Position numbers and translations under genes: made by a program | Shown here: in pieces, positions 1-64,000 of the stretch | How positions within the stretch are numbered: position 1 is the stretch's first letter | Layout: the number at the start of each line of letters is the position of its first letter | Notes under the pieces: generated by a model | Databases searched by the model: none | Told to the model about the DNA's origin: nothing | Seen by the model: only the letters and a program-made list of their open reading frames with translations | Source: Phellopilus nigrolimitatus | Taxonomy: Eukaryota; Basidiomycota; Agaricomycetes; Hymenochaetales; Hymenochaetaceae | Assembly (NCBI GenBank): GCA_021029095.1 | Contig: JAJOHG010000120.1 | Span: 21,769-85,768 of the forward strand | Length of the DNA: 64,000 bases | Direction: 5' to 3'

Positions 1-37
1 ATAGGTATACCAGCTGCTTGTGCTTTATCAGGCAGTG

Positions 38-430
38 TTAGCTAATTAAATTACTTTATAATACAGAATTGGGTATTATTGAATGTATATGCCTCGCAGA
101 GAATTTCTTGCTTTTGAATATTGAAATCTGCTTGATCCAATCACTAATCTTTGCTTCTTTAGTATTAGACTTTGCAGCCAGTCAAATATCTGACAGGGAG
201 CCTCGGCCTTGCCTATGCCAAACGTGGAGGGCGGTGCACTGCCGCATGTTTCATATTATATAATTTAAACTCTAATGAGCGCTGCCGCCCGCCGCTACCG
301 CCGCACTTGCGTATAGCACTACCGACGGGCCGCTCACCGTCGCCCGCCGTCGCGCTCACTGTTCTCAATGTCGGGCTTTTTTTTCTTCTTTTTTTACTTC
401 AATTTTTCGTATATTATAGGTTAGCTACCG
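38..430. repeat. GC-rich/poly(T) repeat motif, copy 1
   Basis: A GC-rich run with CGCTCACCGTCGCCCG followed by GTCGGGC and a long T tract, then an AT-rich stretch containing TATTATAGGTTAGCT. A similar arrangement recurs at 14,219-14,370 and, inverted and looser, at 17,735-17,890. The same flavour is visible in the sequence interrupted by the LTR element (up to 4,923 and again from 11,268). It may be the end of an unclassified mobile element. No coding function is supported in 1-890. Confidence 0.3.
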
Positions 431-904
431 GACATAACTAAAATGAAAGAATATACTTTTTTTACTTTGAGAAATGACTGCGGGAGCGGGAGCGGCAATC
501 AGACAGGAAAGAAAAAGGCGGAGCGGCTCCTTTTGCCGATCGCCCGCCTGCTTTCCTGTCCTGTGCATCGTTTCGGGTCCACTCTCTGCCTACGCTGTGT
601 ACCCCGGCGCGCTCGCTCGCCCGTTCGCGGTATGCTACGCACCGTGCCGCATTTCCGTGCTTCCTATCCACCTTCCGCCCCACGCTTTTTGGCCAGCGCG
701 CCATGTCTCGCTAGCGTGTAGGTTCGCTCGGCCCCGCCGAGCAGCCAGAGATCGGACTCCTACGATTTGTCACAGGGATCGACCACTCGCTCTCTGTTGG
801 GGCTGTGCTCGCATTGTCGTCAATGTCGCTGACACTACTATCACCGGTGCCGACGCTCTGCGAATTAGACCGCCACTGTCTACTTGCGCATGTACACCGA
901 CTCC

Positions 905-1108
905 GAGAAGGAGCGGAATGGCCCCCTTCGTCTTGATGAGGGACTCAACGGCGGCGGCGAGAAGCTCATCTTCAGCCGCCCGTTGCAGAAGTCACGCGCG
1001 AGGCGTGGCGAATGCAGAGACGACGGACAAGCGGCGCTGGTTCTGGTTGACCTTGACGTGCCAGCGGCGCCAGCGCTTCGTCGGTGCGAACATGCACCCA
1101 CCGCAGCA
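905..1108 (-). pseudogene. RPL4: 60S ribosomal protein L4 fragment
   Basis: Read on the minus strand, 1,093 downwards gives [20 protein letters not shown], which matches the strongly conserved uL4/RPL4 segment [19 protein letters not shown]. After an in-frame stop a further stretch with AAEDELLAAAVESLIKTKG resembles the following part of RPL4 (..AESxIKTK..). The segment just upstream reads CCGGC where the family has CRGGR. Only about 65 of some 370 residues are present, with a stop and altered residues, so this is a dead fragment. In life RPL4 is a structural protein of the large ribosomal subunit. Its neighbours are also ribosomal-protein fragments (RPS26, RPL7). Confidence 0.75.
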
Positions 1109-1439
1109 CTACACTGGAGAAGGCCCTACACCCTACTTTATCGCCCACCGTACTCCTCGGCCCTTAATACGTTCAACCTTCTCCTCGCTCCTCTCTCGTC
1201 ATTTAGTAGCCGCCATAGGAAGGTGTTTCGAGTGAGGATCGGTCAAAGCGAAAGCAAGGTACGAATAAACAGCTGAAAGTCGAGGCGATCAGGAAGCGAC
1301 TTCGACAGCGGCAGCATCGGCAGCATCTGTGACGGTCGGGTAGTTTTGCCATCCTTGTAACGCACACGAGGAGGATGGGGCATGTTGCGGCTGCCTTTGC
1401 ACGAATCAAGAGGTCAGCATTTAATAGAGAAAAAAGAGA

Positions 1440-1640
1440 AAAAAAAGGCGTACCATACGAGTAGATAGCGCACAAAACACAGTATGAGTCCTTGACATAC
1501 GAGCAGATTGGTGCGCCTCGGGGATGTCGGGGAAGCACGGTAGCGCTTGATGGCCTTGTCCTTGGGGACACAACGCGAGCAGTTCGAGTAGCGCAAGAAC
1601 CTAGCGCGGAAGCTGGAGCGAGCGGCGTGACACGGGGAGA
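1440..1640 (-). pseudogene. RPS26: 40S ribosomal protein S26 fragment, tandem copy B
   Basis: The minus strand carries YSNCSRCVPKDKAIKRY, the signature of eS26 (RCSNCSRCVPKDKAIKRF), and further on YVKDSYCVLCAIYS, matching eS26 YxKxAYCVSCAIHS. The two pieces lie in different frames with sequence missing between them. One zinc-ligand neighbour is altered (RC to RY). This is the second of two tandem copies; the other lies immediately to the right. Confidence 0.72.
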
Positions 1641-1929
1641 CTGGAAGCGGCCACGAGACGTGGTAGGCGATCTTGACATACGAGCTGTACAGCTGTGCAG
1701 ACTGGTAGATTGGCGGCCTCGGAGACGTCGCAGATGTGCACGGTGATGGCCTTGTCCTTGGGTACACAGCGCGAGCAGTTCGAGCAGCGCGGGAGCCCGG
1801 GGTTGAGGTTGGCATGGGGCACAGGGTGAAACTGAAAAGGACAGAGATTAGGAGCAGATGTGATGAGCACGATGAGCACGACGACGTCGACGACGAGCAC
1901 GAAATTCAACATGTCACGGGTGACTTACC
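1641..1929 (-). pseudogene. RPS26: 40S ribosomal protein S26 fragment, tandem copy A
   Basis: The minus strand from about 1,800 reads LPRCSNCSRCVPKDKAI, keeping the eS26 CxxC pair, followed in a shifted frame by SEA..QSAQLYSSYVKIAYHVS, as in fungal eS26. Upstream, between about 1,926 and 1,838, is an apparent intron (donor gtaagt, acceptor ttttcag), so the copy derives from genomic DNA and not from mRNA. The copy is truncated and frameshifted. Together with copy B it shows a tandem duplication of roughly 195 bp. Confidence 0.72.
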
Positions 1930-1939
1930 GAAATAGGTC

Positions 1940-2990
1940 ATCACATTCGTTCAAATAAGGTATGTTTTGGATCAAACAATAATGATGGGCTCGCCACAGC
2001 TACAAAACATAGCTGTAGCACTCCATTTTCTCAATTATAAATCGCAAATAATTTACTTTATAATTCTGGATCATATAATCTTTCTTTACAGAAAAAATTA
2101 GATCCCTGTAAATGCTATATATCGAGCTTTTAATCTGACAGTGCAAACATCAAGTTTTCCTTAGTGTTGGCTTTGTAGTGCTATATACAGGGAGACAGAA
2201 GCACTGTGAGTATTTAGACTAGGTATCTAGCACATATAGCTTCTAATTTGCGAAGTTTAAGCACCTGAAATGGTCTACATCTTGTGAATAATAGCATAAA
2301 TTATGGGATGTGCTCTATGCAGCAGTTTTGAGTCTGATCGATTTTTCATACATCTGAAAGATCACCTAACCACACAGATGTTATTCATACAAGCATATAT
2401 AGTATACTGATATCATATAAAAAAGTTCTGATCTGTTTAAGAGCTGGACAGTTGCACTGGAAAGAAAGGATGCTGCAAAAGACTGTTTTGCAAGCTGTAC
2501 CAAATTCTGAATATTTTATGAGCACAGGAAAATTATTTGTTTGTTAGTTTGAAGCACTTTGAATACACCAGAAACACCCTGTATTTTTTGTTTGGGAGTT
2601 GTCTATGAAAGTACAAGGTGTCAAGGCTTCGAACCAGTAAGACAGAACTGGTTCCAAGAAAAGCAAACTGATCTTCAGCTTTGAACGTACCTGCTTGCTA
2701 GATCTACTCATTAGAGCCCCTCAATTACTTATCAGAGTACATTAAAGGTTTCTGAGCACTTCAAATCCATATGTCACGAAATTTGAGCCCATTCGGCCCA
2801 GCCGATCGAGGTCAACAATTGTTTTAGTGAAAAGTAGCACAAATCCCCATTGTACGTTAACTAAATGCTTTATTCATCAACATCGCGCGCGTCCTAGCCG
2901 TTGAAACGTTTTTTAAGAATACAAAAGTACTATATAAATGTAACTGTGCGACGACACGTCAATCCGTTATGTCGTTGAATTGTAAAAAAC
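1940..2990. other. AT-rich, CpG-poor stretch without genes
   Basis: The base composition changes sharply from the GC-rich flanks to about 60-65 % A+T by eye, with few CG dinucleotides and many TG/CA. No reading frame or family similarity was recognised. It probably represents old, deaminated repeat DNA. Confidence 0.4.
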
Positions 2991-3590
2991 GAAACAGCTG
3001 TGCGCAAACGCGAGCGCTTACGAGCGCTTGCGCGGTTCGGCACAACTTTCACACGGTTGAACTTGCGTGTTCGTCGTGCTCGACTTGCCTGCCGACATCG
3101 TCCACGCCGTCCAGCACACCCCGCGCAACTTCTTGAACACTCTGCGGGTCCCTACATGACTGCTTCTCTCGCTATGCTACCTCTTCATTGCTTTGGCTTC
3201 CTCGACGACGGCTACTGAGCGCGGCCGACGAAGAGATCCAGCTGCTGCTCGCCTTGCCGCACCAGCTGGAGGACATCAGCAAGCTCGACACGGCGAAACA
3301 AGCTCGCTCAAGACCATAGAACCCGCGACCAAGGGATTTGCGCACGGTGCTCCGGCGCTGCTTCTTGGCAAGCACGACGGCGAAGCGCTCGAAGCCGTTC
3401 GTCTTGTGACGGACGGCGACGGTGACGAGCTTCTTCGCCCATGACGACTCTTCGATTCCTCGAGGGTCTTGCCAGTCTGCACGGGCTCTCCGACTTCACC
3501 GCGACGAATCTCGAGGGAACAGGCCTCCCTGCACCCGTGCCCGCACCCGCCGTGCGGGTGCCCGTTCGGCTCAAGACATTCTGTTCGCGT
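2991..3590. other. GC-rich stretch with unassigned coding-like pieces
   Basis: Several short open frames occur, for example a plus-strand run containing EEIQLLLALPHQLEDISKLD near 3,227-3,290. None could be assigned to a family, and the coding strand is not certain. It lies just upstream of the BAR-domain fragment and may include its degraded 5' exons. Confidence 0.25.
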
Positions 3591-4165
3591 TCGGGTGTGC
3601 GGCGACGATTGTGGTGCAGGTGCTGCGAGTACGAGCACCAGGCCCGAAGATAAGCTTGCGAAGGCGACGACATACTGTGCGGGCGTCTGGGATAGGGTGT
3701 GTGTTCTTTACATCTCTCTGTCCTCTCTTTTTCTTTCTCATCATAGTCTACTGTAGACGATTATAGTTGCCGATGCGCGTCTCACGCAAGACAGCGCGAA
3801 CCGCACCCACTTCCTGGCTGGCGACACTCACCTACTCAATCGCGGTCGCGCTCAAGGCGCGGCAGGCGGCCTCGGCATCGCGGCTCGACACGGCGAAGCA
3901 GGCGTTAAAGACCGCGGGCCCCCGCGAGGCAGGAACAATCGTGGCTCGAAGTCGAGAACGCCGAGGACGACCTCTTGCAGAAGACGGGGGTCGCGCTCAT
4001 GCTCATGAAGACCGTCCTTGAGAACGTGCGTACGAACTCGGCTCAATCGTGCTCGTGCTCAACTGGATATGCCCTTATTGCAGCCTGAACCCTTGAAGAA
4101 CCTGAACGGATTCGCCGGGCTCAACTCGCCTACCACGCGTTCGCTGCAGAGGCGCTCTCCGCCAT
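3591..4165 (+). pseudogene. BAR-domain protein fragment (fungal membrane-curving protein), introns retained
   Basis: Pieces in different frames line up with the C-terminal half of the fungal BAR-domain family: RPEDKLAKATTYCAGVWDRV (to about 3,700), an intron ending at ttatag (3,766), ADARLTQDSANRTHFLAG (3,769 on), a frameshift, then SRLDTAKQALK. Another frameshift leads to VENAEDDLLQKTGVAL and MKTVLEN, an intron 4,027-4,084 (gtgcgt..ttgcag), PEPLKNLN, another frameshift, and AQLAYHAFAAEALS. BAR domains dimerise and bind curved membranes. At least three frameshifts make this copy non-functional. The retained introns show that it was copied as DNA. The family assignment rests on remembered consensus and not on a search. 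Confidence 0.6.
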
Positions 4166-4331
4166 AATCGCGTGCGCGCCTGCTCGTCGACACACGAATC
4201 CATCACGACGAGCAGCCGCGGCTCCTCGAACGAGCGCGTGAGGTCACCTCCAGCGCGCACATCGCTTTGTCTATCTCCCTGTCGCATACCGTCAGCTCTG
4301 ACTCGCGCCAATCTCTCTCGCGGGTGCGGCA

Positions 4332-4640
4332 CGCCCGGCGTCCAAGGCGAAGCGCAAGGTCATCTTCAAACGCGCAGAGTCGTACGTGAAGAGCTATGTC
4401 TCGAAGGAGAAGGAGGAGGTGCGCCTGAAGCGCTCGGCCCGTGCTGTGGGCGACTTCTACGTCCCGGCAGAGCCGAAAGTGTACCTCGTTGTCCGTATCC
4501 GCGGTATCAACGAAATCGCACCGAAGCCGCACAAGATCCTGCAGTTCCTCTGCCTGATCCAGATCAACAACGGTGTTTTCGTAAAGGTCACGAAGGCGAC
4601 GCAGCAGATGCTCCGTCTCGTCGAGCCTTATATCACTTAA
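4332..4640 (+). pseudogene. RPL7: 60S ribosomal protein L7 exon fragment
   Basis: One open frame (codons in phase with 4,386) reads [15 protein letters not shown] and then runs on through [32 protein letters not shown] and [20 protein letters not shown]. This is about 100 residues of eukaryotic uL30/RPL7, the full protein being about 245. Where the family has Tyr-Gly, the copy has TAA then GG followed at once by a good intron donor (gtgcgc, from 4,644). The stop thus falls one codon before the exon end, and the intron start is still present. Neither the first exons nor any exon after the donor is found. It joins directly onto the BAR-domain fragment, so the two were brought together secondarily. 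Confidence 0.85.
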
Positions 4641-4918
4641 GGGTGCGCAATTCTTCTCTTGCGCGGGCGCGGCGTGCTCGGTTACTCTGGCCTTCCGAAT
4701 CCCTTCCCCCCCTTTCGTAATTAATGCGCGCCGCTTGCTCCTTGCAAGTGGCAAAACTCTTGTTTAATTTAATCTCACATATAATCCCCCCCTCCCCCAT
4801 ATGGTTTTAAATAGAGAGAAAAGAACAGTGCAAGAACAATAGAATAGACAATAATAACTACAGTATGTAAAATAAATGAATTTATTTGATGAGTTTTTTG
4901 TTGAGCTACGCGAAGGCG
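4641..4918. other. Intron remnant and AT-rich spacer
   Basis: Begins with the RPL7 intron donor and then becomes AT-rich with a C-rich patch. No gene was seen. The stretch up to 4,923 continues on the other side of the LTR element at 11,263. Confidence 0.4.
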
Positions 4919-4923
4919 GCGGC

Positions 4924-6362
4924 TGTCAAGACCGAACCTGCGATCGAAGAACGGAGACGATCGGGAGTCGCTTCGCAGTCGGTTTGACCAGCGAAGGACC
5001 AGGGAATGTGGGGAGAGCCCCGATCGGCGAAGGAAACGGAATCACAAGCTGCAGATCGGCAGGGAAGGAGATGGGCGGCGAGCCCGAGCGCTGAGTGGCC
5101 GAAGTCCGGTAGGTTCGAAGTCAGTCCAAAGGTTCAGAACCGAACCGAGTCGTTCGACGAGTTCGAGGTTCGTTCGGATCGACAAGAGGTCGCAGGATCG
5201 GTTGACACACAGAGAGAGTGCCGGACGACCCCCGAAGGGAAGGGAGGCCGCCAAGAAACTTCAGAAGCAAGAGAGACTTCAAGAAGAAGACTTCAATAAT
5301 CAGGCTAAGGTACGAAGTACATGTCCGAGTCGTATATATACGAAAGTCCGTCCTTTCCTTCCTATCACTAGGCGAGTTCGATGAGTCGTAGAAACTCGCC
5401 GTTTGACTGCGGAGTGGTGCGTTCTGCACGAGGGGTGGAGTCCGACGTGAACCGATAGGAGTGGCGAGTCGCGTAGGCGAGCCGGGCATGAGGTTCGGCG
5501 AACGCGGTCACATCTTCGATTCCTGACACTCTCGGCTGGATCTGAATTCGGCACCTGCCTGCGGTGCGTTCTACTCGTGTCCGGGGTATGGGCTGAAGCT
5601 GGCACTCGGTTCGTCTCTGATCGCGAGCCCGGATGTCACGTGGTTCGTTCATGGTCAGTCGAGGCCTTCGGACTGGCAACCCGTAGTCTGGAGTTCGGAG
5701 CCGAGAGGATTGGTTTGGACGAAGGAGGACCAAGCCGAACGAAGAGGGTTCGGGCCGAACAGAGGAGATCCCTGCCGGACGAAGGATGACCAAGCCGAAC
5801 GAGGAGGGTTCGGGCCGAACGGAAGGGATCCCTGCCGAACGAAGGAGGGCTGAGCCGAACGGAGAGGATTCGGGCCGAAGGAAGGGGGTCCCTGCCGGAC
5901 GGAGGGGAGTGACGAAGGGGATCCAAGCCGTACGAGTCCGGAGGAACGACGGACGAGAGGTTTGAACCGAACCGAGAGGAATCCCGCCGAACGAAGGGGA
6001 TCCGAGTCGTACGAGTCCTGAGGGACGATGGACGAGAGGTTCGAACCGAACCGAGAGGAATCCCGCCGAACGAAGGGGATCCGAGTCGTACGAGTCCTGA
6101 GGAACGAAGGACGAGCAGTTCGAACCGAACGGAGAGGCTACGAGTCCAGATGAACGGAGGACGAGTGATTCGGACCGAATGGAGAGGATTCCCGCCAGAC
6201 GAAGGGGATTCGAGCCGAAACTGCTGAACGAAGAGGACTCGAGCCGAACGAAGTCCAGAGGAATGAAGGACAAGGGGTTCGGAGGCCGTTCGAGGTGTCC
6301 GGAGGTTCGGTTCGTGTCACAGGTTCGGTTAGCCGAGGAACGAGGGTGAACGGATCGTGACA
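4924..6362 (-). repeat. 3' LTR of the LARD (TGTCA...TGACA)
   Basis: 1,439 bp, matching the copy at 9,824-11,262 almost base for base. Contains a roughly 79-bp imperfect tandem array (about 5,960-6,130; GAACCGAACCGAGAGGAATC units), which creates a long but meaningless minus-strand reading frame. TATA-like TATATATA is at 5,333-5,340. Confidence 0.93.
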
Positions 6363-6380
6363 GTACGCCCCCCTTAAAAA
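6363..6380 (-). promoter_or_regulatory. Polypurine tract of the LARD
   Basis: On the minus strand AAGGGGGGCGTAC directly precedes the 3' LTR start (TGTCA). The same arrangement (AAGGAGGGGTAA then TGTCA) is seen in the chromodomain gypsy element at 29,416. It serves as the primer for plus-strand DNA synthesis. Confidence 0.7.
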
Positions 6381-6580
6381 GGCTGAGCCCACGAGGCATG
6401 CTTTCGGCGGTCTATGCCCTGGAGACGAAACCTGTGTTCGGACACGAAGAGACCTGGAAGAAGAGCGAAATGGAGTCCCCGAACGCTAGTGTGGTAGGAA
6501 GGTGGGTGGGAGGGGGAAAGCGAAATGGAAGTTTAAAAGGAAAAAAAATCGAACCAGCAATCAGGAAAAGTAAACAAAAT

Positions 6581-6601
6581 GGGGGGGGGGGGGGGGGGGG
6601 G
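6581..6601. repeat. Homopolymer of 21 G
   Basis: An uninterrupted G run inside the LARD internal region. A second run of 17 G lies at 8,236-8,252. Runs of this length may form quadruplexes and are prone to length errors. Confidence 0.85.
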
Positions 6602-7228
6602 TAAAGGAAATTTCGGGTATGAATAAGTCCAGATGAAAGAAAAAAAGTGAAAAGAAATGAGTCCGATCGAGTGGCCAGGTCCGATCGTGAGGTTACGGAG
6701 TGCGTGGGGGAATAGTAAGGAAAAGGTAATTAGGTGAGGGGTTCGTGGAGGTATTAAAGGGTGAGAGTAATGTCCGAAATAGAAGAATGGGTGGTTAGAG
6801 TCTATGTGGATAGTCCGAAATGGGAACGAAAGATGATAGAATGGTTCGGGAGAGTCTATTTAGTGAGTTCGTGCGAAGAAGAGAAGAAATTTGAAACGAA
6901 GAAGAGATGAAGTCCGAAATGAAAAGAGATAGGATCCGAAATGAAGAAAGTTTGGGAATGGGTATATGGGTATACGAAAGGGAAGAAGGTTCGGAGCGAA
7001 AAAGTTGAATATGGGACATACTAATCGGGCGTCTACGAGTTGGATCGGAGATGCTGTCTATGTTCACGAGTTGTGTCGTGGAAGAAGTCTATGAGTGTCG
7101 GATTGCGAAGAACAGCGAAGTTCGAGGGGATTTTGGGAGGATCAGTTGATCGGATATCCTGAAAATCAGCCGCTCGGGCGGTTCGGGGGCGAATCCGAAA
7201 GCTGTACAGAGGGAGTCTAGAGGGAAAA

Positions 7229-7650
7229 AATATACAGGTGTCCGGAGCGGACAGTTCTCCTCCCCTTATGGACTGAGGGGATTCGAACGGGAGAGAGGAA
7301 AGGATGAGGCGAAAAGGAAAAGACGAAAGGAAGAGACGAAAAGGAGACGAAAAGGAGACGAAAGGAAGAGACGAAAGGATGAGACGAAAGGATGAGACGA
7401 AAGGATGTACAGGTGTCCGGGGTGGACAGTTCTCCTCCGCCTACGGACTGAGGGGATTTGAACGGGAGACGAAAAGATGTACAGGTGTCCGGGGTGGACG
7501 GTTCTCCTCCGCCTACGGACTGAGGGGAGTCGAACGGGGAAACAGGACAATTTACAGGTGTCCGGAACGGACAGTTCTCTTCCTCCTACGGACTGAGGGG
7601 ATTCGAACGGGGGGGTGAGTCTTCTCCACCTACGGACTGAGGGGACAATT
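7229..7650. repeat. Tandem repeat with roughly 70-bp unit in the LARD interior
   Basis: Four to five imperfect copies of a unit built on ACAGGTGTCCGG..GGACAGTTCTCCTCC..TACGGACTGAGGGGA, separated in places by a simple GACGAAAGGAT array (7,305-7,400). No coding potential. Confidence 0.75.
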
Positions 7651-9808
7651 TACTCGGACAGGATGTTGTGCCTCGCGAAGGCGACAGGAAATCGAGGATA
7701 CTCGGATCACTCGGGACAGGATGGTGCCGGGACGGCGGAGTCGTAGTGCTCGTCAGCAAAAGACTTGAGGGTGTATGTACTGGTCGGCGGGACGACCGTT
7801 CGCAGGTGCGAAGGGAATATGGACATGGTCAATCGAGGGATTCGACGACCGGATCGAGGAACGGAATGGATATGGACAGATGGGTTCGGAGGGTTTCGAG
7901 GGAGCGAGTCGAGCGAGTCCGGGCGTGCACAATCACGAACTGCTATTCCCGAACCACGAAACATGAAAATGGAGTGTGGGGGGAGTGACGGCCTAGTGTA
8001 ATCACTGGGATTCGGCCGATCGGACAGAGAGGGGAGCAGTTCGGGCAGGGTAGTCGCCCGGGTTCGAGAGGGTCACCCGGGGCCGGTTGTTCGAACAGGT
8101 GCGAAGCCGGAAAGGAGAAGGGGGGTTCGGGAGTGATGCGAATTGAATTGGGTTGAAGTCAGAGAGGATGTAATCCATATTCCCGCCCCTAGCACCGAGC
8201 CCCGAGAGGTGAATGTATGAGCAAAGGAGTCGGATGGGGGGGGGGGGGGGGGATTCGAGGAGACATGGGAAATGAAGGGACCAGAGAGGAAAAATAGGAG
8301 GGGAGTGGAAAAAAGGTGGATGGGGGAATCGAAAAGTAAGAAGGATAAGGAGAAAGGAAAGAATCGAAAGGGGATGGTGTAGGGTGGGGGGATCGAGGTA
8401 AAAAAACGAAACAGAGGGCTTAGCTGTCCCCGAACTTCTGCGAAAACCTCGAAACTGAAGCTAGTGGTGGCTCGTTCGTTATCTGGCCCTTCGGGTGACC
8501 GAGTTTTTTCGGGACCGAATCCTGGGGGGTTCGAATCACTGAAGAAGGGAGCGGGGGGGCCCAAGCGGCACGAACAAGTTCGTTCGAGGTCTGGCTGCTC
8601 GGCGGGATGGGATTCGGATCAGCCGAACTCGTGGAGGTGAAGTCCGGGGAGCTCGTTCGGTTCTTCGGATTTGAGGCGGGACCGAAGAGAGTGTGTTCGG
8701 GTGGTCCGAACACTGGAGAAGAGGGTGAGGGGGCCCCGAGCAGTGCGAAGGGGATCGTTCGAGATCCAGGGGGGTGCACCCGAATCGGAATGAAGCCGAA
8801 ATCGGTGTGGCTGTGTATTCCCTCCTCCAGCACCGAGCCCCGAGAGGTGGGGATGTGAACGAAAAGGAAATTGGAAGGAAAAAAAATCGAAGGGAAAATA
8901 GGAAATTAGAGTAAGAAATCAGGGATGAAGGTTAGAACCGAAAGGGAGAATTAAAAAAAGGACGAAATTGAATAGGGGGGATCAACAAGAATTGGAATTG
9001 GAGAGGGGATATCAAAAAACAGAAATCAAGAATGGGGAATTGGCACGGGGAATTGAAAGAAAGCGAAATCGAGAGGAAAGCAAAGTTAATAGGGAATCAA
9101 ACAGGAGAGTCCGAAGGGAATAAATCAGCAGAACAAATTCGGGGAAAAAGATCAGAAGGGAAAGCGAACTGGTGGAAGTTCGAAAGGAAGATGGGGAATG
9201 CCGCTCCGCACGAAAATCGAACGAAATGGGGTAAGGAGGCGGAGCGAAAAGGAATAAATGAAGAATTGGAGGAATGGTCAGAGGAACGGAATATCAGGAA
9301 ACTGAATGATAATAGGTGAGTTATTCGGAGAGCATGAAACGGGGGGATCGGAAAATCTGAGTACAAGGTGATAGTTCGTGGGGCAATATAGAAAGTAAGT
9401 GTTCAGAAAAGGTGGGGTGCAAAATCGAAAAAGTCAAGGAACAGAAAAGGATACGGAAACAAAGGGGGATCAGGGAACGGAGAAGCGAGGGATAGGAGAC
9501 ATTGGTGTCAGGTTCGAACCAGGGCGTTCGGCGGGAAAAGGAATTGGATTGGCCGAATTGTTCGGGATCAAAGTTCGGGGTGTACGTTCGGCCGTCCGGA
9601 GTAGATGGGAGACCACCGAAGCCGGGAAAGGTTCGAACAGGCGAATGGATTGGGCTGAAGGGTTTTGGTGGGGGTCGTACCTCGATTCGGGATCGAGGGG
9701 GCGAGGTTCGACCGTGTCGGGGGGAGCAGAACAGGATCGGGAGAGGGAGTCGGGAACGAAGGCAATGACGAACCGACAAGGATGAGGAAAGATCTGCAGC
9801 AAGTCTTG

Positions 9809-9822
9809 TTAGCCTGATTATT
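9809..9822 (-). promoter_or_regulatory. Self-complementary primer-binding site of the LARD
   Basis: Immediately inside the minus-strand 5' LTR, after one spacer base (9,823), the transcript would read AATAATCAGGCTAA. This is a perfect 14-base complement of TTAGCCTGATTATT at 10,208-10,195, the predicted start of the mRNA. It is not the complement of a tRNA end that I recognise. The layout is the one described for the self-priming Tf1 retrotransposon. Confidence 0.75.
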
Positions 9823-9823
9823 C

Positions 9824-11262
9824 TGTCAGGACCGAACCTGCGATCGAAGAACGGAGACGATCGGGAGTCGCTTCGCAGTCGGTTTGACCAGCGAAGGACC
9901 AGGGAATGTGGGGAGAGCCCCGATCGGCGAAGGAAACGGAATCACAAGCTGCAGATCGGCAGGGAAGGAGATGGGCGGCGAGCCCGAGCGCTGAGTGGCC
10001 GAAGTCCGGTAGGTTCGAAGTCGGTCCAAAGGTTCAGAACCGAACCGAGTCGTTCGACGAGTTCGAGGTTCGTTCGGATCGACAAGAGGTCGCAGGATCG
10101 GTTGACACACAGAGAGAGTGCCGGACGACCCCCGAAGGGAAGGGAGGCCGTCAAGAAACTTCAGAAGCAAGAGAGACTTCAAGAAGAAGACTTCAATAAT
10201 CAGGCTAAGGTACGAAGTACATGTCCGAGTCGTATATATACGAAAGTCCGTCCTTTCCTTCCTATCACTAGGCGAGTTCGATGAGTCGTAGAAACTCGCC
10301 GTTGACTGCGGAGTGGTGCGTTCTGCACGAGGGGTGGAGTCCGACGTGAACCGATCGGAGTGGCGAGTCGCGTAGGCGAGCCGGGCATGAGGTTCGGCGA
10401 ACGCGGTCACATCTTCGATTCCTGACACTCTCGGCTGGATCTGAATTCGGCACCTGCCTGCGGTGCGTTCTACTCGTGTCCGGGGTATGGGCCTGAAGCT
10501 GGCACTCGGTTCGTCTCTGATCGCGAGCCCGGATGTCACGTGGTTCGTTCATGGTCAGTCGAGGCCTTCGGACTGGCAACCCGTAGTCTGGAGTTCGGAG
10601 CCGAGAGGATTGGTTTGGACGAAGGAGGACCAAGCCGAACGAAGAGGGTTCGGGCCGAACAGAGGAGATCCCTGCCGGACGAAGGATGACCAAGCCGAAC
10701 GAGGAGGGTTCGGGCCGAACGGAAGGGATCCCTGCCGAACGAAGGAGGGCTGAGCCGAACGGAGAGGATTCGGGCCGAAGGAAGGGGGTCCCTGCCGGAC
10801 GGAGGGGAGTGACGAAGGGGATCCAAGCCGTACGAGTCCGGAGGAACGACGGACGAGAGGTTTGAACCGAACCGAGAGGAATCCCGCCGAACGAAGGGGA
10901 TCCGAGTCGTACGAGTCCTGAGGGACGATGGACGAGAGGTTCGAACCGAACCGAGAGGAATCCCGCCGAACGAAGGGGATCCGAGTCGTACGAGTCCTGA
11001 GGAACGAAGGACGAGCAGTTCGAACCGAACAGAGAGGCTACGAGTCCAGATGAACGGAGGACGAGTGATTCGGACCGAATGGAGAGGATTCCCGCCAGAC
11101 GAAGGGGATTCGAGCCGAAACTGCTGAACGAAGAGGACTCGAGCCGAACGAAGTCCAGAGGAATGAAGGACAAGGGGTTCGGAGGCCGTTCGAGGTGTCC
11201 GGAGGTTCGGTTCGTGTCACAGGTTCGGTTAGCCGAGGAACGAGGGTGAACGGATCGTGACA
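9824..11262 (-). repeat. 5' LTR of the LARD, promoter side
   Basis: A near-identical partner of 4,924-6,362. A few differences were noted by eye, including one single-base deletion and one single-base insertion that cancel in length. It is followed by the target duplication gcggc. Confidence 0.93.
10195..10240 (-). promoter_or_regulatory. TATA box and predicted transcription start in the 5' LTR
   Basis: TATATATA at 10,240-10,233 on the minus strand lies about 30 bases before CCTTAGCCTGATTATT (10,210-10,195). This is the usual TATA-to-start spacing. The start is inferred from that spacing and from its complementarity to the primer-binding site. Confidence 0.6.
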
Positions 11263-11267
11263 GCGGC

Positions 11268-11984
11268 AAACAGTGAGCGGGAGGCGGGAGGTCTGCTTAT
11301 GTGATCCCGACGAATCGGCGCGCGATGGATGAATAAATAGAAGCATCCAAATGTATTTGCAAATCTCCCGCCCGCCGGCAACAGCCAGCCCGATGGCAAT
11401 GATATCACATCAATCAAACTTCAGGGCACAATCATAGAAGCTCCCTGTAAACTATAATCACGACACCCCTGGTATTTTTAGTTTTTGATAATAAAGAGAA
11501 TTAAATTAAGTACTATTTAAAAAAGTAGCCCCTAGGCTGCTCGGATATCATTAAATAACCCAAAATCACTTTTTTCGGCCTGCCAAATAGCTGACCAAGC
11601 CTGCTACACAGTGAATTCAATCCCAGCAGCAACGCTGCCTTGAATTATTCAATGAATGCAGGGCCTCATACACTTTTGCCATGCTAAGCATTCGCTGGTT
11701 GGTATTGAATTATCTTCCTGGTAGGACTGCACATGCTGCCTGCGACACGGTCCTTCGTGCCCGTGCTCGCACTCGCGCTGCCGGCGGGGTTCTCCACGGA
11801 GTGGGCCGTGCACGCGGCGAGCCTCAGCGCGATGGACCCTGCACACACCGCGCTCACAAACACCTCAACACGCTTCTGCGCGGTGCTGCCAGCGCCGAGC
11901 GCGTCCCACTCACAGTGCACACACATAGTTCAATATTATAAAATAAATAAGTTGTAATGAGACTAAATTAAATTGTAAGTTGAC
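11268..11984. other. Spacer without recognised genes
   Basis: Continues the sequence broken by the LARD, then turns AT-rich. A GC-rich patch at 11,730-11,930 has a plus-strand open frame beginning MLPATRSFVPVLALALPAG with a signal-peptide look, but it is short and belongs to no family that I recognise. Confidence 0.3.
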
Positions 11985-12157
11985 CCGCAGGTCACCCTCC
12001 ATACCCACCCTGACCCGGACACACCATACCCAGACCCGCAGGTATACTGACCTACGGGTCCGGGGGTCATACACGGGTTCGGGTCAGGATTTTGAAAATC
12101 TCATACCTGTACAAACGGGTCCGGGTCTACCCGCGGATCGACCCGTGCTATGCCCTA
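11985..12157. mobile_element. hAT transposon end (A-type), inserted in a copia remnant
   Basis: Ends in GACCCGTGCTATGCCCTA (12,140-12,157), the inverted form of the end at 30,206. The adjoining 150 bp, rich in GACCCG/CGGGTC, is the reverse complement of 30,224-30,390 with moderate divergence. The insertion interrupts the copia reverse-transcriptase frame directly after ..SAYITSI. The other end of the element is absent from the window, so this is a truncated copy. Confidence 0.7.
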
Positions 12158-12541
12158 ATAGACGTGATATAAGCCGATTGCGACAGTGAAAGTGTTTTTG
12201 TGTCATGGTTTCGCTGGACTTCGATCCCGAGCAGCCAGTGCAGAGGGCCGAGGTCCGTGACCTCGATGTAGCGAGCGAGACCAGATCTGAGTGCAGACAC
12301 GAGCGTAGTGGTGGTAGCCGTGATCGTACAGTTGTCGACATGCACGACAACAATAGTCGTGTCACGGCCTTCGTGACGAAAAAACACGGCTTGATCCACG
12401 TCACAGCGAGTCAGGCCGAGCTCGTCAACAAAGATCCAGGTTAACTTCTGGTACCACCTTTGTCCACTCTGCTTCAATCCGTACAGTGTCTTCCGCAACC
12501 TCAGGACCTTTGTGCCCACGTCGCGTGGTGCATATCCCAGC
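12158..12541 (-). pseudogene. Ty1/copia reverse-transcriptase fragment
   Basis: Minus-strand open frame with KVLRLRKTLYGLKQSGQRWY, DVDQAVFFRHEG, VVHVDNCTI, EVTDLGPLHWLLGIEV and LSLSQSAYITSI, the ordered motifs of copia RT. About 128 residues of a polyprotein that is normally over 1,000. The catalytic YVDD-type motif reads HVDN, so the second Asp has become Asn. It is cut on one side by a hAT end and on the other joins the myosin fragment at about 12,545. Confidence 0.85.
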
Positions 12542-12563
12542 ATGCCTGCCCCGAGAACTTCGT

Positions 12564-13571
12564 ACGGCACCGAGGTCACGCACGTCGCGGCCGCACAGGC
12601 CGAGTTCAACGAGAAGAAGTGGGTGTGGGTGCCGGACGAGCGGAAGGGGTACCTCGTGGGGTGGGTCATCCACGAGGAGGGCGACATTGGGGAGGTTGTT
12701 ATGGCATCTGGCAGAGAGGTGCATCCCTCAGTTGCTTCCCCCGCGCGCGCGACAGCCGCTGATATACAGAGCAGACGCGCCGCATACCGCTGAGCTTCCT
12801 GTCGAAGATGAACCCGCCCAAGTTTGACCGCGTCGACGACATCGCGGACCTGACGTTCCTGAACGAGGTCAGCGTCGTCCACAATCGGCTCCGCTACGGC
12901 TCGGGGGCCATCTATGTGAGCGCCCGGTGCCGCTGCACACACCGCGTGCGCATGTACCTGCAACTGCTCACGCGCCCGCCCCCCGCAGACATACTCCAGC
13001 CTCTTCCTCGTCGCGATTAACCCGTACCAGAGCCTGCCGCTGTACTCGGACGTGATCATGCAGCAGTACCGCAACAAGCAGCGCAACGAGAACCCGCCGC
13101 ACATTTTCGCCGCCGCCGAGCGCGCGTGGGTGCACACGGGCGAGGAGCGCGAGAACCAGAGCATCCTCATCACGGGCGAGTCCGGCGCGGGCAAGACGGA
13201 GAACACGAAGAAGGTCATCCAGTACCTCGCCGCGATCGCAACGGACGTGCGCGGCGACGCGGTGGCGCACGCGCGCTCGCCATCACTCGCCGCCGCCACG
13301 TCGGGCTTGTTCGGCTTGTTCGGCGCGGGCCTGCCGCGCCCGAACGGCTCGAACCGCAAGAGCCTCGACGGGACGCCGCAGCAGCAGCAGCTCACCGCGA
13401 AGGGCCGCTTCGGCCTGCTCGAGCGCCAGATCCTCCAGGCGAACCCGATCCTCGAGGTGTTCGGCAACGCGCAGACGTAGCGCAACAACAACTCGAGCCG
13501 CTTTGGGAAGTTCATCCGGATCAGCTTTGCGCCGGACAGCAGCATCGCGGGCGCGAACGTGGACTGGTACC
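12564..13571 (+). pseudogene. Myosin heavy-chain head fragment (class II-like)
   Basis: Three exons in order. Exon 1 has AEFNEKKWVWVPDERKGYLV and EEGDIGEVVMASG (SH3-like N-terminus). After an intron at about 12,718-12,770 comes RRIPLSFLSKMNPPKFDRVD, and after an intron at 12,915-12,988 comes [17 protein letters not shown], the P-loop [13 protein letters not shown], then GNAQT, a TAG stop, and [16 protein letters not shown], ending at DWY. The stop is one base from the CAG expected in basidiomycete myosins (inference). Myosin converts ATP hydrolysis to movement on actin. Only about 300 of roughly 2,000 residues remain. The frame is cut by the mobile segment that starts at 13,572, and the introns show DNA-level origin. 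Confidence 0.88.
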
Positions 13572-13964
13572 ACTACTAATTACTCTAATTATATATAAAA
13601 CACACATGTATTACCTGTAAATACTGTTGTCTTGAATGGTAGGCTATTTAACAAAAACGTATAGCATTGTTTAAAAACCTATATAGCAAATTATCAAAAA
13701 TGTATAGGCAGTTCTAGTAGTAGGACTGAATTGGGATTTTGATGACAGCCTACGCATTTTGTACAATGCTCTAGTGTTTTTCACAAAAACTATCTGAAAA
13801 TGTTTAATGAGCTACAGGAAATCTTAAAACTTGGATACATATTATCGGAGCTGCATATGCTCTTGTATATACTGGGCTATTCAAATAATCAAATAGAAAG
13901 CATAATTGTTAAAAAGCGACAGAGCTGTATTAAAAATATCCTAATGTCATTTTCATAAAGACCA
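13571..13964. repeat. Repeat R1, left end of KDZ element, copy a
   Basis: Begins CACTACTAATTACTCTAATT and ends CATAAAGACCA. It is very similar to 41,097-41,660, which has an extra internal duplication of about 150 bp. AT-rich and non-coding. Confidence 0.88.
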
Positions 13965-14218
13965 GGTCACTTATTATAATTGCACCAGTACCAAACAGTA
14001 CAGTATTACGTCACATGCACATCCCGGGTTACCTAAAGTACCTGGGCCACCAGGCTCGCCAGCTATGCCGGTGCAAGGCTTCCCGGCATGTCCGGCAGAC
14101 CCTGGGCTTATCCTAAAATGGTCAGGTATTGCTGTGTGGGCAGCAGAATGATTACAAATACTTTAAGAGTGCGTAAGATTATTTTTAAACCCCTCACTTA
14201 CGCATAAAAGTTTATTGA

Positions 14219-14370
14219 GCGGGCCGCGCATATTGCACCGCTTTCCCGCCTCGCCGCTCACCGTCGCCCGCCCTCCCGCCCGCTGTTGCTGATGTCGGGC
14301 TTTTTTTTTGCTTTTTTTTTGTTACAGAAAATATTTATTGTTTCTATTATAGAAGCTAGCGTAATTATTT
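14219..14370 (+). repeat. GC-rich/poly(T) motif, copy 2
   Basis: Contains CGCTCACCGTCGCCCGCC, GATGTCGGGC and T tracts, as at 290-430. An inverted, looser copy is at 17,735-17,890, so the pair could be long inverted ends around 14.2-17.9 kb. Confidence 0.35.
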
Positions 14371-15760
14371 AAAAGGGAAGATAGTGTGTGCATAAAACGA
14401 ATTGGGGGAAAAGAGAAGAAAGAAAATGAATTAGAAAAAGGCCGAGCGCGATACACGACCGACGCGCTCACCGTAAGAAGGTGCGGACGAGCGAAACGCG
14501 AAACGAAGCGGCGGCGTCTGTGCACGCGACACGCGACGCAGAGAGGGGGCAGTGGCATCTGGGGACACAATAAACCCTGTTCGCGCATGTGCACAATCAG
14601 TGGTGCTTGCGGTGCATGCAGAATGCTCTTGCGCGGGTAGCGAGGCAAGCGCGGCAGACGAAGCGTCTTCGGGTGATGGAATGAGACAGAGAAGCGGATG
14701 TCGGAGCACGAAGGATGTCGCACGACGAGAGGAGGGCCGCGCGATCGTAGAAGCAAGAGAAGGGCCGCGCGATCATCGAAGCGAGGCGAGCTCGGCAGAC
14801 GAAGTGGATCCGGTCGGTGGAACGAGACAGAGTAGCGAACCTTGCGAGCATGATGGACGCGGGTCGTTCGTGCGGTCCAGAATAACGGACCCTGCGAGCG
14901 CGATGGGCGCGCGCGTTCGTGTGGTCCAGAGTAGCGAGCGCGATGGGCGCGCGCTTCCAGGTGGTCCAGGGTAGCGAACCTTGCGAGTGCGGTGGGAGGC
15001 CAGCCGTCGCATGCATGAGAATGGGGGCCCGGCCGTCGCACGCGCGCAAGACGGTCCAGCTGGTGCACGCGCGCGAGACGGTCCAGCTGGCACACGCGCG
15101 CGAGACCCAGCCGTCACACGCACGCGAGGCGGCCCAGCCGTTGCACGCATGCGAATGGGAGCCGCGTGGTGCGCGCGCGGCCCGCGCGCGACACGCCTGC
15201 GCAAAAAACAGTGGAGAGGGAGAGAGGGCGGGGGAAGAAGGGGGCGAGAGTGTGGAGTCAGGCTGCACGAACCGAGGAAGCTGCTGTACCTGGTTCTGGA
15301 AAGGGTAGTTATACATGGGCGGGGCCATCGCGCATGCAGATACAGGGTTGCTTACTCGCAAGAGGTCGGGACCCTGGGCCCGTACGGGGACATCAGTGTT
15401 GACGGCGGGGATGCGGGAACGGCAACATGGGCCGTCAGCACGACGTGGCCCACTTATGACGCGATCCAACCCCGAAAAAGCACTAAAAAGCAATTTTAAT
15501 GAGATTAGATACAAAAGCAAAGTTTTTCGGAGCACTTACCTGCTGCTGTACGTCCTCAGTGGTGTCGAGGACGTCGTGGACGACGATGAAGAGCAAAGTC
15601 GAACCGCGTCCTCTCATTGGGCACGCGCGGCTCGGCAACCTCCGAAGCTGCATTCAAGCAGCTTTCGGACGACTGTTTTTGATTTATTTAATTTGCAATT
15701 GCTGTTCGATAGGTCTGAAAGTTTGTATATAGTTTCATAGTGCATATGGGTACATCCTCA
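14371..15760. other. GC-rich low-complexity DNA
   Basis: Rich in CGCGCG and GGTCCAG. Between about 15,040 and 15,120 there are roughly three copies of a 27-bp unit (ACGCGCGCGAGACGGTCCAG..). Long open frames here (e.g. on the minus strand) are arginine/serine-rich artefacts of the composition. No gene is supported. Confidence 0.5.
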
Positions 15761-16680
15761 AAAATATTTAGCCTTCCGATCATCGTGGATGGTGTGGTAT
15801 AAAAGAAACGAGTACTGTAAAACCGAGGTTTTTGGACAAAACCTCACAAAATATTCTAGAGAGAGATTAGCTGAACCAAATCTTCCGATTTCTTCAGGAA
15901 GAAATACAATAGTATGATAGAAAGTATTTACGGCGTTTGATCTGTGTTGCGATTGCCAGGTGTATGTCATTTGACTTTTGGTACTCGAGAATGAGCAGTT
16001 GCTCATGTATTCTCGTGCAGATCTCTGGTGCAACCTGATGCTTCTCAAGTCTTTTGTTTCCTCATCACCTTCTTCCCACTAAAGCTCAAAACTAATACCT
16101 GTAATACCTTTAATACATAGTGAATATACTATTATGAGATTACTAGATTTTTCTGAGCTCTATGACAGTATTAAATCAGCAAACTTGCCTGTACCCTGTT
16201 CCCCAGACAGTTTCTTTCATATATCAGTCTCTAGGCCATCTCAGAAGCTCAAAATTTGCAAGATGCTTAATAAGGTATGAGTAATGTTATGTACAAAGTC
16301 TTGTGTCCATTGGGAGAGAATTAGAGGTTGCAGATAGAAAACCACATTAGCTAGGAAACACACATAAAGCACTTTAACAACAGCTTGGGGAGTGTCCCCA
16401 TAGATAATACATCAAGTAATGAGTATATTAGATGTGATCCTTGGTAATTTCTGTCTTCCTGATGCCTATATGACCTCCAGAGTGCACGGAATACTCAAAA
16501 TACAGAGAAATGTCGAGTTTGTACTACTATTTGGCATTTATCTTTGTCTATCATTTTGTACAGTGCTTGAAATTTTATAGGCTAATTAATTTGTATATAC
16601 TACTATTTACCATAATTTAGTTTTAGAGATAATGGGGCCAATTGTTTTGTTTCCGAGCATATTGCATTATTTTTCTCTGT
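15761..16680. other. AT-rich, CpG-poor stretch without genes
   Basis: The composition resembles 1,940-2,990. No protein similarity was recognised. Confidence 0.4.
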
Positions 16681-16983
16681 GCCACAGGTTCGGCATGTGC
16701 TCGGCATGCCAGATTTGGAGCGCAAATCTGTCCTAATTTGGTAGGATGGGTGACGCGTCATCACCGTGTCTTTTCTCTTGCTCGTCGTCGTTCCCGACAA
16801 TCTGGGCTTTTTCTTACCTGCCGACAGCCCTGCGGCGCCCCCCTCGCACAGTCGGAATGCATGGGCACCCGAAACTGACGGCACGGATGTCCTGGCACGC
16901 ACGTGCACTCAACGGCGACAAAGCTCCGTGCTGGCACGCGCAAAGGCGGCGCCATCTTCGAGAGGTCCGCGTGCACCGGCTGC

Positions 16984-17491
16984 CGTCACCAACTGGGATG
17001 ACATGGAGAAGATCTGGCATCACGTTCTCAGCGATTCAGCTCAACAGGTCCGATGCGTCGCTCGACGATGACAAAATCCGGCTCTCGCGTGCATTCAACG
17101 ACGACAAAGCGCTGCGCGAGCACGCGCTTAGCGACAACAGGCGACAGTGCCGGTGTGCACTTGCTCATATCCCCCCTTTTCCGTGACGCCTTCAAGAGGC
17201 TCGCGTGTGCCAGCTGCTGCCACCGGTCGCGGTGAGGCAGAGAAGATCTGGCATCACACGTTCTACAGTGACCCCACCTACTCGCTGCCTTTAGCGCGGC
17301 CGGCGATCCCCCAACTCCGGCGTCTCGTTTGCGCTGCGCGCTGACTTGTCTCGCTGGTAGAGGCAACCCGCCTGCGCACACCCAGCCGCAGCGCTCGACG
17401 CGCGCGTCGTCCATTCGGCTCACCCGTACGCAACCCGTGGCATGCTGCTCAACCCGAAGGCGAACAGAGAGAAAATGCACGCTGCGATGCC
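16984..17491 (+). pseudogene. ACT1: Actin gene pieces, partly duplicated in tandem
   Basis: Three short matches occur in actin order. AVTNWDDMEKIWHH (16,984) is the invariant actin segment at residues 76-88. AEKIWHHTFYSD (17,237) is a second copy of the same segment that includes the following HTFYxE part. LLNPKANREKM (about 17,447) is actin residues 109-118. Similar 240-bp contexts around the first two show a tandem duplication, with degraded sequence between. Actin is the filament subunit; here only about 40 codons survive. It lies inside the KDZ-end-bounded element. Confidence 0.72.
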
Positions 17492-17734
17492 ACGAGCGGA
17501 GGGGGGGCGCTAGTGGGGTGGGGGATAGGATAGTATGTCTGTATGTCGCAACGCTGCGCTCGAGCGCGCGTGTGCGACGTGGAACGTGTCGCGGCGGCGG
17601 GTACTCTGCGCGAGACGGTCGCACACCGTCACACGGACCGCCGCACGGACGCGGCACGTGGACGCAGCACGCGGCGTCGTCGAGGCCTCGTGGCGATCCT
17701 CGCGCTCTCGGCGCGCGCGTGTTCTGCGAGGTAT

Positions 17735-17890
17735 AGCTAATAATATTACTTTATTTTTCGTACATAATACAAAAAAATTATGTAAGTGAAAATGTGATGA
17801 ACAAAAAAAAAAAAGGCAATGGGTGCAGCGTCGGGCTGATTAGTAAGAAGGCGGGGGTCGGGTGGCAGTGAGCACAGAAGCCGAGGGCGG
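17735..17890 (-). repeat. GC-rich/poly(T) motif, inverted copy
   Basis: On the minus strand a GC-rich part with GCTCACTGCCACCCG is followed by a T tract and an AT-rich part ending TATTATTAGCT. It resembles the copies at 290-430 and 14,219-14,370, but the match is loose. Confidence 0.28.
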
Positions 17891-17959
17891 AGCGCACATC
17901 AACGGCACATTATATAACAATAATGACAAATTCTACCCAAAATAGGAGGGGTTCCGGCC

Positions 17960-18614
17960 CCTGTAATTACATTATTTAAAAACAGCTCAGATAAGTTGTA
18001 CAAATTAGTGTATGATTTTGAAAAAAGGTATATACTACTTTGAATATAGCCTGAGCTGGTTCTACAAAACCATGCTATTATTTAAAAACAGCACAGACAG
18101 GTTATACAAATCCGAGCCTTTGCTTGAAAATAGACCTGTATGATTTTGACAAAAGGTATACACTATTTTCAATATAGCCTGAGCCAGTTCTACAAGACCA
18201 TGCTATTATTTGAAAACAGACCTGTATGATTTTGAAAACAGGTATATACTGTTTTGAATATAGTCTGAGCTGATTCTAGAAGATCACACCATTGTTTGAA
18301 AACAAATCTGTATGATTTTGACAAAAGGTATATACTATTCTGAATATAGCCTGAGCTGATTCTAAAAGACCATGCTAAGTTTATAAACAAAGCTACACCA
18401 CTTTTACAATATACAATATGCTCACAATATATGCATGCAAATTTCTAGAACTCGCACTATGCAAGTTTAAAAGAGAACACACATTTTATAAAAACCCATG
18501 TTTGAATTGTGTTAAACTATGCTAGATATGATATACAAAAAGTACAGGAATAACGACAACAGTATTTACACACCAAATGCCTAGGAATTCTTATAATTAT
18601 AGTAATGACTGCCC
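17960..18614. repeat. Repeat R2, right end of KDZ element, copy a
   Basis: Contains two to three units of an 86-bp tandem repeat (TATTTGAAAACAGACCTGTA...) and then the shared tail AACTCGCACTATGCAAGTTT .. CAAATGCCTAGGAATTCTT .. GTAATGACTGCCC. Homologous to 53,041-54,049. Confidence 0.88.
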
Positions 18615-19600
18615 CGGAATTGGTTGGTACGGCTCGAGAATGCGCCTCAGACATGAGGTGCTGACAGAGCGTGGGAGTATTGCAGGGAAGTGAATGACGC
18701 AGGTGGCGCGGGATGTGCGCTTGGTCCGGTGAGCATGCTATTTCCGGAGGACGGAGCCCCGATGGCGTGCGGCAGAGGAAGGGAAGGCAGGGTGAGAGTG
18801 TTGTCTTTGTCCATGCTGAAAAATGCAGGCTCTCAGAAGATGAGGCGGTCGGGTCACTGGGATGGGAGCGTGCGACGACGCCGTCGAGAGGAGGGGCGCA
18901 AAAGCAGTGCACGCGTCGGCGGAAGGAGGGAGCACGCGTGTTCGTACCGTTCGACTTGGTGAATTGCGCGCACAGAGACTGCAACAACTCAGCGAGGTCG
19001 GCATGAGAACTGTGTGGTATACATTCAACAAGTTGAAAGAAAAATTGAAGAAAATCTGCTGCTTACCGCTCAGCGCGCTCCGCGCGTGCCTCAGTGTCGA
19101 GGACGGCCTTTGCGCTCTCGAGCACTTTGGACTCCGCTTTCATGTCTTTCTCCCTTTCCCTCTCTCCATTGGCCTTCTCTCCATCCACATTTGGGTCAGG
19201 AGAAGCGCGAGAAGGCAAGCCTTGGACTGACGCCAGAAGGTGCTCGGCCCTGCGTGACGGTAAGCTCGCGACAGAGTGCGTCCGCGTCTGCAAGCGTGGA
19301 GGAAAGAAGCAGCGCTAGTTGGGAGGGAGACTGGGCAGCGGTAAGTTGGTGAGGAGCGGGGACGAAGTTGAGCTTGAATGCAAGGGCTTGGGAGAGGCGG
19401 AGGAGCCGGGGCTACCAGCGACGGCGGACACTGTTGAGGTGGGTAAAGCCGTGTGCAAGAACGCCGGAGGCGGGGACGCTAGAGACGGCCTGGCGCTGCA
19501 TCTGCAGTTGCTGTTGTTGTTATGCGGCAAGCGCGATCGCCTTGCGTTCCTGCATGGCCCGCATTTACTGCGGCTGGCTTAAACTATTTGTGTCTGTAGT
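18615..19600 (-). other. Degenerate coding remnant, unassigned
   Basis: On the minus strand, 19,063-19,590 holds coding-like runs in changing frames: MQERKAIALAA, a stop, QQQQLQMQRQAVSSVPASG, a frame change, FVPAPHQLTAAQSPSQLALL, and a lysine/glutamate-rich run with GEREREKDMKAESKVLESAK (possible coiled coil). I do not recognise the family. Stops and shifts indicate a dead gene. 18,615-18,660 may hold the myosin continuation noted above. Confidence 0.35.
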
Positions 19601-19779
19601 ACAGACACGAGCTTCCAAGCCAGCTTTTTTCTTCTTCTTTCTGGTTGAGGGTGTGCGGTCAGGCGGCAAACATTAGGGAGGGTGGCGGCGAGGACAAGGC
19701 AGGGTGGCTGCGAGGACATTGGAGGGTGGTGGCGAGGACGAGAGCGGCAGCGGGGACGAACATCAGGAAAATTACCGAA

Positions 19780-20060
19780 GCTATACAGACCTATATAGGA
19801 CTATATAGGAAATATAGCTCTATAGTACTCCATAGATATCCCCCCCTTATATAGTGCTATATAGGAGCCCGTAGTGCCGTAGTCTGTAGGTGTCTGTAGC
19901 TCTGTAGGTCTGTAGCACTGTAGGCCTGTAGCACTGAAGTTCATAGTTACATAGTATTGTAGGCCTGTAACACTGATGTTCATAGCATTGTAGGCCCATA
20001 GCACTGATGCTCATAGCGCTGTAGCTGCATAGTCTGTAGTCTGTTGGCCTGTAGTTGTGC
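19780..20060. repeat. Low-complexity TATAG/CTGTAG array
   Basis: Many irregular copies of CTGTAG, CATAG and CTATATAG. The surrounding 19,600-20,340 holds no recognisable gene. Confidence 0.55.
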
Positions 20061-20351
20061 AGAATATATAGGGCGGTTGGTGGAGAGGGGGCAGTGCTAT
20101 TGTGAGAAATGTTCTATATTGCAGCTCTACATACGGACATTGGGAAACCACTACATATGGGTAATCCAAAAAAAGGGGGAGGGTGAGGGGAAGGGATAAG
20201 CTTCATAAGAGGAAGCGGAGGAAATGGGATGGGAACATACAGGATAGGCACTCACCTCATACTCAAGAGGCGGCGAGCCCTAAGATCGTGAACCCCTGAG
20301 ACCTAGATACAAAATATCGTAAACAATTCTGCTCCCCCTATCCGTGGCTCT

Positions 20352-22800
<2,449 letters not shown>

Positions 22801-22983
22801 TCACTTCTCGGACAAATTTGGGCCATCGTAGTCGACTGCGATATTCACGCGCAGCGTTATGCGCCTGCTTCCAAAGCTGCGTCCGGACAGGATGGACTTT
22901 GCAGACGAGAGAAGCAAGAGAAAAAGACGTGGAAGTCAAGTTCAACATGTCCTTTTGGGGCCGTGACCGTTACATTTGTGACA

Positions 22984-23300
22984 TATCACAATTTCGAAAG
23001 AAATTTTGCTAAGTCCTATTCTCGGTATCATGAAGAACGCATACAAGCTCTCGACGCTCACCGGAACGCAGGTGCTCCTGCTCGTCGTCTCCGAGACCGG
23101 GCCCGTGTATACATTCACCGCCAAGCTGCAGCCGCTCGTCCCGCCGCCCAAAGGCAAGAACCTCATCCAGGCCTGCCTCAACGTGCCGCGCGCGCTCCCC
23201 TCGAACATGCCCTTGGCGCGCCGCTTGACCGCTCGGCCCCCAGTAGATGCCGGCGCCCCCGGCGTAGGCCGGCAACAGCCCCAACCAGCTGCAGATGGCG
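22984..23300 (+). pseudogene. MADS-box (SRF/Mcm1-type) transcription-factor fragment
   Basis: GIMKNAYKLSTLTGTQVLLL then VVSETGPVYTFTAKLQPLV and GKNLIQACLN (23,026-23,200) correspond to the second half of the fungal Mcm1/SRF MADS domain and its extension. A degraded HIT.SK at about 22,985 fits the preceding HITFSKRK, with an intron-like insert between them. Where the family has MKKAYELS this copy has MKNAYKLS. Further right an acidic stretch (AHEDDLDGDHGDDVETEG) appears in another frame. The full protein is normally over 200 residues and binds CArG-type DNA. The copy is truncated and frameshifted. Confidence 0.85.
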
Positions 23301-23604
23301 AGCATGCGGGCCTTGGGCGGCGCGTGCACATCCCCGGCGGGCTCTGCATCAGCGGCGCGCGACCCGGCCCATGAGGACGACTTGGACGGCGACCATGGCG
23401 ATGACGTCGAGACGGAGGGCAAAAAGCGCGGCTACGCGTGCCGCCGCACGTCCGCCTCCAAAACGCAGGCTGCAGCGGGTGCAGCCCGACCTCGCCGAGC
23501 CCCGCATCAACCACGGCCTGACGAACTGGTCTGCTGGTGAGCCCGACCTCTCGAGACTCTGAAAGAATGACTTTTTTGGTTCTAATATACATTTCTCAAT
23601 AATT

Positions 23605-24198
23605 GCGCTACTAGTCTTCTCCGTGTGCGTCGCGCCCTCACCGAACTCGGCTTCGCTGACAAGTACGAGGGTGTCGTCGAGCCCGATGGTGAACTCACCC
23701 TCACTGAGGCGTTCAACAAGGAGGATGCACCCCGCCCTTTCAAATGCTACCTCGACGTCGGCCTCCGCCGTACCTCGAGCGGCTCCCGTGTCTTCGGCGC
23801 GATGAAGGGTGCGTCGGATGGCAGTATTCCGCACTCGGAGAGGTGTTTCCACGACCCGGAGGCGAAGACACTCGACGCCGAAGTGCTGAAGAAGTACATG
23901 GAATCGCTCGAGGAGGAGGACAACGGGCTCTTCAAAAAGCAGTTCGCGATGTACCTCGCGGATGGTGTTGGCTCGGAGGACATGGAGGAGATCTACACGA
24001 ATGCGTACGCTGCGATCCGTCGAGGACCCGACATTCAAGCCGACGGAGAAGTCGAAGGACTGGAAGGCGGAGAGCCTCAAGCACAAGACACACCGTCTCA
24101 CACACGAGCAGCGCGTCGAGAACATCCAGACGAAGTTCAAGACGTTCCAGGCAGGCAGGAGTGCCGAAGCGGAGATTGACGAGGACGAGGAGGAATAA
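23605..24198 (+). pseudogene. RPL5: 60S ribosomal protein L5 3' part
   Basis: Frame 1 reads RRALTELGFADKYEGVVE, FKCYLDVGLRRTSSGSRVFG, IPHSERCF and MEEIYTNAYAAIR, matching the central and C-terminal part of uL18/RPL5. At about 24,031 one extra base shifts the frame, after which DPTFKPTEKSK, THEQRVENIQTKFKTF and EIDEDEEE-stop complete the C-terminus. The first 120 or so residues are missing; the match starts abruptly at 23,605. RPL5 binds 5S rRNA in the large subunit. The single-base insertion and missing N-terminus argue for a pseudogene. Confidence 0.88.
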
Positions 24199-24224
24199 AT
24201 CCGACACATTTTTTCGGTTGAGTT

Positions 24225-24461
24225 GGAAGAGGTGTTGCACCTCAACCTCCTGCCGGGCACCGCGCAGTCCGGTGCGCCAAGCATGCCGATGGACGCGACG
24301 CCGTACTCGACGTCGGGTGCGCCCGCACCGGGGAGTGCAGAGGGTGGACACCCGCAGCTGGGCCTACCCCAGGGACAGATGTACCCCACCCAGGCGTGCA
24401 CCACCCCATGATGGGTGCGCAGCCGTACTACCAGCCGCCGACTGGGATGGCCGGAGCGTAG
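24225..24461 (+). pseudogene. C-terminal coding remnant, Pro/Gly/Gln-rich; possibly from the MADS gene
   Basis: Reads LEEVLHLNLLPGTAQSG, HPQLGLPQGQMYP and, after one frameshift, HPMMGAQPYYQPPTGMAGA-stop. Low-complexity tails of this kind end many fungal transcription factors. It may be the C-terminus of the MADS-box gene at 22,984, separated from it by the RPL5 piece. That link is a guess. 24,462-24,900 is CT-rich and may be its 3' untranslated region. Confidence 0.3.
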
Positions 24462-25989
24462 GGACCCGGGCTCCGCAGGGTGGGCCGCCCGCGAGGTATA
24501 GGAGGGTTGTATGAGGAAAGGAGGCTGTATATGTTGGTGATGTACATATGCTTTTCTCTTCCTCTCTCCCGTGCCATCTGGACGGAGATATATCTTGTGT
24601 TGCGATATGAACCGCTCTCCATTGCCCTAAAGTTCCTTTCTCTTTATCTTCCTTCGAGCCTTCTCATTCGTCCCTATCGCTGCTTTGTATGTTGTATGGT
24701 GCCTCCACTTTCCACATACCTCCCATTTTTTCTGTCTTCTGTTTTCTGTCTTCGAAGCTGTATCCGAATGGGTGAGAAACGATACTCGACCTCTCGTCTC
24801 GAGTTCGGTTCTCTTTCCCTCGCACCCCGTCTCCTATGTATTACTGTGGGCATCCCTGTCTCTTTACATGCCTTGTGCTTTCTGAAGCTTCCTTCACACC
24901 GAATCAATCAATAGAACTGTGCCTTTCTTGAACCTGAGTATGAGCAATGATGCTTTCTGCCATCTGTCAATTGTGATAGTCAGACAAATTGAATCCCATC
25001 CAAGTCCATGATTTTACCAAAAAAATCCATCTACTGGGTATTATATTAGCAACTAGTAATCAAATTTCTATCATGTGGGGGCTTGACCAAGTGTTTGCTG
25101 AGTCCTCCACACAGGACACCGGACACCAAATTGTGTAAAATGCGCAAAAGTGTGACATGTCACAAATGTGACTTGTATCGATCTTCACATTAAGATTGAT
25201 ACAAAATATTTGTCTCCACACCTCCTCCAGCTATGCTTTCCCAGTAAGTGCCCATTTTGCCTTTGTGTGTAATATTGATAATGTACAACTTGCCCACATC
25301 CATCCTAGAGCATAGCACAGGTTAGGTTGATCTGTGGTTTTAGCATTTTGCTAATAGTACAACATGTTCTGCTCCGAATTTAATGATTGTATATGTGAAA
25401 TGTGCACACTGTTGAGGTCCACAATATGCAAAAACATGCATTTGCATTGGTGCAGTATTTGTAGCAGGAGAGGCAAACAAGTCATCAAAACCCATGGGTA
25501 TTGTCCACATTCTTGCACATGAAGAACACTACGAAAGAGCTTCAGACACTAGAGAAACTCTCAACAAATGCCACATACAAATTCCCCCTCTGTTGTACTG
25601 ATAGCTTGCTGCTAGAGTCCAGGCCAGAAGTGTTTTTCCAGTGACTGTGGGCTATGAACCTGAGTTGCTGACTTTTCTGAGGTTCAACAGTGCATCCATT
25701 GTCACCAAGCCATCTGGTAAAGATCACCACCTCCTGCCATGAAGAGCTATCTCTCTTGTTTCACCCTTCTCTCCCTCATCCTTGAGTTGGAGGCTGTAGA
25801 CTTTTTCTCCCTCCAGGGATAATGGAATTGTGTTTAAAAGAGGTCTTTGCAGCCCAGAGAGATACTTCCTACAAATCATTGATATGCTTCTGGATCTCTA
25901 AGCTATTTTCTATGAGCCTTCCATATGCTTCCCAGTCAACAAGCTATTTCCTATGGCCCTTCCATATACTTCCCAAGCTGCCAAGCTAT

Positions 25990-26270
25990 ATACTACACAG
26001 CTACAGGGAGATACAGACTCCTACAGTGCTGCCATGCTATACAACTATACAGCTACAGGGAGCTACAGGTGCTACCAAACTATATACTACACAGCTACAG
26101 GGAGCTACATACTCCTACAGTGCTGCCAAGCTATACAACTATACAGCTACAGGGAGCTACAGGTGCTACCAAACTATATACTACACAGCTACAGGGAGCT
26201 ACATACTCCTACAAGTGCTATGAAGCTATATACTGCACAGCTACAAGGAGCTACAGACTCCTATAATGCT
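25990..26270. repeat. 94-bp tandem repeat, about three units
   Basis: Units share ACAACTATACAGCTACAGGG.. and TATATACTACACAGCTACAG. Identical landmarks at 26,041 and 26,135 give the period. Each unit contains two related halves. It is open in all three plus frames by chance, so no protein is claimed. Confidence 0.75.
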
Positions 26271-28179
26271 ATATGTGCCTATGCACAATGTGCAATTGAC
26301 GCTACAGACACTACACAGTGCTACAGTGCAATGCAGGAAATACATTTTCCTGATGAAGGAAGAGGGCGGAGGTGTGAACGACGAGGACGAGATGGTGGCA
26401 GCGGCGGCAGCAACAATGACGATGTCATGAGAATGGTGGTGAAGAAGAAGAAAGGACTTAGGCGATTTCGAAGTCCGAGGCTCAAATTTGCAGTCACCTG
26501 AGCAGTGCCCAGCTGGTCCGCTTTTACATATCACTCAATCACATATATGCAAAAAAACTTACATGGTTGTATAGCTTAGACATGGGCCTTCATAATAAAA
26601 AATAAATCAAGCTTTTATATGCAGAGGGGAAAAAAAGAAATGTTAGATACAAACCGGAACACTCAGGAGGAAAAGTGTGACGCGTGGCGGTGTTGTGTGG
26701 CTGTAACCCCTCCCATTATAAGGCATAGATTCCCACATTGTTTGTACACTTTTCGACTACTTTGTACACTTTTTTGTAATTGTGACCGTGACAAACCTGC
26801 ACAGCCACTGGGGGTGAAAACGTAGGAGTGGAAAGGACGATCCCTTCCTTATGTCAGGAATCGTAACATGCCTGGGATCATTCATTGTGACGTTGCTCTG
26901 CTATGCTGCTTGACAGGCTTGTCAGGGCATGTTTTGAAGCTCGTGGAGTCAGTGATGCAATGCTTCACCCCTGTCTATATCCTGTATCTTGTTGAATAAA
27001 TTTATAGGCAAGCACTGTACTCCCCTTGCACCTATTGAGCTGCTCTTAGACATTAATAATGTGTGGGAACATGTACTGTGTAGCTGTCTGTTGTCCTCAA
27101 TTCCCCACAGCTCTGAGGTGCAGCAAGCTTGTCATATTAAATTTGATTATGGATCCCATAGAGCACAAGCACAAAAGTGCATAAGCCTGAATCAAAGAGT
27201 AAATATCAGGGACCTTGGTGGTCTTAGAGCCCAATTCTGATGAATGTCACCTCTGCCTTGCACATGACAAGTGTTGGGTGAATTGAACTGTGTTGCATGA
27301 CCAATATGCTGCACACTTCAGTGTCTGTGATGGCTGTCAGGGGGAAAGTACAGTAAAATATAAAACACACTTTGCTTCCACTCTTGGCCTTGGGCTCTTG
27401 CAGTAGCAACAAAAAAATATATGTGCAAAAAGAAAAGAAGAAAAAACATGCATGTGAAAATACAATAGTTTGGGCACAAAATTTCATTTTTTCTTTGTGG
27501 AAACCAGTATTAGAGATTTTACCATAAGTTGCTTCTGGGTCTGTCCTAATGCTGTAGCAATGGCATAACACAAGTAGAAGCACATCCTCATCCTCAATCT
27601 TTCTGAGGAGTAGGGAAAATGCAGACTTTGCTTTTTTGAGTTTCCACACACATACACACAATGTAGTTACCTCTGCTTCCTGTCCTCTGCACAACCTGGG
27701 CTTGGACAGCAAAGCTTTGCACTTTGAAGGCAACACTTTATGGCTGTGGGTGCATTTGTCTGTGCATTCAGTGCAATCTTCTGTCTAATGGTTACCAGTA
27801 ACCACACAACACACAGAATGCTTTCTAGGTTGGATACGGGTAGTGATGCACACTTTTTTGCTGCAATGCTTGTCTGTGCCACTTTGCAGATCTGTCTTGT
27901 ATATAAGGCAGCACTCCTGCCAGCCTTTTGTTCTAAAACATCTCTACATACCACTGATAAGGTGAGCATCCATTAGACACAACTTTCTCTAGCAACATTT
28001 TCAGAGATCACTGCAGGCTGGCATAGAATACCCCATGGTGCATTGAATAGTTGTTTTATTAAACATTACTGTGTGGGAAAAGGCATGGTTTGATAAAGCA
28101 ACTATTCAACTCACCATGGTGGAACTCACTGTCAATGCCTGCAGTGTCTTGTACTAACACAGTCCTTTCAGACTCCAAC

Positions 28180-28710
28180 ATGTCAACTAACACCTCCACT
28201 CCCAGCCAACCAGACCCCAACATATTAAAAGCACTGAAGGAAGAAGAAAAAGAAGCTGAGCTCAAGTATCATGCAGCACACAGATGCATGGAAGAAAATC
28301 AGGGTCAACGACCTGTGGAGACGATGGAATTAAACTCCAAGTATAGTGCAGAAAAGGGAGACGTTACCAAGTTCAGTACACTGCTTGAGGACTTGCACAA
28401 AGATAAAAAGGCATTTGAGTACCTGACTTCAGCAATAGGAAAACTGGCAGTGATTGGACATATATGCATTGACCGCAAACGCAGAGAGTATGAACATAGG
28501 CAGCAGGATCTGGAGGGCCAGCTTTCTGCAGCTGAATGCAGGCTTAAGGCAGTGATTTGTCGCATGATTGAACTGCATGATGAAGGAAAAAATGACATGA
28601 TCTTGAAGGAATCTCAGGACAAGCTTGCTCGTGCAGGAGATGCTTGGGATATTGCATGGAGAAAGCTTGAGGAGTATCTTAAGAAGTATCCTAATTGTCC
28701 TAAGTACTAG
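28180..28710 (+). CDS. Small helical protein of unknown function
   Basis: An uninterrupted 176-residue frame from ATG at 28,180 (an in-frame ATG at 28,135 would add 15 residues) to TAG at 28,708. The N-terminus is Ser/Thr-rich and the rest is charged and likely coiled-coil (ILKALKEEEKEAELKYH, KRREYEHRQQDLEGQLSAAE, WRKLEEYLKKYP). No family was recognised and no signal or membrane segment is visible. It is odd that a clean frame survives in a CpG-depleted block whose surroundings are non-coding. It could be a live gene of a larger element or a recently duplicated host gene. Confidence 0.5.
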   Translation: MSTNTSTPSQPDPNILKALKEEEKEAELKYHAAHRCMEENQGQRPVETMELNSKYSAEKGDVTKFSTLLEDLHKDKKAFEYLTSAIGKLAVIGHICIDRKRREYEHRQQDLEGQLSAAECRLKAVICRMIELHDEGKNDMILKESQDKLARAGDAWDIAWRKLEEYLKKYPNCPKY

Positions 28711-29040
28711 CCATACATTTTGATTATGTAAGTAGCAATGGCAATGTGTATGTGAATAGATATACATTGTTTTACTCAACAATGCCCTTTTCCATGTGAT
28801 AATGTTTAACACTTTTGGACACTTTTACCAAAAAAGTATAACTTCACAATTCTTTTCTCTGTACAATAAATTTTAACATTCTTTACACCATTATCCACAC
28901 AAGAAAGGTATAACAAAGGGGTGAAATTGTGGTCACACCCCTTTCTTAAGCCTTTATTGTATAAGAAAAGGTATGGTGAAGATATTTAAACATATAGATG
29001 AAATTGCCCAAGAGTGTTGAACTTTATTGCACACTGGAAG

Positions 29041-29415
29041 TGTCAGCGACTGACTAGAATCAACTGTTCACGCCACGTCACACCAAAGTCAGAGAGGTGA
29101 GAAGGATGTATTGCAACGCACACTAGCCAGGAGTATTGACTAGGTCGAAACTGGGGTCTAAGTACAGATATCTAGTCTACTTATATACCCAAACTTAGTG
29201 CGCACAGACCAAGCAGTACACTACCTAATATGGCTACTCTAGTGGAGCAGGCAGGGCTAATGACATCATAGGTGATGTCATCGTCAGTGATGTCACTATG
29301 ATGTCATGGTCTAGCCCTATGACATAAGCTTATCTAATGTCCGCTATTGTCCGTATTATCTAAGTGGCCATGATTTGTAAGGAAATAAGAAAATGAAAAA
29401 TGATCGTTCATGACA
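29041..29415 (-). repeat. 3' LTR of a chromodomain Ty3/gypsy element
   Basis: 375 bp bounded by TGTCA and TGACA. It follows the integrase stop and a polypurine tract (CCTAAGGAGGGGTAA on the minus strand, 29,430-29,416), the normal order for a 3' LTR. The 5' LTR is not in the window. Confidence 0.8.
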
Positions 29416-29460
29416 TTACCCCTCCTTAGGGTGAACGTCCTCGTTCGACATGGATCTTTT

Positions 29461-30205
29461 CTAAGGGATGGACGTGAGGCGATGTGGTTTTTGCCGGAGG
29501 TGACGTGGGATGTAGACTGGGATGTTGTCGTCGATGATTGTGGTAAATCGTATGGAAGCAAAGTCAAGTGCACTAATGCCTCTTGGCGCACCGGGATTCT
29601 CCTTGTAGAATTCCTCAATCAGTTCTTGGGAGTTTTCCAGGTCTTCGGCAGTCTGCCATGTACGCTCCGACACTGGGTAACCCTTCCAATGAACTAGGAA
29701 TTTGAGTTTCCCTCGGACTTTCTTCGCATCCACAATCTTTTCAACTTCGTACTCTTCTCCTTTGTCACTGAGAACGGGGGGTGGTGGCGGCGGCTGTTGC
29801 TGTGACGGGTATCTCGGATCTTTGTAGGGCGATAATAATACTTCATTGAAGACTGGATGTATTTTCTTCCATGTCCTTGGAAGCTTAAGTTTGTACGCCG
29901 ATTTCCCAATCTTCTTTTCTACCTCAAAAGGGCCATAGTGTTTGTCATCAAACTTTTTCATAGGGCGATCTGTTTTGATATTCAATGCTTCCAGTAGAAC
30001 TTTGCTTCCTGGGGCATATTCAATAGATTCACCCTTAGTTCGATCATAAAACCGCTTCATGGTTTCTGCCGCTTTCTGTAGTGCCGATGCCGCCTCCTCC
30101 CTAATCCACTTCATCTGATCAACAAATTGTCCAGCCGACTCATTCGTGGGCTCGCGCCTGGGGTTAGTCCCTTTGAAGGGGTGCCTCCCATAATTGACAA
30201 AGAAT
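29461..30205 (-). pseudogene. Ty3/gypsy integrase C-terminus with chromodomain
   Basis: Minus-strand frame from the cut at 30,205: FFVNYGRHPFKGTNPRREPT, WIREEAASALQKAAE, KFDDKHYGPFEVEKKIGKSA, YKLKLPRTWKKIHPVFNEVL, and then a chromodomain, YEVEKIVDAKKVRGKLKFLV and HWKGYPVSERTWQ. This is the end of a chromovirus pol; chromodomains guide integration to marked chromatin. The frame is open but breaks exactly where the hAT end TAGGGCATAGCACGGGTC begins. The rest of pol is absent, so the element is dead. Confidence 0.92.
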
Positions 30206-30425
30206 TAGGGCATAGCACGGGTCGCTCCGTGGGTAGATCCGGATCCGTTTGCACGGGTATGAGATTTTCAAAACTCTGACCCAGACTCCTGACTGACCCG
30301 GATCCGCAGGTCTGCATGACCTGCGGGTCCGGGTCAGGGGGGTCCGAGTCTGGTGGGTATGCACATTGACCCGCGGGTCCTCAGTATTAAGTAGGAAAAA
30401 GAATAAACATTGTGTTAGCTACCAA

Positions 30426-33400
30426 CTACTTTGCGGCCTTCTTTCTCTTCTTTCTCTCCTGCCTCCTCTGCTTGTTAGTCATGCAGTCAAACATGTAAAG
30501 AACCTCAGATTCATTTATGATACCTGCAATCTGCGACCATGACCCAAGAACAACTTGAGCACGTGTGGAGTCATCCGTGAGAGCATGCCTGTACTTTGAT
30601 ACAGTCAGCGTGCCTCGCGAGAACGCGCGCTCAACGTCAACAGATGTAGCTATTTATTCAAATAATAAGTAAGGGAAACCAAAAGAAAAGAGAAACGTAC
30701 CAGGAGCAGATAGATAATTAAGAGCCATGCGAGCAAAGGGATCACCCGTCTCTGCTATCCGAGCCCACCATTCAATAGGGTCTTCCACAGAGGAGATAAT
30801 CGGGGTCTGCATGTACTCCTCAACCTCCGTTTGAGACGAACTGCTTTTCCCCCAGTTATCAATGTTTGAGAAAAGACTGTCAGTATCTCCGTTATCGAAA
30901 GCAGACTATTATAAAGATGCTTAATATACTTTTAATTAGGAATTAAAGCCGACGTACATTATTTGCGGCCCCGGCTTGGCGAACTTCAGAAGGCTCGTGA
31001 TTATTGTTCCAATCATCTACAAGTACCTTTTTTGCAGCAGCAATCCAGTCGGCTGGCCAGTTTTGCTTCTCGAAGTACGTAGTCTTGAATCGGGGATGGA
31101 GCACTGCAGAAGCGTGTACAAGATCAGACTATAATGCACGGAGGAGAAGAGAAAAAGACCAACTCATAGCCATACGGTACATGATTGAATCGTCCGTCTT
31201 TGAATAGTATTTATTGAGCGTTTCACGGCCCCGCGCGGCAGCCGCGCAAACGACAGGGTGGAGGTCCTTATTGAGGATGGTGGTGTCGAGTATTTTTGTG
31301 AGTACGTCAATGAGTGGAATCACCTCGTGTAAAAGAGGGATCTTCGCTTTCGATATTCTTGTTGTTGCGTGAAGAAAAGGCTTAGAAACAATAATCAGTA
31401 GGTAATCAGAAGAGAGAAGTTCATAACGACTTAAACATACCTTGAGAACGGAGTACAATTGCGTCATTATCTCCCATTCCTCCTGCTTGAACTTGTAGCG
31501 ACGGAGCTGAGATGTCCGTGGTCCATTGTGGTGATTGTAATCCATAAGTTTGTCTAACGCAGGTCGCAGGTAGATTGCGCGACCAAGGGCCTCCGTGACA
31601 GAGTTCCATCGAGTGGCGACTGGCCGGAGCATTTTTTTTGCCGGACTGACACCCGTTGTCTGACAACACGTCTTGAGGTCCTTAAGGAGATTCGGGGAGT
31701 GACAGGTCTGTTTCGCTAGTCTTCTGAGCTACGACATACTATATATTAGCCCTCGAACCATCATAATTAAAGTAGAAATAAACTAACCTTCGTTATGGCA
31801 CCACGGCCAAGGCGAATTTGGTCGGGCCTCAGATTCTCCGTCTTGCGGATCTCCTTCTGCAGCTTTTTCAAGTACTGCTTGTCGCTAGCCTCACGATCTG
31901 TGTCAGGGTTGACATCGTAGTTTTCGGTGGTTTGCAGCACAGGCAACTCGATGTCGTCTTCGCTAGACTCGGAGGAGTCGTCCTCAGACTCCGAGTCATC
32001 CTCAGAATCGGAGTCGTCCTCAGACCCGGATTCATCGTCTTCATCATCCATGTCGTCCTCATTGTCTTCTTCGTCATCAATGCTGTCGTTGTCGCTGTCG
32101 TCATCAAGAGCTGGCATGTCCTCGTCACTGTCACCATCTGCAGATTGTCCCGCCGCGCCCGCAACATTTTTTGCGGGCTTTTCGTAGTTGAATAGGGATA
32201 AGAGAGCCTAGACATGTAATTAGATACGCAGACACCATAAATCATTCAGCATACCTTAACGGCGAGATTCAAGACGTGTGCGAAACAGCGGATGCGCGTG
32301 TGAGACCCGTTTGCACCATCCAACTCGAGCTCGAGCTCCGAAACAAGCGTGTCATTATTTGACGCATTATCGCATACAACACCGAGAATCTGTTGTCACG
32401 TAGTAAGTATAACCCATATACATATAAGAATGGGTCTGAGGCTGGCAACTCTGTGTGGATGAAGCAGCAACGTTTTCCGTACGGGCAGGAGCCAGATACC
32501 CAGGAAGTTCAAATAACGGTCACGATGCGTACCTTCTTGTCGATGCCGAATCCCTTGAGACATTTGACTAGCTCTTGTGCGAGATAATTACCTTTGTGTG
32601 CTTTCGTGAGCCTGGATTAAGCAGTAAGTAACAAGTAGGCAAGGCGAGACCGATATTCATACTTTACGAAATCTAATATAAATGAGACAACTTTGTTGTC
32701 CTTGACCATATAGATGACTACACCTAAAAACGATATGACGTTCGGGGAAGTCCAACTGTCGATACCGACGTGCAACTTCCCCGGATATGCCTAAGTAGTT
32801 TAACATCAGCAGAGTGAATGTAATGAAGCTTTAAGCTTACCTGAAGCATCGTCGACATGTTTTTTTTTGCCAGACGAAAGACCTGGCAAATGTTGCGAGA
32901 TATTGTAGAGGGAGAGGGGACAATGATTGATGAGCAGAACATGGAGAATATTGCAATCAGCTCCGGGTCATGGACAATTGCGTACGGCCGGTGATGCCGA
33001 ACAATCCAGAGAATAAGAAGATATTTAAAGCGTGAATTAGAATAAGTCGATCCTTGCGCGAAGGCCCTGAGAAGTTTTGTTTGCGCATTCTCGAGCGGCG
33101 CGCAGCTCTTGACATGACGCGAAAGGTTTGAAGTCGAAGTTTCGTCGCGTGCTCGCCCGATAAGCAAAGCAGACGGATTTCTAGGAGAAAAAAGAAAGGA
33201 TGTACCGGTGAGTATGTATGAATAAAGTTGAAGTAAATCTAAGCTGAAAGTGAAGGAGTTTGTCGGGACTCACACTTTGCACTTATACATGTACATAACC
33301 GTACCATCCAAAAGTACCTTGATCTCGGGAGGCATGTGGAAATGAGTATAATGCGGCGAGTTCCATAGTTTCATTTGCGCAGCTATAGAATGAGTTGAGC

Positions 33401-33640
33401 TATGGTTCGGAAGGTAACAGAAGAGAAGGACGTACCAAGGACTTCTTGATTGCTATTCGTTACTGTGCCAAAGCGATCTTCGAAGGTCCTCTTATCGTGC
33501 TTCTTAGATTTGCGGCCGTCTCGAGGATCGTCGGCGCTGCTGGCTGCTACGGAACGCTCACGCGGCCTGCCACCTTCGTCGTCGCTGATCTCGATAGCTT
33601 GTGCCTTCCTCTTGCCGTGTCTGCTCTTTTTTTTGCCCAT
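30426..33640 (-). CDS. hAT transposase, multi-exon
   Basis: Exons joined by short GT..AG introns give: start MGKKKSRHGKRKAQA (33,640), basic/acidic linker, a BED-type finger (YKCKV .. STSNLSRHVKSC, about 33,270-33,110), RNase H-like core parts LHVGIDSWTSPNVISFLG, GVVCDNASNNDTLV and IRCFAHVLNLAVKA, a long Asp/Glu/Ser insert (32,115-31,940), LRPVATRWNSV, VLHPRFKTTYFEKQNW, WWARIAETGDPFARMALNYL, and the C-terminal dimerisation part ATSVDVERAFSRGTLTVSKY, ending AAK-stop at 30,426. No stop or frameshift was seen in the joined exons, so it may be intact. hAT transposases cut and paste DNA with 8-bp target duplications. Exon borders are approximate. Confidence 0.85.
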
Positions 33641-34054
33641 CTGGGGCGGAGTTCGAGGTTGGGGACAATGAGACGAGCTGGAATGAACACGAAAATTAGA
33701 CTATTATTTATACAAATAATTTTGCCAGCTGACCAGCAGCGGCCACTCACAAATCACAGACTTCATCGGGGTGAAGGAGTGAAATCCACGGCGCGCTACG
33801 AGACGAAACACGACGGCAACGCTATGCGACTTAGCAGAGCAAATGAAACCTCTGAGTTTGAGAAGCCGCCGCCGCCGTCGCAGTGAAGAAGCAGATTTGA
33901 AACACAAAGCATTGGAGAATGCACCGCACGAAGCTCAGGATGAAAAAACTCTTGCGGCAGGATCAAGCGGTGAAAAGGAAGACAATGTGTAGTCGTGTCA
34001 GTGGTGCGCTGGCAAAGTCGCAGGTGAGTCAGCTGCATCCTAATCTGGACGAAG
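33641..34054. other. Intergenic region between the two divergent genes
   Basis: Lies between the hAT transposase start and the CRIB chimera. It has short open pieces, for example EEADLKHKALENAPHEAQ ending in a stop near 34,009. It probably holds the promoters of both genes, but no distinct signal was identified. Confidence 0.3.
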
Positions 34055-36082
34055 GTGACGGTCGAGTACATCAGGCCGAGTAGGACGTCCATCCAGGAAT
34101 ACAACGACTTTTTCGCAGACGAGGTCATCCAGGCCGCAGTGCATGCAAGCTACCAGCTCAATGTCCTCCGCTTCTCTTTAGAACCGCGTCAATTGTCCCC
34201 ACCGATCGTGACGAAACAGGACTTGCAGCCGCCGTCCACGTTCGCCCGATCCATCGCGCACGAAGACGCCTCTGCTGCAGACGACGCGGACAGCAACGAC
34301 CGCAACGACAGCGACGACAGTGACGACAGGAGGCAGCACCTCCACCTCCCCGCGCTGCGAGCGCATCGTGCCAGTCTCCAGAAAACATCCTGCCAGCGCA
34401 AGCAACAGCAGAGGCAGGACGACAGCAGCATGGCCACCATGACCTCGTCTCCGCCGCACCCCTTGCGCCAAAACACTGGCAACCTCCTCTTCGCCCTACA
34501 GGATCCATTCGAGTGCACAACACAGCGCCGCCAGTTGCTGCCTAGCACACCGCCGCCTGCCCCTGGCCCGTACTACGCTGCCGATCCCGCGCCCCAATTC
34601 CCGCCCCCACCTGCCTCCGTCCCCACCCACATCGACGTCTCCCCCGAGCACACGTTCGCCCCGCGCTCGCGCTCCACGTCCAAGTCGGATCCCTCGAGCG
34701 CTTCGGGGTCGACCTCAGGCTCTATCTCGGGCTCGGGCAAGAAAGGCACGCTCTTCATGAGCTTCATGAGCTTCATGAGCTTCATGAGCAGCGCAAAGCC
34801 TGAGAACAGCACGCCGTACGACCCCGTGCACCTGACGCACGTCGGGTTCAACGCGAGCACGGGCGAGTTCACAGGCCTGCCGTGCGAGTGGCAGCAGCTG
34901 CTGCGGGACTCGGGCATCTCGCGCTCGGAGCAGGAAAAGAACCCGCAGGCCGTCATGGAGATCGTCAAGTTCTACCAGGAGGGCCGTGCGGAGGGCTTCA
35001 ACTCCGTCTGGGACAAGATGGGCGCTATTAGGGCCACCAAGGTCGGCAGTCCGAGCGCGCAGAGAGCTGCGCCGCTGCCGCCAAAAAACCCGTTCTCGGC
35101 GCCGTCCTCGTACCGCCCCGCACCTGCTCCTCCACCGTTGCTGTCTGGTACTCCCGCGTTCAGCCGCACGACATTGCAACGGCTGCCCAAGTCATCCTTT
35201 TTACTCGGCGGCCGTTGCAACAGCATTTTCACCTCTCTGCGCCATCAGTGCGTCCGCACCCATCTTCAGAAAACGCCCCGCCTGCGCGAGCAGCAGAAGC
35301 AAGGTGACGACAGCGGCATGGCCGCCGCCCTTTTGCTCCAACTGTTCCCCTCGCGCCAGAACACCGTCAACCTCAACGGCTTGTTCACCCCACAACAGGA
35401 GGCCTTCGAGTGCGCGTCCTTTACAACTGACTCAGCAACATCGTCCGAGTCTGCACTCGCTAGCATGTGCCGCGACTCCCCGCGTAGGGCGGATGGCTTT
35501 CCGCCCAGTGGTGAGCCGGAATGTCTTGCTGGACTAGTACGTTCGCCTCCCTTTTTTGCTGTCTTTGCGCTCACATTTTCTGCGAAACTTAGCTTATTAT
35601 CTACTCTCGCAAACACGCTCCCCCACTCCCGACGACAACGTACTACCTTCTTGAGGAATCCCTTCTTCGCAAACACCGTGACATCGTTGCCGACCTCGAC
35701 TTCGCGGACACTGACAGTTTTATAGGTGATACAAACCTTCGAGATCGCCTAGCACGCGCTCTTCCCGCGCCGTCAGGCAGATTCGATGGCGCATGTATTG
35801 TACACATTATGAGCAGTCTTAAAGGATTCTTCGGGTCTTCGCAGTTCGTCACTCTAACTTGGCAAGAATCAGTACGTTGTTTAATTTATTTGAATTATTA
35901 ATCTAATTAGGTCTATTATAAGGGTGATACATATACATTATACATTCTCTCCGATAGCTTTCTAGCACCCGTCATGAAGCGCACTAGGCAATGCGTAGAG
36001 TCAAGTGATGAAGGGGGTTCTGTGGAATCTACAGATGATGAATATAGTGACATGCCAGGGTTGCTCAGTGATTCCAGTACCT
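34055..36082 (+). CDS. Chimeric gene with a PAK-derived CRIB domain inside the hAT-bounded segment
   Basis: A frame open for about 490 codons (34,055 to the donor at 35,539) contains FADEVIQAAVHASYQLNVL, then PAK-like parts: PTHIDVSPEHTFAPRSRSTS, NSTPYDPVHLTHVGF..TGEFTG and EWQQLLRDSGISRSEQEKNP. It ends in a second, diverged copy of the HLQKT..RQNTVNLNGLFTPQQ region. Splicing 35,540-35,595 keeps the frame into LLEESLLRKHRDIVADLDF and SLKGFFGSSQFVTLTWQES, then after another intron MKRTRQCVESSDEGGSVEST and a stop. CRIB domains bind Cdc42/Rac-GTP; here the consensus Ile is Asn. No in-frame ATG precedes about 34,430, so the start is unknown. Confidence 0.5.
34755..34791 (+). repeat. 9-bp repeat x4 (TTCATGAGC)
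   Basis: Four tandem copies encode Phe-Met-Ser repeated just before the CRIB domain. The homologous place in the PAK pseudogene (about 22,150, minus) has one copy. This is an in-frame expansion unique to the hAT-borne copy. Confidence 0.8.
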
Positions 36083-36541
36083 AATAGTCTTGTAGCGTCG
36101 ATTATATGAACAATTAAGTAGTTTGCGCTTTTCTTTCCTCCTTTCCAGTTCGATGCAGCTCCCTTCTTCCTTGTTCTGTCCTTTCCCCCTCGTTCAGCTG
36201 ACAGGTAGCATAGATGAGTTTCCGCGAAAGCTTGTGCTGTTCCGTGCGTAGATAGGTAGCTCCTGTTTTTTGTACCCGATAAACAGTTATTAGAGTGTGT
36301 ACGAGTGCAGCTCATTGTCGTGATCTGTTCGGCTCTTCATCAAGAACGACTTGTTGTCTACTCTATAAGCTCATTACCCATGGGAACCCGTGGGTCTGAG
36401 AAATCAGCGGAAATCTAGACCCGGACTCTCGCTGATCCGTGGGAAACGGATCACCCACGCGCGGGTGATCCGAACCCGTGAGTGTTCCCACGGATCCCCC
36501 TGTGGGTCACCACGGGTAAACCTGACCCATGCTATGCTCTA

Positions 36542-38060
36542 ATTCGATCTGAACTGTGCTATCAGCCCATCTTCAAAACCAGAAGGGCTTGAAGATACAT
36601 TACCCAACATATCTAAGCAAGCGCTTGCAGTCCTTCTCGATCTTCTTCTTTCTGGATTTCACCACGGAAAGAGGTACACAAAAAACAGATGTGCAAGTGA
36701 CAATCCCGCTGTTCTCCTGGATCCTAAGCGCTGTTGCCTGAGGTCCGCAGCCCAATCTCCCCGCGATTCTACCAAGCTGCACCTCGAGATGTCTCCCTGC
36801 AAAGCTGTAGAATCGGCCAAGTGTGCATCCCGCGCCGGGGAGGTTGTCTGCAGTCGCGTTCATGCTGCTGACAGTACACAGTGAAACTTCATCGAAGTCA
36901 TCTATAGACGTAAATTCCAAGGTTGGCATCGTGCAGTCTATGTTGAACGTCGTACGAGTGACAGTGGACGAGAGAGATCAAGAGGGAGTCGGGGCGTGTA
37001 GATGATAGCCCGGACTAACTGCAGACCTATAAGCCTAGGAATTGAAGGCACAGCCAAGCCAACACATGGTACACAGCCAGTGCCTAATGCACGGCCTAGT
37101 TCCAATTATAGAGCATTGGATCATGATAAGTAGAAGTCTCGAGCGCTAGCCAGTAAAGTTGTCGGGTTTTATATGAGTTTCCTGTCTTGCGAAGGCAAAC
37201 ACGGCGATATAGCTTAAGCAAAGCGACAATAAGTTTCAAACCCAGAGAACGCTCGAGTAGAAAGGAAATAAAACCGCTCATCCACGGCCTTCATGCCGTC
37301 AGTGAGCTCTCCCTCTTTTTGCCACAAATATTGGCTTCCTAAAACTCCCACGCCACCGCGCGCCTACTTGTCAATATGTACTTTACTTCCTGGACGCCTT
37401 CCGTTCATTTTTTGTCATCGCAATTCTCCAGGGCGATGCTGCGCAGCTCACCTCATGGTATCCACGCTGGCCATGCACAGGGGACACAAGAGTGGTGCCC
37501 TAACGTTGACGTACTTCAGAACCGATCCGGCTTGTGCTGAACTCGAAGTCAAATGAGGGACACGGTCGGTGCGTACTGCAGCGACCCCTTTTCCGAAAGA
37601 GCTGTTCAGACTTGCGCAGATGAAATCAAGCTTCTCCGTTTTCAACGGATATCATTTCGTGTAGCCTGCGGAGAAAGGACAGCGAGTCTGTGTTGAAGGG
37701 AAGCCCCTTCCTAAGGCGCCCATCCAATCCAATCCAGATATCATTTCTCGTTTTTGCGCACACGGCTGGTCCCCTGACCATTGCCCGTGGCATAAACTCA
37801 AAGCGTGAGACTAGCAGCGCAATCATAGATGAAGTCGGGTCCCCAAGCTGTCTCATCGAAAATTGTTTCGGGTCTCCTCGGCTGCGCCCTCCTTCAGTGG
37901 GAAGGAGAAACCCATGCGTAAAGGGCCGCTCGTTCTCTGCGAGGCTAGTTCAAAACGTGAATTCTCCGAAGGCTGAGATAACCGCTCTCTTACTAGGAAG
38001 AGGCACTGTTAATTTCAATCCTCTTCGAGCGGCTTTCTCAGCTGGTTATCCGAGACCTGG
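36542..38060 (-). pseudogene. Copy of the 'LLKYVG' gene family and its upstream region, truncated
   Basis: The minus frame 36,929-36,600 reads DFDEVSLCTVSSMNATADNL, LGRFYSFAGRHLEVQLGRIA, GPQATALRIQENSG and KKIEKDCKRLLRYVG. It is clearly homologous to the first exon of the gene at 54,791-56,292. DNA similarity continues through the upstream region (37,010-37,240 and 37,860-38,060 against 56,300-56,990). The downstream exons are missing because the hAT right end (36,541) abuts. The function is unknown. Confidence 0.65.
37448..37856 (-). other. Coding-like remnant of unknown family
   Basis: Minus-strand runs FEFMPRAMVRGPAVCAKTRN, DIWIGLDGRLRKGLPFN and, after a frame change, KLDFICASLNSSFGKG. 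Codon use looks coding but the family is not recognised, and the frame is broken near 37,630. Confidence 0.25.
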
Positions 38061-38099
38061 GTCACCGCCTAGTAACTATAAGTCTTCGTAAAATTTTGT

Positions 38100-39540
38100 C
38101 AGACTCTCTGATACCGGTTAACGTGATACTATGATCTTACATGGTCCTCCAGTAGCCAGCACGAATACTGGCGAGAAATTAGAGTTGCTATTTTGATTAA
38201 GGAAGAATGGAAGTCGAACGCTAAGCAAGAGAGTGAACAGGAGAGCTGTATACATTTGGCAGCCCCTGCTGCGTGTTTTGAATAGTCCGCATGTGCGATG
38301 CACCGAAGTACGAAAGAAAGGACACTGCGAGCGGGGCGATGCCGCGCTCAGTCGTGATCTCTGTACCTCCCGCGCTTCACGTGCTGGTCTGTGGATACGA
38401 TGCACTGACCGTCTGAGTGCTAAGACGATTCGGATCCATCCTGTGGTGGTAATGTTTGAGAGGTCAACTATCCCGGCTGTTGTAGTCTATAATAACCAGG
38501 AGGAACACAGGGACAACACCACTGTTGCGCTGGACGCTTGTGTCGGTCCGCGCTACCTAGTCACGCAAGAAGAGGGAGGGCACACGCAGCATCCTCGAGA
38601 AAATGCGACATCCGATGAAGTGCGGCGAAACTCGAGGACCTTGTTCTGGCTTTCTAGAATTCTGTACTTTGTAGAGATATTGACTGCTTTCTGGTACGGT
38701 TTGACATAAAGGAGAGATTTAACATGTCGATAGTGTATCATGAATGAAGCACATACCGTCTGAAGCTTCGCTGTAACCGCTGAAAGACGATAGAGTGTGT
38801 CCTTGTCCAAATTCTCTCCCGTCGTCCTCCATGTACGTCACACATTACCCTCTCGACCGATGCAACTTTGTCATTTCCCTCCGAGTGCGGCATCCTCCAC
38901 TACGGAGAGTCAGATGTGGCCAAGTCGTCGAGCAAGGAAAGATCAACTGTTCTTGTTGTAATGCCCGTCCTCGAGCAGACCATACACGTAGAAAATATGG
39001 TGGGTGGAAGGAGCCGAAGATTGATGTTCTGCCGGTGACCCGCACCAAATATCCTGCCCTTCACAACCGGCGCGCCACATGTGCCGGAAGAAGATGCATC
39101 CGCCGCCCAGCATCGTGCTCGCGTAAGCACAGCACCTCGTCATGTCCCAAATGACGTCTAGATACGCACTCCTCAGCACGAATTCAGCAGTAGGCGCGTC
39201 CTCGACATACGATTGGTTCTTCCTGGTCTGGCGGGAGTTGTGCAAGCACACTTTGCTTTCTTTCGGTGTCATTTTGTACCAGAGAAATGCGTAGGTCTTG
39301 GAGATGCGGAGATGGAAGACAGACGGCACCTGTATTCCCTGTATTTGTGAGTTCGTTGTCCGTGTCTTTCTCGTTTTCCAGCACGTCGCCATGCCCACCT
39401 GTAAAACACTTCTGTCATTCGTCTTCTGCAGAACACAGTAGCGTCCAGCACATGTATACCTTCTCGCTGACGCGTTCGCGTGTTGAGAACCTCTCGCGTG
39501 GTGCGTAGCTATCTAGCAGATATGCACGCGGACGCCTTTA
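38100..39540. other. Region without firm genes
   Basis: A minus frame at 39,398-38,943 includes KTYAFLWYKMTPKESKV and LRSAYLDVIWDMTRCCAYAS and looks partly coding, with no recognised family. Part of it (39,270-39,410) is repeated at 60,775-60,900. Confidence 0.3.
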
Positions 39541-41097
39541 AACGACCCACGCTACAGTCCACATTTCTCGAATGAAGACAGAATACAATCTCGCACTGAC
39601 AATCTTCCGCGCGAACAGATGCAGCAAGGAACGCATACCACGGCCCAAGTCTTCCACGATACCGACCTCTCCTGCCCCGCCAATTTGTTTAGACCTTTCG
39701 GACACTAGCTTGTCTGTGTGCGCATGGTCGGAACCATGCGCTGTCGATCACTAGTGCCCCGTCTTTCAACTCTTCCCTCAAGGTGCGCACTGCGCCTCTG
39801 CTTTGACCGGCCGCGGGCATCGCGGCGGGATCGCGTCTTTCCGGCCGCGGATTCTGGAAGCACGTGGATATTGGTCGCGTCGAAGGTGAGTGCGGAGGGA
39901 CATTATGTGCAAGTTCGTCATTCTTACTCGGTTTCAGGCACATCGACTTACTCGTCTGCAAAACAGCCTACAGTCTATTAGATAACAGATAGCTTATCGT
40001 CCACGCAAGGCTATCGCGTACGTGTGTTCGCCCGCTGAAAATCTTACGCATGAGCAGGCGCAGCAAGGAACGTGAATAGTTCCGACCTATCCTCGTCACA
40101 GCCGACGTTTCCGTACGAAAGCTCTCTCCAATTTCTCCATATAGTTTGGACGCTAGCTTGCACTGTCTGCATTCTCTGGATGTGCATCGTCATAATGGCA
40201 CGCTGTTAATTGCTGCTTTGTCTTTCCAACTCCTCCCTCGCAATGCACATTGTGCATCGGGCTCCACGGGTGGCGAACATGGCGTCGTGACTATACTTCC
40301 GCAGATTCTGGTTGCCCATTTATCTCGAAGCTTGTGGATGTTGGTCGCGCCGAAGCTAGGTAAGGAGGGACATTGTGCGTAAATCTGTATCACGCCGAGT
40401 TCAAAACACAGCTTCCGACGGGGATGTGCCGAGCGACGCACGAGATGCACGCTCTCCCGGCTTTCATTTAGATCATGAGAAGAGCCATAAATTTAAATGG
40501 TAAATGGAATGCGAGCTCGGTCACTCGGCGAGTGAAATTTCAATACGATTTCATAGTCCTCATCGTGTTTCTGCTAAATTGAACAATCTAATTTCTTTTT
40601 ATTTTCAGTTATCCTGCTTTCACGCCTTCTGCTAGGCAACTTAAATGGCTTAGTCGGTGGACCATACACCTTCAAATGTCGTCCGCCCCTAACTCGCCAC
40701 TATAAGACGTAAAGCGAATCAGGAGGCGGAGAGCGAACACCGTTTTCTAGGAATCGGTATATGGCTGAGTGAGCATAAACGCGAACGTACAGGTCTGGGC
40801 GAAGAGGGATATTTAAGTGTCCGTCATGAATGAACTTCCGTAACACATCGATCCCTCAAGAAAAAAGTCTCCTTGGCTTCCTTCTTCCTCCAGCCACTCG
40901 CGCGAAAGAGATATCTAATCAGAAGAGAACATGGATCCTTCATCAGCCGTCATATAAACCTCTTCATCCGACTTGTTTCCTTCAGTATCCTCCTCCCAAG
41001 TCTTGTCCGACTCGTTTCCTTCAGTACCACTTCCCCGAGCCTCTTCATCCGACTCGCTTCCTTCACTGTCTCCCTGCACTTCCTCTACGAATGCATC
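39541..41097. repeat. Segmental duplication D2, left copy
   Basis: 40,020-41,097 is homologous in the same orientation to 60,950-62,087 (landmarks: TTCCGCAGATTCTGG.., GAACTTCCGTAACACATCG, CGTCATATAAACCTCTT). 39,570-40,010 is a third, partial copy of the first part of the unit. It contains the 3' half of the gene split by the KDZ element. Confidence 0.7.
40915..41097 (-). pseudogene. C-terminal exon of a conserved unknown gene, split by the KDZ insertion
   Basis: The minus frame from 41,097 reads DAFVEEVQGDSEGSESDEEA, TEGNESDKTWEEDTEGN and VYMTADEGSMFSSD-stop (40,915). It is a highly acidic tail. Its N-terminal part is at 54,050-54,690 on the far side of the KDZ element, and the paralog at 61,904-62,442 has both parts joined. 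No family name is known to me. Confidence 0.75.
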
Positions 41098-41660
41098 ACT
41101 ACTAATTACTCTAATTATATATAAAACACACACGTATTGCCTGTAAATACTGTTGTCTTGAATGGTATGCTATTTAACAAAAACGTCTAGCATCGTTTAA
41201 AAACCTATATAGCAAATTATCAAAAATGTATAGGCAGTTCTAGTAGTAGGACTGAATTGGGATTTTGATGACAGCCTACGCATTTTGTACAATGCTCTAG
41301 TGTTTTTCACAAAAACTAACTGAAAATGTTTAATGAGCTACAGGAAATCTTAAAACTCGGATACATATTATCGGAGCTGCATATGCTCTTGTATATACTG
41401 GGCTATTCAAATAATCAAATGGAAAGGATAATTATTAATAATAGCTTAAGCATTTTGTACAATGCTCTAGCATTTTTCACAAAAATTATCTGAAAATGTC
41501 TAATGAGCTACAGGACATCTTAAAACTCGGATACATATTATCAGAGCTGCATATGCTGTCTTATATACTGGGCTATACAGATAATCAAACAGAAAGGATA
41601 GCTGTTAAAAAGCAATAGAGCTGCATTAAGAATATCCTAATGTCGTTTTCATAAAGACCA
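41097..41660. repeat. Repeat R1, left end of the KDZ element, copy b
   Basis: Homologous to 13,571-13,964 but with an extra internal duplication: the part around GCATTTTGTACAATGCTCTA appears at about 41,279 and again at 41,449. 41,661-42,019 is non-coding with a short CACGC/CACAC-rich patch. Confidence 0.88.
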
Positions 41661-42019
41661 TGGCACCGGTAGAGCAGTAGCAGCATTGTACTTGGTAATT
41701 AGTTCACACGCTTGTAAACGCGTCTTCACGCACCACACATCACGCATCGCGCGTGATCGCGTCTCCACGCGTCACACGTCTCCATACGTCACGCACAATC
41801 TCAAAATTCACTCATCTCGTCGTACTGCCCATTCCAATGTATGGTAGATCAGACATTAACTCGATTAAGCACGAAGGAATACTCTACGCAACAGGACTTC
41901 AAAAAACTAACAGCAGAGATTAATCAGAAAATTGTGCGAATCAGTATAGAAAGTCAATGACTAGAGCACTAGACAGCTACTCGGTTCCTCAGTCTGCTCA
42001 AATCAAAGGTCAATTAGTT

Positions 42020-44788
42020 TCATGTAATTGGAACAAGCGTCGGAAGTGCAACGTACCGCAGCGCACGCTGTGAGGTGGGGGGGGCATTCTTACCGGCCGA
42101 ACCAGGCTTCGCTCTCTTACTGTTCCAAAGAATGTAAGTATGCAGATCTGACTTGTGAAAATGAGAGTACTTACGATACGGCGTTCCCGCCAGAACTGCC
42201 TTCTTCACGAGCACGTTTTTGAGAGTAATCTGGCACGGAGTTGAGGCTCACGAGAACCCATTTAACATCATTGACGGTTGCCGCAAGACCATCATCATCT
42301 GCGGCCTTCGGATGTGTCCCCCACATTGCAAGAGCCAACACAACGAGGTAAAGGCCCTCAGGGCCAGCAAATCTGATATCTTCGAAGCCTTCATTCTTTC
42401 GGTCGATGCGTGAGAGGTTTTCGCCGCGGGCACGGCGCCAGGCTGGTTGCAAGCCATCCCACCATCTATCTACGCTGTCCGCGAACTTCGTTAGGCTAGT
42501 AATCGACCAGGCGCCTAGATCTGCGCCTGACTTCAGATACTTGTTCAAATCCGTAGGCCGACCCTTCGTTGACAGTTTCGTGCTCAACTGTAAGAAATAA
42601 GCAAATGAGATAGCATCTAAAGATAATACGGCACACTTACATCAATAGGACGAGCAGATTCTTCAAACATTGCGAACTCTTCGACGAGCTCGTTCCACTC
42701 ACTACAAACATCGATGGAGCGCAAATACCTCAAAGGTGACTCGAACCAGGGCACCGCAGGTGCAGTAGAAGACACGTGTCGTCCTGGTGCCCCGGAAACA
42801 GCAGCACCAGAAGAGTGCGAGGATGCCGCTGTTGGCCCTGTCGGCGGTGTGCCAGAGGAATCAGGGGTTGTCGGAAGCGTCAAAGTGTTCGCGCCGGACT
42901 CAGATGTCGACGTGTTCGTGCCGGACTCAGACGTCGGGGTCGGTAAGGCTGGGCTTGATTGAGTTGGCAAGTTGCCGCCTCGCCTTACATAGTAAATTAG
43001 TTAGCACACACGCAGACCTCAGATCGCAAAAAGAACTTACCCATCGCTAGCACTGCGACTACTTCCCCCTGACACCGCACGTCTGCTTGTCTTCGACGAA
43101 GACGCGGATGCCTTCAAATACGCCTCCTGAGCTCTCTTCTCGAAATCAGGACCAGGACCGTCCACTGAACTGATCTCCTTGAAGAACTCATTCGCGAGAT
43201 CCTGGTCGTGATCGAACACGGCGAATGCCAGCCTGATGCGCTCGACATGCTCGTCCCGTTTCTTCTCAGCGTCAGTACGGCGCGGTTGCGGAGATCTCTT
43301 CTTTGTCCTCGTCACACTGCTCTTCGCGTTGCTCTTTGTGTTGCTCTTTGCGTTGCTCTTTGCCTGGTGGGATTTCTTCGATCGTGAGCTCCCACCATTA
43401 CTGCTGTCGTCATCGTCGGTAGAACTCGAGTCGTCGTCGTCGTCGTCGTCACCGTGGGAGTTGCCAGGGTCGCTAGAGTCGCCAGAGTCGTCGGAGGAGT
43501 CGATTACGGGAGCAGATTTGATCTTCTTCTGCTTCTGCCTCGTCTTCGACGAGGATTGGGACCGGGACGTACTGTTGACAGTATTGAACGCACTTTCGTC
43601 CAAGATCTCATCTGGCCCTCCTGTGAGCGACCACTCTTTCCGAACATTCGGAGCTGGTCAGCGAGTCTGTAAGCTAGCTAGATTACATTGCAACAGAATA
43701 CGCACGATAGACGTATGTCAAGTGTCTCTTGAATGAGCCGACGACGTTCTTCGAAAAACATTCGTCCGTGTCAGTCCATGTCTGCTTCAGCTCGGGTGTC
43801 TCGCCACGAGTCATTCTGTTATAGAGCATCCATGAGCTTGTTTAGATGCAAGGCAAAAGTAAAACATACAGAAACGCGTCCAAGTTCCCTCCTTTGTTCG
43901 GACTAGGTCCTCCATAGAAGACCGCGATTGTCCATCCAGTCTGCTCGGCGAAGTTGTCTAGCACCGCCTCGAGAGCATCTCGCGCGCCTGCGATCGCACT
44001 TTATCGTACAAAATGTCAGAAGTAAAACTAGAGAGCACGATAAGGCGAACTCACTTTGCGTACGCATGAAGTTCCTGCTTAGCGGGGTCCTCGCTGGCAA
44101 TGGATTCGTCATCGCTTTCACTGTCGCTGTCACCGTCACCCCCTTCCTTATCAGGAAGGATTTTCTCAAGCCTTCCAGAATTGTAGTCCTCCATCGTCTT
44201 CTTGACACGATTCTTCATAGTTGCGGGTTCAGTCGCATAGGTCTCCTCGGCGCGGCGTTTCGAGAAAGCCAGCGTGCTCTCCGGCACAGCGGCAGGAAAG
44301 TCCATCGCAAGCTGCTCCCTGTACGCTTTGTAAGCTCCCTTGTTCTGAGCTCGCAACTTCACCTGGTTCAGCTTCATGTACGCTTGGATCTCGTTGACAT
44401 GACCCCTCCTTTTCTTCTTTGCTAGATTGATGGTGTTCTTTCGACTGGTCCTCGCCAGATGCGGTGTCGTGCGAGCTCGGTTGTATAGCCAGCTCTTAAT
44501 TCGCTGCAATTTTACGTAAGTTTGTTAACTGATCAACAACGAAAATAAGTCAGATTAACGAACTTTCGTAAGCTTGCTAACATTCTTCTGGTGCGCTGCT
44601 TTGCTGTCGCCACCGGCCGCCTGTACCTGTGCCTCCGTGGGAAGCTCAAGCGGAAATGCTTGAAGAAACCTCTCGAACGTCGGAGGGAGGAAGCTAGACG
44701 TCCGACTCTCTTTCTGAGCCTGTACGAACTTCGGAAGGAGTTTCTTGAGGAGCTTCCTCTGCTTTGGCGTCGTCCAGCGTTTTCCCAT
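42020..44788 (-). CDS. Unknown multi-exon gene carried by the KDZ element
   Basis: Start MGKRWTTPKQRKLLKKLLPK (44,788). A spliced intron then gives KLTKRIKSWLYNRARTTPHL, followed by AFSKRRAEETYATEPATMKN, an acidic stretch, GWTIAVFYGGPSPNKGGNLD, ELKQTWTDTDECFSKNVVGS, a Ser/Asp/Lys-rich linker (SRSQSSSKTRQKQKK .. GDDDDDDDSSSTDDDDSS), a Ser/Thr/Pro linker, and a globular C-terminal part (LNKYLKSGADLGAWS, WWDGLQPAWRRAR, GLYLVVLALAMWGTHP). After a last intron (gtaagt) it ends at 42,020. About 700-750 residues and seven or more exons, with no stop seen in the joined frames. It resembles nuclear DNA-associated proteins in composition only; I recognise no catalytic motif. Divergently placed from the RNase H1-N gene. 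Confidence 0.6.
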
Positions 44789-45898
44789 GAGTGTTGGCTG
44801 AGTACAAATAGATTCCGTGCGGTTGGGATGAGCTGATCGAAGCTGGACAGGCAAGGAGGTGCCACTCAACTCAAAAAACGACATACTTATTATACTCCGG
44901 TGCATGGCTAAAGTGACATTGCACGAAGCAATGTTACACGATCGCGATCTCCGCGTCTCAAATTCTCAAAATAAATTTGAAACGGTGTACAAGCTCCAAT
45001 ATGCGACGATTATGCGACTGTCATGACCATCCTTACGAGCCATGGATGAAATTTCCGCCACAACGGGCTGCATTTAGTCAACCGTATTCGCGAAATACCC
45101 AGGAGTGCACCCTTTTTTCATGGAGATGATCTTCTGTCGAGCATCTTCTTCGCTGCTGAAGCCGCTTCTTTTGGCGGTTGGTGGCCGGCAGTCTCACAAT
45201 GTTTTTAGCCAACCGGTCGGATAATATCGCACGCATTGCTGCGTGTACCATCTTGGTCTACTAAAGTTTTCAGAGTCAGGCCTGCTCTTCATAGAATGCC
45301 CACCAGTAATCCAAGAACTTAATTTCTGTTTCATCTTCGGAGGTGTCTATGTGAGTAATCCAAAGACACTTTTAACGATGTGCACATCTGACACTCAGAT
45401 CTCCGCCGTACATTTATGTAAAATCAGCGCGCATTTCTCTGTTATACCAGCGAGCGAAGCGACGGTGAGCTGCGCAGCGCTTATGCAGGCCGAAGTGGTC
45501 GCTTAAACTGTGTAGCAACACACATTTCTCCGCCGTGCTTCGCGACGCCACCGCAAGAAGCAATGGTGGCGGGACATTGTGGGACGGCCGATCAGGGTGA
45601 GTTACAAATTGCTTATGCAAGCTGAAGAAGTCGCTTAGAATGTGCAGGTGCACGCCTATTTTTACTTCGCGGCGCCACCGCAAGAAGCGACCATGAACTA
45701 TGAAGTGCGAATGCACTCTGAAGCATTCGTTTGTGCTTCTCTTACTCTCAACTTAAATAGCGGCCCCCTTCACCCCGTTCCCTTATCACCCTATCTCTCT
45801 CCCCAACACCAGCCCCCCACATCTAACGTGAGTCTCTCCCCCCCTTCCCCCTCCCTTTCATACTGCTTTTATTTGATTCATACTGTTTTGCAGATCTA
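44789..45898. promoter_or_regulatory. Divergent intergenic region between the two cargo genes
   Basis: Holds two diverged tandem copies (about 45,460-45,585 and 45,610-45,735) sharing GCTTATGCA..CGAAG..GTCGCTTA and GCCACCGCAAGAAGC. Closer to the plus gene a CT-rich tract (45,770-45,890) contains a likely 5'-UTR intron (donor gtgagt at 45,829, acceptor ttttgcag at 45,893). This is typical of a transcribed fungal promoter. Confidence 0.4.
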
Positions 45899-46974
45899 AT
45901 GCAAGGCAACTCCGGTCACAACATCAGTGGAAGGGGCTCGTCTTCGACCTCGGGTCGTCGCACGCAACCTCCCGCCAGACGACCAAGCGGGGAGGTGCGA
46001 GGTACGTTTGTTCATGCTAATGTAATTTAATGCTGCACTAATATTTGTCTTAGAGTATCTTAGGACTGTTCGCGACGCTATGCGCAGAGCCGATGCGCCT
46101 CCGGCTGTTCGAACCCTCCAGAACATGCGTGACCTTCAGATGTCCCTGGAGTCATTGGACCTCGGTGACCGTTCCCCACGCTCGGTTACGGACACGTCAG
46201 GCGATCGTCTTCGCCGATCCACGCCCGCCAATAGCGAGCGATCTTCGCCAGAAGCAGCCCGCGAACCCGCTGCCGCTTCGGCTGTGGGTGACGCCGGCTT
46301 TCCGACGCGCTCGATGCCGGGTGCCTCCCCTATCTCCGGTTCGGAAGCTGAAGTTATCGACTTAGAAAGCGACAGCGAAGGCCAGAAGAACATCACCTCA
46401 TCCGAGGCCGCGCCTGTTGGACCGGCTGGTTTCGGCGCCGGTCATGGCGAGCTCCAGTACGCAATAGATAGTTACTTTATATTTCAAATATTCACGTGTT
46501 CCTGCTGTAGAGAAATGGCCCCTCACGGACAACAGGCGCATCCTGCTGATTACGTCCTGCCGGCAAGCACGGCGTACATGTACCGTCCGGCGACTATAGC
46601 CGATCTGCGGGGCGTCGATATCCTGGAACTGCCTCCCTCGCCCAGCGCGCCGCAGGGCGAGGAATGTATGTGCCCTCTCACTCACAGCGCCGCAAACCCG
46701 ATTTTTCGTATTGGCACGCAGAGGAAACCCGGCTGCTATGTCGTCTTCAGAGGTAGGAGCGTCGGCATTTTTGCGGATTGGTAACTGTTTGTTTTGTTTT
46801 GTTTTTTACGTTCTACATTTTAAATATTTCTTTTTTAGGGATATAGTGCAAAAACAGGTTTCCGGGGTGTCGGAAAATTGTCAAGTTGGCTTTAAGGCAT
46901 ACGCAGACGCCTACGCGGCCCTCAGAGCTGCGTTCCTCGCTGGGCGTCTGTTGGTGTACCGCCAGGGCGAATAG
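45899..46974 (+). CDS. RNase H1 N-terminal (viroplasmin-like) domain protein
   Basis: ATG at 45,899 begins a Ser/Arg/Gly-rich exon (donor gtacgt at 46,004). The next exon runs EYLRTVRDAMRRADAPPAVR, then a Ser/Pro/acidic linker with EAEVIDLESDSEG. After another likely intron near 46,460-46,510 comes MAPHGQQAHPADYVLPASTA. The last intron (gtaact at 46,782, ttttag at 46,838) joins KPGCYVVFRGRSVGIFADW to DIVQKQVSGVSENCQVGFKA, YADAYAALRAAF and the stop at 46,972. That join recreates the YVVFxGRxxGIFxxWxxVxxQVxGxxxxxxxGFxxxxxA pattern of the RNase H1 N-terminal domain, which binds RNA/DNA hybrids or dsRNA. No RNase H catalytic domain follows. Exon borders other than the last are approximate. Confidence 0.72.
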
Positions 46975-47164
46975 GCTTTTTTTGGCGACTGTTGCACATG
47001 TATTTTTACTGTTCGGGATTTGACTCGAACCTGCTTAACCTTTCATCTCAACGACGCTTGCCGTCAGTCCAAAGTCTTATTTTCTTCGCAGAATGACCGC
47101 GCTTTGTTTTGTCATAGGTGTAAATAGTGTTGTTTGTGTTATTAATGAAAAATACATGTTGCCT

Positions 47165-47472
47165 GCACTTGATGAATGCGCCTCTCCGACATGCTTGCCT
47201 CTGCTCTTCCAGAAGAGTCCCCTGTATTCGACGAGTCCCTCAACTCCAACCACATTGCAAACAACGCGCAGAAGGACAAGGCGGCCGAGGCTGACGTCAA
47301 AGCTGCATGGGAGACAGAGGCTGACGCCGTCGACCACTCGATCCTCATCCTGCCCGGTGTGAAGGACATGATTGAGTGTATGCCTGACGGGCGGTATGCT
47401 GTTGCTACCGGTGGTGCCAAGACTTGCGGTTTTTTATTTCTATGCAGCTACAAGGCTATCGAGCAGAGTTGA
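47165..47472 (+). pseudogene. HAD-family sugar-phosphatase fragment
   Basis: The frame with MLASALPEESPVFDESLNSN, AAWETEADAVDHSILILPGV, KDMIECMPDGRYAVATGGAK and then an unrelated tail resembles the middle part of fungal HAD phosphatases of the glycerol/2-deoxyglucose-phosphate type (..LPGVxxLIExLPxxRWAIATSxxK). The family's SxTK-type motif reads GGAK. Both ends and the catalytic DxDGT are missing. It is a stray host fragment within the KDZ element. Confidence 0.45.
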
Positions 47473-48565
47473 GCCTTTGTTTGTAGCACGAGTGTTTGAG
47501 TTCTGACGTCTGAAAAGCCCGCGTCATTGAGCCGAACAGCTGAGCAAAGTACAACGATGGACGAACTCCTAGCAATGTCACAAAGAACAAATGCGCAGGG
47601 CTGCAGGAGAATAAAAGAAAAGAAAAGAAAGAAAGAAAGAAAAGAAAAGAAGCCAGACAATCAAGAGTTATGGAAATGTAGTCCTAGTAAAATATGTGTT
47701 GAAATGCGTAGTGAGTGAGAGAAAAGGCGGAGCAAAGCAAGACAGAATTGGCATCGAACAGAAAAGTCGATCACGCAGACAAGAAATCTGTTTGATGACC
47801 TCAATCAGCATAAGCGGGTCAATTGTTGCCAGGAAGTTTGTCGAGACATTCAGTCTCGCGGGGAAGGGTGTACGAGGGTAGAAGTTGGAAACGCGATATG
47901 AACGATCCTGTGTGCATTCAAACAGCGATCTACGCCTCGAAAGACCTACAGTGGGCGAGGGGCGAAAAAAGGCAGAGATTAGCTAGAGACAAGGTGAGAA
48001 TATTAGATGCAATGCACCTGTCCTGCATGAAAGCATGTACATCTTCGTCAAGCATGTCGGCTGGGAGCACAAATCCAAGTCGCAAGGACGTCTAGTTGAC
48101 CAGCAAGACGATCACTCTTGAAGTTTCAAAAGTGTCCAACATTACGATGCAAAGACCAAATGTTAGTTGAACTACGTCGACAATGTGAAAGCCAAGATTC
48201 AGTCGGACAGTATTGACGATGTAAGATCTCGAGCTAACCTGCAAGATAATTGATCATTCCCGAGATGCTCGGATAACATCGACAGCATGAAAGGTAAGAT
48301 TCACGACTTAGAACAGTCTCCAATAAGCAATCTTTTCTACAGCACAAGCTACAGGTTCTTCAAGCTAGCAGTATACTCACACTTGTCTCTGGACTCCTTT
48401 CGTTCAAAACGAATTTAATGCAGTTGCCGACTTTCAGTGGCTGCCCATGCCACATGTTTCTTTTTTGGGATACATTTTCTTTATTTGGTAGTCGGCACTC
48501 TCGCTAAGTACATCTCGGCAATAAGTTGTCTTCAGTACACGAACCACAACAACAACCAGCACAAA
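47473..48565. other. Spacer without recognised genes
   Basis: Has an AAAGAAAGAAAG simple run (47,612-47,650). A 90-codon open frame (47,823-48,095) has no recognised family. The part before 48,566 is presumably the transposase promoter. Confidence 0.35.
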
Positions 48566-51500
48566 ATGGCGAAAGAGGGCAGCTCAACATCGCGGAGAAG
48601 TCGCCACAAGGTCATTGACCTATTCGCGGATCCACCGACGAAGCGAAAGCGAAAGCGCCAACGGGCGGAAGTTGCGGCCTCTGACGACGACGATGTCCGA
48701 GCGTTCGAAGTACACAGGACAAAGAGTGGACGTCGTGGACACCGAGAGTTACTTGATGCTGTAATGCCCGAGTATTCTTTACCTCCGCCAAAAGATCCCT
48801 CGTTTCCCTCGCCAGATGATTCATCCTCTTCGACACCTCGTTCCGTGGACAACCCTGTTGATCCTGACCCTATGATGGATGGAATGGCCGCACCCGACGA
48901 GTCAGATGCTAACAGACGCCCAGGCGTGCCCCCGAGGCGAGCTCGCTACCACACTAAGAGTCACGGAAAAGGAACAATCAATGTATGTCGCGAATTCGCG
49001 TTACACTGCTGCATTGCATCTGACATAATTGTAGAATAAATTGCAGCGATGGTTGCCTCTACGCCAAACCTATCTTGACGAGCTCATCCGGTGCGACGGT
49101 CGGCAGGAGGCTGCGGATGTGGAGATGTGCTGGGATTGCGGCGCCCAAACGGGACAGTATAGGTGTGCAGATTGTTTTGGAAGTGGTCTGTATTGCCATA
49201 CGTGCATTGTTGTGTCGCACGATAAGCTCCCGTTCCATCGAGTAGAGGTGAGTCAGGTCCGACAGTCAAGGATCAAGTGGTCGCTTAGTGATGTATTTTG
49301 CAGGTATGGACTGGCGAATTTTTTGATAAAATATCACTTCAGAATCTTGGTCTGCGGATGCAGCTTGGTCATAGCGGACACGCTTGTGCCGCTCCTCTTC
49401 CCTCCCACAAAAAATTTATTGTCATGGAAGTCAACGGCTTTCATCTCGTCAACATTGACTTCTGTGGGTGCGGACTCGGTGCACCACCTTATGTACAACT
49501 TCTACGTGCCAGATTATTTCCTGCGTCGCCGGATCGTCCTCGCACAGCGTTCACATTCAATGTGCTCGCGATGTTTCACGAGCTGACCCTGCAAGGAAAG
49601 ACGAATGCCTATGACTTCTATCGCACTATTCTTAGGGAGACTGACAACAGTAAACCTCCAACCACTGTAAGTCACTAAAGCTTTTCTTTAGGCGTTGTAC
49701 TGACCCTTCCTGCTTAGTTCAAGTGCAATGAATTTGCATTTGTTGTTCGTTTATGGCGTCATTTGACGATGCTGAAGCGAGCTGGCCGCGGACATGCACC
49801 TGGCGGAGCAGACGCGACTGGGCTGGGGGAGCTGGCAGTTGTCTGTCCTGCGTGTCCGCAGCCTGGGCGAAACCTTCCGGATGGATGGGAAAACGCTCCT
49901 GAAGACCAACGGTACGTGTCCCGCCTTCCTACCTGGGATCCCTTCTCATATAGTTACGATAGATGGTTATACGGCATGTCGATTGCAGTAGATGCGAATT
50001 TTAGATTAAAATCGAAGGAACGCGGTTTCAAAGATATTGAACTCGCGCCGGGCTGGGCATACTTTGTAGAGGAGAACGCGTATCAAGCTGTGGTTGCTCA
50101 GTTTGCTGACTCGGATGCGGAGGTAAAATTAGTATCGTTAACTTGATAGAGACAGTTTCGGATTTGCTGATCTGTCTTATTGAGACTAATACATGCCGCT
50201 CACACCACAATGCTATACTGGCTGCAAACTTACGTAGCACAAAGAACTACAAGGCAAGTGGGGCGGGTGCAACTGTATGTGGCCGCCACTCGGTCGTTCT
50301 TTGCGTTGCTGACCTCCAGAAGGGCGAGAAGTATGTATTTTCTTGCTTCTGGTTTGCGCAACTTGCTTACTGATAATTCTAGATACGTTAGTATGGATTA
50401 CGTGGTCCTATCCGCTCTGTGCAAAACGCAGGTTCGCGACCTGCTAATATCGTATGATATTGCAGTGTCAGTGGTCAAAGAAGTTGCACGAGCGCATCCC
50501 CCGATACCCAGACAGATTGAGGCTCGACACTACAAATGTCAACATAAGAACAGCCGTTCCGAAATTCCATCTTCCCGCACACGGCCAGGCGTGTCAGTCG
50601 CGTTTTTCCCTCAATTTCTACCCAAGGTCGGTCGCACATATGGTGAGGGAGTGGAGTCTGAGTGGGCACACATCAATGGTACGGCACCGAGTTCGAAGGA
50701 GATGGCACCTGCAGTGCGACACGAGACCCTCAATGATCATTGGTCGGGATGGAACTGGGCGAAGACCGTTGGATTTGGTATGGTTAACTTATTCTTTCAC
50801 GAGTCCCTTCCTTGCTGATGCTCGATGATAAGGTCCATACTTCTTGCGAAAACTCGCTGAGGCCCTAGAATGGTACACGAGGTCGAAAAAAAATCTTGAT
50901 TCTTTGTCTTCAACTGTGCCGGTGGAGACAATAGCAAAGTGGGACTCTATGATCGTGGCGTGGCTCGTGGATAATAGTGAGCCTGACCCATACGCTGAAC
51001 CAGCAATCGGTACGTCGCGAAGGGCTTCAAGAAAAACACTCTTACAAGTTCTTACAGAAATGACTCTCAATGACGTTCGACTCGAATTTATGAAGGAAGA
51101 TGCGGAGGAAGCACAACGTGGGCAATTATCTGCGCACGCTCTGACTGAGCGATCAGTTTCTTATAGTGGGACTGGAAATTGAAGAGAAGCAGTGAGTTGC
51201 GTGCCATTAATTACTACTCACTTACTGACAATATGTTATTTAATCAACAGGCGGTCATCGGGGATTACGGGTAAAGCGAAAGCTGCGCGCACGTCCGCAC
51301 TCGCTGCAAATGCCCAGCATGCACGGAACACACTGTATCGTCCGATAACGCAGTGGCGCCACGTACAGGACATCTACATGGTTGGCGTAGCGACTTGTCG
51401 CTCACAGGGTCTTTTACCGCACCAGGAGGTTGATGAAACATCGGGGTCGTTTACAGTTGACATTGACCAGAAGGGCAACCGTGTCGAACCCGAAAATATC

Positions 51501-52949
51501 CCCCTTCTTCTCCCTTCGGCCGTGCCGCACATTGCTCGTCGAGAGCTTTTGATCATGGAATCAAGACTCCGATACGCTCAGGCTGACGACGCCCTTTCTA
51601 CGATCCGCCGCCATTGTAGGATTATTACCGGACTGCGCGTGTTCAAGACCCTCAATATCAGCGGCTCGGGAAATAAGCCCAATACGCGTGCCCACACGCT
51701 CTTTCAGCGCTTTCATCTCAAAATAGACCAAGCCGCAAAACGATATCGCGCGGCGCGTGCGGCGCTTCTCACCATATGCGAGATTATCCCTACACTTGAT
51801 CCACAGAAAGTGTGGGCCGCGCGGTTTCAAGACCTGAAGAAAGACGATATCCGTGGGCCTGATCGAGACGAAGAAATTGAGCCGAGCGAGGGTCGCGTAG
51901 CTCCATCTTGGATATGGTTGGTTCCGAATGCCAATACCAACAAGGGTGGTTCCCTTGGAGAGTTTGGCGAGAGCGTCCGCGTCGAATGGGCAAAAGCAAA
52001 GGCTAGAACGGAGCGCTGGAAGGAGGAGATCGTGCTCCTGGGCGAGGAGATGCGCCGTGTGCTGGCTTTCCTCGACTGGCGGGCCTCGCAGTGGCGTGAA
52101 AAGATAGGAGTGAATGACGTTGGCGCTTCCGCGGCGCTTCAGAGTGGGCTCGATGCTTACGCAGCAAAGCAAGCCGCTATTTTTTTTCGACTATCTGCAC
52201 ATTTTGCCTCAGTATGGGTGCCCCGCCTCTGTGCTATGGATGATCCGCCGATCTGGGTGACCGACTTCAACTTCAACGTGATTGCGGATGAGAGCCGCTT
52301 TGAAAGCGTACTCAACGCCCTGGAAGAGCGCGATGGCGACGAGATACTGGCCGTTACATCATCTGACACTGGGGGACAGACGGGTAAGGCTATATGTGGC
52401 AGAGATGTCGAGGGGGGGGCTGGAGGATTATATTCGGGTGAGGGGAACATTGAGGAGGGGCGGCGCGGTGACGTTTGCTGTGGCGTGCAAGGATGCACGC
52501 AGGACAGCACGCTGTCCGAGCCGTCCTCGGACATGTTGCGCGACAGTTCCGGGGGTGGCCTGAAGCTTTCGCGAGGTACAGGGAGTGGAGGAGGGATTTA
52601 TTCAAATGGGGGGAATGAGGATGGGGCAATGCACGGCAACGTTGACTGTGTCGCGCGAGGATGCGCGCAGGACAGAGTGGATAGTTCGCTGCCCTCAGAT
52701 CTATTGTGCGACAGTTCTGGGGGTGACCTGGAGCTTTCGCGAGGTACAGACGGTGACGGAATGATTCATTTTAGCAAGAGGGATGAATTTTCGCTAAGTG
52801 CTGGTTATACAGTGACAAACGATGACTGTGAAATCGAAGATGACGATGTCTTCGATTTTGCAGAATATGTGGACCCTGAGTCCTTCCAGGATGAGATTGA
52901 CGATTTCGAGTACTATCCTCTGCTTGATGGGACCATAGATTATATGTAA
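48566..52949 (+). CDS. CxC2-KDZ transposase, with apparent frameshifts
   Basis: Nine exons read by eye: 48,566-48,982; 49,047-49,247; 49,304-49,666; 49,718-49,911; 49,954-50,122; 50,185-50,330; 50,383-50,777; 50,833-51,191; 51,251-52,949. Order: basic nuclear N-terminus (KRKRKRQRAE), CxC2 finger (MCWDCGAQTGQYRCADCFG .. YCHTCIVVSH), GHACAAPLPSHKKFIVMEVN, WRHLTMLKRAGRGHAPGGAD, CPACPQPGRNLPDGW, MSIAVDANFRLKSKERG, YVSMDYVVLSAL, the family's SYDIACQWSKKL, KFHLPAHGQAC, SEWAHINGTAPSSKEM, and a C-terminal domain with PSWIWLV. One extra base near 50,469 puts DIA..CQW out of frame until about 50,625, and another shift lies near 51,145. KDZ transposases have an RNase H-like core. Confidence 0.88.
52475..52760 (+). 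repeat. Internal duplication in the transposase C-terminal tail
   Basis: Two diverged in-frame units of about 180 bp share GCGCAGGACAG, TTGTGCGACAGTTC and CTTTCGCGAGGTACAG, giving repeated CAQD, DLLxDSSGG and LSRGTxGxG in the glycine/serine-rich tail. Confidence 0.65.
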
Positions 52950-53040
52950 TTCAGTCTGCTGTACCCGTGTAAGTAAAATGTTTTCCAGTCCGAGTACTCA
53001 TTCATCAATGTTGCTTTTGGCTAGTGTACTTAAAAGTCTA

Positions 53041-54049
53041 GATCTTCCTAAATTCAATTGCCCCTGTTTGAAAATTGACCTGTATGATTCCGACAAAAGG
53101 TATATACTGTTTTGAATATAACCTGAACTGGTTTCACAAGACCAAGCAATTATTTGAAAACGGACCTGTATGATTCCGACAAAAGGTATACACTATTTTG
53201 AATACAGCCTAAGCTAGTTTCACAAGACCATGCAATTATTTGAAAACGGACCTGTATGATTCCGACAAAAGGTATACACTATTCTGAATATAGCCTAAGC
53301 TAGTTCTAGAAGACCATGCAATTATTTGAAAACGGACCTGTATGATTTCGACAAAAGGTGTATACTATTTTGAATACAGCCTAAGCTAGTTCTAGAGGAC
53401 CAAGCAATTATTTGAAAACAGACCTGTATGATTTCGACAAAAGGTATATACTATTTTGAATACAGCCTAAGCTAGTTTCACAAGACCATGCAATTATTTG
53501 AAAACGGACCTGTATGATTCCGACAAAAGGTATACACTATTCTGAATATAGCCTGAGTCAATTCTACAACTCTGCCTGCCGTTTAAATTCTGACATGATA
53601 ATATTCAAAATATTATATTCTCGTTTGACAACTGCTTTTCATTGTTTCACAAAGCGGCATAGAAAAACTTAAATATTCATATGTGATTCTTACAATCCAC
53701 TAATTTATATTGAAACTTCAGGTATATCAAATAACAATTCATGTGTTGTATTCTCAGAACGAATTTAGTTTTTCTACACTTACACATAAGAGTTTTCAAA
53801 AATGCGAGCTAAGATTATAAACAAAGCTATACCATTATTAAAATCTGCAATGTACTCACAATATATGCATGCAAATTTCTAGAACTCGCACTATGCAAGT
53901 TTCAAAAAAGAACACACCATTTATAAAAACTCGTGTTTGAATTGTGTTAAACTACGCTAGATATGTTATACAAAAAGTACAGGAATAAAGACAACAGTAT
54001 CTACACACCAAATGCCTAGGAATTCTTGTAATTATAGTAATCACTGCCC
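53041..54049. repeat. Repeat R2, right end of the KDZ element, with 86-bp minisatellite
   Basis: Starts of TATTTGAAAA at 53,151, 53,237, 53,323, 53,409 and 53,495 show an exact 86-bp period. About six units span 53,065-53,575, each with CCTGTATGATTCCGACAAAA and GGTATACACTATT. The tail 53,820-54,049 matches 18,380-18,614. Subterminal arrays of this kind often bind transposase. Confidence 0.88.
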
Positions 54050-54690
54050 AATGCATCCGGGGGTTCTCTACTTGATCTGCACTGATGACAGGAAAAATCC
54101 GCTGTCCTTGAGAAGAACGGTCCCCTCGGATTTGTAAATGGCCACCAGGAGAACGATCCTGTCGGATCCAAGCCTTCAGTTCCGCACCCAATGCAGCCCC
54201 GAGTCCTTGCGTACGCGGCCGGTTCGTAGTGCAGGACATATACAGCGAACGACACAGGGGTCAGCAACCGACAACGACGGGTTTTCCAGTTCCGCACTTC
54301 CAAACGCAAGCTCTCGGGCTTCATGTCCTCTGTGACTGCGCAATAACAATACTCATAAGGCTCCCTAAAATAAGCATTTGCAAGATAAGCGGGCTCCCCA
54401 TTCGCAGTGCGTCCGGCGACTATCGGATGGTGACCCACGCTAGAGAATGCTTCCCCGCGCTGTACGCGCAGGAGGAGCACGGATTGTGAATTGATTTCTA
54501 GCTCATCTTTTGTTTCGCTTGCACAGTTTTCAGCACAGAACTCCTAAAAGAATCACGAGAGATTTGATTTAGTTTAGGAGTCGACGATCAAATAGAATCA
54601 GAGGGCTCACGCAGAGATGTTCTAGTTTGCCATCTGCATCACAATTTCGAGAAAACCATTGTGGAAAAACTTCATTCACTACAAAGTTTC
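54050..54690 (-). pseudogene. N-terminal part of the conserved unknown gene, split by the KDZ insertion
   Basis: Minus strand: QWFSRNCDADGKLEHLC, an intron at about 54,610-54,550 (gtgagc..ttttag), EFCAENCASETKDELEINSQ, then FSSVGHHPIVAGRTANGEP, MKPESLRLEVRNWKTRRCRL, FAVYVLHYEPAAYARTRG, FSCHQCRSSREPPDALG, cut at the KDZ right end. Cysteine pairs (CEFCxxNC, CHQC) suggest metal binding. The acidic C-terminus is at 40,915-41,097. The paralog at 61,904-62,442 is about 70-80 % similar by eye. Confidence 0.7.
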
Positions 54691-54790
54691 AGACCTGCTG
54701 TGTTTCGATCAATTGGGAGTTCTTAACTTCTTATATATTGGGTTGTAGAGAGTGCCTGCAATATGGCAGTTCGACAATAGACATCCATGA

Positions 54791-56292
54791 TTAGGAGAGA
54801 GGCAACGCAGCGCCGAGCACGATTTGATAGCAGTTGCTCATCACTACGAAAAATGTGAATGAGAAAGGCGTATAGGGACAATGTGCGATGACGAAGCACC
54901 TATCAGTGAAAAAGGCGAGTTCCTCGCAGAGCCTCCTTAGGGTTTCAGACTGGACAACCCAATACAGGTCATAACGATAGAAGTTGTCGGGCACTCGCTC
55001 ATGAACGATCTGGTAGAACACGAGGTCGGGCACATTCCAGAGCCTGTCGAAAAGAGGCCAAAGTGCAGAGTGCGGATATAAATGCCGAACATAGTCCCAA
55101 TCGATGCACGAAAACTCATCTCCAACTGTTCTGCTTTGACGTGCGAAGCTGCGCAAAAGGATGACTGTCCAATGCGCGTGATCCTCCTCGAACGGGCGGT
55201 CTTCCATGAACCACTGGAAAGTCTCTGAGCCAACCATTTGTGGTAGTTTATCAGTGTGCCTGTTGGAGGAGTAGAAATGAGTGCCAGCGAGAAGGAGAAA
55301 GGGCATAAGAAATCGACCGGAAAACTATTTCCACTGTCTTTGTTAACTGATGGTTAAAAAGTTCGCCAATAACCCCATTCAAGAATTGATCGACACACTC
55401 CCATTCCGGGGAGGTATCAACGACAACATCCAAGTAATCTAAAGTATATTGCACGACGAGGCTGAACCGGTTTTTCCGTAAAGCCCATCTAACAACAATA
55501 AACGAGCGGTCGGGATCCCTATTGTCCACATTTAATATTACATGCATGTCACAGAGATTAAGGCAGAACAAAGAGTTGTTTACATACCTTGCGTGAGTCC
55601 ATACATTTGAAGATTTGTCGTTGAAGATTTTAGAAGATGAAGTATCTAGATCCTTTATCTCTTGCATGAGCATGTCATCAGTGACCGATACTAGCGCCTT
55701 CCGAGAGCGACTTAGGAGGGCGACATCAAAATCACTCCGAACAAAGAGGTCTTTATGTGCCAGTTCAATGAAGTGTGCTGCGCCCATGACTTTGAGGAGA
55801 TCCCGAACATGATGATCGAATGAAAGGTCAATGATATGATCCAAGGCTTTTCTTCTTTTAGACAGTGCATTCAACCTAAGCGCCGCTCTCAGCCCATTTC
55901 AAAATTCAGAGGAGAATGAAGATATGTTACCCGACATATTTAAGCAAGCGCTTGCAGTCCTTCTCAATCTTCTTTCTGGATTTCACCACGGAAAGAGGTA
56001 CGGGCAAAACGGATGGGCGAGTGACAATCCCGCTGTTCTTCTGGATCCTAAGCGCTGTCGCCTGAGGCCCTCTGCCCAATCTCCCCGCGATCCTACCAAG
56101 GAGCACTTCGAGCTGTCGCCCTGCGGAGCTGTAGAACAGGCCAAGTGTGCGTCCAGCGCCGGGAAGGTTGTCTGCAGTCGTGTTCATGCTGCTGACAGTG
56201 CACAGTGAAACTTCATCGAAGTCAGCTATGGCGTAAATTCCAAGTTTGACATTGTTGGGCCCGTGACAGTGGACGAGAGAGATCAAGAGCAA
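54791..56292 (-). CDS. 'LLKYVG' family protein of unknown function, likely intact
   Basis: Exons joined over short introns: IADFDEVSLCTVSSMNTTAD, RQLEVLLGRIAGRLGRGPQA, KKIEKDCKRLLKYVG | LNALSKRRKALDHIIDLSFD (intron with donor gtaaca just after 55,930 on the plus map), HHVRDLLKVMGAAHFIELAH | DPDRSFIVVRWALRKNRFSL (intron gtatgt..caatag), VVVDTSPEWECVDQFLNGVI | DKLPQMVGSETFQWFMEDRP and LWNVPDLVFYQIVHERVPDN, stop at 54,791. About 430 residues. No stop was seen inside the exons. It resembles helical-repeat proteins in composition, but no family was recognised. The true start is uncertain. A truncated copy lies at 36,600-36,929. Confidence 0.5.
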
Positions 56293-57444
56293 GCGGGGTG
56301 ATTAGACGACGGTTTGGACTAGCTGCAGACTTATAAGTCTAGGATGCGAGGACACAGCCAAGCCTGCCTGGACACAGCTTGAGCCTAATGCACGGCCTGG
56401 TCCCAAGAATAGAACATTGGTGATTGAACGCGCGATTAATACCGTAGTCATGGCGGTGTCGCAGGCGCTAGCCACTGGTGGGAAGGCAGTCCTTTGTTTC
56501 ATTAGTTTCTCGTTTTATGGATACACGAGAGACAGAAGGGGATCCCTGTTTTCTGTTCATCGCCTTTTGGACATCGCAATGGTCTTTAGAGCAAGGCATC
56601 AGCAGTAGAGTACTCTATGGGAGCAAAAGAGACATACGTGTTTGACACAACTTTAATACGGCGAACATCAATTTCAGATCCGGGCACTTTTCTCTGACCC
56701 GTGACGCATGCTCTTTTGATTATTCGAGTCGACCCATTTGCCAGTTCCGTAAAGCGCCAGACGAGCAACGCGGACTGCCCTGACACGTGCGGAGATGATG
56801 GGCTCGAGTCGCTCTCGACCTTCTTGTAACGGTAAGGAAACAGCCCATGCGTAAGGACCGGTCTGATCCAGCACGCAAACCCGCCGAAAGCTGACTAGAA
56901 ATTTCCCTTACTAGGACGAGCCGCCGTTGAGTTTCATCCTATCTTTGTGTGTTGCAGTGGCCTTCTTAGCTTTCGACAGCACCAATTTTGCATCCTCTCA
57001 CCCTTGCTGCGCTTCCATTAAGTTTCTTCTTCGCTGAGTGTCAGGCGCTTCTTCCTCTGCTTCTCCCGCTTGCGGAGACCATGCGTGTCCTGCCGCCTCG
57101 CAAACGGGTTGGCCAGAACACCCACGCCGTTTGCCTGCCGTCGCGCGCCCTTCGCGGGCAGGCTGTCCTGTGCCTTCGATCCTTCCTTCGGGTTGGGGAA
57201 GTTGACTTGGCGGGGTTCGGAGTGGGGTCTGTCGCAGAGGGAGAGGATCCGCTCAGGGGTGAAATAAGCTGTCGCCTGGCTGGTGTTTTCGCGTCTCGTT
57301 GTAGTTGCGCTGGGTCCGGTCTTGCTCAAGTGATGCAGGCGATTGCGGATTGGAAATCCTGGGCGCAAGCCGGGAGGGGCGCTTACTATTAGTACATCGT
57401 GGCTCGGTGTGGAATTTTTCCATGTTGTATCGAGTTCGAGTACG
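56293..57444. other. Upstream region of the preceding gene and GC-rich spacer
   Basis: 56,300-56,990 is similar to 37,010-38,060 (duplicated upstream region). 56,990-57,400 is open on both strands (e.g. minus RREKQRKKRLTLSEEET) but has no recognised family. Confidence 0.35.
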
Positions 57445-57699
57445 CCGCGGTCTAGGGCTCACCACGAGTCCACCCGCGGGTTGAACCGGACCCGTTGGTG
57501 GGTCACCCGTGACAAAAAAACCTCGACCCGGACCCGTCTCGACCTGGATCCGTTGGGACACGGATCCGCGGGTCCTCAGAAACCCGCGGGTGCGGGTCAA
57601 GCGGGTCGACGGTTAGTTCACGAGTCCTGACGGGTTTTTGCAGCATAAGCCAAATGCGTCAGTCCGAATTGTAACGGTAAAATAAGAGCATGGTTAAAC

Positions 57700-58845
57700 C
57701 GGAAAACACGTACACCAGTCCTGCCAGATGAACACGCTGGCGGTCAGGATGAAGCGCTGCCCGCCTGCCGCGGGCACCTCGAGCGCACGCACGTGGCCAA
57801 GCGAGACGTTGTGCACGTCGTTCCACGAGACCTGTACCTTCGCGAGCTCCTCTGGGGTCTTCTTCTGCGTCAGGATCGCCTCGTAGAAGAGCGCGACACT
57901 GCTGTTGAGCGCGGCGGGCGAGGCAACTTCGTGCAGAATCGGGTCGAAGACCTAGTAGACGGGATTAGAGGACTTGGAGAACAGAGGGAGGACATACAAT
58001 GGGCGGGTTCAGCGCGACGAGGTCCCACGAGATCTCGGACTTGTGCTGCTCGACAAAATCCCACGTGCCTGCATGCTCGTCAGCGTTCGGCCAGACGGGG
58101 ATCTCACGAGGCGGACGCACCCTTCTCGGCGAGCGCCTTCGACGCGCGGTACTTGGCGGACTGCGACGCGGTGCGGCCCCGCTCGTGCACCTCGGCGGCG
58201 CTCTCCTCGTTCCACATGCGCTCGTGGAGCTCCCCGTGCACTCGTGGAGCTCCACATGCGCTCGTGGAGCTCCCCGTGCGCTCGTGGAGCTCCCCGTGCA
58301 CTCGTGGAGCTCCACATGCGCTCGTGGAGCTCCCCGTGCGCTCGTGGAGCTCCCCGTGCACTCGTGGAGCTCCCCGTGCGCTCGTGGAGCTCCCCGTGGT
58401 CCGACGAGCCCGCGACGGCCGCGCCCGAGGACAGCACTGTGATGTGCTGCAGCTGCGGGCCGCTGCCGTACATGGGAGGTACGGGTCAGTTGGGGACAAA
58501 AGGACGGGCAGAAGGAGCGGGGGTGTGCTTACGCATGCTTCAGCGCGGACTCAAGGATGCCGACTGTATCCTTCACGGCGGCCCGATGAGCTCGTTCGGG
58601 TCGTCCGCGCTAAAGTGGAACGGCGACGCGGTGTGCGCGATCGCGTCGACGCCCTGCACGGCCACGTTGAACGCGCCCGGCTGCGTGATGTCCAGCACCT
58701 CCACGATCTCGAGCTTGTCCGCGTACGCCTTGAAGAGGCTGCGGATGTGTGCGGCCTTGCTCTCCGCGCGCACGCTGTACCCGCGCTCGAGGAGGTCCTG
58801 CACGAGCCACAGCGCGATGAAAACCTGTGAACTACCCGCGAGTAT
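57700..58845 (-). pseudogene. Gre2-like NAD(P)-dependent reductase (extended SDR) captured by hAT
   Basis: Minus-strand exons in order: FIALWLVQDLLERGYSVRAE (58,830; begins at an intron acceptor), KLEIVEVLDITQPGAFNVAV, VDAIAHTASPFHFSADDPNE, a frameshift, KDTVGILESALKHA, intron, LQHITVLSSGAAVAGSSDHG, a 20-bp minisatellite, NEESAAEVHERGRTASQSAK, then YRASKALAEK with the YxxxK catalytic pair, intron, TWDFVEQHKSEISWDLVALN, intron, FDPILHEVASPAALNSSVAL and RALEVPAAGGQRFILTASVF, ending at an intron donor. The family reduces aldehydes/ketones (methylglyoxal reductase/dihydroflavonol-reductase-like). The nucleotide-binding GxxGxxG exon is missing and the minisatellite breaks the frame, so it is inactive. 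Confidence 0.85.
58219..58398. repeat. 20-bp minisatellite, nine units, inside the captured reductase exon
   Basis: Nine tandem units of CGCTCGTGGAGCTCCCCGTG, with CACTCGTGGAGCTCCACATG variants in a semi-regular alternation. The unit derives from the exon's own GELHER codons on the minus strand. 180 bp is divisible by 3, but each 20-bp unit shifts the frame, so the encoded repeat cycles through all frames. Confidence 0.9.
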
Positions 58846-58997
58846 TGAAAAATTACAAATTCTCGACCCGGACCCGTGACAACCCGTTTCCCACGGATCA
58901 CCCGTCAACGGGTGATCCGTGAATACGGATCTGTAGTCCGGGTTTGGTCACGGGTCTCCACGGGTTTTAAGGACTCGTGGTGAGCTCTACCGCGGTC

Positions 58998-59666
58998 GCA
59001 GCCGATTGTATTACCAGACGAGGAAGCCTTAGACGCGCTGGAATCTGGCATGGTGCGTTGATATGAAACAAGACACAAATAATAAGGAAGAGATGATAGG
59101 ACCCCTAGATAGACGTGCTCTGTAAAGACGAGACTGCCGAGCTGGAAGGCGGTGCTGGCAGCGGTGGCTCGTCTTCCTCGTTAAGCTCTTCGCTTCGTGC
59201 TTTCCGCGGGCGAAGAAATAAAATGAGAACAAGCGAGTCGGTACTGTGTACGCCCCAGCACCAGATATCCCGTGCTGGCTGCTTCTGATGGCGTACATGA
59301 CGTCACTCACTTCTACCGGCGGCCCACTGAAGATTCCGTCTGGGCTGTTCGTGCCGGTCAGTAAAAGTCAGCCCGGTGCGCATTTTTGCCAGATTTGACT
59401 GCAAACTCGACTTATGACGTGTTTGTTAGGCTATTGAATGCTCTTGATATCTCTGGCTGCCGTTCCAAGTGTCTTCAGCATTACTTCGGCAAATATTCAG
59501 AGTTTCCTACCGGCATTGGGGGACTTGCTGTGGTCACATAATCCAATGGACACATGACAAAAGAATTGCAGAACCCACCGGCTACAGTGCCTTTTTCTGA
59601 AGTTGTACGAAGTGTGTTTAGGACTTGTAAAGGTCTGAGGACGTGTTCTATGTCACTATCCCCCGG
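58998..59666. other. Spacer between the two hAT elements
   Basis: Continues the sequence interrupted at 57,452. No gene recognised. Confidence 0.4.
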
Positions 59667-59674
59667 GTTATGAG

Positions 59675-60545
59675 TAGGGCTCCGCAACGTACCCGTATAT
59701 ACGAAATACGGTACAGTACGGTACGGTACGGTCACGTACCAGTATCGTAATGCTCTCCGAGGGTCTAAAATACGGTCACATATTTACGTGACCGTACACG
59801 TATTGAACCCGTATAATATGTCTGTATACGTTCGTAATACGTGATACGTGACACTACACCCATACTATCTAAGTAGAAGCATGTGATCGTGAGGTACATT
59901 CCTCTAATTAGGTATTATAGTTTCCCAACTGCAAATAATACTTCAAGTAAATGCTGATTGCCGGCTATTTGACATCACCGCCGGCCGTCGTGGATGGTCG
60001 GCACTGCCCGTGTTGGCGATCCACGCGACTTTTCATTGCCATCAACGCACGCCGCCGGCTTCCCGCACCGCGCGCGACACCGAGATAGTCGTGCTCGTCG
60101 TGTCAAACGACGAGCACAACTATCTCCCTCAAATTTCTACCTTTTCCAGTCTTTTTTTTGCATCATACATGTGTCATAGAGCAGATTAAAATGAAACTGG
60201 GTTAATAAAAGTGGGAATTTGGTGCCGCCATCCCCTCCCCCCTCCTCTTTTTTTTTTTTTTTCTTGCCACTGCCTGCCGTTGCTCTTCTCAACAAATAAA
60301 CATGATTTTGATGCCGGAAAAAGGCAAAATGCGACAAACTCTTGTAAAATTTCTAAAACGAACCTTTCTTCTATGTTTACATAACCCGTATACGACGTAT
60401 CACCGTATACGGTCAGTACCGTACCAGTACCGTACCGTACGTGCCCACGAAAACTCAAAATACGGACTGTATTAATACTGAACGTACCAGTATTCAGGTT
60501 TCGAAAATACGTACGTACCAGTATACGGTACGTTGTGGAGCCCTA
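59675..60545. mobile_element. Small non-autonomous hAT element, 871 bp
   Basis: Ends TAGGGCTCCGCAACGTACC and (inverted) TAGGGCTCCACAACGTACC, with a perfect 8-bp target duplication gttatgag (59,667-59,674 and 60,546-60,553). The outer 170-200 bp on each side is full of TACGGTAC, CGTACC and CCGTATA motifs in both orientations. The interior has a GC-rich patch with a strong hairpin and a T tract, and no coding frame of note. Confidence 0.93.
60082..60126. repeat. Near-perfect 19-bp stem hairpin inside the hAT element
   Basis: GAGATAGTCGTGCTCGTCG, a 7-base loop TGTCAAA, and CGACGAGCACAACTATCTC. There is one G.A-type mismatch in the stem. It could be transcribed as a small hairpin RNA or simply be an internal inverted repeat. 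Confidence 0.8.
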
Positions 60546-60639
60546 GTTATGAGAATTTAATTTACAGACCCATAGACCGTTGACCTGGGTCTGACCTAAC
60601 ACATACAGCCGAGTACGCCTACGCATGTCATCCAGCGGT

Positions 60640-62087
60640 GGCCACGAAGGCTAGGTAATGCGCGGACTTGGATGCAATAACGGGCACTCAACTCTCAAGT
60701 CACCGGTACTGTCTTTTGCCCGCTTTCACACTGACCTCGATCACGTCGTTTGCTCTCACTCAGGCTCCGCGTCATCCTGTATCGGCAAAATGCGTGGGTC
60801 CTGGAGATGCGGAGACGGAAGACAGGTGAGGTTGGTATGATCTGTATTGTGCGAGTTCGTCGTCCTCGTCTTTCTCATTCTCAAGCATGTTGACATGCTC
60901 ACCTGTAAAGCAGCCTACAGCTTATTAGATAACGGCAACATAAAATGGCTCCCCGTCCACGCAAGGCTGCGTTCACGCGCTGACGCGCGAGCAGACGCAG
61001 CAAGGAACGCGCATCTTTCATTTGCGAAAGCAGTCAGGCTCGAGTATAAGCAACGCTGCGAGCTTGATTTGAGGTATGTATGAAGGGGGTGGCCCTCGGT
61101 AAGGCAACCAGTCTCCTTTATTGTTTTGTGGCGATCGATGTCATCATGATGCTAGAGATCTTCAAATGCCTCCCACCCGACCCTTCAACTTCTCCATATC
61201 ATTCGGCCTGCACTGTCTGCGCTCACTGTCTGCGCACCGTCGGAATGACGCGCTGACGATTACTTATTTGTCTTTCCAACTCATCCCTCACAAATAGACA
61301 CTGTACGTCGAGCTCGACGGGCAGCGGACCTTGCGACTTCCCTTCCGCAGATTCTGGTACGCCCGTTTTCCCCGAAGCGCGTGGATGTTGGCCGCACCGA
61401 AGATAAATACGGAAAGACATTGCATATTGAACTCTATCACGTCGAGTTCAAAAAGCAGCCTCCGACGGGGGCACGTCGAGCGCAAGCCGCCCGATGGACG
61501 AGATGCACGGTCTTCCAGCTTTTATTTAAATCGCGAGAAGAGCCACAAGTTTCAATGGAATGGGTTCTCTGTCACTCGACAAGTGATATTTCAGTACGAT
61601 TCACTATTCCTTCTCCTTGTGAGCAGTGTCATCTACATAATCACGAAGAACATAGTGTCTGACAGGATACACGATTCGACTCTTTCCTAGGAATCGGTAG
61701 ATGGACGAGTAAGCATAAGCGCGAACGCGCACAGGTCAGGGGCGGAGCGCATACATAAAGGAACTGCACATTTATCTGCGTGTACGTTCAGCGGAGAATA
61801 TATAAGTGTCCGTCACGAATGAACTTCCGTAACACATCGCTCCTTGAAGAAAAAAGTCCCTTCAGCTTCTTTCGTCCTCCGCCGACTCGTCCGCAAGAGA
61901 AATCTAGTCAGAAGAAAGCAAGGATCCTTCATCAGCCGTCATATAAACCTCTTTATCCGAGTCGCTTCCTTCAGTATCCTCCTTCCAAGTCTTGTCCGAC
62001 TCGTTTCCTTCAGTATCACTTCCCCGAGCCTCTTCATCCGACTCGCTTCCTTCACTGTCTTCCTGCACCCTCCTCTACGAATGCATC
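60640..62087. repeat. Segmental duplication D2, right copy
   Basis: Homologous to 39,270-41,097 over much of its length. It continues without interruption through the aatgcatc site (62,080-62,087) into the gene part that on the left copy lies beyond the KDZ element. Confidence 0.7.
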
Positions 62088-62442
62088 CGGGGTTTCTCTA
62101 CGTGATTTGCACTGATGACATTTACAATCTGTTGGCCTCCAGGAGAACGGTCCCGTCGGATCCAAGCCTTCAGCTGCGCACTTGTACAGTTTCCGGTACC
62201 AGCCCTGGGTCATAACGTACGCATTCGGTTCGTAGCGCAGGACATATACGGCAAACGACTCAGGGGTTCGCATCCGACAACGATCGGTTTCTTCATCCCA
62301 CACTTCCAAACGCAAGCTCTCGGGCTTCATGCCCTCTGTGACTGCGCAAGCACAATCGACATAATCCCCCCTAAATGAAGCTTCTGCAAGATAAGCAAGC
62401 TCCCCATTCGCAGTGCGTCCGGCGACTATCGGATGGTGACTC
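61904..62442 (-). pseudogene. Paralog of the KDZ-split gene, uninterrupted by KDZ
   Basis: The minus strand from the LTR at 62,442 reads HHPIVAGRTANGELAYLAEA, MKPESLRLEVWDEETDRCRM, FAVYVLRYEPNAYVMTQG, CKCHQCKSRRETPDAFVEE. One extra G near 62,070 shifts the frame, and the acidic tail (SEGSESDEEARGSDTEGN .. TADEGSLLSSD) ends at 61,904. The 5' part is removed by insertion of the LTR at 62,443. It proves the pre-insertion sequence of the KDZ target. The function is unknown. Confidence 0.75.
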
Positions 62443-62946
62443 TGTTAGAACTTACTTTGCTTACCTCACGACCCCCTTACATCATTCCCTCCTTGCCTAG
62501 TCAGGCCCTTCACCTTTCCATTACCTTTCCCTTAGTTCATGGCCTGACCCCTTCCTCATTGTACGCACCCCTCCTAGGTGCTCCCCGCTCCACGCTCCAC
62601 TGCCTCATTCCATGCTCCACTGTACATGCCCCTTACGGGCCTTTCCCTCACGCTCCCCTCATGTCATGCTGCGCATGACTCCACAGCTCCGCTGACATCA
62701 TAGTCAGCCTCACAGTATATATAGGTACATCGCTGGGACCTTAAGCCCCAGCTTGACCTCCTTGTTCAGTAGCTAGCATAGTCTTGCTATTCATCGCCTT
62801 GCTCTTCATAGTCCTGCGCCCTGCGCTTCACAGTCTTGCCATAGTCACCGTCGCCTTGTCACAGTCAAGCCTCACGTCACTCGTCACGCCACTGTTCACA
62901 GTCACGCTCCTCGCTCCATTAGGCAAGACCCTGTTACTCCGTAACA
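62443..62946 (+). repeat. 5' LTR (TGTTA...TAACA), 504 bp
   Basis: Bounded by the inverted TGTTA and TAACA. C/T-rich with many CACAGTC/CATAGTC motifs. Its partner LTR is outside the window, so the ends rest on the inverted pentamers and the adjacent primer site. Confidence 0.75.
62716..62759 (+). promoter_or_regulatory. TATA box and predicted mRNA start of the gypsy element
   Basis: TATATATA at 62,716-62,723 lies about 34 bases before AGCTTGACCT (62,750-62,759), which is complementary to the primer-binding site. The start is inferred. Confidence 0.6.
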
Positions 62947-62948
62947 TT

Positions 62949-62958
62949 AGGTCAAGCT
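62949..62958 (+). promoter_or_regulatory. Self-complementary primer-binding site of the gypsy element
   Basis: AGGTCAAGCT, two bases after the LTR end, is the perfect complement of AGCTTGACCT at 62,750-62,759 in the same transcript. Same logic as in the LARD, with unrelated sequence. Confidence 0.7.
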
Positions 62959-63381
62959 CTCTTTTGATTGTCGACGTATCAACGTCTAGACAAAATTTCT
63001 ACCCTACCCAAACTCCCCGCTAACGCGGTCTGGCCCACCGATCAACCCTACCCAACTGCGGGAACCTATCCACTCACCCTCAGAAGGAGATCGGACGGAC
63101 GAATTGCCTGGAAAGTATTTCTTGAAGGAGGCGATCCACACACCGAACTTTTATACCGTTACCACGAATTTGGAATCCTCCAAAACGTCCGACCCCGCGA
63201 ACACTCAAGCCGACCTATCGAAATACCAACGCCACCACAGCATATCGACCCTGTTGACGTAATCACTCGATCGTTATCTCAAACATCGCTTGACGACAAT
63301 TCCACTGCACCGCCTCACGTTCCTACTCGGCCAAACACTCCACCACAGACCACAGTACCAACCATCACGCCAAGTCCCACC

Positions 63382-64000
63382 ATGAGCACCAAAGAAATCG
63401 CATTCGCCAAGCCCCCTGACTTTGATGGCAAGCGCAGCAATGCCCAATACTTTTGGGATGCCTGCCAGGCCTATCTACGAGGCAACAAGGACATCTACAA
63501 GACCGATCTGCACAAAATCACGTTCGTCCTTTCATTCATGAAGACTGGTTCAGCCGCTACTTTCGCCAGCAATAAGTACAAGACATACACGGACACGGCA
63601 GAATACGGAACCTGGGCAGACTTCGCCAAAGCCTTCGACGCCCAGTTCCTCCCTGTCAATGCCAAACAGGATGCGTCATTTGCAATCGCCAATTGCAAAC
63701 AGGACGACGATGTCGACGGCTTCATCGCTACATTCAAGAGTCTCGCCCTCCAAGCCGGGTTCACCCAAGAGGAACCCCTCATCGAGTACTTCCGCCGAGG
63801 TCTCAAATCCAGCATTGCAGACAAGATCTACAATCGAGGCGAGCCTACTACACTTGAAGGATGGTACACCGAAGCCAGCAAAGCCCAACAGAACCTACGA
63901 CGCCAAGCTGAGCTCAAGCACGCGCGACAAGCGTTGGTCTGGGGCTTTGGTACCAGCCCAGGCAACAACCTGACGAAGAAGACTGACCCTGAAGGCTTCC
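63382..64000 (+). CDS. gag: Ty3/gypsy gag (capsid) protein, partial
   Basis: From ATG at 63,382: MSTKEIAFAKPPDFDGKRSN, ITFVLSFMKTGSAATFASNK, WADFAKAFDAQFLPVNAKQD, FIATFKSLALQAGFTQEEPL, IEYFRRGLKSSIADKIYNRG and then a basic stretch. This is the retrotransposon gag capsid pattern (PxxFxGxxxxAxxWxxxxxxY .. YFxxGL). It runs off the window end in frame. The same frame is open upstream to 62,965 and looks coding (DGRIAWKVFLEGGDPHTELL), but has no ATG, so gag may be longer with an unusual start. The capsid packages the element RNA. Confidence 0.88.
   Translation, partial: MSTKEIAFAKPPDFDGKRSNAQYFWDACQAYLRGNKDIYKTDLHKITFVLSFMKTGSAATFASNKYKTYTDTAEYGTWADFAKAFDAQFLPVNAKQDASFAIANCKQDDDVDGFIATFKSLALQAGFTQEEPLIEYFRRGLKSSIADKIYNRGEPTTLEGWYTEASKAQQNLRRQAELKHARQALVWGFGTSPGNNLTKKTDPEGF

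Follow-up and report, generated by a model that had tools for sequence, protein, structure and literature searches.

INTRODUCTION

KDZ elements are common in mushrooms and their ends are understudied, according to the KDZ literature cited here. Published Kyakuja elements are described, in PMC12730594, as having the termini CA..TG without inverted repeats and as families carrying a TET/JBP gene, and the same source gives Zisupton duplications as 8 bp. KDZ1, KDZ2, and KDZ3 of Cryptococcus neoformans are about 9-11 kb long, with observed insertions, terminal inverted repeats (TIRs) of 139-241 bp, CxC1, and target duplications of 8 bp (KDZ1) or 4-8 bp (KDZ2 and KDZ3) (PMC12810828). The KDZ and Plavaka elements of Marasmius oreades are bounded by target duplications, and their TIR motif was characterised according to the authors (PMC8290104).

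Here we describe, in Phellopilus nigrolimitatus, a KDZ element of about 13 kb that lies whole within a gene, with both ends and three genes visible. The window analysed is a stretch of 64,000 nucleotides, to which all positions refer. We conclude that 41,097-54,049 is very probably a single, complete DNA transposon of the cut-and-paste type, a Kyakuja-like member of the KDZ superfamily, which was inserted in a host gene with duplication of 7 bp of the target.

RESULTS

Ends, target-site duplication and empty site

The element and the host sequences that concern its insertion are as follows.

41097..54049, forward strand: whole KDZ element, 12,953 bp, CACTACTAATTACT...AGTAATCACTGCCC
41090..41096, no strand: left target-site duplication AATGCAT
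54050..54056, no strand: right target-site duplication AATGCAT
54057..54543, reverse strand: 5' part of the interrupted host gene, no Pfam family
40915..41089, reverse strand: 3' part of the interrupted host gene
61819..62440, reverse strand: paralog of the interrupted gene, lacking the insertion (empty site)

The extent of the element is based on the 7-bp flank repeats, on a diverged relative on contig C113, and on the ends common to the short copies. The string aatgcatc stands at 41,090-41,097 and again at 54,050-54,057, and the initial annotation read it as an 8-bp target duplication. When the left end was placed at the C of CACTACTAATTACT and the longest exact repeat adjoining both ends was then measured for each element, an exact 7-bp flank repeat was found in five of the six elements having both ends (this element and those on C69, C19, C9, and C113), namely AATGCAT here, GCGGAAG in C113, and AGGCCCA, CGAATAC, and TCGTCGC in the other three. 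The 7-bp repeats in five elements thus set the duplication as AATGCAT and the start of the element at 41,097 rather than 41,098; the annotated string is present on both sides, with the duplication shortened to 7 bp and the start shifted by one base. The left end is CACTA in all six elements, so that this C is part of the element. The eighth base inward from the element flanks agrees in one of the five duplicated elements, the one described here, and the base at the opposite flank edge agrees in two (C69 and C113); the eighth matching base at 41,097 and 54,057 is a coincidence. At the 5' end CA is present, and at the 3' end the elements read TGCCC or TGCTC, extending three bases past TG. With one mismatch allowed, the left-end pattern matched 22 sites compared to 58 for the reversed control, and the seven exact sites alone are informative.

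The left and right flanks equal the paralog at 243 of 265 and 297 of 344 aligned bases, respectively, gaps set aside. The paralog, 8 kb away, holds aatgcatc once and no insert, confirming the empty site that had been annotated.

Short copies and other occurrences of the ends

One short copy lies in the window.

13571..18614, forward strand: short copy bounded by the same ends, 5,044 bp, without KDZ match or recognisable target duplication (1 bp)

In total, four copies of about 5 kb carry the R1 and R2 ends at 91-99% identity, and their insides differ, showing no KDZ match and having no blastn counterpart within the long element. The longest ATG frames in the short copies have 243-314 codons. 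Three of four frames of the 13,571 copy had no Pfam match, and the fourth, a low-complexity frame, matched the ribosomal L23 N-terminal model (E 1.2e-14, 54.5 vs 27 bits), which was taken as a composition effect. The initial annotation had proposed a genome search for both ends and an alignment of the flanks of other insertions. The two ends were found together in the four other copies, and R2, the right end, occurred without R1 at two places in the contig stretches examined (C67 and C622); exact flank duplications were present, at 7 bp instead of 8 bp, and with 1 bp at the 13,571 copy. In the parts examined of C357, C154, C64, and C168, no convincing match to ends of this type was found near the KDZ places.

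The C113 relative

No second insertion of the exact long element was found, and its unity thus rests on the diverged relative on contig C113. This relative shares its terminal motifs with the element, carries the three genes in identical order and orientation, and has its own 7-bp duplication, in agreement with the earlier claim that everything between the ends moves as one unit. Colinear C113 matches cover 7,873 of 12,953 bases at 59-72% identity (blastn), and blastn found nothing in C113 for about 5.1 kb of the element, the last 560 bases among them. Nested within the relative is a 23-kb insert containing a Plavaka transposase. In the splice model, the C113 transposase has an uninterrupted frame of 1,347 codons and matches KDZ PF18758 (E 2.6e-64, positions 1-217, all 217) and CxC2 PF18803 (E 1.9e-38). 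The reading frame of gene B is broken in C113.

Genes inside the element

Three genes and one captured fragment were delimited between the ends.

42020..44788, reverse strand: gene A, 793 aa, open, 8 exons with GT-AG introns
45899..46974, forward strand: gene B, 303 aa encoded by 4 exons, frame open; residues 245-285 form an RNase H1 N-terminal (Cauli_VI) domain
47178..47438, forward strand: fragment captured from a host gene family of HAD-phosphatase type
48566..52949, forward strand: gene C, encoding the CxC2-bearing KDZ transposase in about 10 exons; reading frame broken at three points, each by a single base, near 50.46, 50.62, and 51.15 kb

Up to its first frame break, gene C matches CxC2 PF18803 (E 1.9e-39) and KDZ PF18758 (E 2.4e-30, profile positions 2-125), and these domains together with the ends support the annotation of a complete KDZ element with CxC2. 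CxC1 also matched gene C (29.2 bits against a cut-off of 26.9, E 1.1e-6), on the same stretch as the far stronger CxC2, and gave 21.6 bits in C113, below the cut-off. With three frame breaks in gene C, the 41,097-54,049 copy is probably not autonomous now. The description of the element as complete with full cargo thus holds for the element itself, and has to be amended for a broken transposase and for about 0.26 kb that is a captured host piece. At the corresponding position the C113 relative shows no match to this captured fragment, which itself matched nothing in Pfam; the fragment's family is named HAD-phosphatase-type after an HAD match in the neighbouring piece of one genomic family member.

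The exon borders of gene A were chosen by hand according to conservation with C113, with no transcripts. Gene A matched no Pfam family above the cut-off, and a homolog search among 7,990 scored candidates returned only its C113 relative at E <= 0.001. A structure prediction for its relative P0001 with three exon rows reached a mean pLDDT of 37.5 and was given no weight. At 11 of 16 other places, a relative of gene A lies divergently from a KDZ match no more than 17 kb away, a limit chosen once the distances were seen; C555 was entered by its divergent KDZ match 7.0 kb away, and the count is 10 of 16 when its nearest match, which is not divergent, is used. A chance estimate for this pairing was given no weight, since it assumes independent places and related copies are not independent. 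Further KDZ places with gene A lie on C64, C357, C611, C446, C625, C168, C9, and C555.

The public model of gene B, P0002, has 335 aa and a different start. In the genome, gene B had no relatives at E <= 0.01 besides C113, and thus, judged by these searches, it is not a general KDZ partner in this genome. Its own public model was the sole protein at E <= 0.01 among 7,999 in a homolog search. The public-model protein had no solved relative at E <= 0.1, and its match to NCBIfam ribonuclease H was weak (22.2 bits, far under the cut-off of 320). A KDZ protein of Coprinopsis cinerea has the gene B-type domain within one chain.

Compared to C113, dN/dS is well below 1, indicating selection on the coding sequence: dN is 0.09-0.17 and dS 1.4-2.0 in gene C, and the ratios are 0.34/1.49 in exons 1-3 of gene A, for which the comparison leaves out exons 5, 6, and 7, and 0.33/1.29 in exon 3 of gene B. 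In exon 7 of gene A, the translations from both partners stand in frame side by side.

No Pfam match to TET/JBP was found in genes A and B, the N-terminal piece of gene C, or 10 of the 54 listed reading frames of the region, a search that a very distant type would escape, and TET/JBP cargo was rejected.

Terminal and subterminal repeats

Both ends carry terminal and subterminal repeats.

41097..41176, forward strand: left imperfect terminal inverted repeat; inner box about 41,127-41,186
53970..54049, reverse strand: right imperfect terminal inverted repeat
41273..41600, forward strand: left subterminal direct repeat, 170 bp x 1.9
53067..53554, forward strand: right subterminal array of 5.7 tandem 86-bp units, underlain by a weaker period of 43 bp

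Over the outer 80 bases, the left and right ends are equal at 51 of 78 aligned bases in the 41,097-54,049 element and at 61 of 78 in C113. The left ends of both elements are equal at 58 of 76, as good as the element's own two ends. The paired left-right pattern is limited to bases 31-90, a stretch picked after the alignment was seen: in these inner boxes, left against right scored 18 inside the element and 30 inside C113, each reached by none of 1000 shuffles. No match was found between the inner boxes of the element and those of C113, where 73, 205, 606, and 371 of 1000 shuffles reached the score.

DISCUSSION

Considering the results of the present study, the element would most likely move in the following way. 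The CxC2-KDZ transposase encoded by gene C may recognise the inner box of each imperfect TIR and the subterminal repeats of 43- or 86-bp period, and would cut at CACTA and TGC(C/T)C, with the excised element being joined to a target cut with a 7-bp stagger. Gene A may be a divergently transcribed conserved helper that rides along, and gene B may be a conserved helper whose protein has a nucleic-acid hybrid-binding type domain. The 5-kb copies, whose ends are those of the long element, may have moved in trans, and these satellites would use the same machinery as the long element.

Four 5-kb copies carry the same ends without KDZ genes, as would be expected if the R1 and R2 ends belonged to a small non-autonomous 5-kb family and the KDZ genes were a separate transposon that had landed inside one copy. 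However, the three genes recur in C113, at 59-72% identity where they match, with order and strand unchanged and between ends of this type that are flanked by a 7-bp duplication of their own, and the 5-kb insides are without a blastn match in the long element. Nesting in a small element was thus rejected as contradicted by C113 and is highly improbable. We attach equally little probability to a Zisupton-type 8-bp duplicator in which the eighth base was mutated away in the other copies. Though the eighth base matches in the 41,097-54,049 element, it differs in C69, C19, C9, and C113, one match in five being the chance expectation, and the CACTA left end in six of six elements makes the C the element's own. 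An 8-bp target duplication was rejected in view of the 7-bp repeats in five elements.

That the element is complete but genes A and B are carried passively, neither contributing to transposition, is unlikely, and yet this reading has far more weight than the two above. Gene B has a single genomic relative, in C113, with a broken frame, at five of the 16 gene A places no divergent KDZ match lies within 17 kb, and the captured host fragment shows that passengers occur. However, genes A and B are open here with dN/dS below 1 compared to C113, at 11 of 16 other places gene A has a KDZ match in divergent orientation beside it, and a Coprinopsis KDZ protein contains the gene B-type domain. As a tentative proposal, which we hold with less than even confidence, this KDZ lineage may be a three-gene machine whose end-recognition code switched as a pair, both inner boxes having changed together between the colinear elements and the 43-bp-period subterminal array having been kept; gene A and the RNase H1-N-domain protein, found in one protein of Coprinopsis as a fusion with the transposase, would then be transposition cofactors and not passengers. 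The paired divergence of the end boxes offers a direct test of DNA recognition by a KDZ transposase. Furthermore, the exact ends, the 7-bp duplication, the empty site, the full-length relative with an open transposase, the satellite copies, and the two candidate helpers provide material for a transposition assay.

Among the described systems, the elements of M. oreades share target duplications at their borders with the element described here (PMC8290104). KDZ1, KDZ2, and KDZ3 of C. neoformans are likewise complete, with TIRs and a KDZ transposase (PMC12810828), but they differ in their TIRs of 139-241 bp, in having CxC1, where CxC2 is by far the stronger match in this element, and in duplications of 8 or 4-8 bp compared to 7 bp here. 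Zisupton shares the KDZ superfamily and a complete element with inverted repeats, but its duplication is 8 bp compared to 7 bp here. With regard to the 8-bp duplication of Dileera/Zisupton, all five duplicated elements had 7 bp, and the comparison with Zisupton that the initial annotation had based on this length is not upheld. Kyakuja-1_LB and Kyakuja-2_LB of Laccaria bicolor resemble the element in their 7-bp duplication, the start CA, the KDZ transposase, and their occurrence in Agaricomycetes (PMC12730594), whereas the element here ends in TGCCC/TGCTC and has imperfect inverted repeats and no TET/JBP by Pfam. Though the termini differ from those of published Kyakuja, the duplication fits Kyakuja and not Zisupton.

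The element and its insertion site

The long element, a KDZ transposon carrying genes A, B and C, interrupts a host gene in the window, which is part of contig C25 (85,768 bp) of the assembly searched (56.4 Mb, 635 contigs). The features concerned are listed below, C-numbers denoting contigs and bare coordinates the window.

41,097-54,049: long element
44,788-42,020, minus strand: gene A, eight exons with GT-AG introns, 793 codons, all open
45,899-46,974, plus strand: gene B, four exons, 303 codons, all open
48,566-52,949, plus strand: gene C, CxC2-KDZ transposase
61,819-62,440, minus strand: paralog of the interrupted gene, serving as empty site
13,571-18,614: short copy, 5,044 bp, paired left and right ends
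C69 (4,852 bp), C19 (5,064 bp) and C9 (5,238 bp): short copies, paired left and right ends

The positions that the initial annotation gave for both aatgcatc copies and the paralog were confirmed in the sequence. AATGCATCCGG is uninterrupted in the paralog, which is without the insert, and the left and right flanks are identical to the paralog at 243 of 265 and 297 of 344 aligned bases, respectively, gaps set aside. At 62,050-62,090, right by the insertion point, the paralog has one base more than the interrupted gene, shifting the reading frame there.

With the left end set at CACTACTAATTACT, exact repeats bordering the two ends were 7 bp at their longest in the long element, in the short copies on C69, C19 and C9, and in the C113 relative, a diverged KDZ element with the same genes. 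The eighth base matched in one of these five elements, namely the long element, and the base at the opposite edge in two (C69 and C113). The 8-bp duplication initially proposed was thus not borne out, and the element spans 41,097-54,049 with a 7-bp duplication.

Searches with its first 603 and last 470 bases found four further left ends and six further right ends in the genome. The two end regions were paired in the four short copies, and the right part stood alone at C67 and C622 within the stretches examined. The exact 14-base left end occurred at seven genomic places, six of them in elements described here; allowing one mismatch gave 22 sites versus 58 for the reversed control, and weight therefore rests on the exact sites only.

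A diverged copy on contig C113

The transposase and gene A regions had one other good genomic match, on C113, where blastn pieces in the same order and orientation covered 7,873 of 12,953 bases, with identities of 59-72%; no blastn match in this relative extended to the final 560 bases of the long element. The C113 relative starts with CACTACTAATTACTAT, ends with AATTACTGCTC and is flanked on both sides by GCGGAAG. This relative, a diverged copy that shares gene content, order and terminal motifs and has a duplication of its own, most strongly supports the long element as one unit.

In the C113 relative, intron 3 of gene A harbours a nested insert that measures about 23 kb (positions 11,682-34,711 in the reverse complement of C113 85,001-135,000; loci L031-L035). 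A Plavaka transposase lies in this insert (PF18759, E 7.3e-56), as does a TRIP12-like ubiquitin-ligase piece (E 1.8e-14); the insert is possibly a giant cargo-bearing Plavaka element. The public model of the gene A relative, P0001, continues gene A exons into this insert and is thus a chimera.

The piece encoded by 47,176-47,472 had 57 genome matches, itself among them, the closest other at 84% protein identity. On C113 it matched the left flank twice, beyond the element itself, and had no counterpart at the equivalent place within that element. Most simply, the long element gained a host-gene fragment after its split from the C113 lineage, though the fragment may instead have once been present in the C113 element and then lost. 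An adjoining piece of one family member matched a HAD hydrolase (E 3.0e-8), and this HAD-phosphatase-like family is hugely expanded, with many of the matches arrayed on C113 and C607.

Genes A, B and C

Exon borders were placed by hand using conservation between the long element and C113, without transcripts. Gene A had no Pfam family above its cut-off, gene B has an RNase H1 N-terminal domain (E 3.8e-9), and gene C has CxC2 (E 1.9e-39) and KDZ (E 2.4e-30) domains. Single-base frame breaks interrupt gene C at three points, near 50.46, 50.62 and 51.15 kb, the first directly after a YDIA stretch. Since genes A and B stay open throughout their 3.3 kb of coding sequence, real decay of gene C is favoured over poor assembly, though not proven. 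The C113 transposase has 1,347 open codons, its stop aligned with the end of gene C, and the C113 gene B loses its reading frame in exon 2.

In all three genes, dN between the long element and C113 was lower than dS, with dN/dS pairs of 0.17/1.86, 0.12/2.0, 0.09/1.42 and 0.16/1.47 (the last covering codons 1-367 of the C-terminal piece) for the four in-frame pieces of gene C, 0.34/1.49 (exons 1-3) and 0.18/0.68 (exon 4) for gene A, and 0.33/1.29, 0.35/2.51 and 0.52/0.89 for gene B, the ratios being rough because dS is near saturation.

Among the best candidates, which were those scored, matches outside the long element fell, once grouped, into 16 places for gene A and 39 for KDZ. A KDZ match lay within 17 kb at 12 of the 16 gene A places and was divergent at 11, though these places are not independent because many are related copies. 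The sole KDZ match near gene A on C244 is convergent, and the places on C157, C183 and C54 (two) had no KDZ match on their contig. A relative of gene B was found in the genome on C113 only. The C113 transposase had 416 homologs; among the 120 listed, one from Coprinopsis cinerea combines CxC2 and KDZ with an RNase H1 N-terminal domain (E 1.9e-7) in a single chain, possibly through a wrong gene model. Neither gene A nor gene B was named as a KDZ partner in any title or abstract retrieved from the limited literature collection searched.

Terminal sequences and short copies

The terminal inverted repeats are imperfect, agreeing over the outer 80 bases at 51 of 78 aligned bases in the long element and 61 of 78 in C113. 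Between the two elements, left ends agreed at 58 of 76 positions, since both share roughly the outermost 20 bases, and right ends at 49 of 72. Bases 31-90, chosen post hoc once the end alignment was seen, matched strongly from left to right within each element and showed no match above shuffles between them; these inner boxes thus seem to have changed in pairs. Tandem arrays lie within the right ends: the unit is 86 bp, with a weaker 43-bp period, in the long element, 43 bp (29.5 repeats) in C113, and 86 bp (3-5 repeats) in the short copies. Boxes and arrays are read as putative binding sites for the transposase or a helper.

The short copies have the ends alone in common with the long element, with no KDZ match in the genome-wide list and nothing convincingly similar to genes A-C; reading frames were examined in the window copy. 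We take them to be non-autonomous members moved in trans. The copy at 13,571-18,614, a second member in the same window with the same ends, is without a target duplication (exact repeat bordering its two ends, 1 bp at its longest), and the TGGTAC motif at its left end is repeated about 10 bp past its right end. Elsewhere in the window, one tandem-repeat set was found twice, at about 5,254-6,187 and 10,154-11,087 (4,900 bp apart), which points to a segment of about 4.9 kb duplicated in tandem.

Comparison with known KDZ elements

Cryptococcus KDZ1 combines 241-bp TIRs with 8-bp duplications and CxC1 (PMC12810828), against the 7-bp duplication of the long element. Kyakuja of Laccaria, as described (PMC12730594), shares the 7-bp duplication and the CA start with the long element, but differs in having CA..TG termini and no inverted repeats. 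The long element is thus a KDZ member that resembles Kyakuja in its duplication; judged from terminal features rather than tree placement, it would lie outside Kyakuja as described, since two of those features differ.
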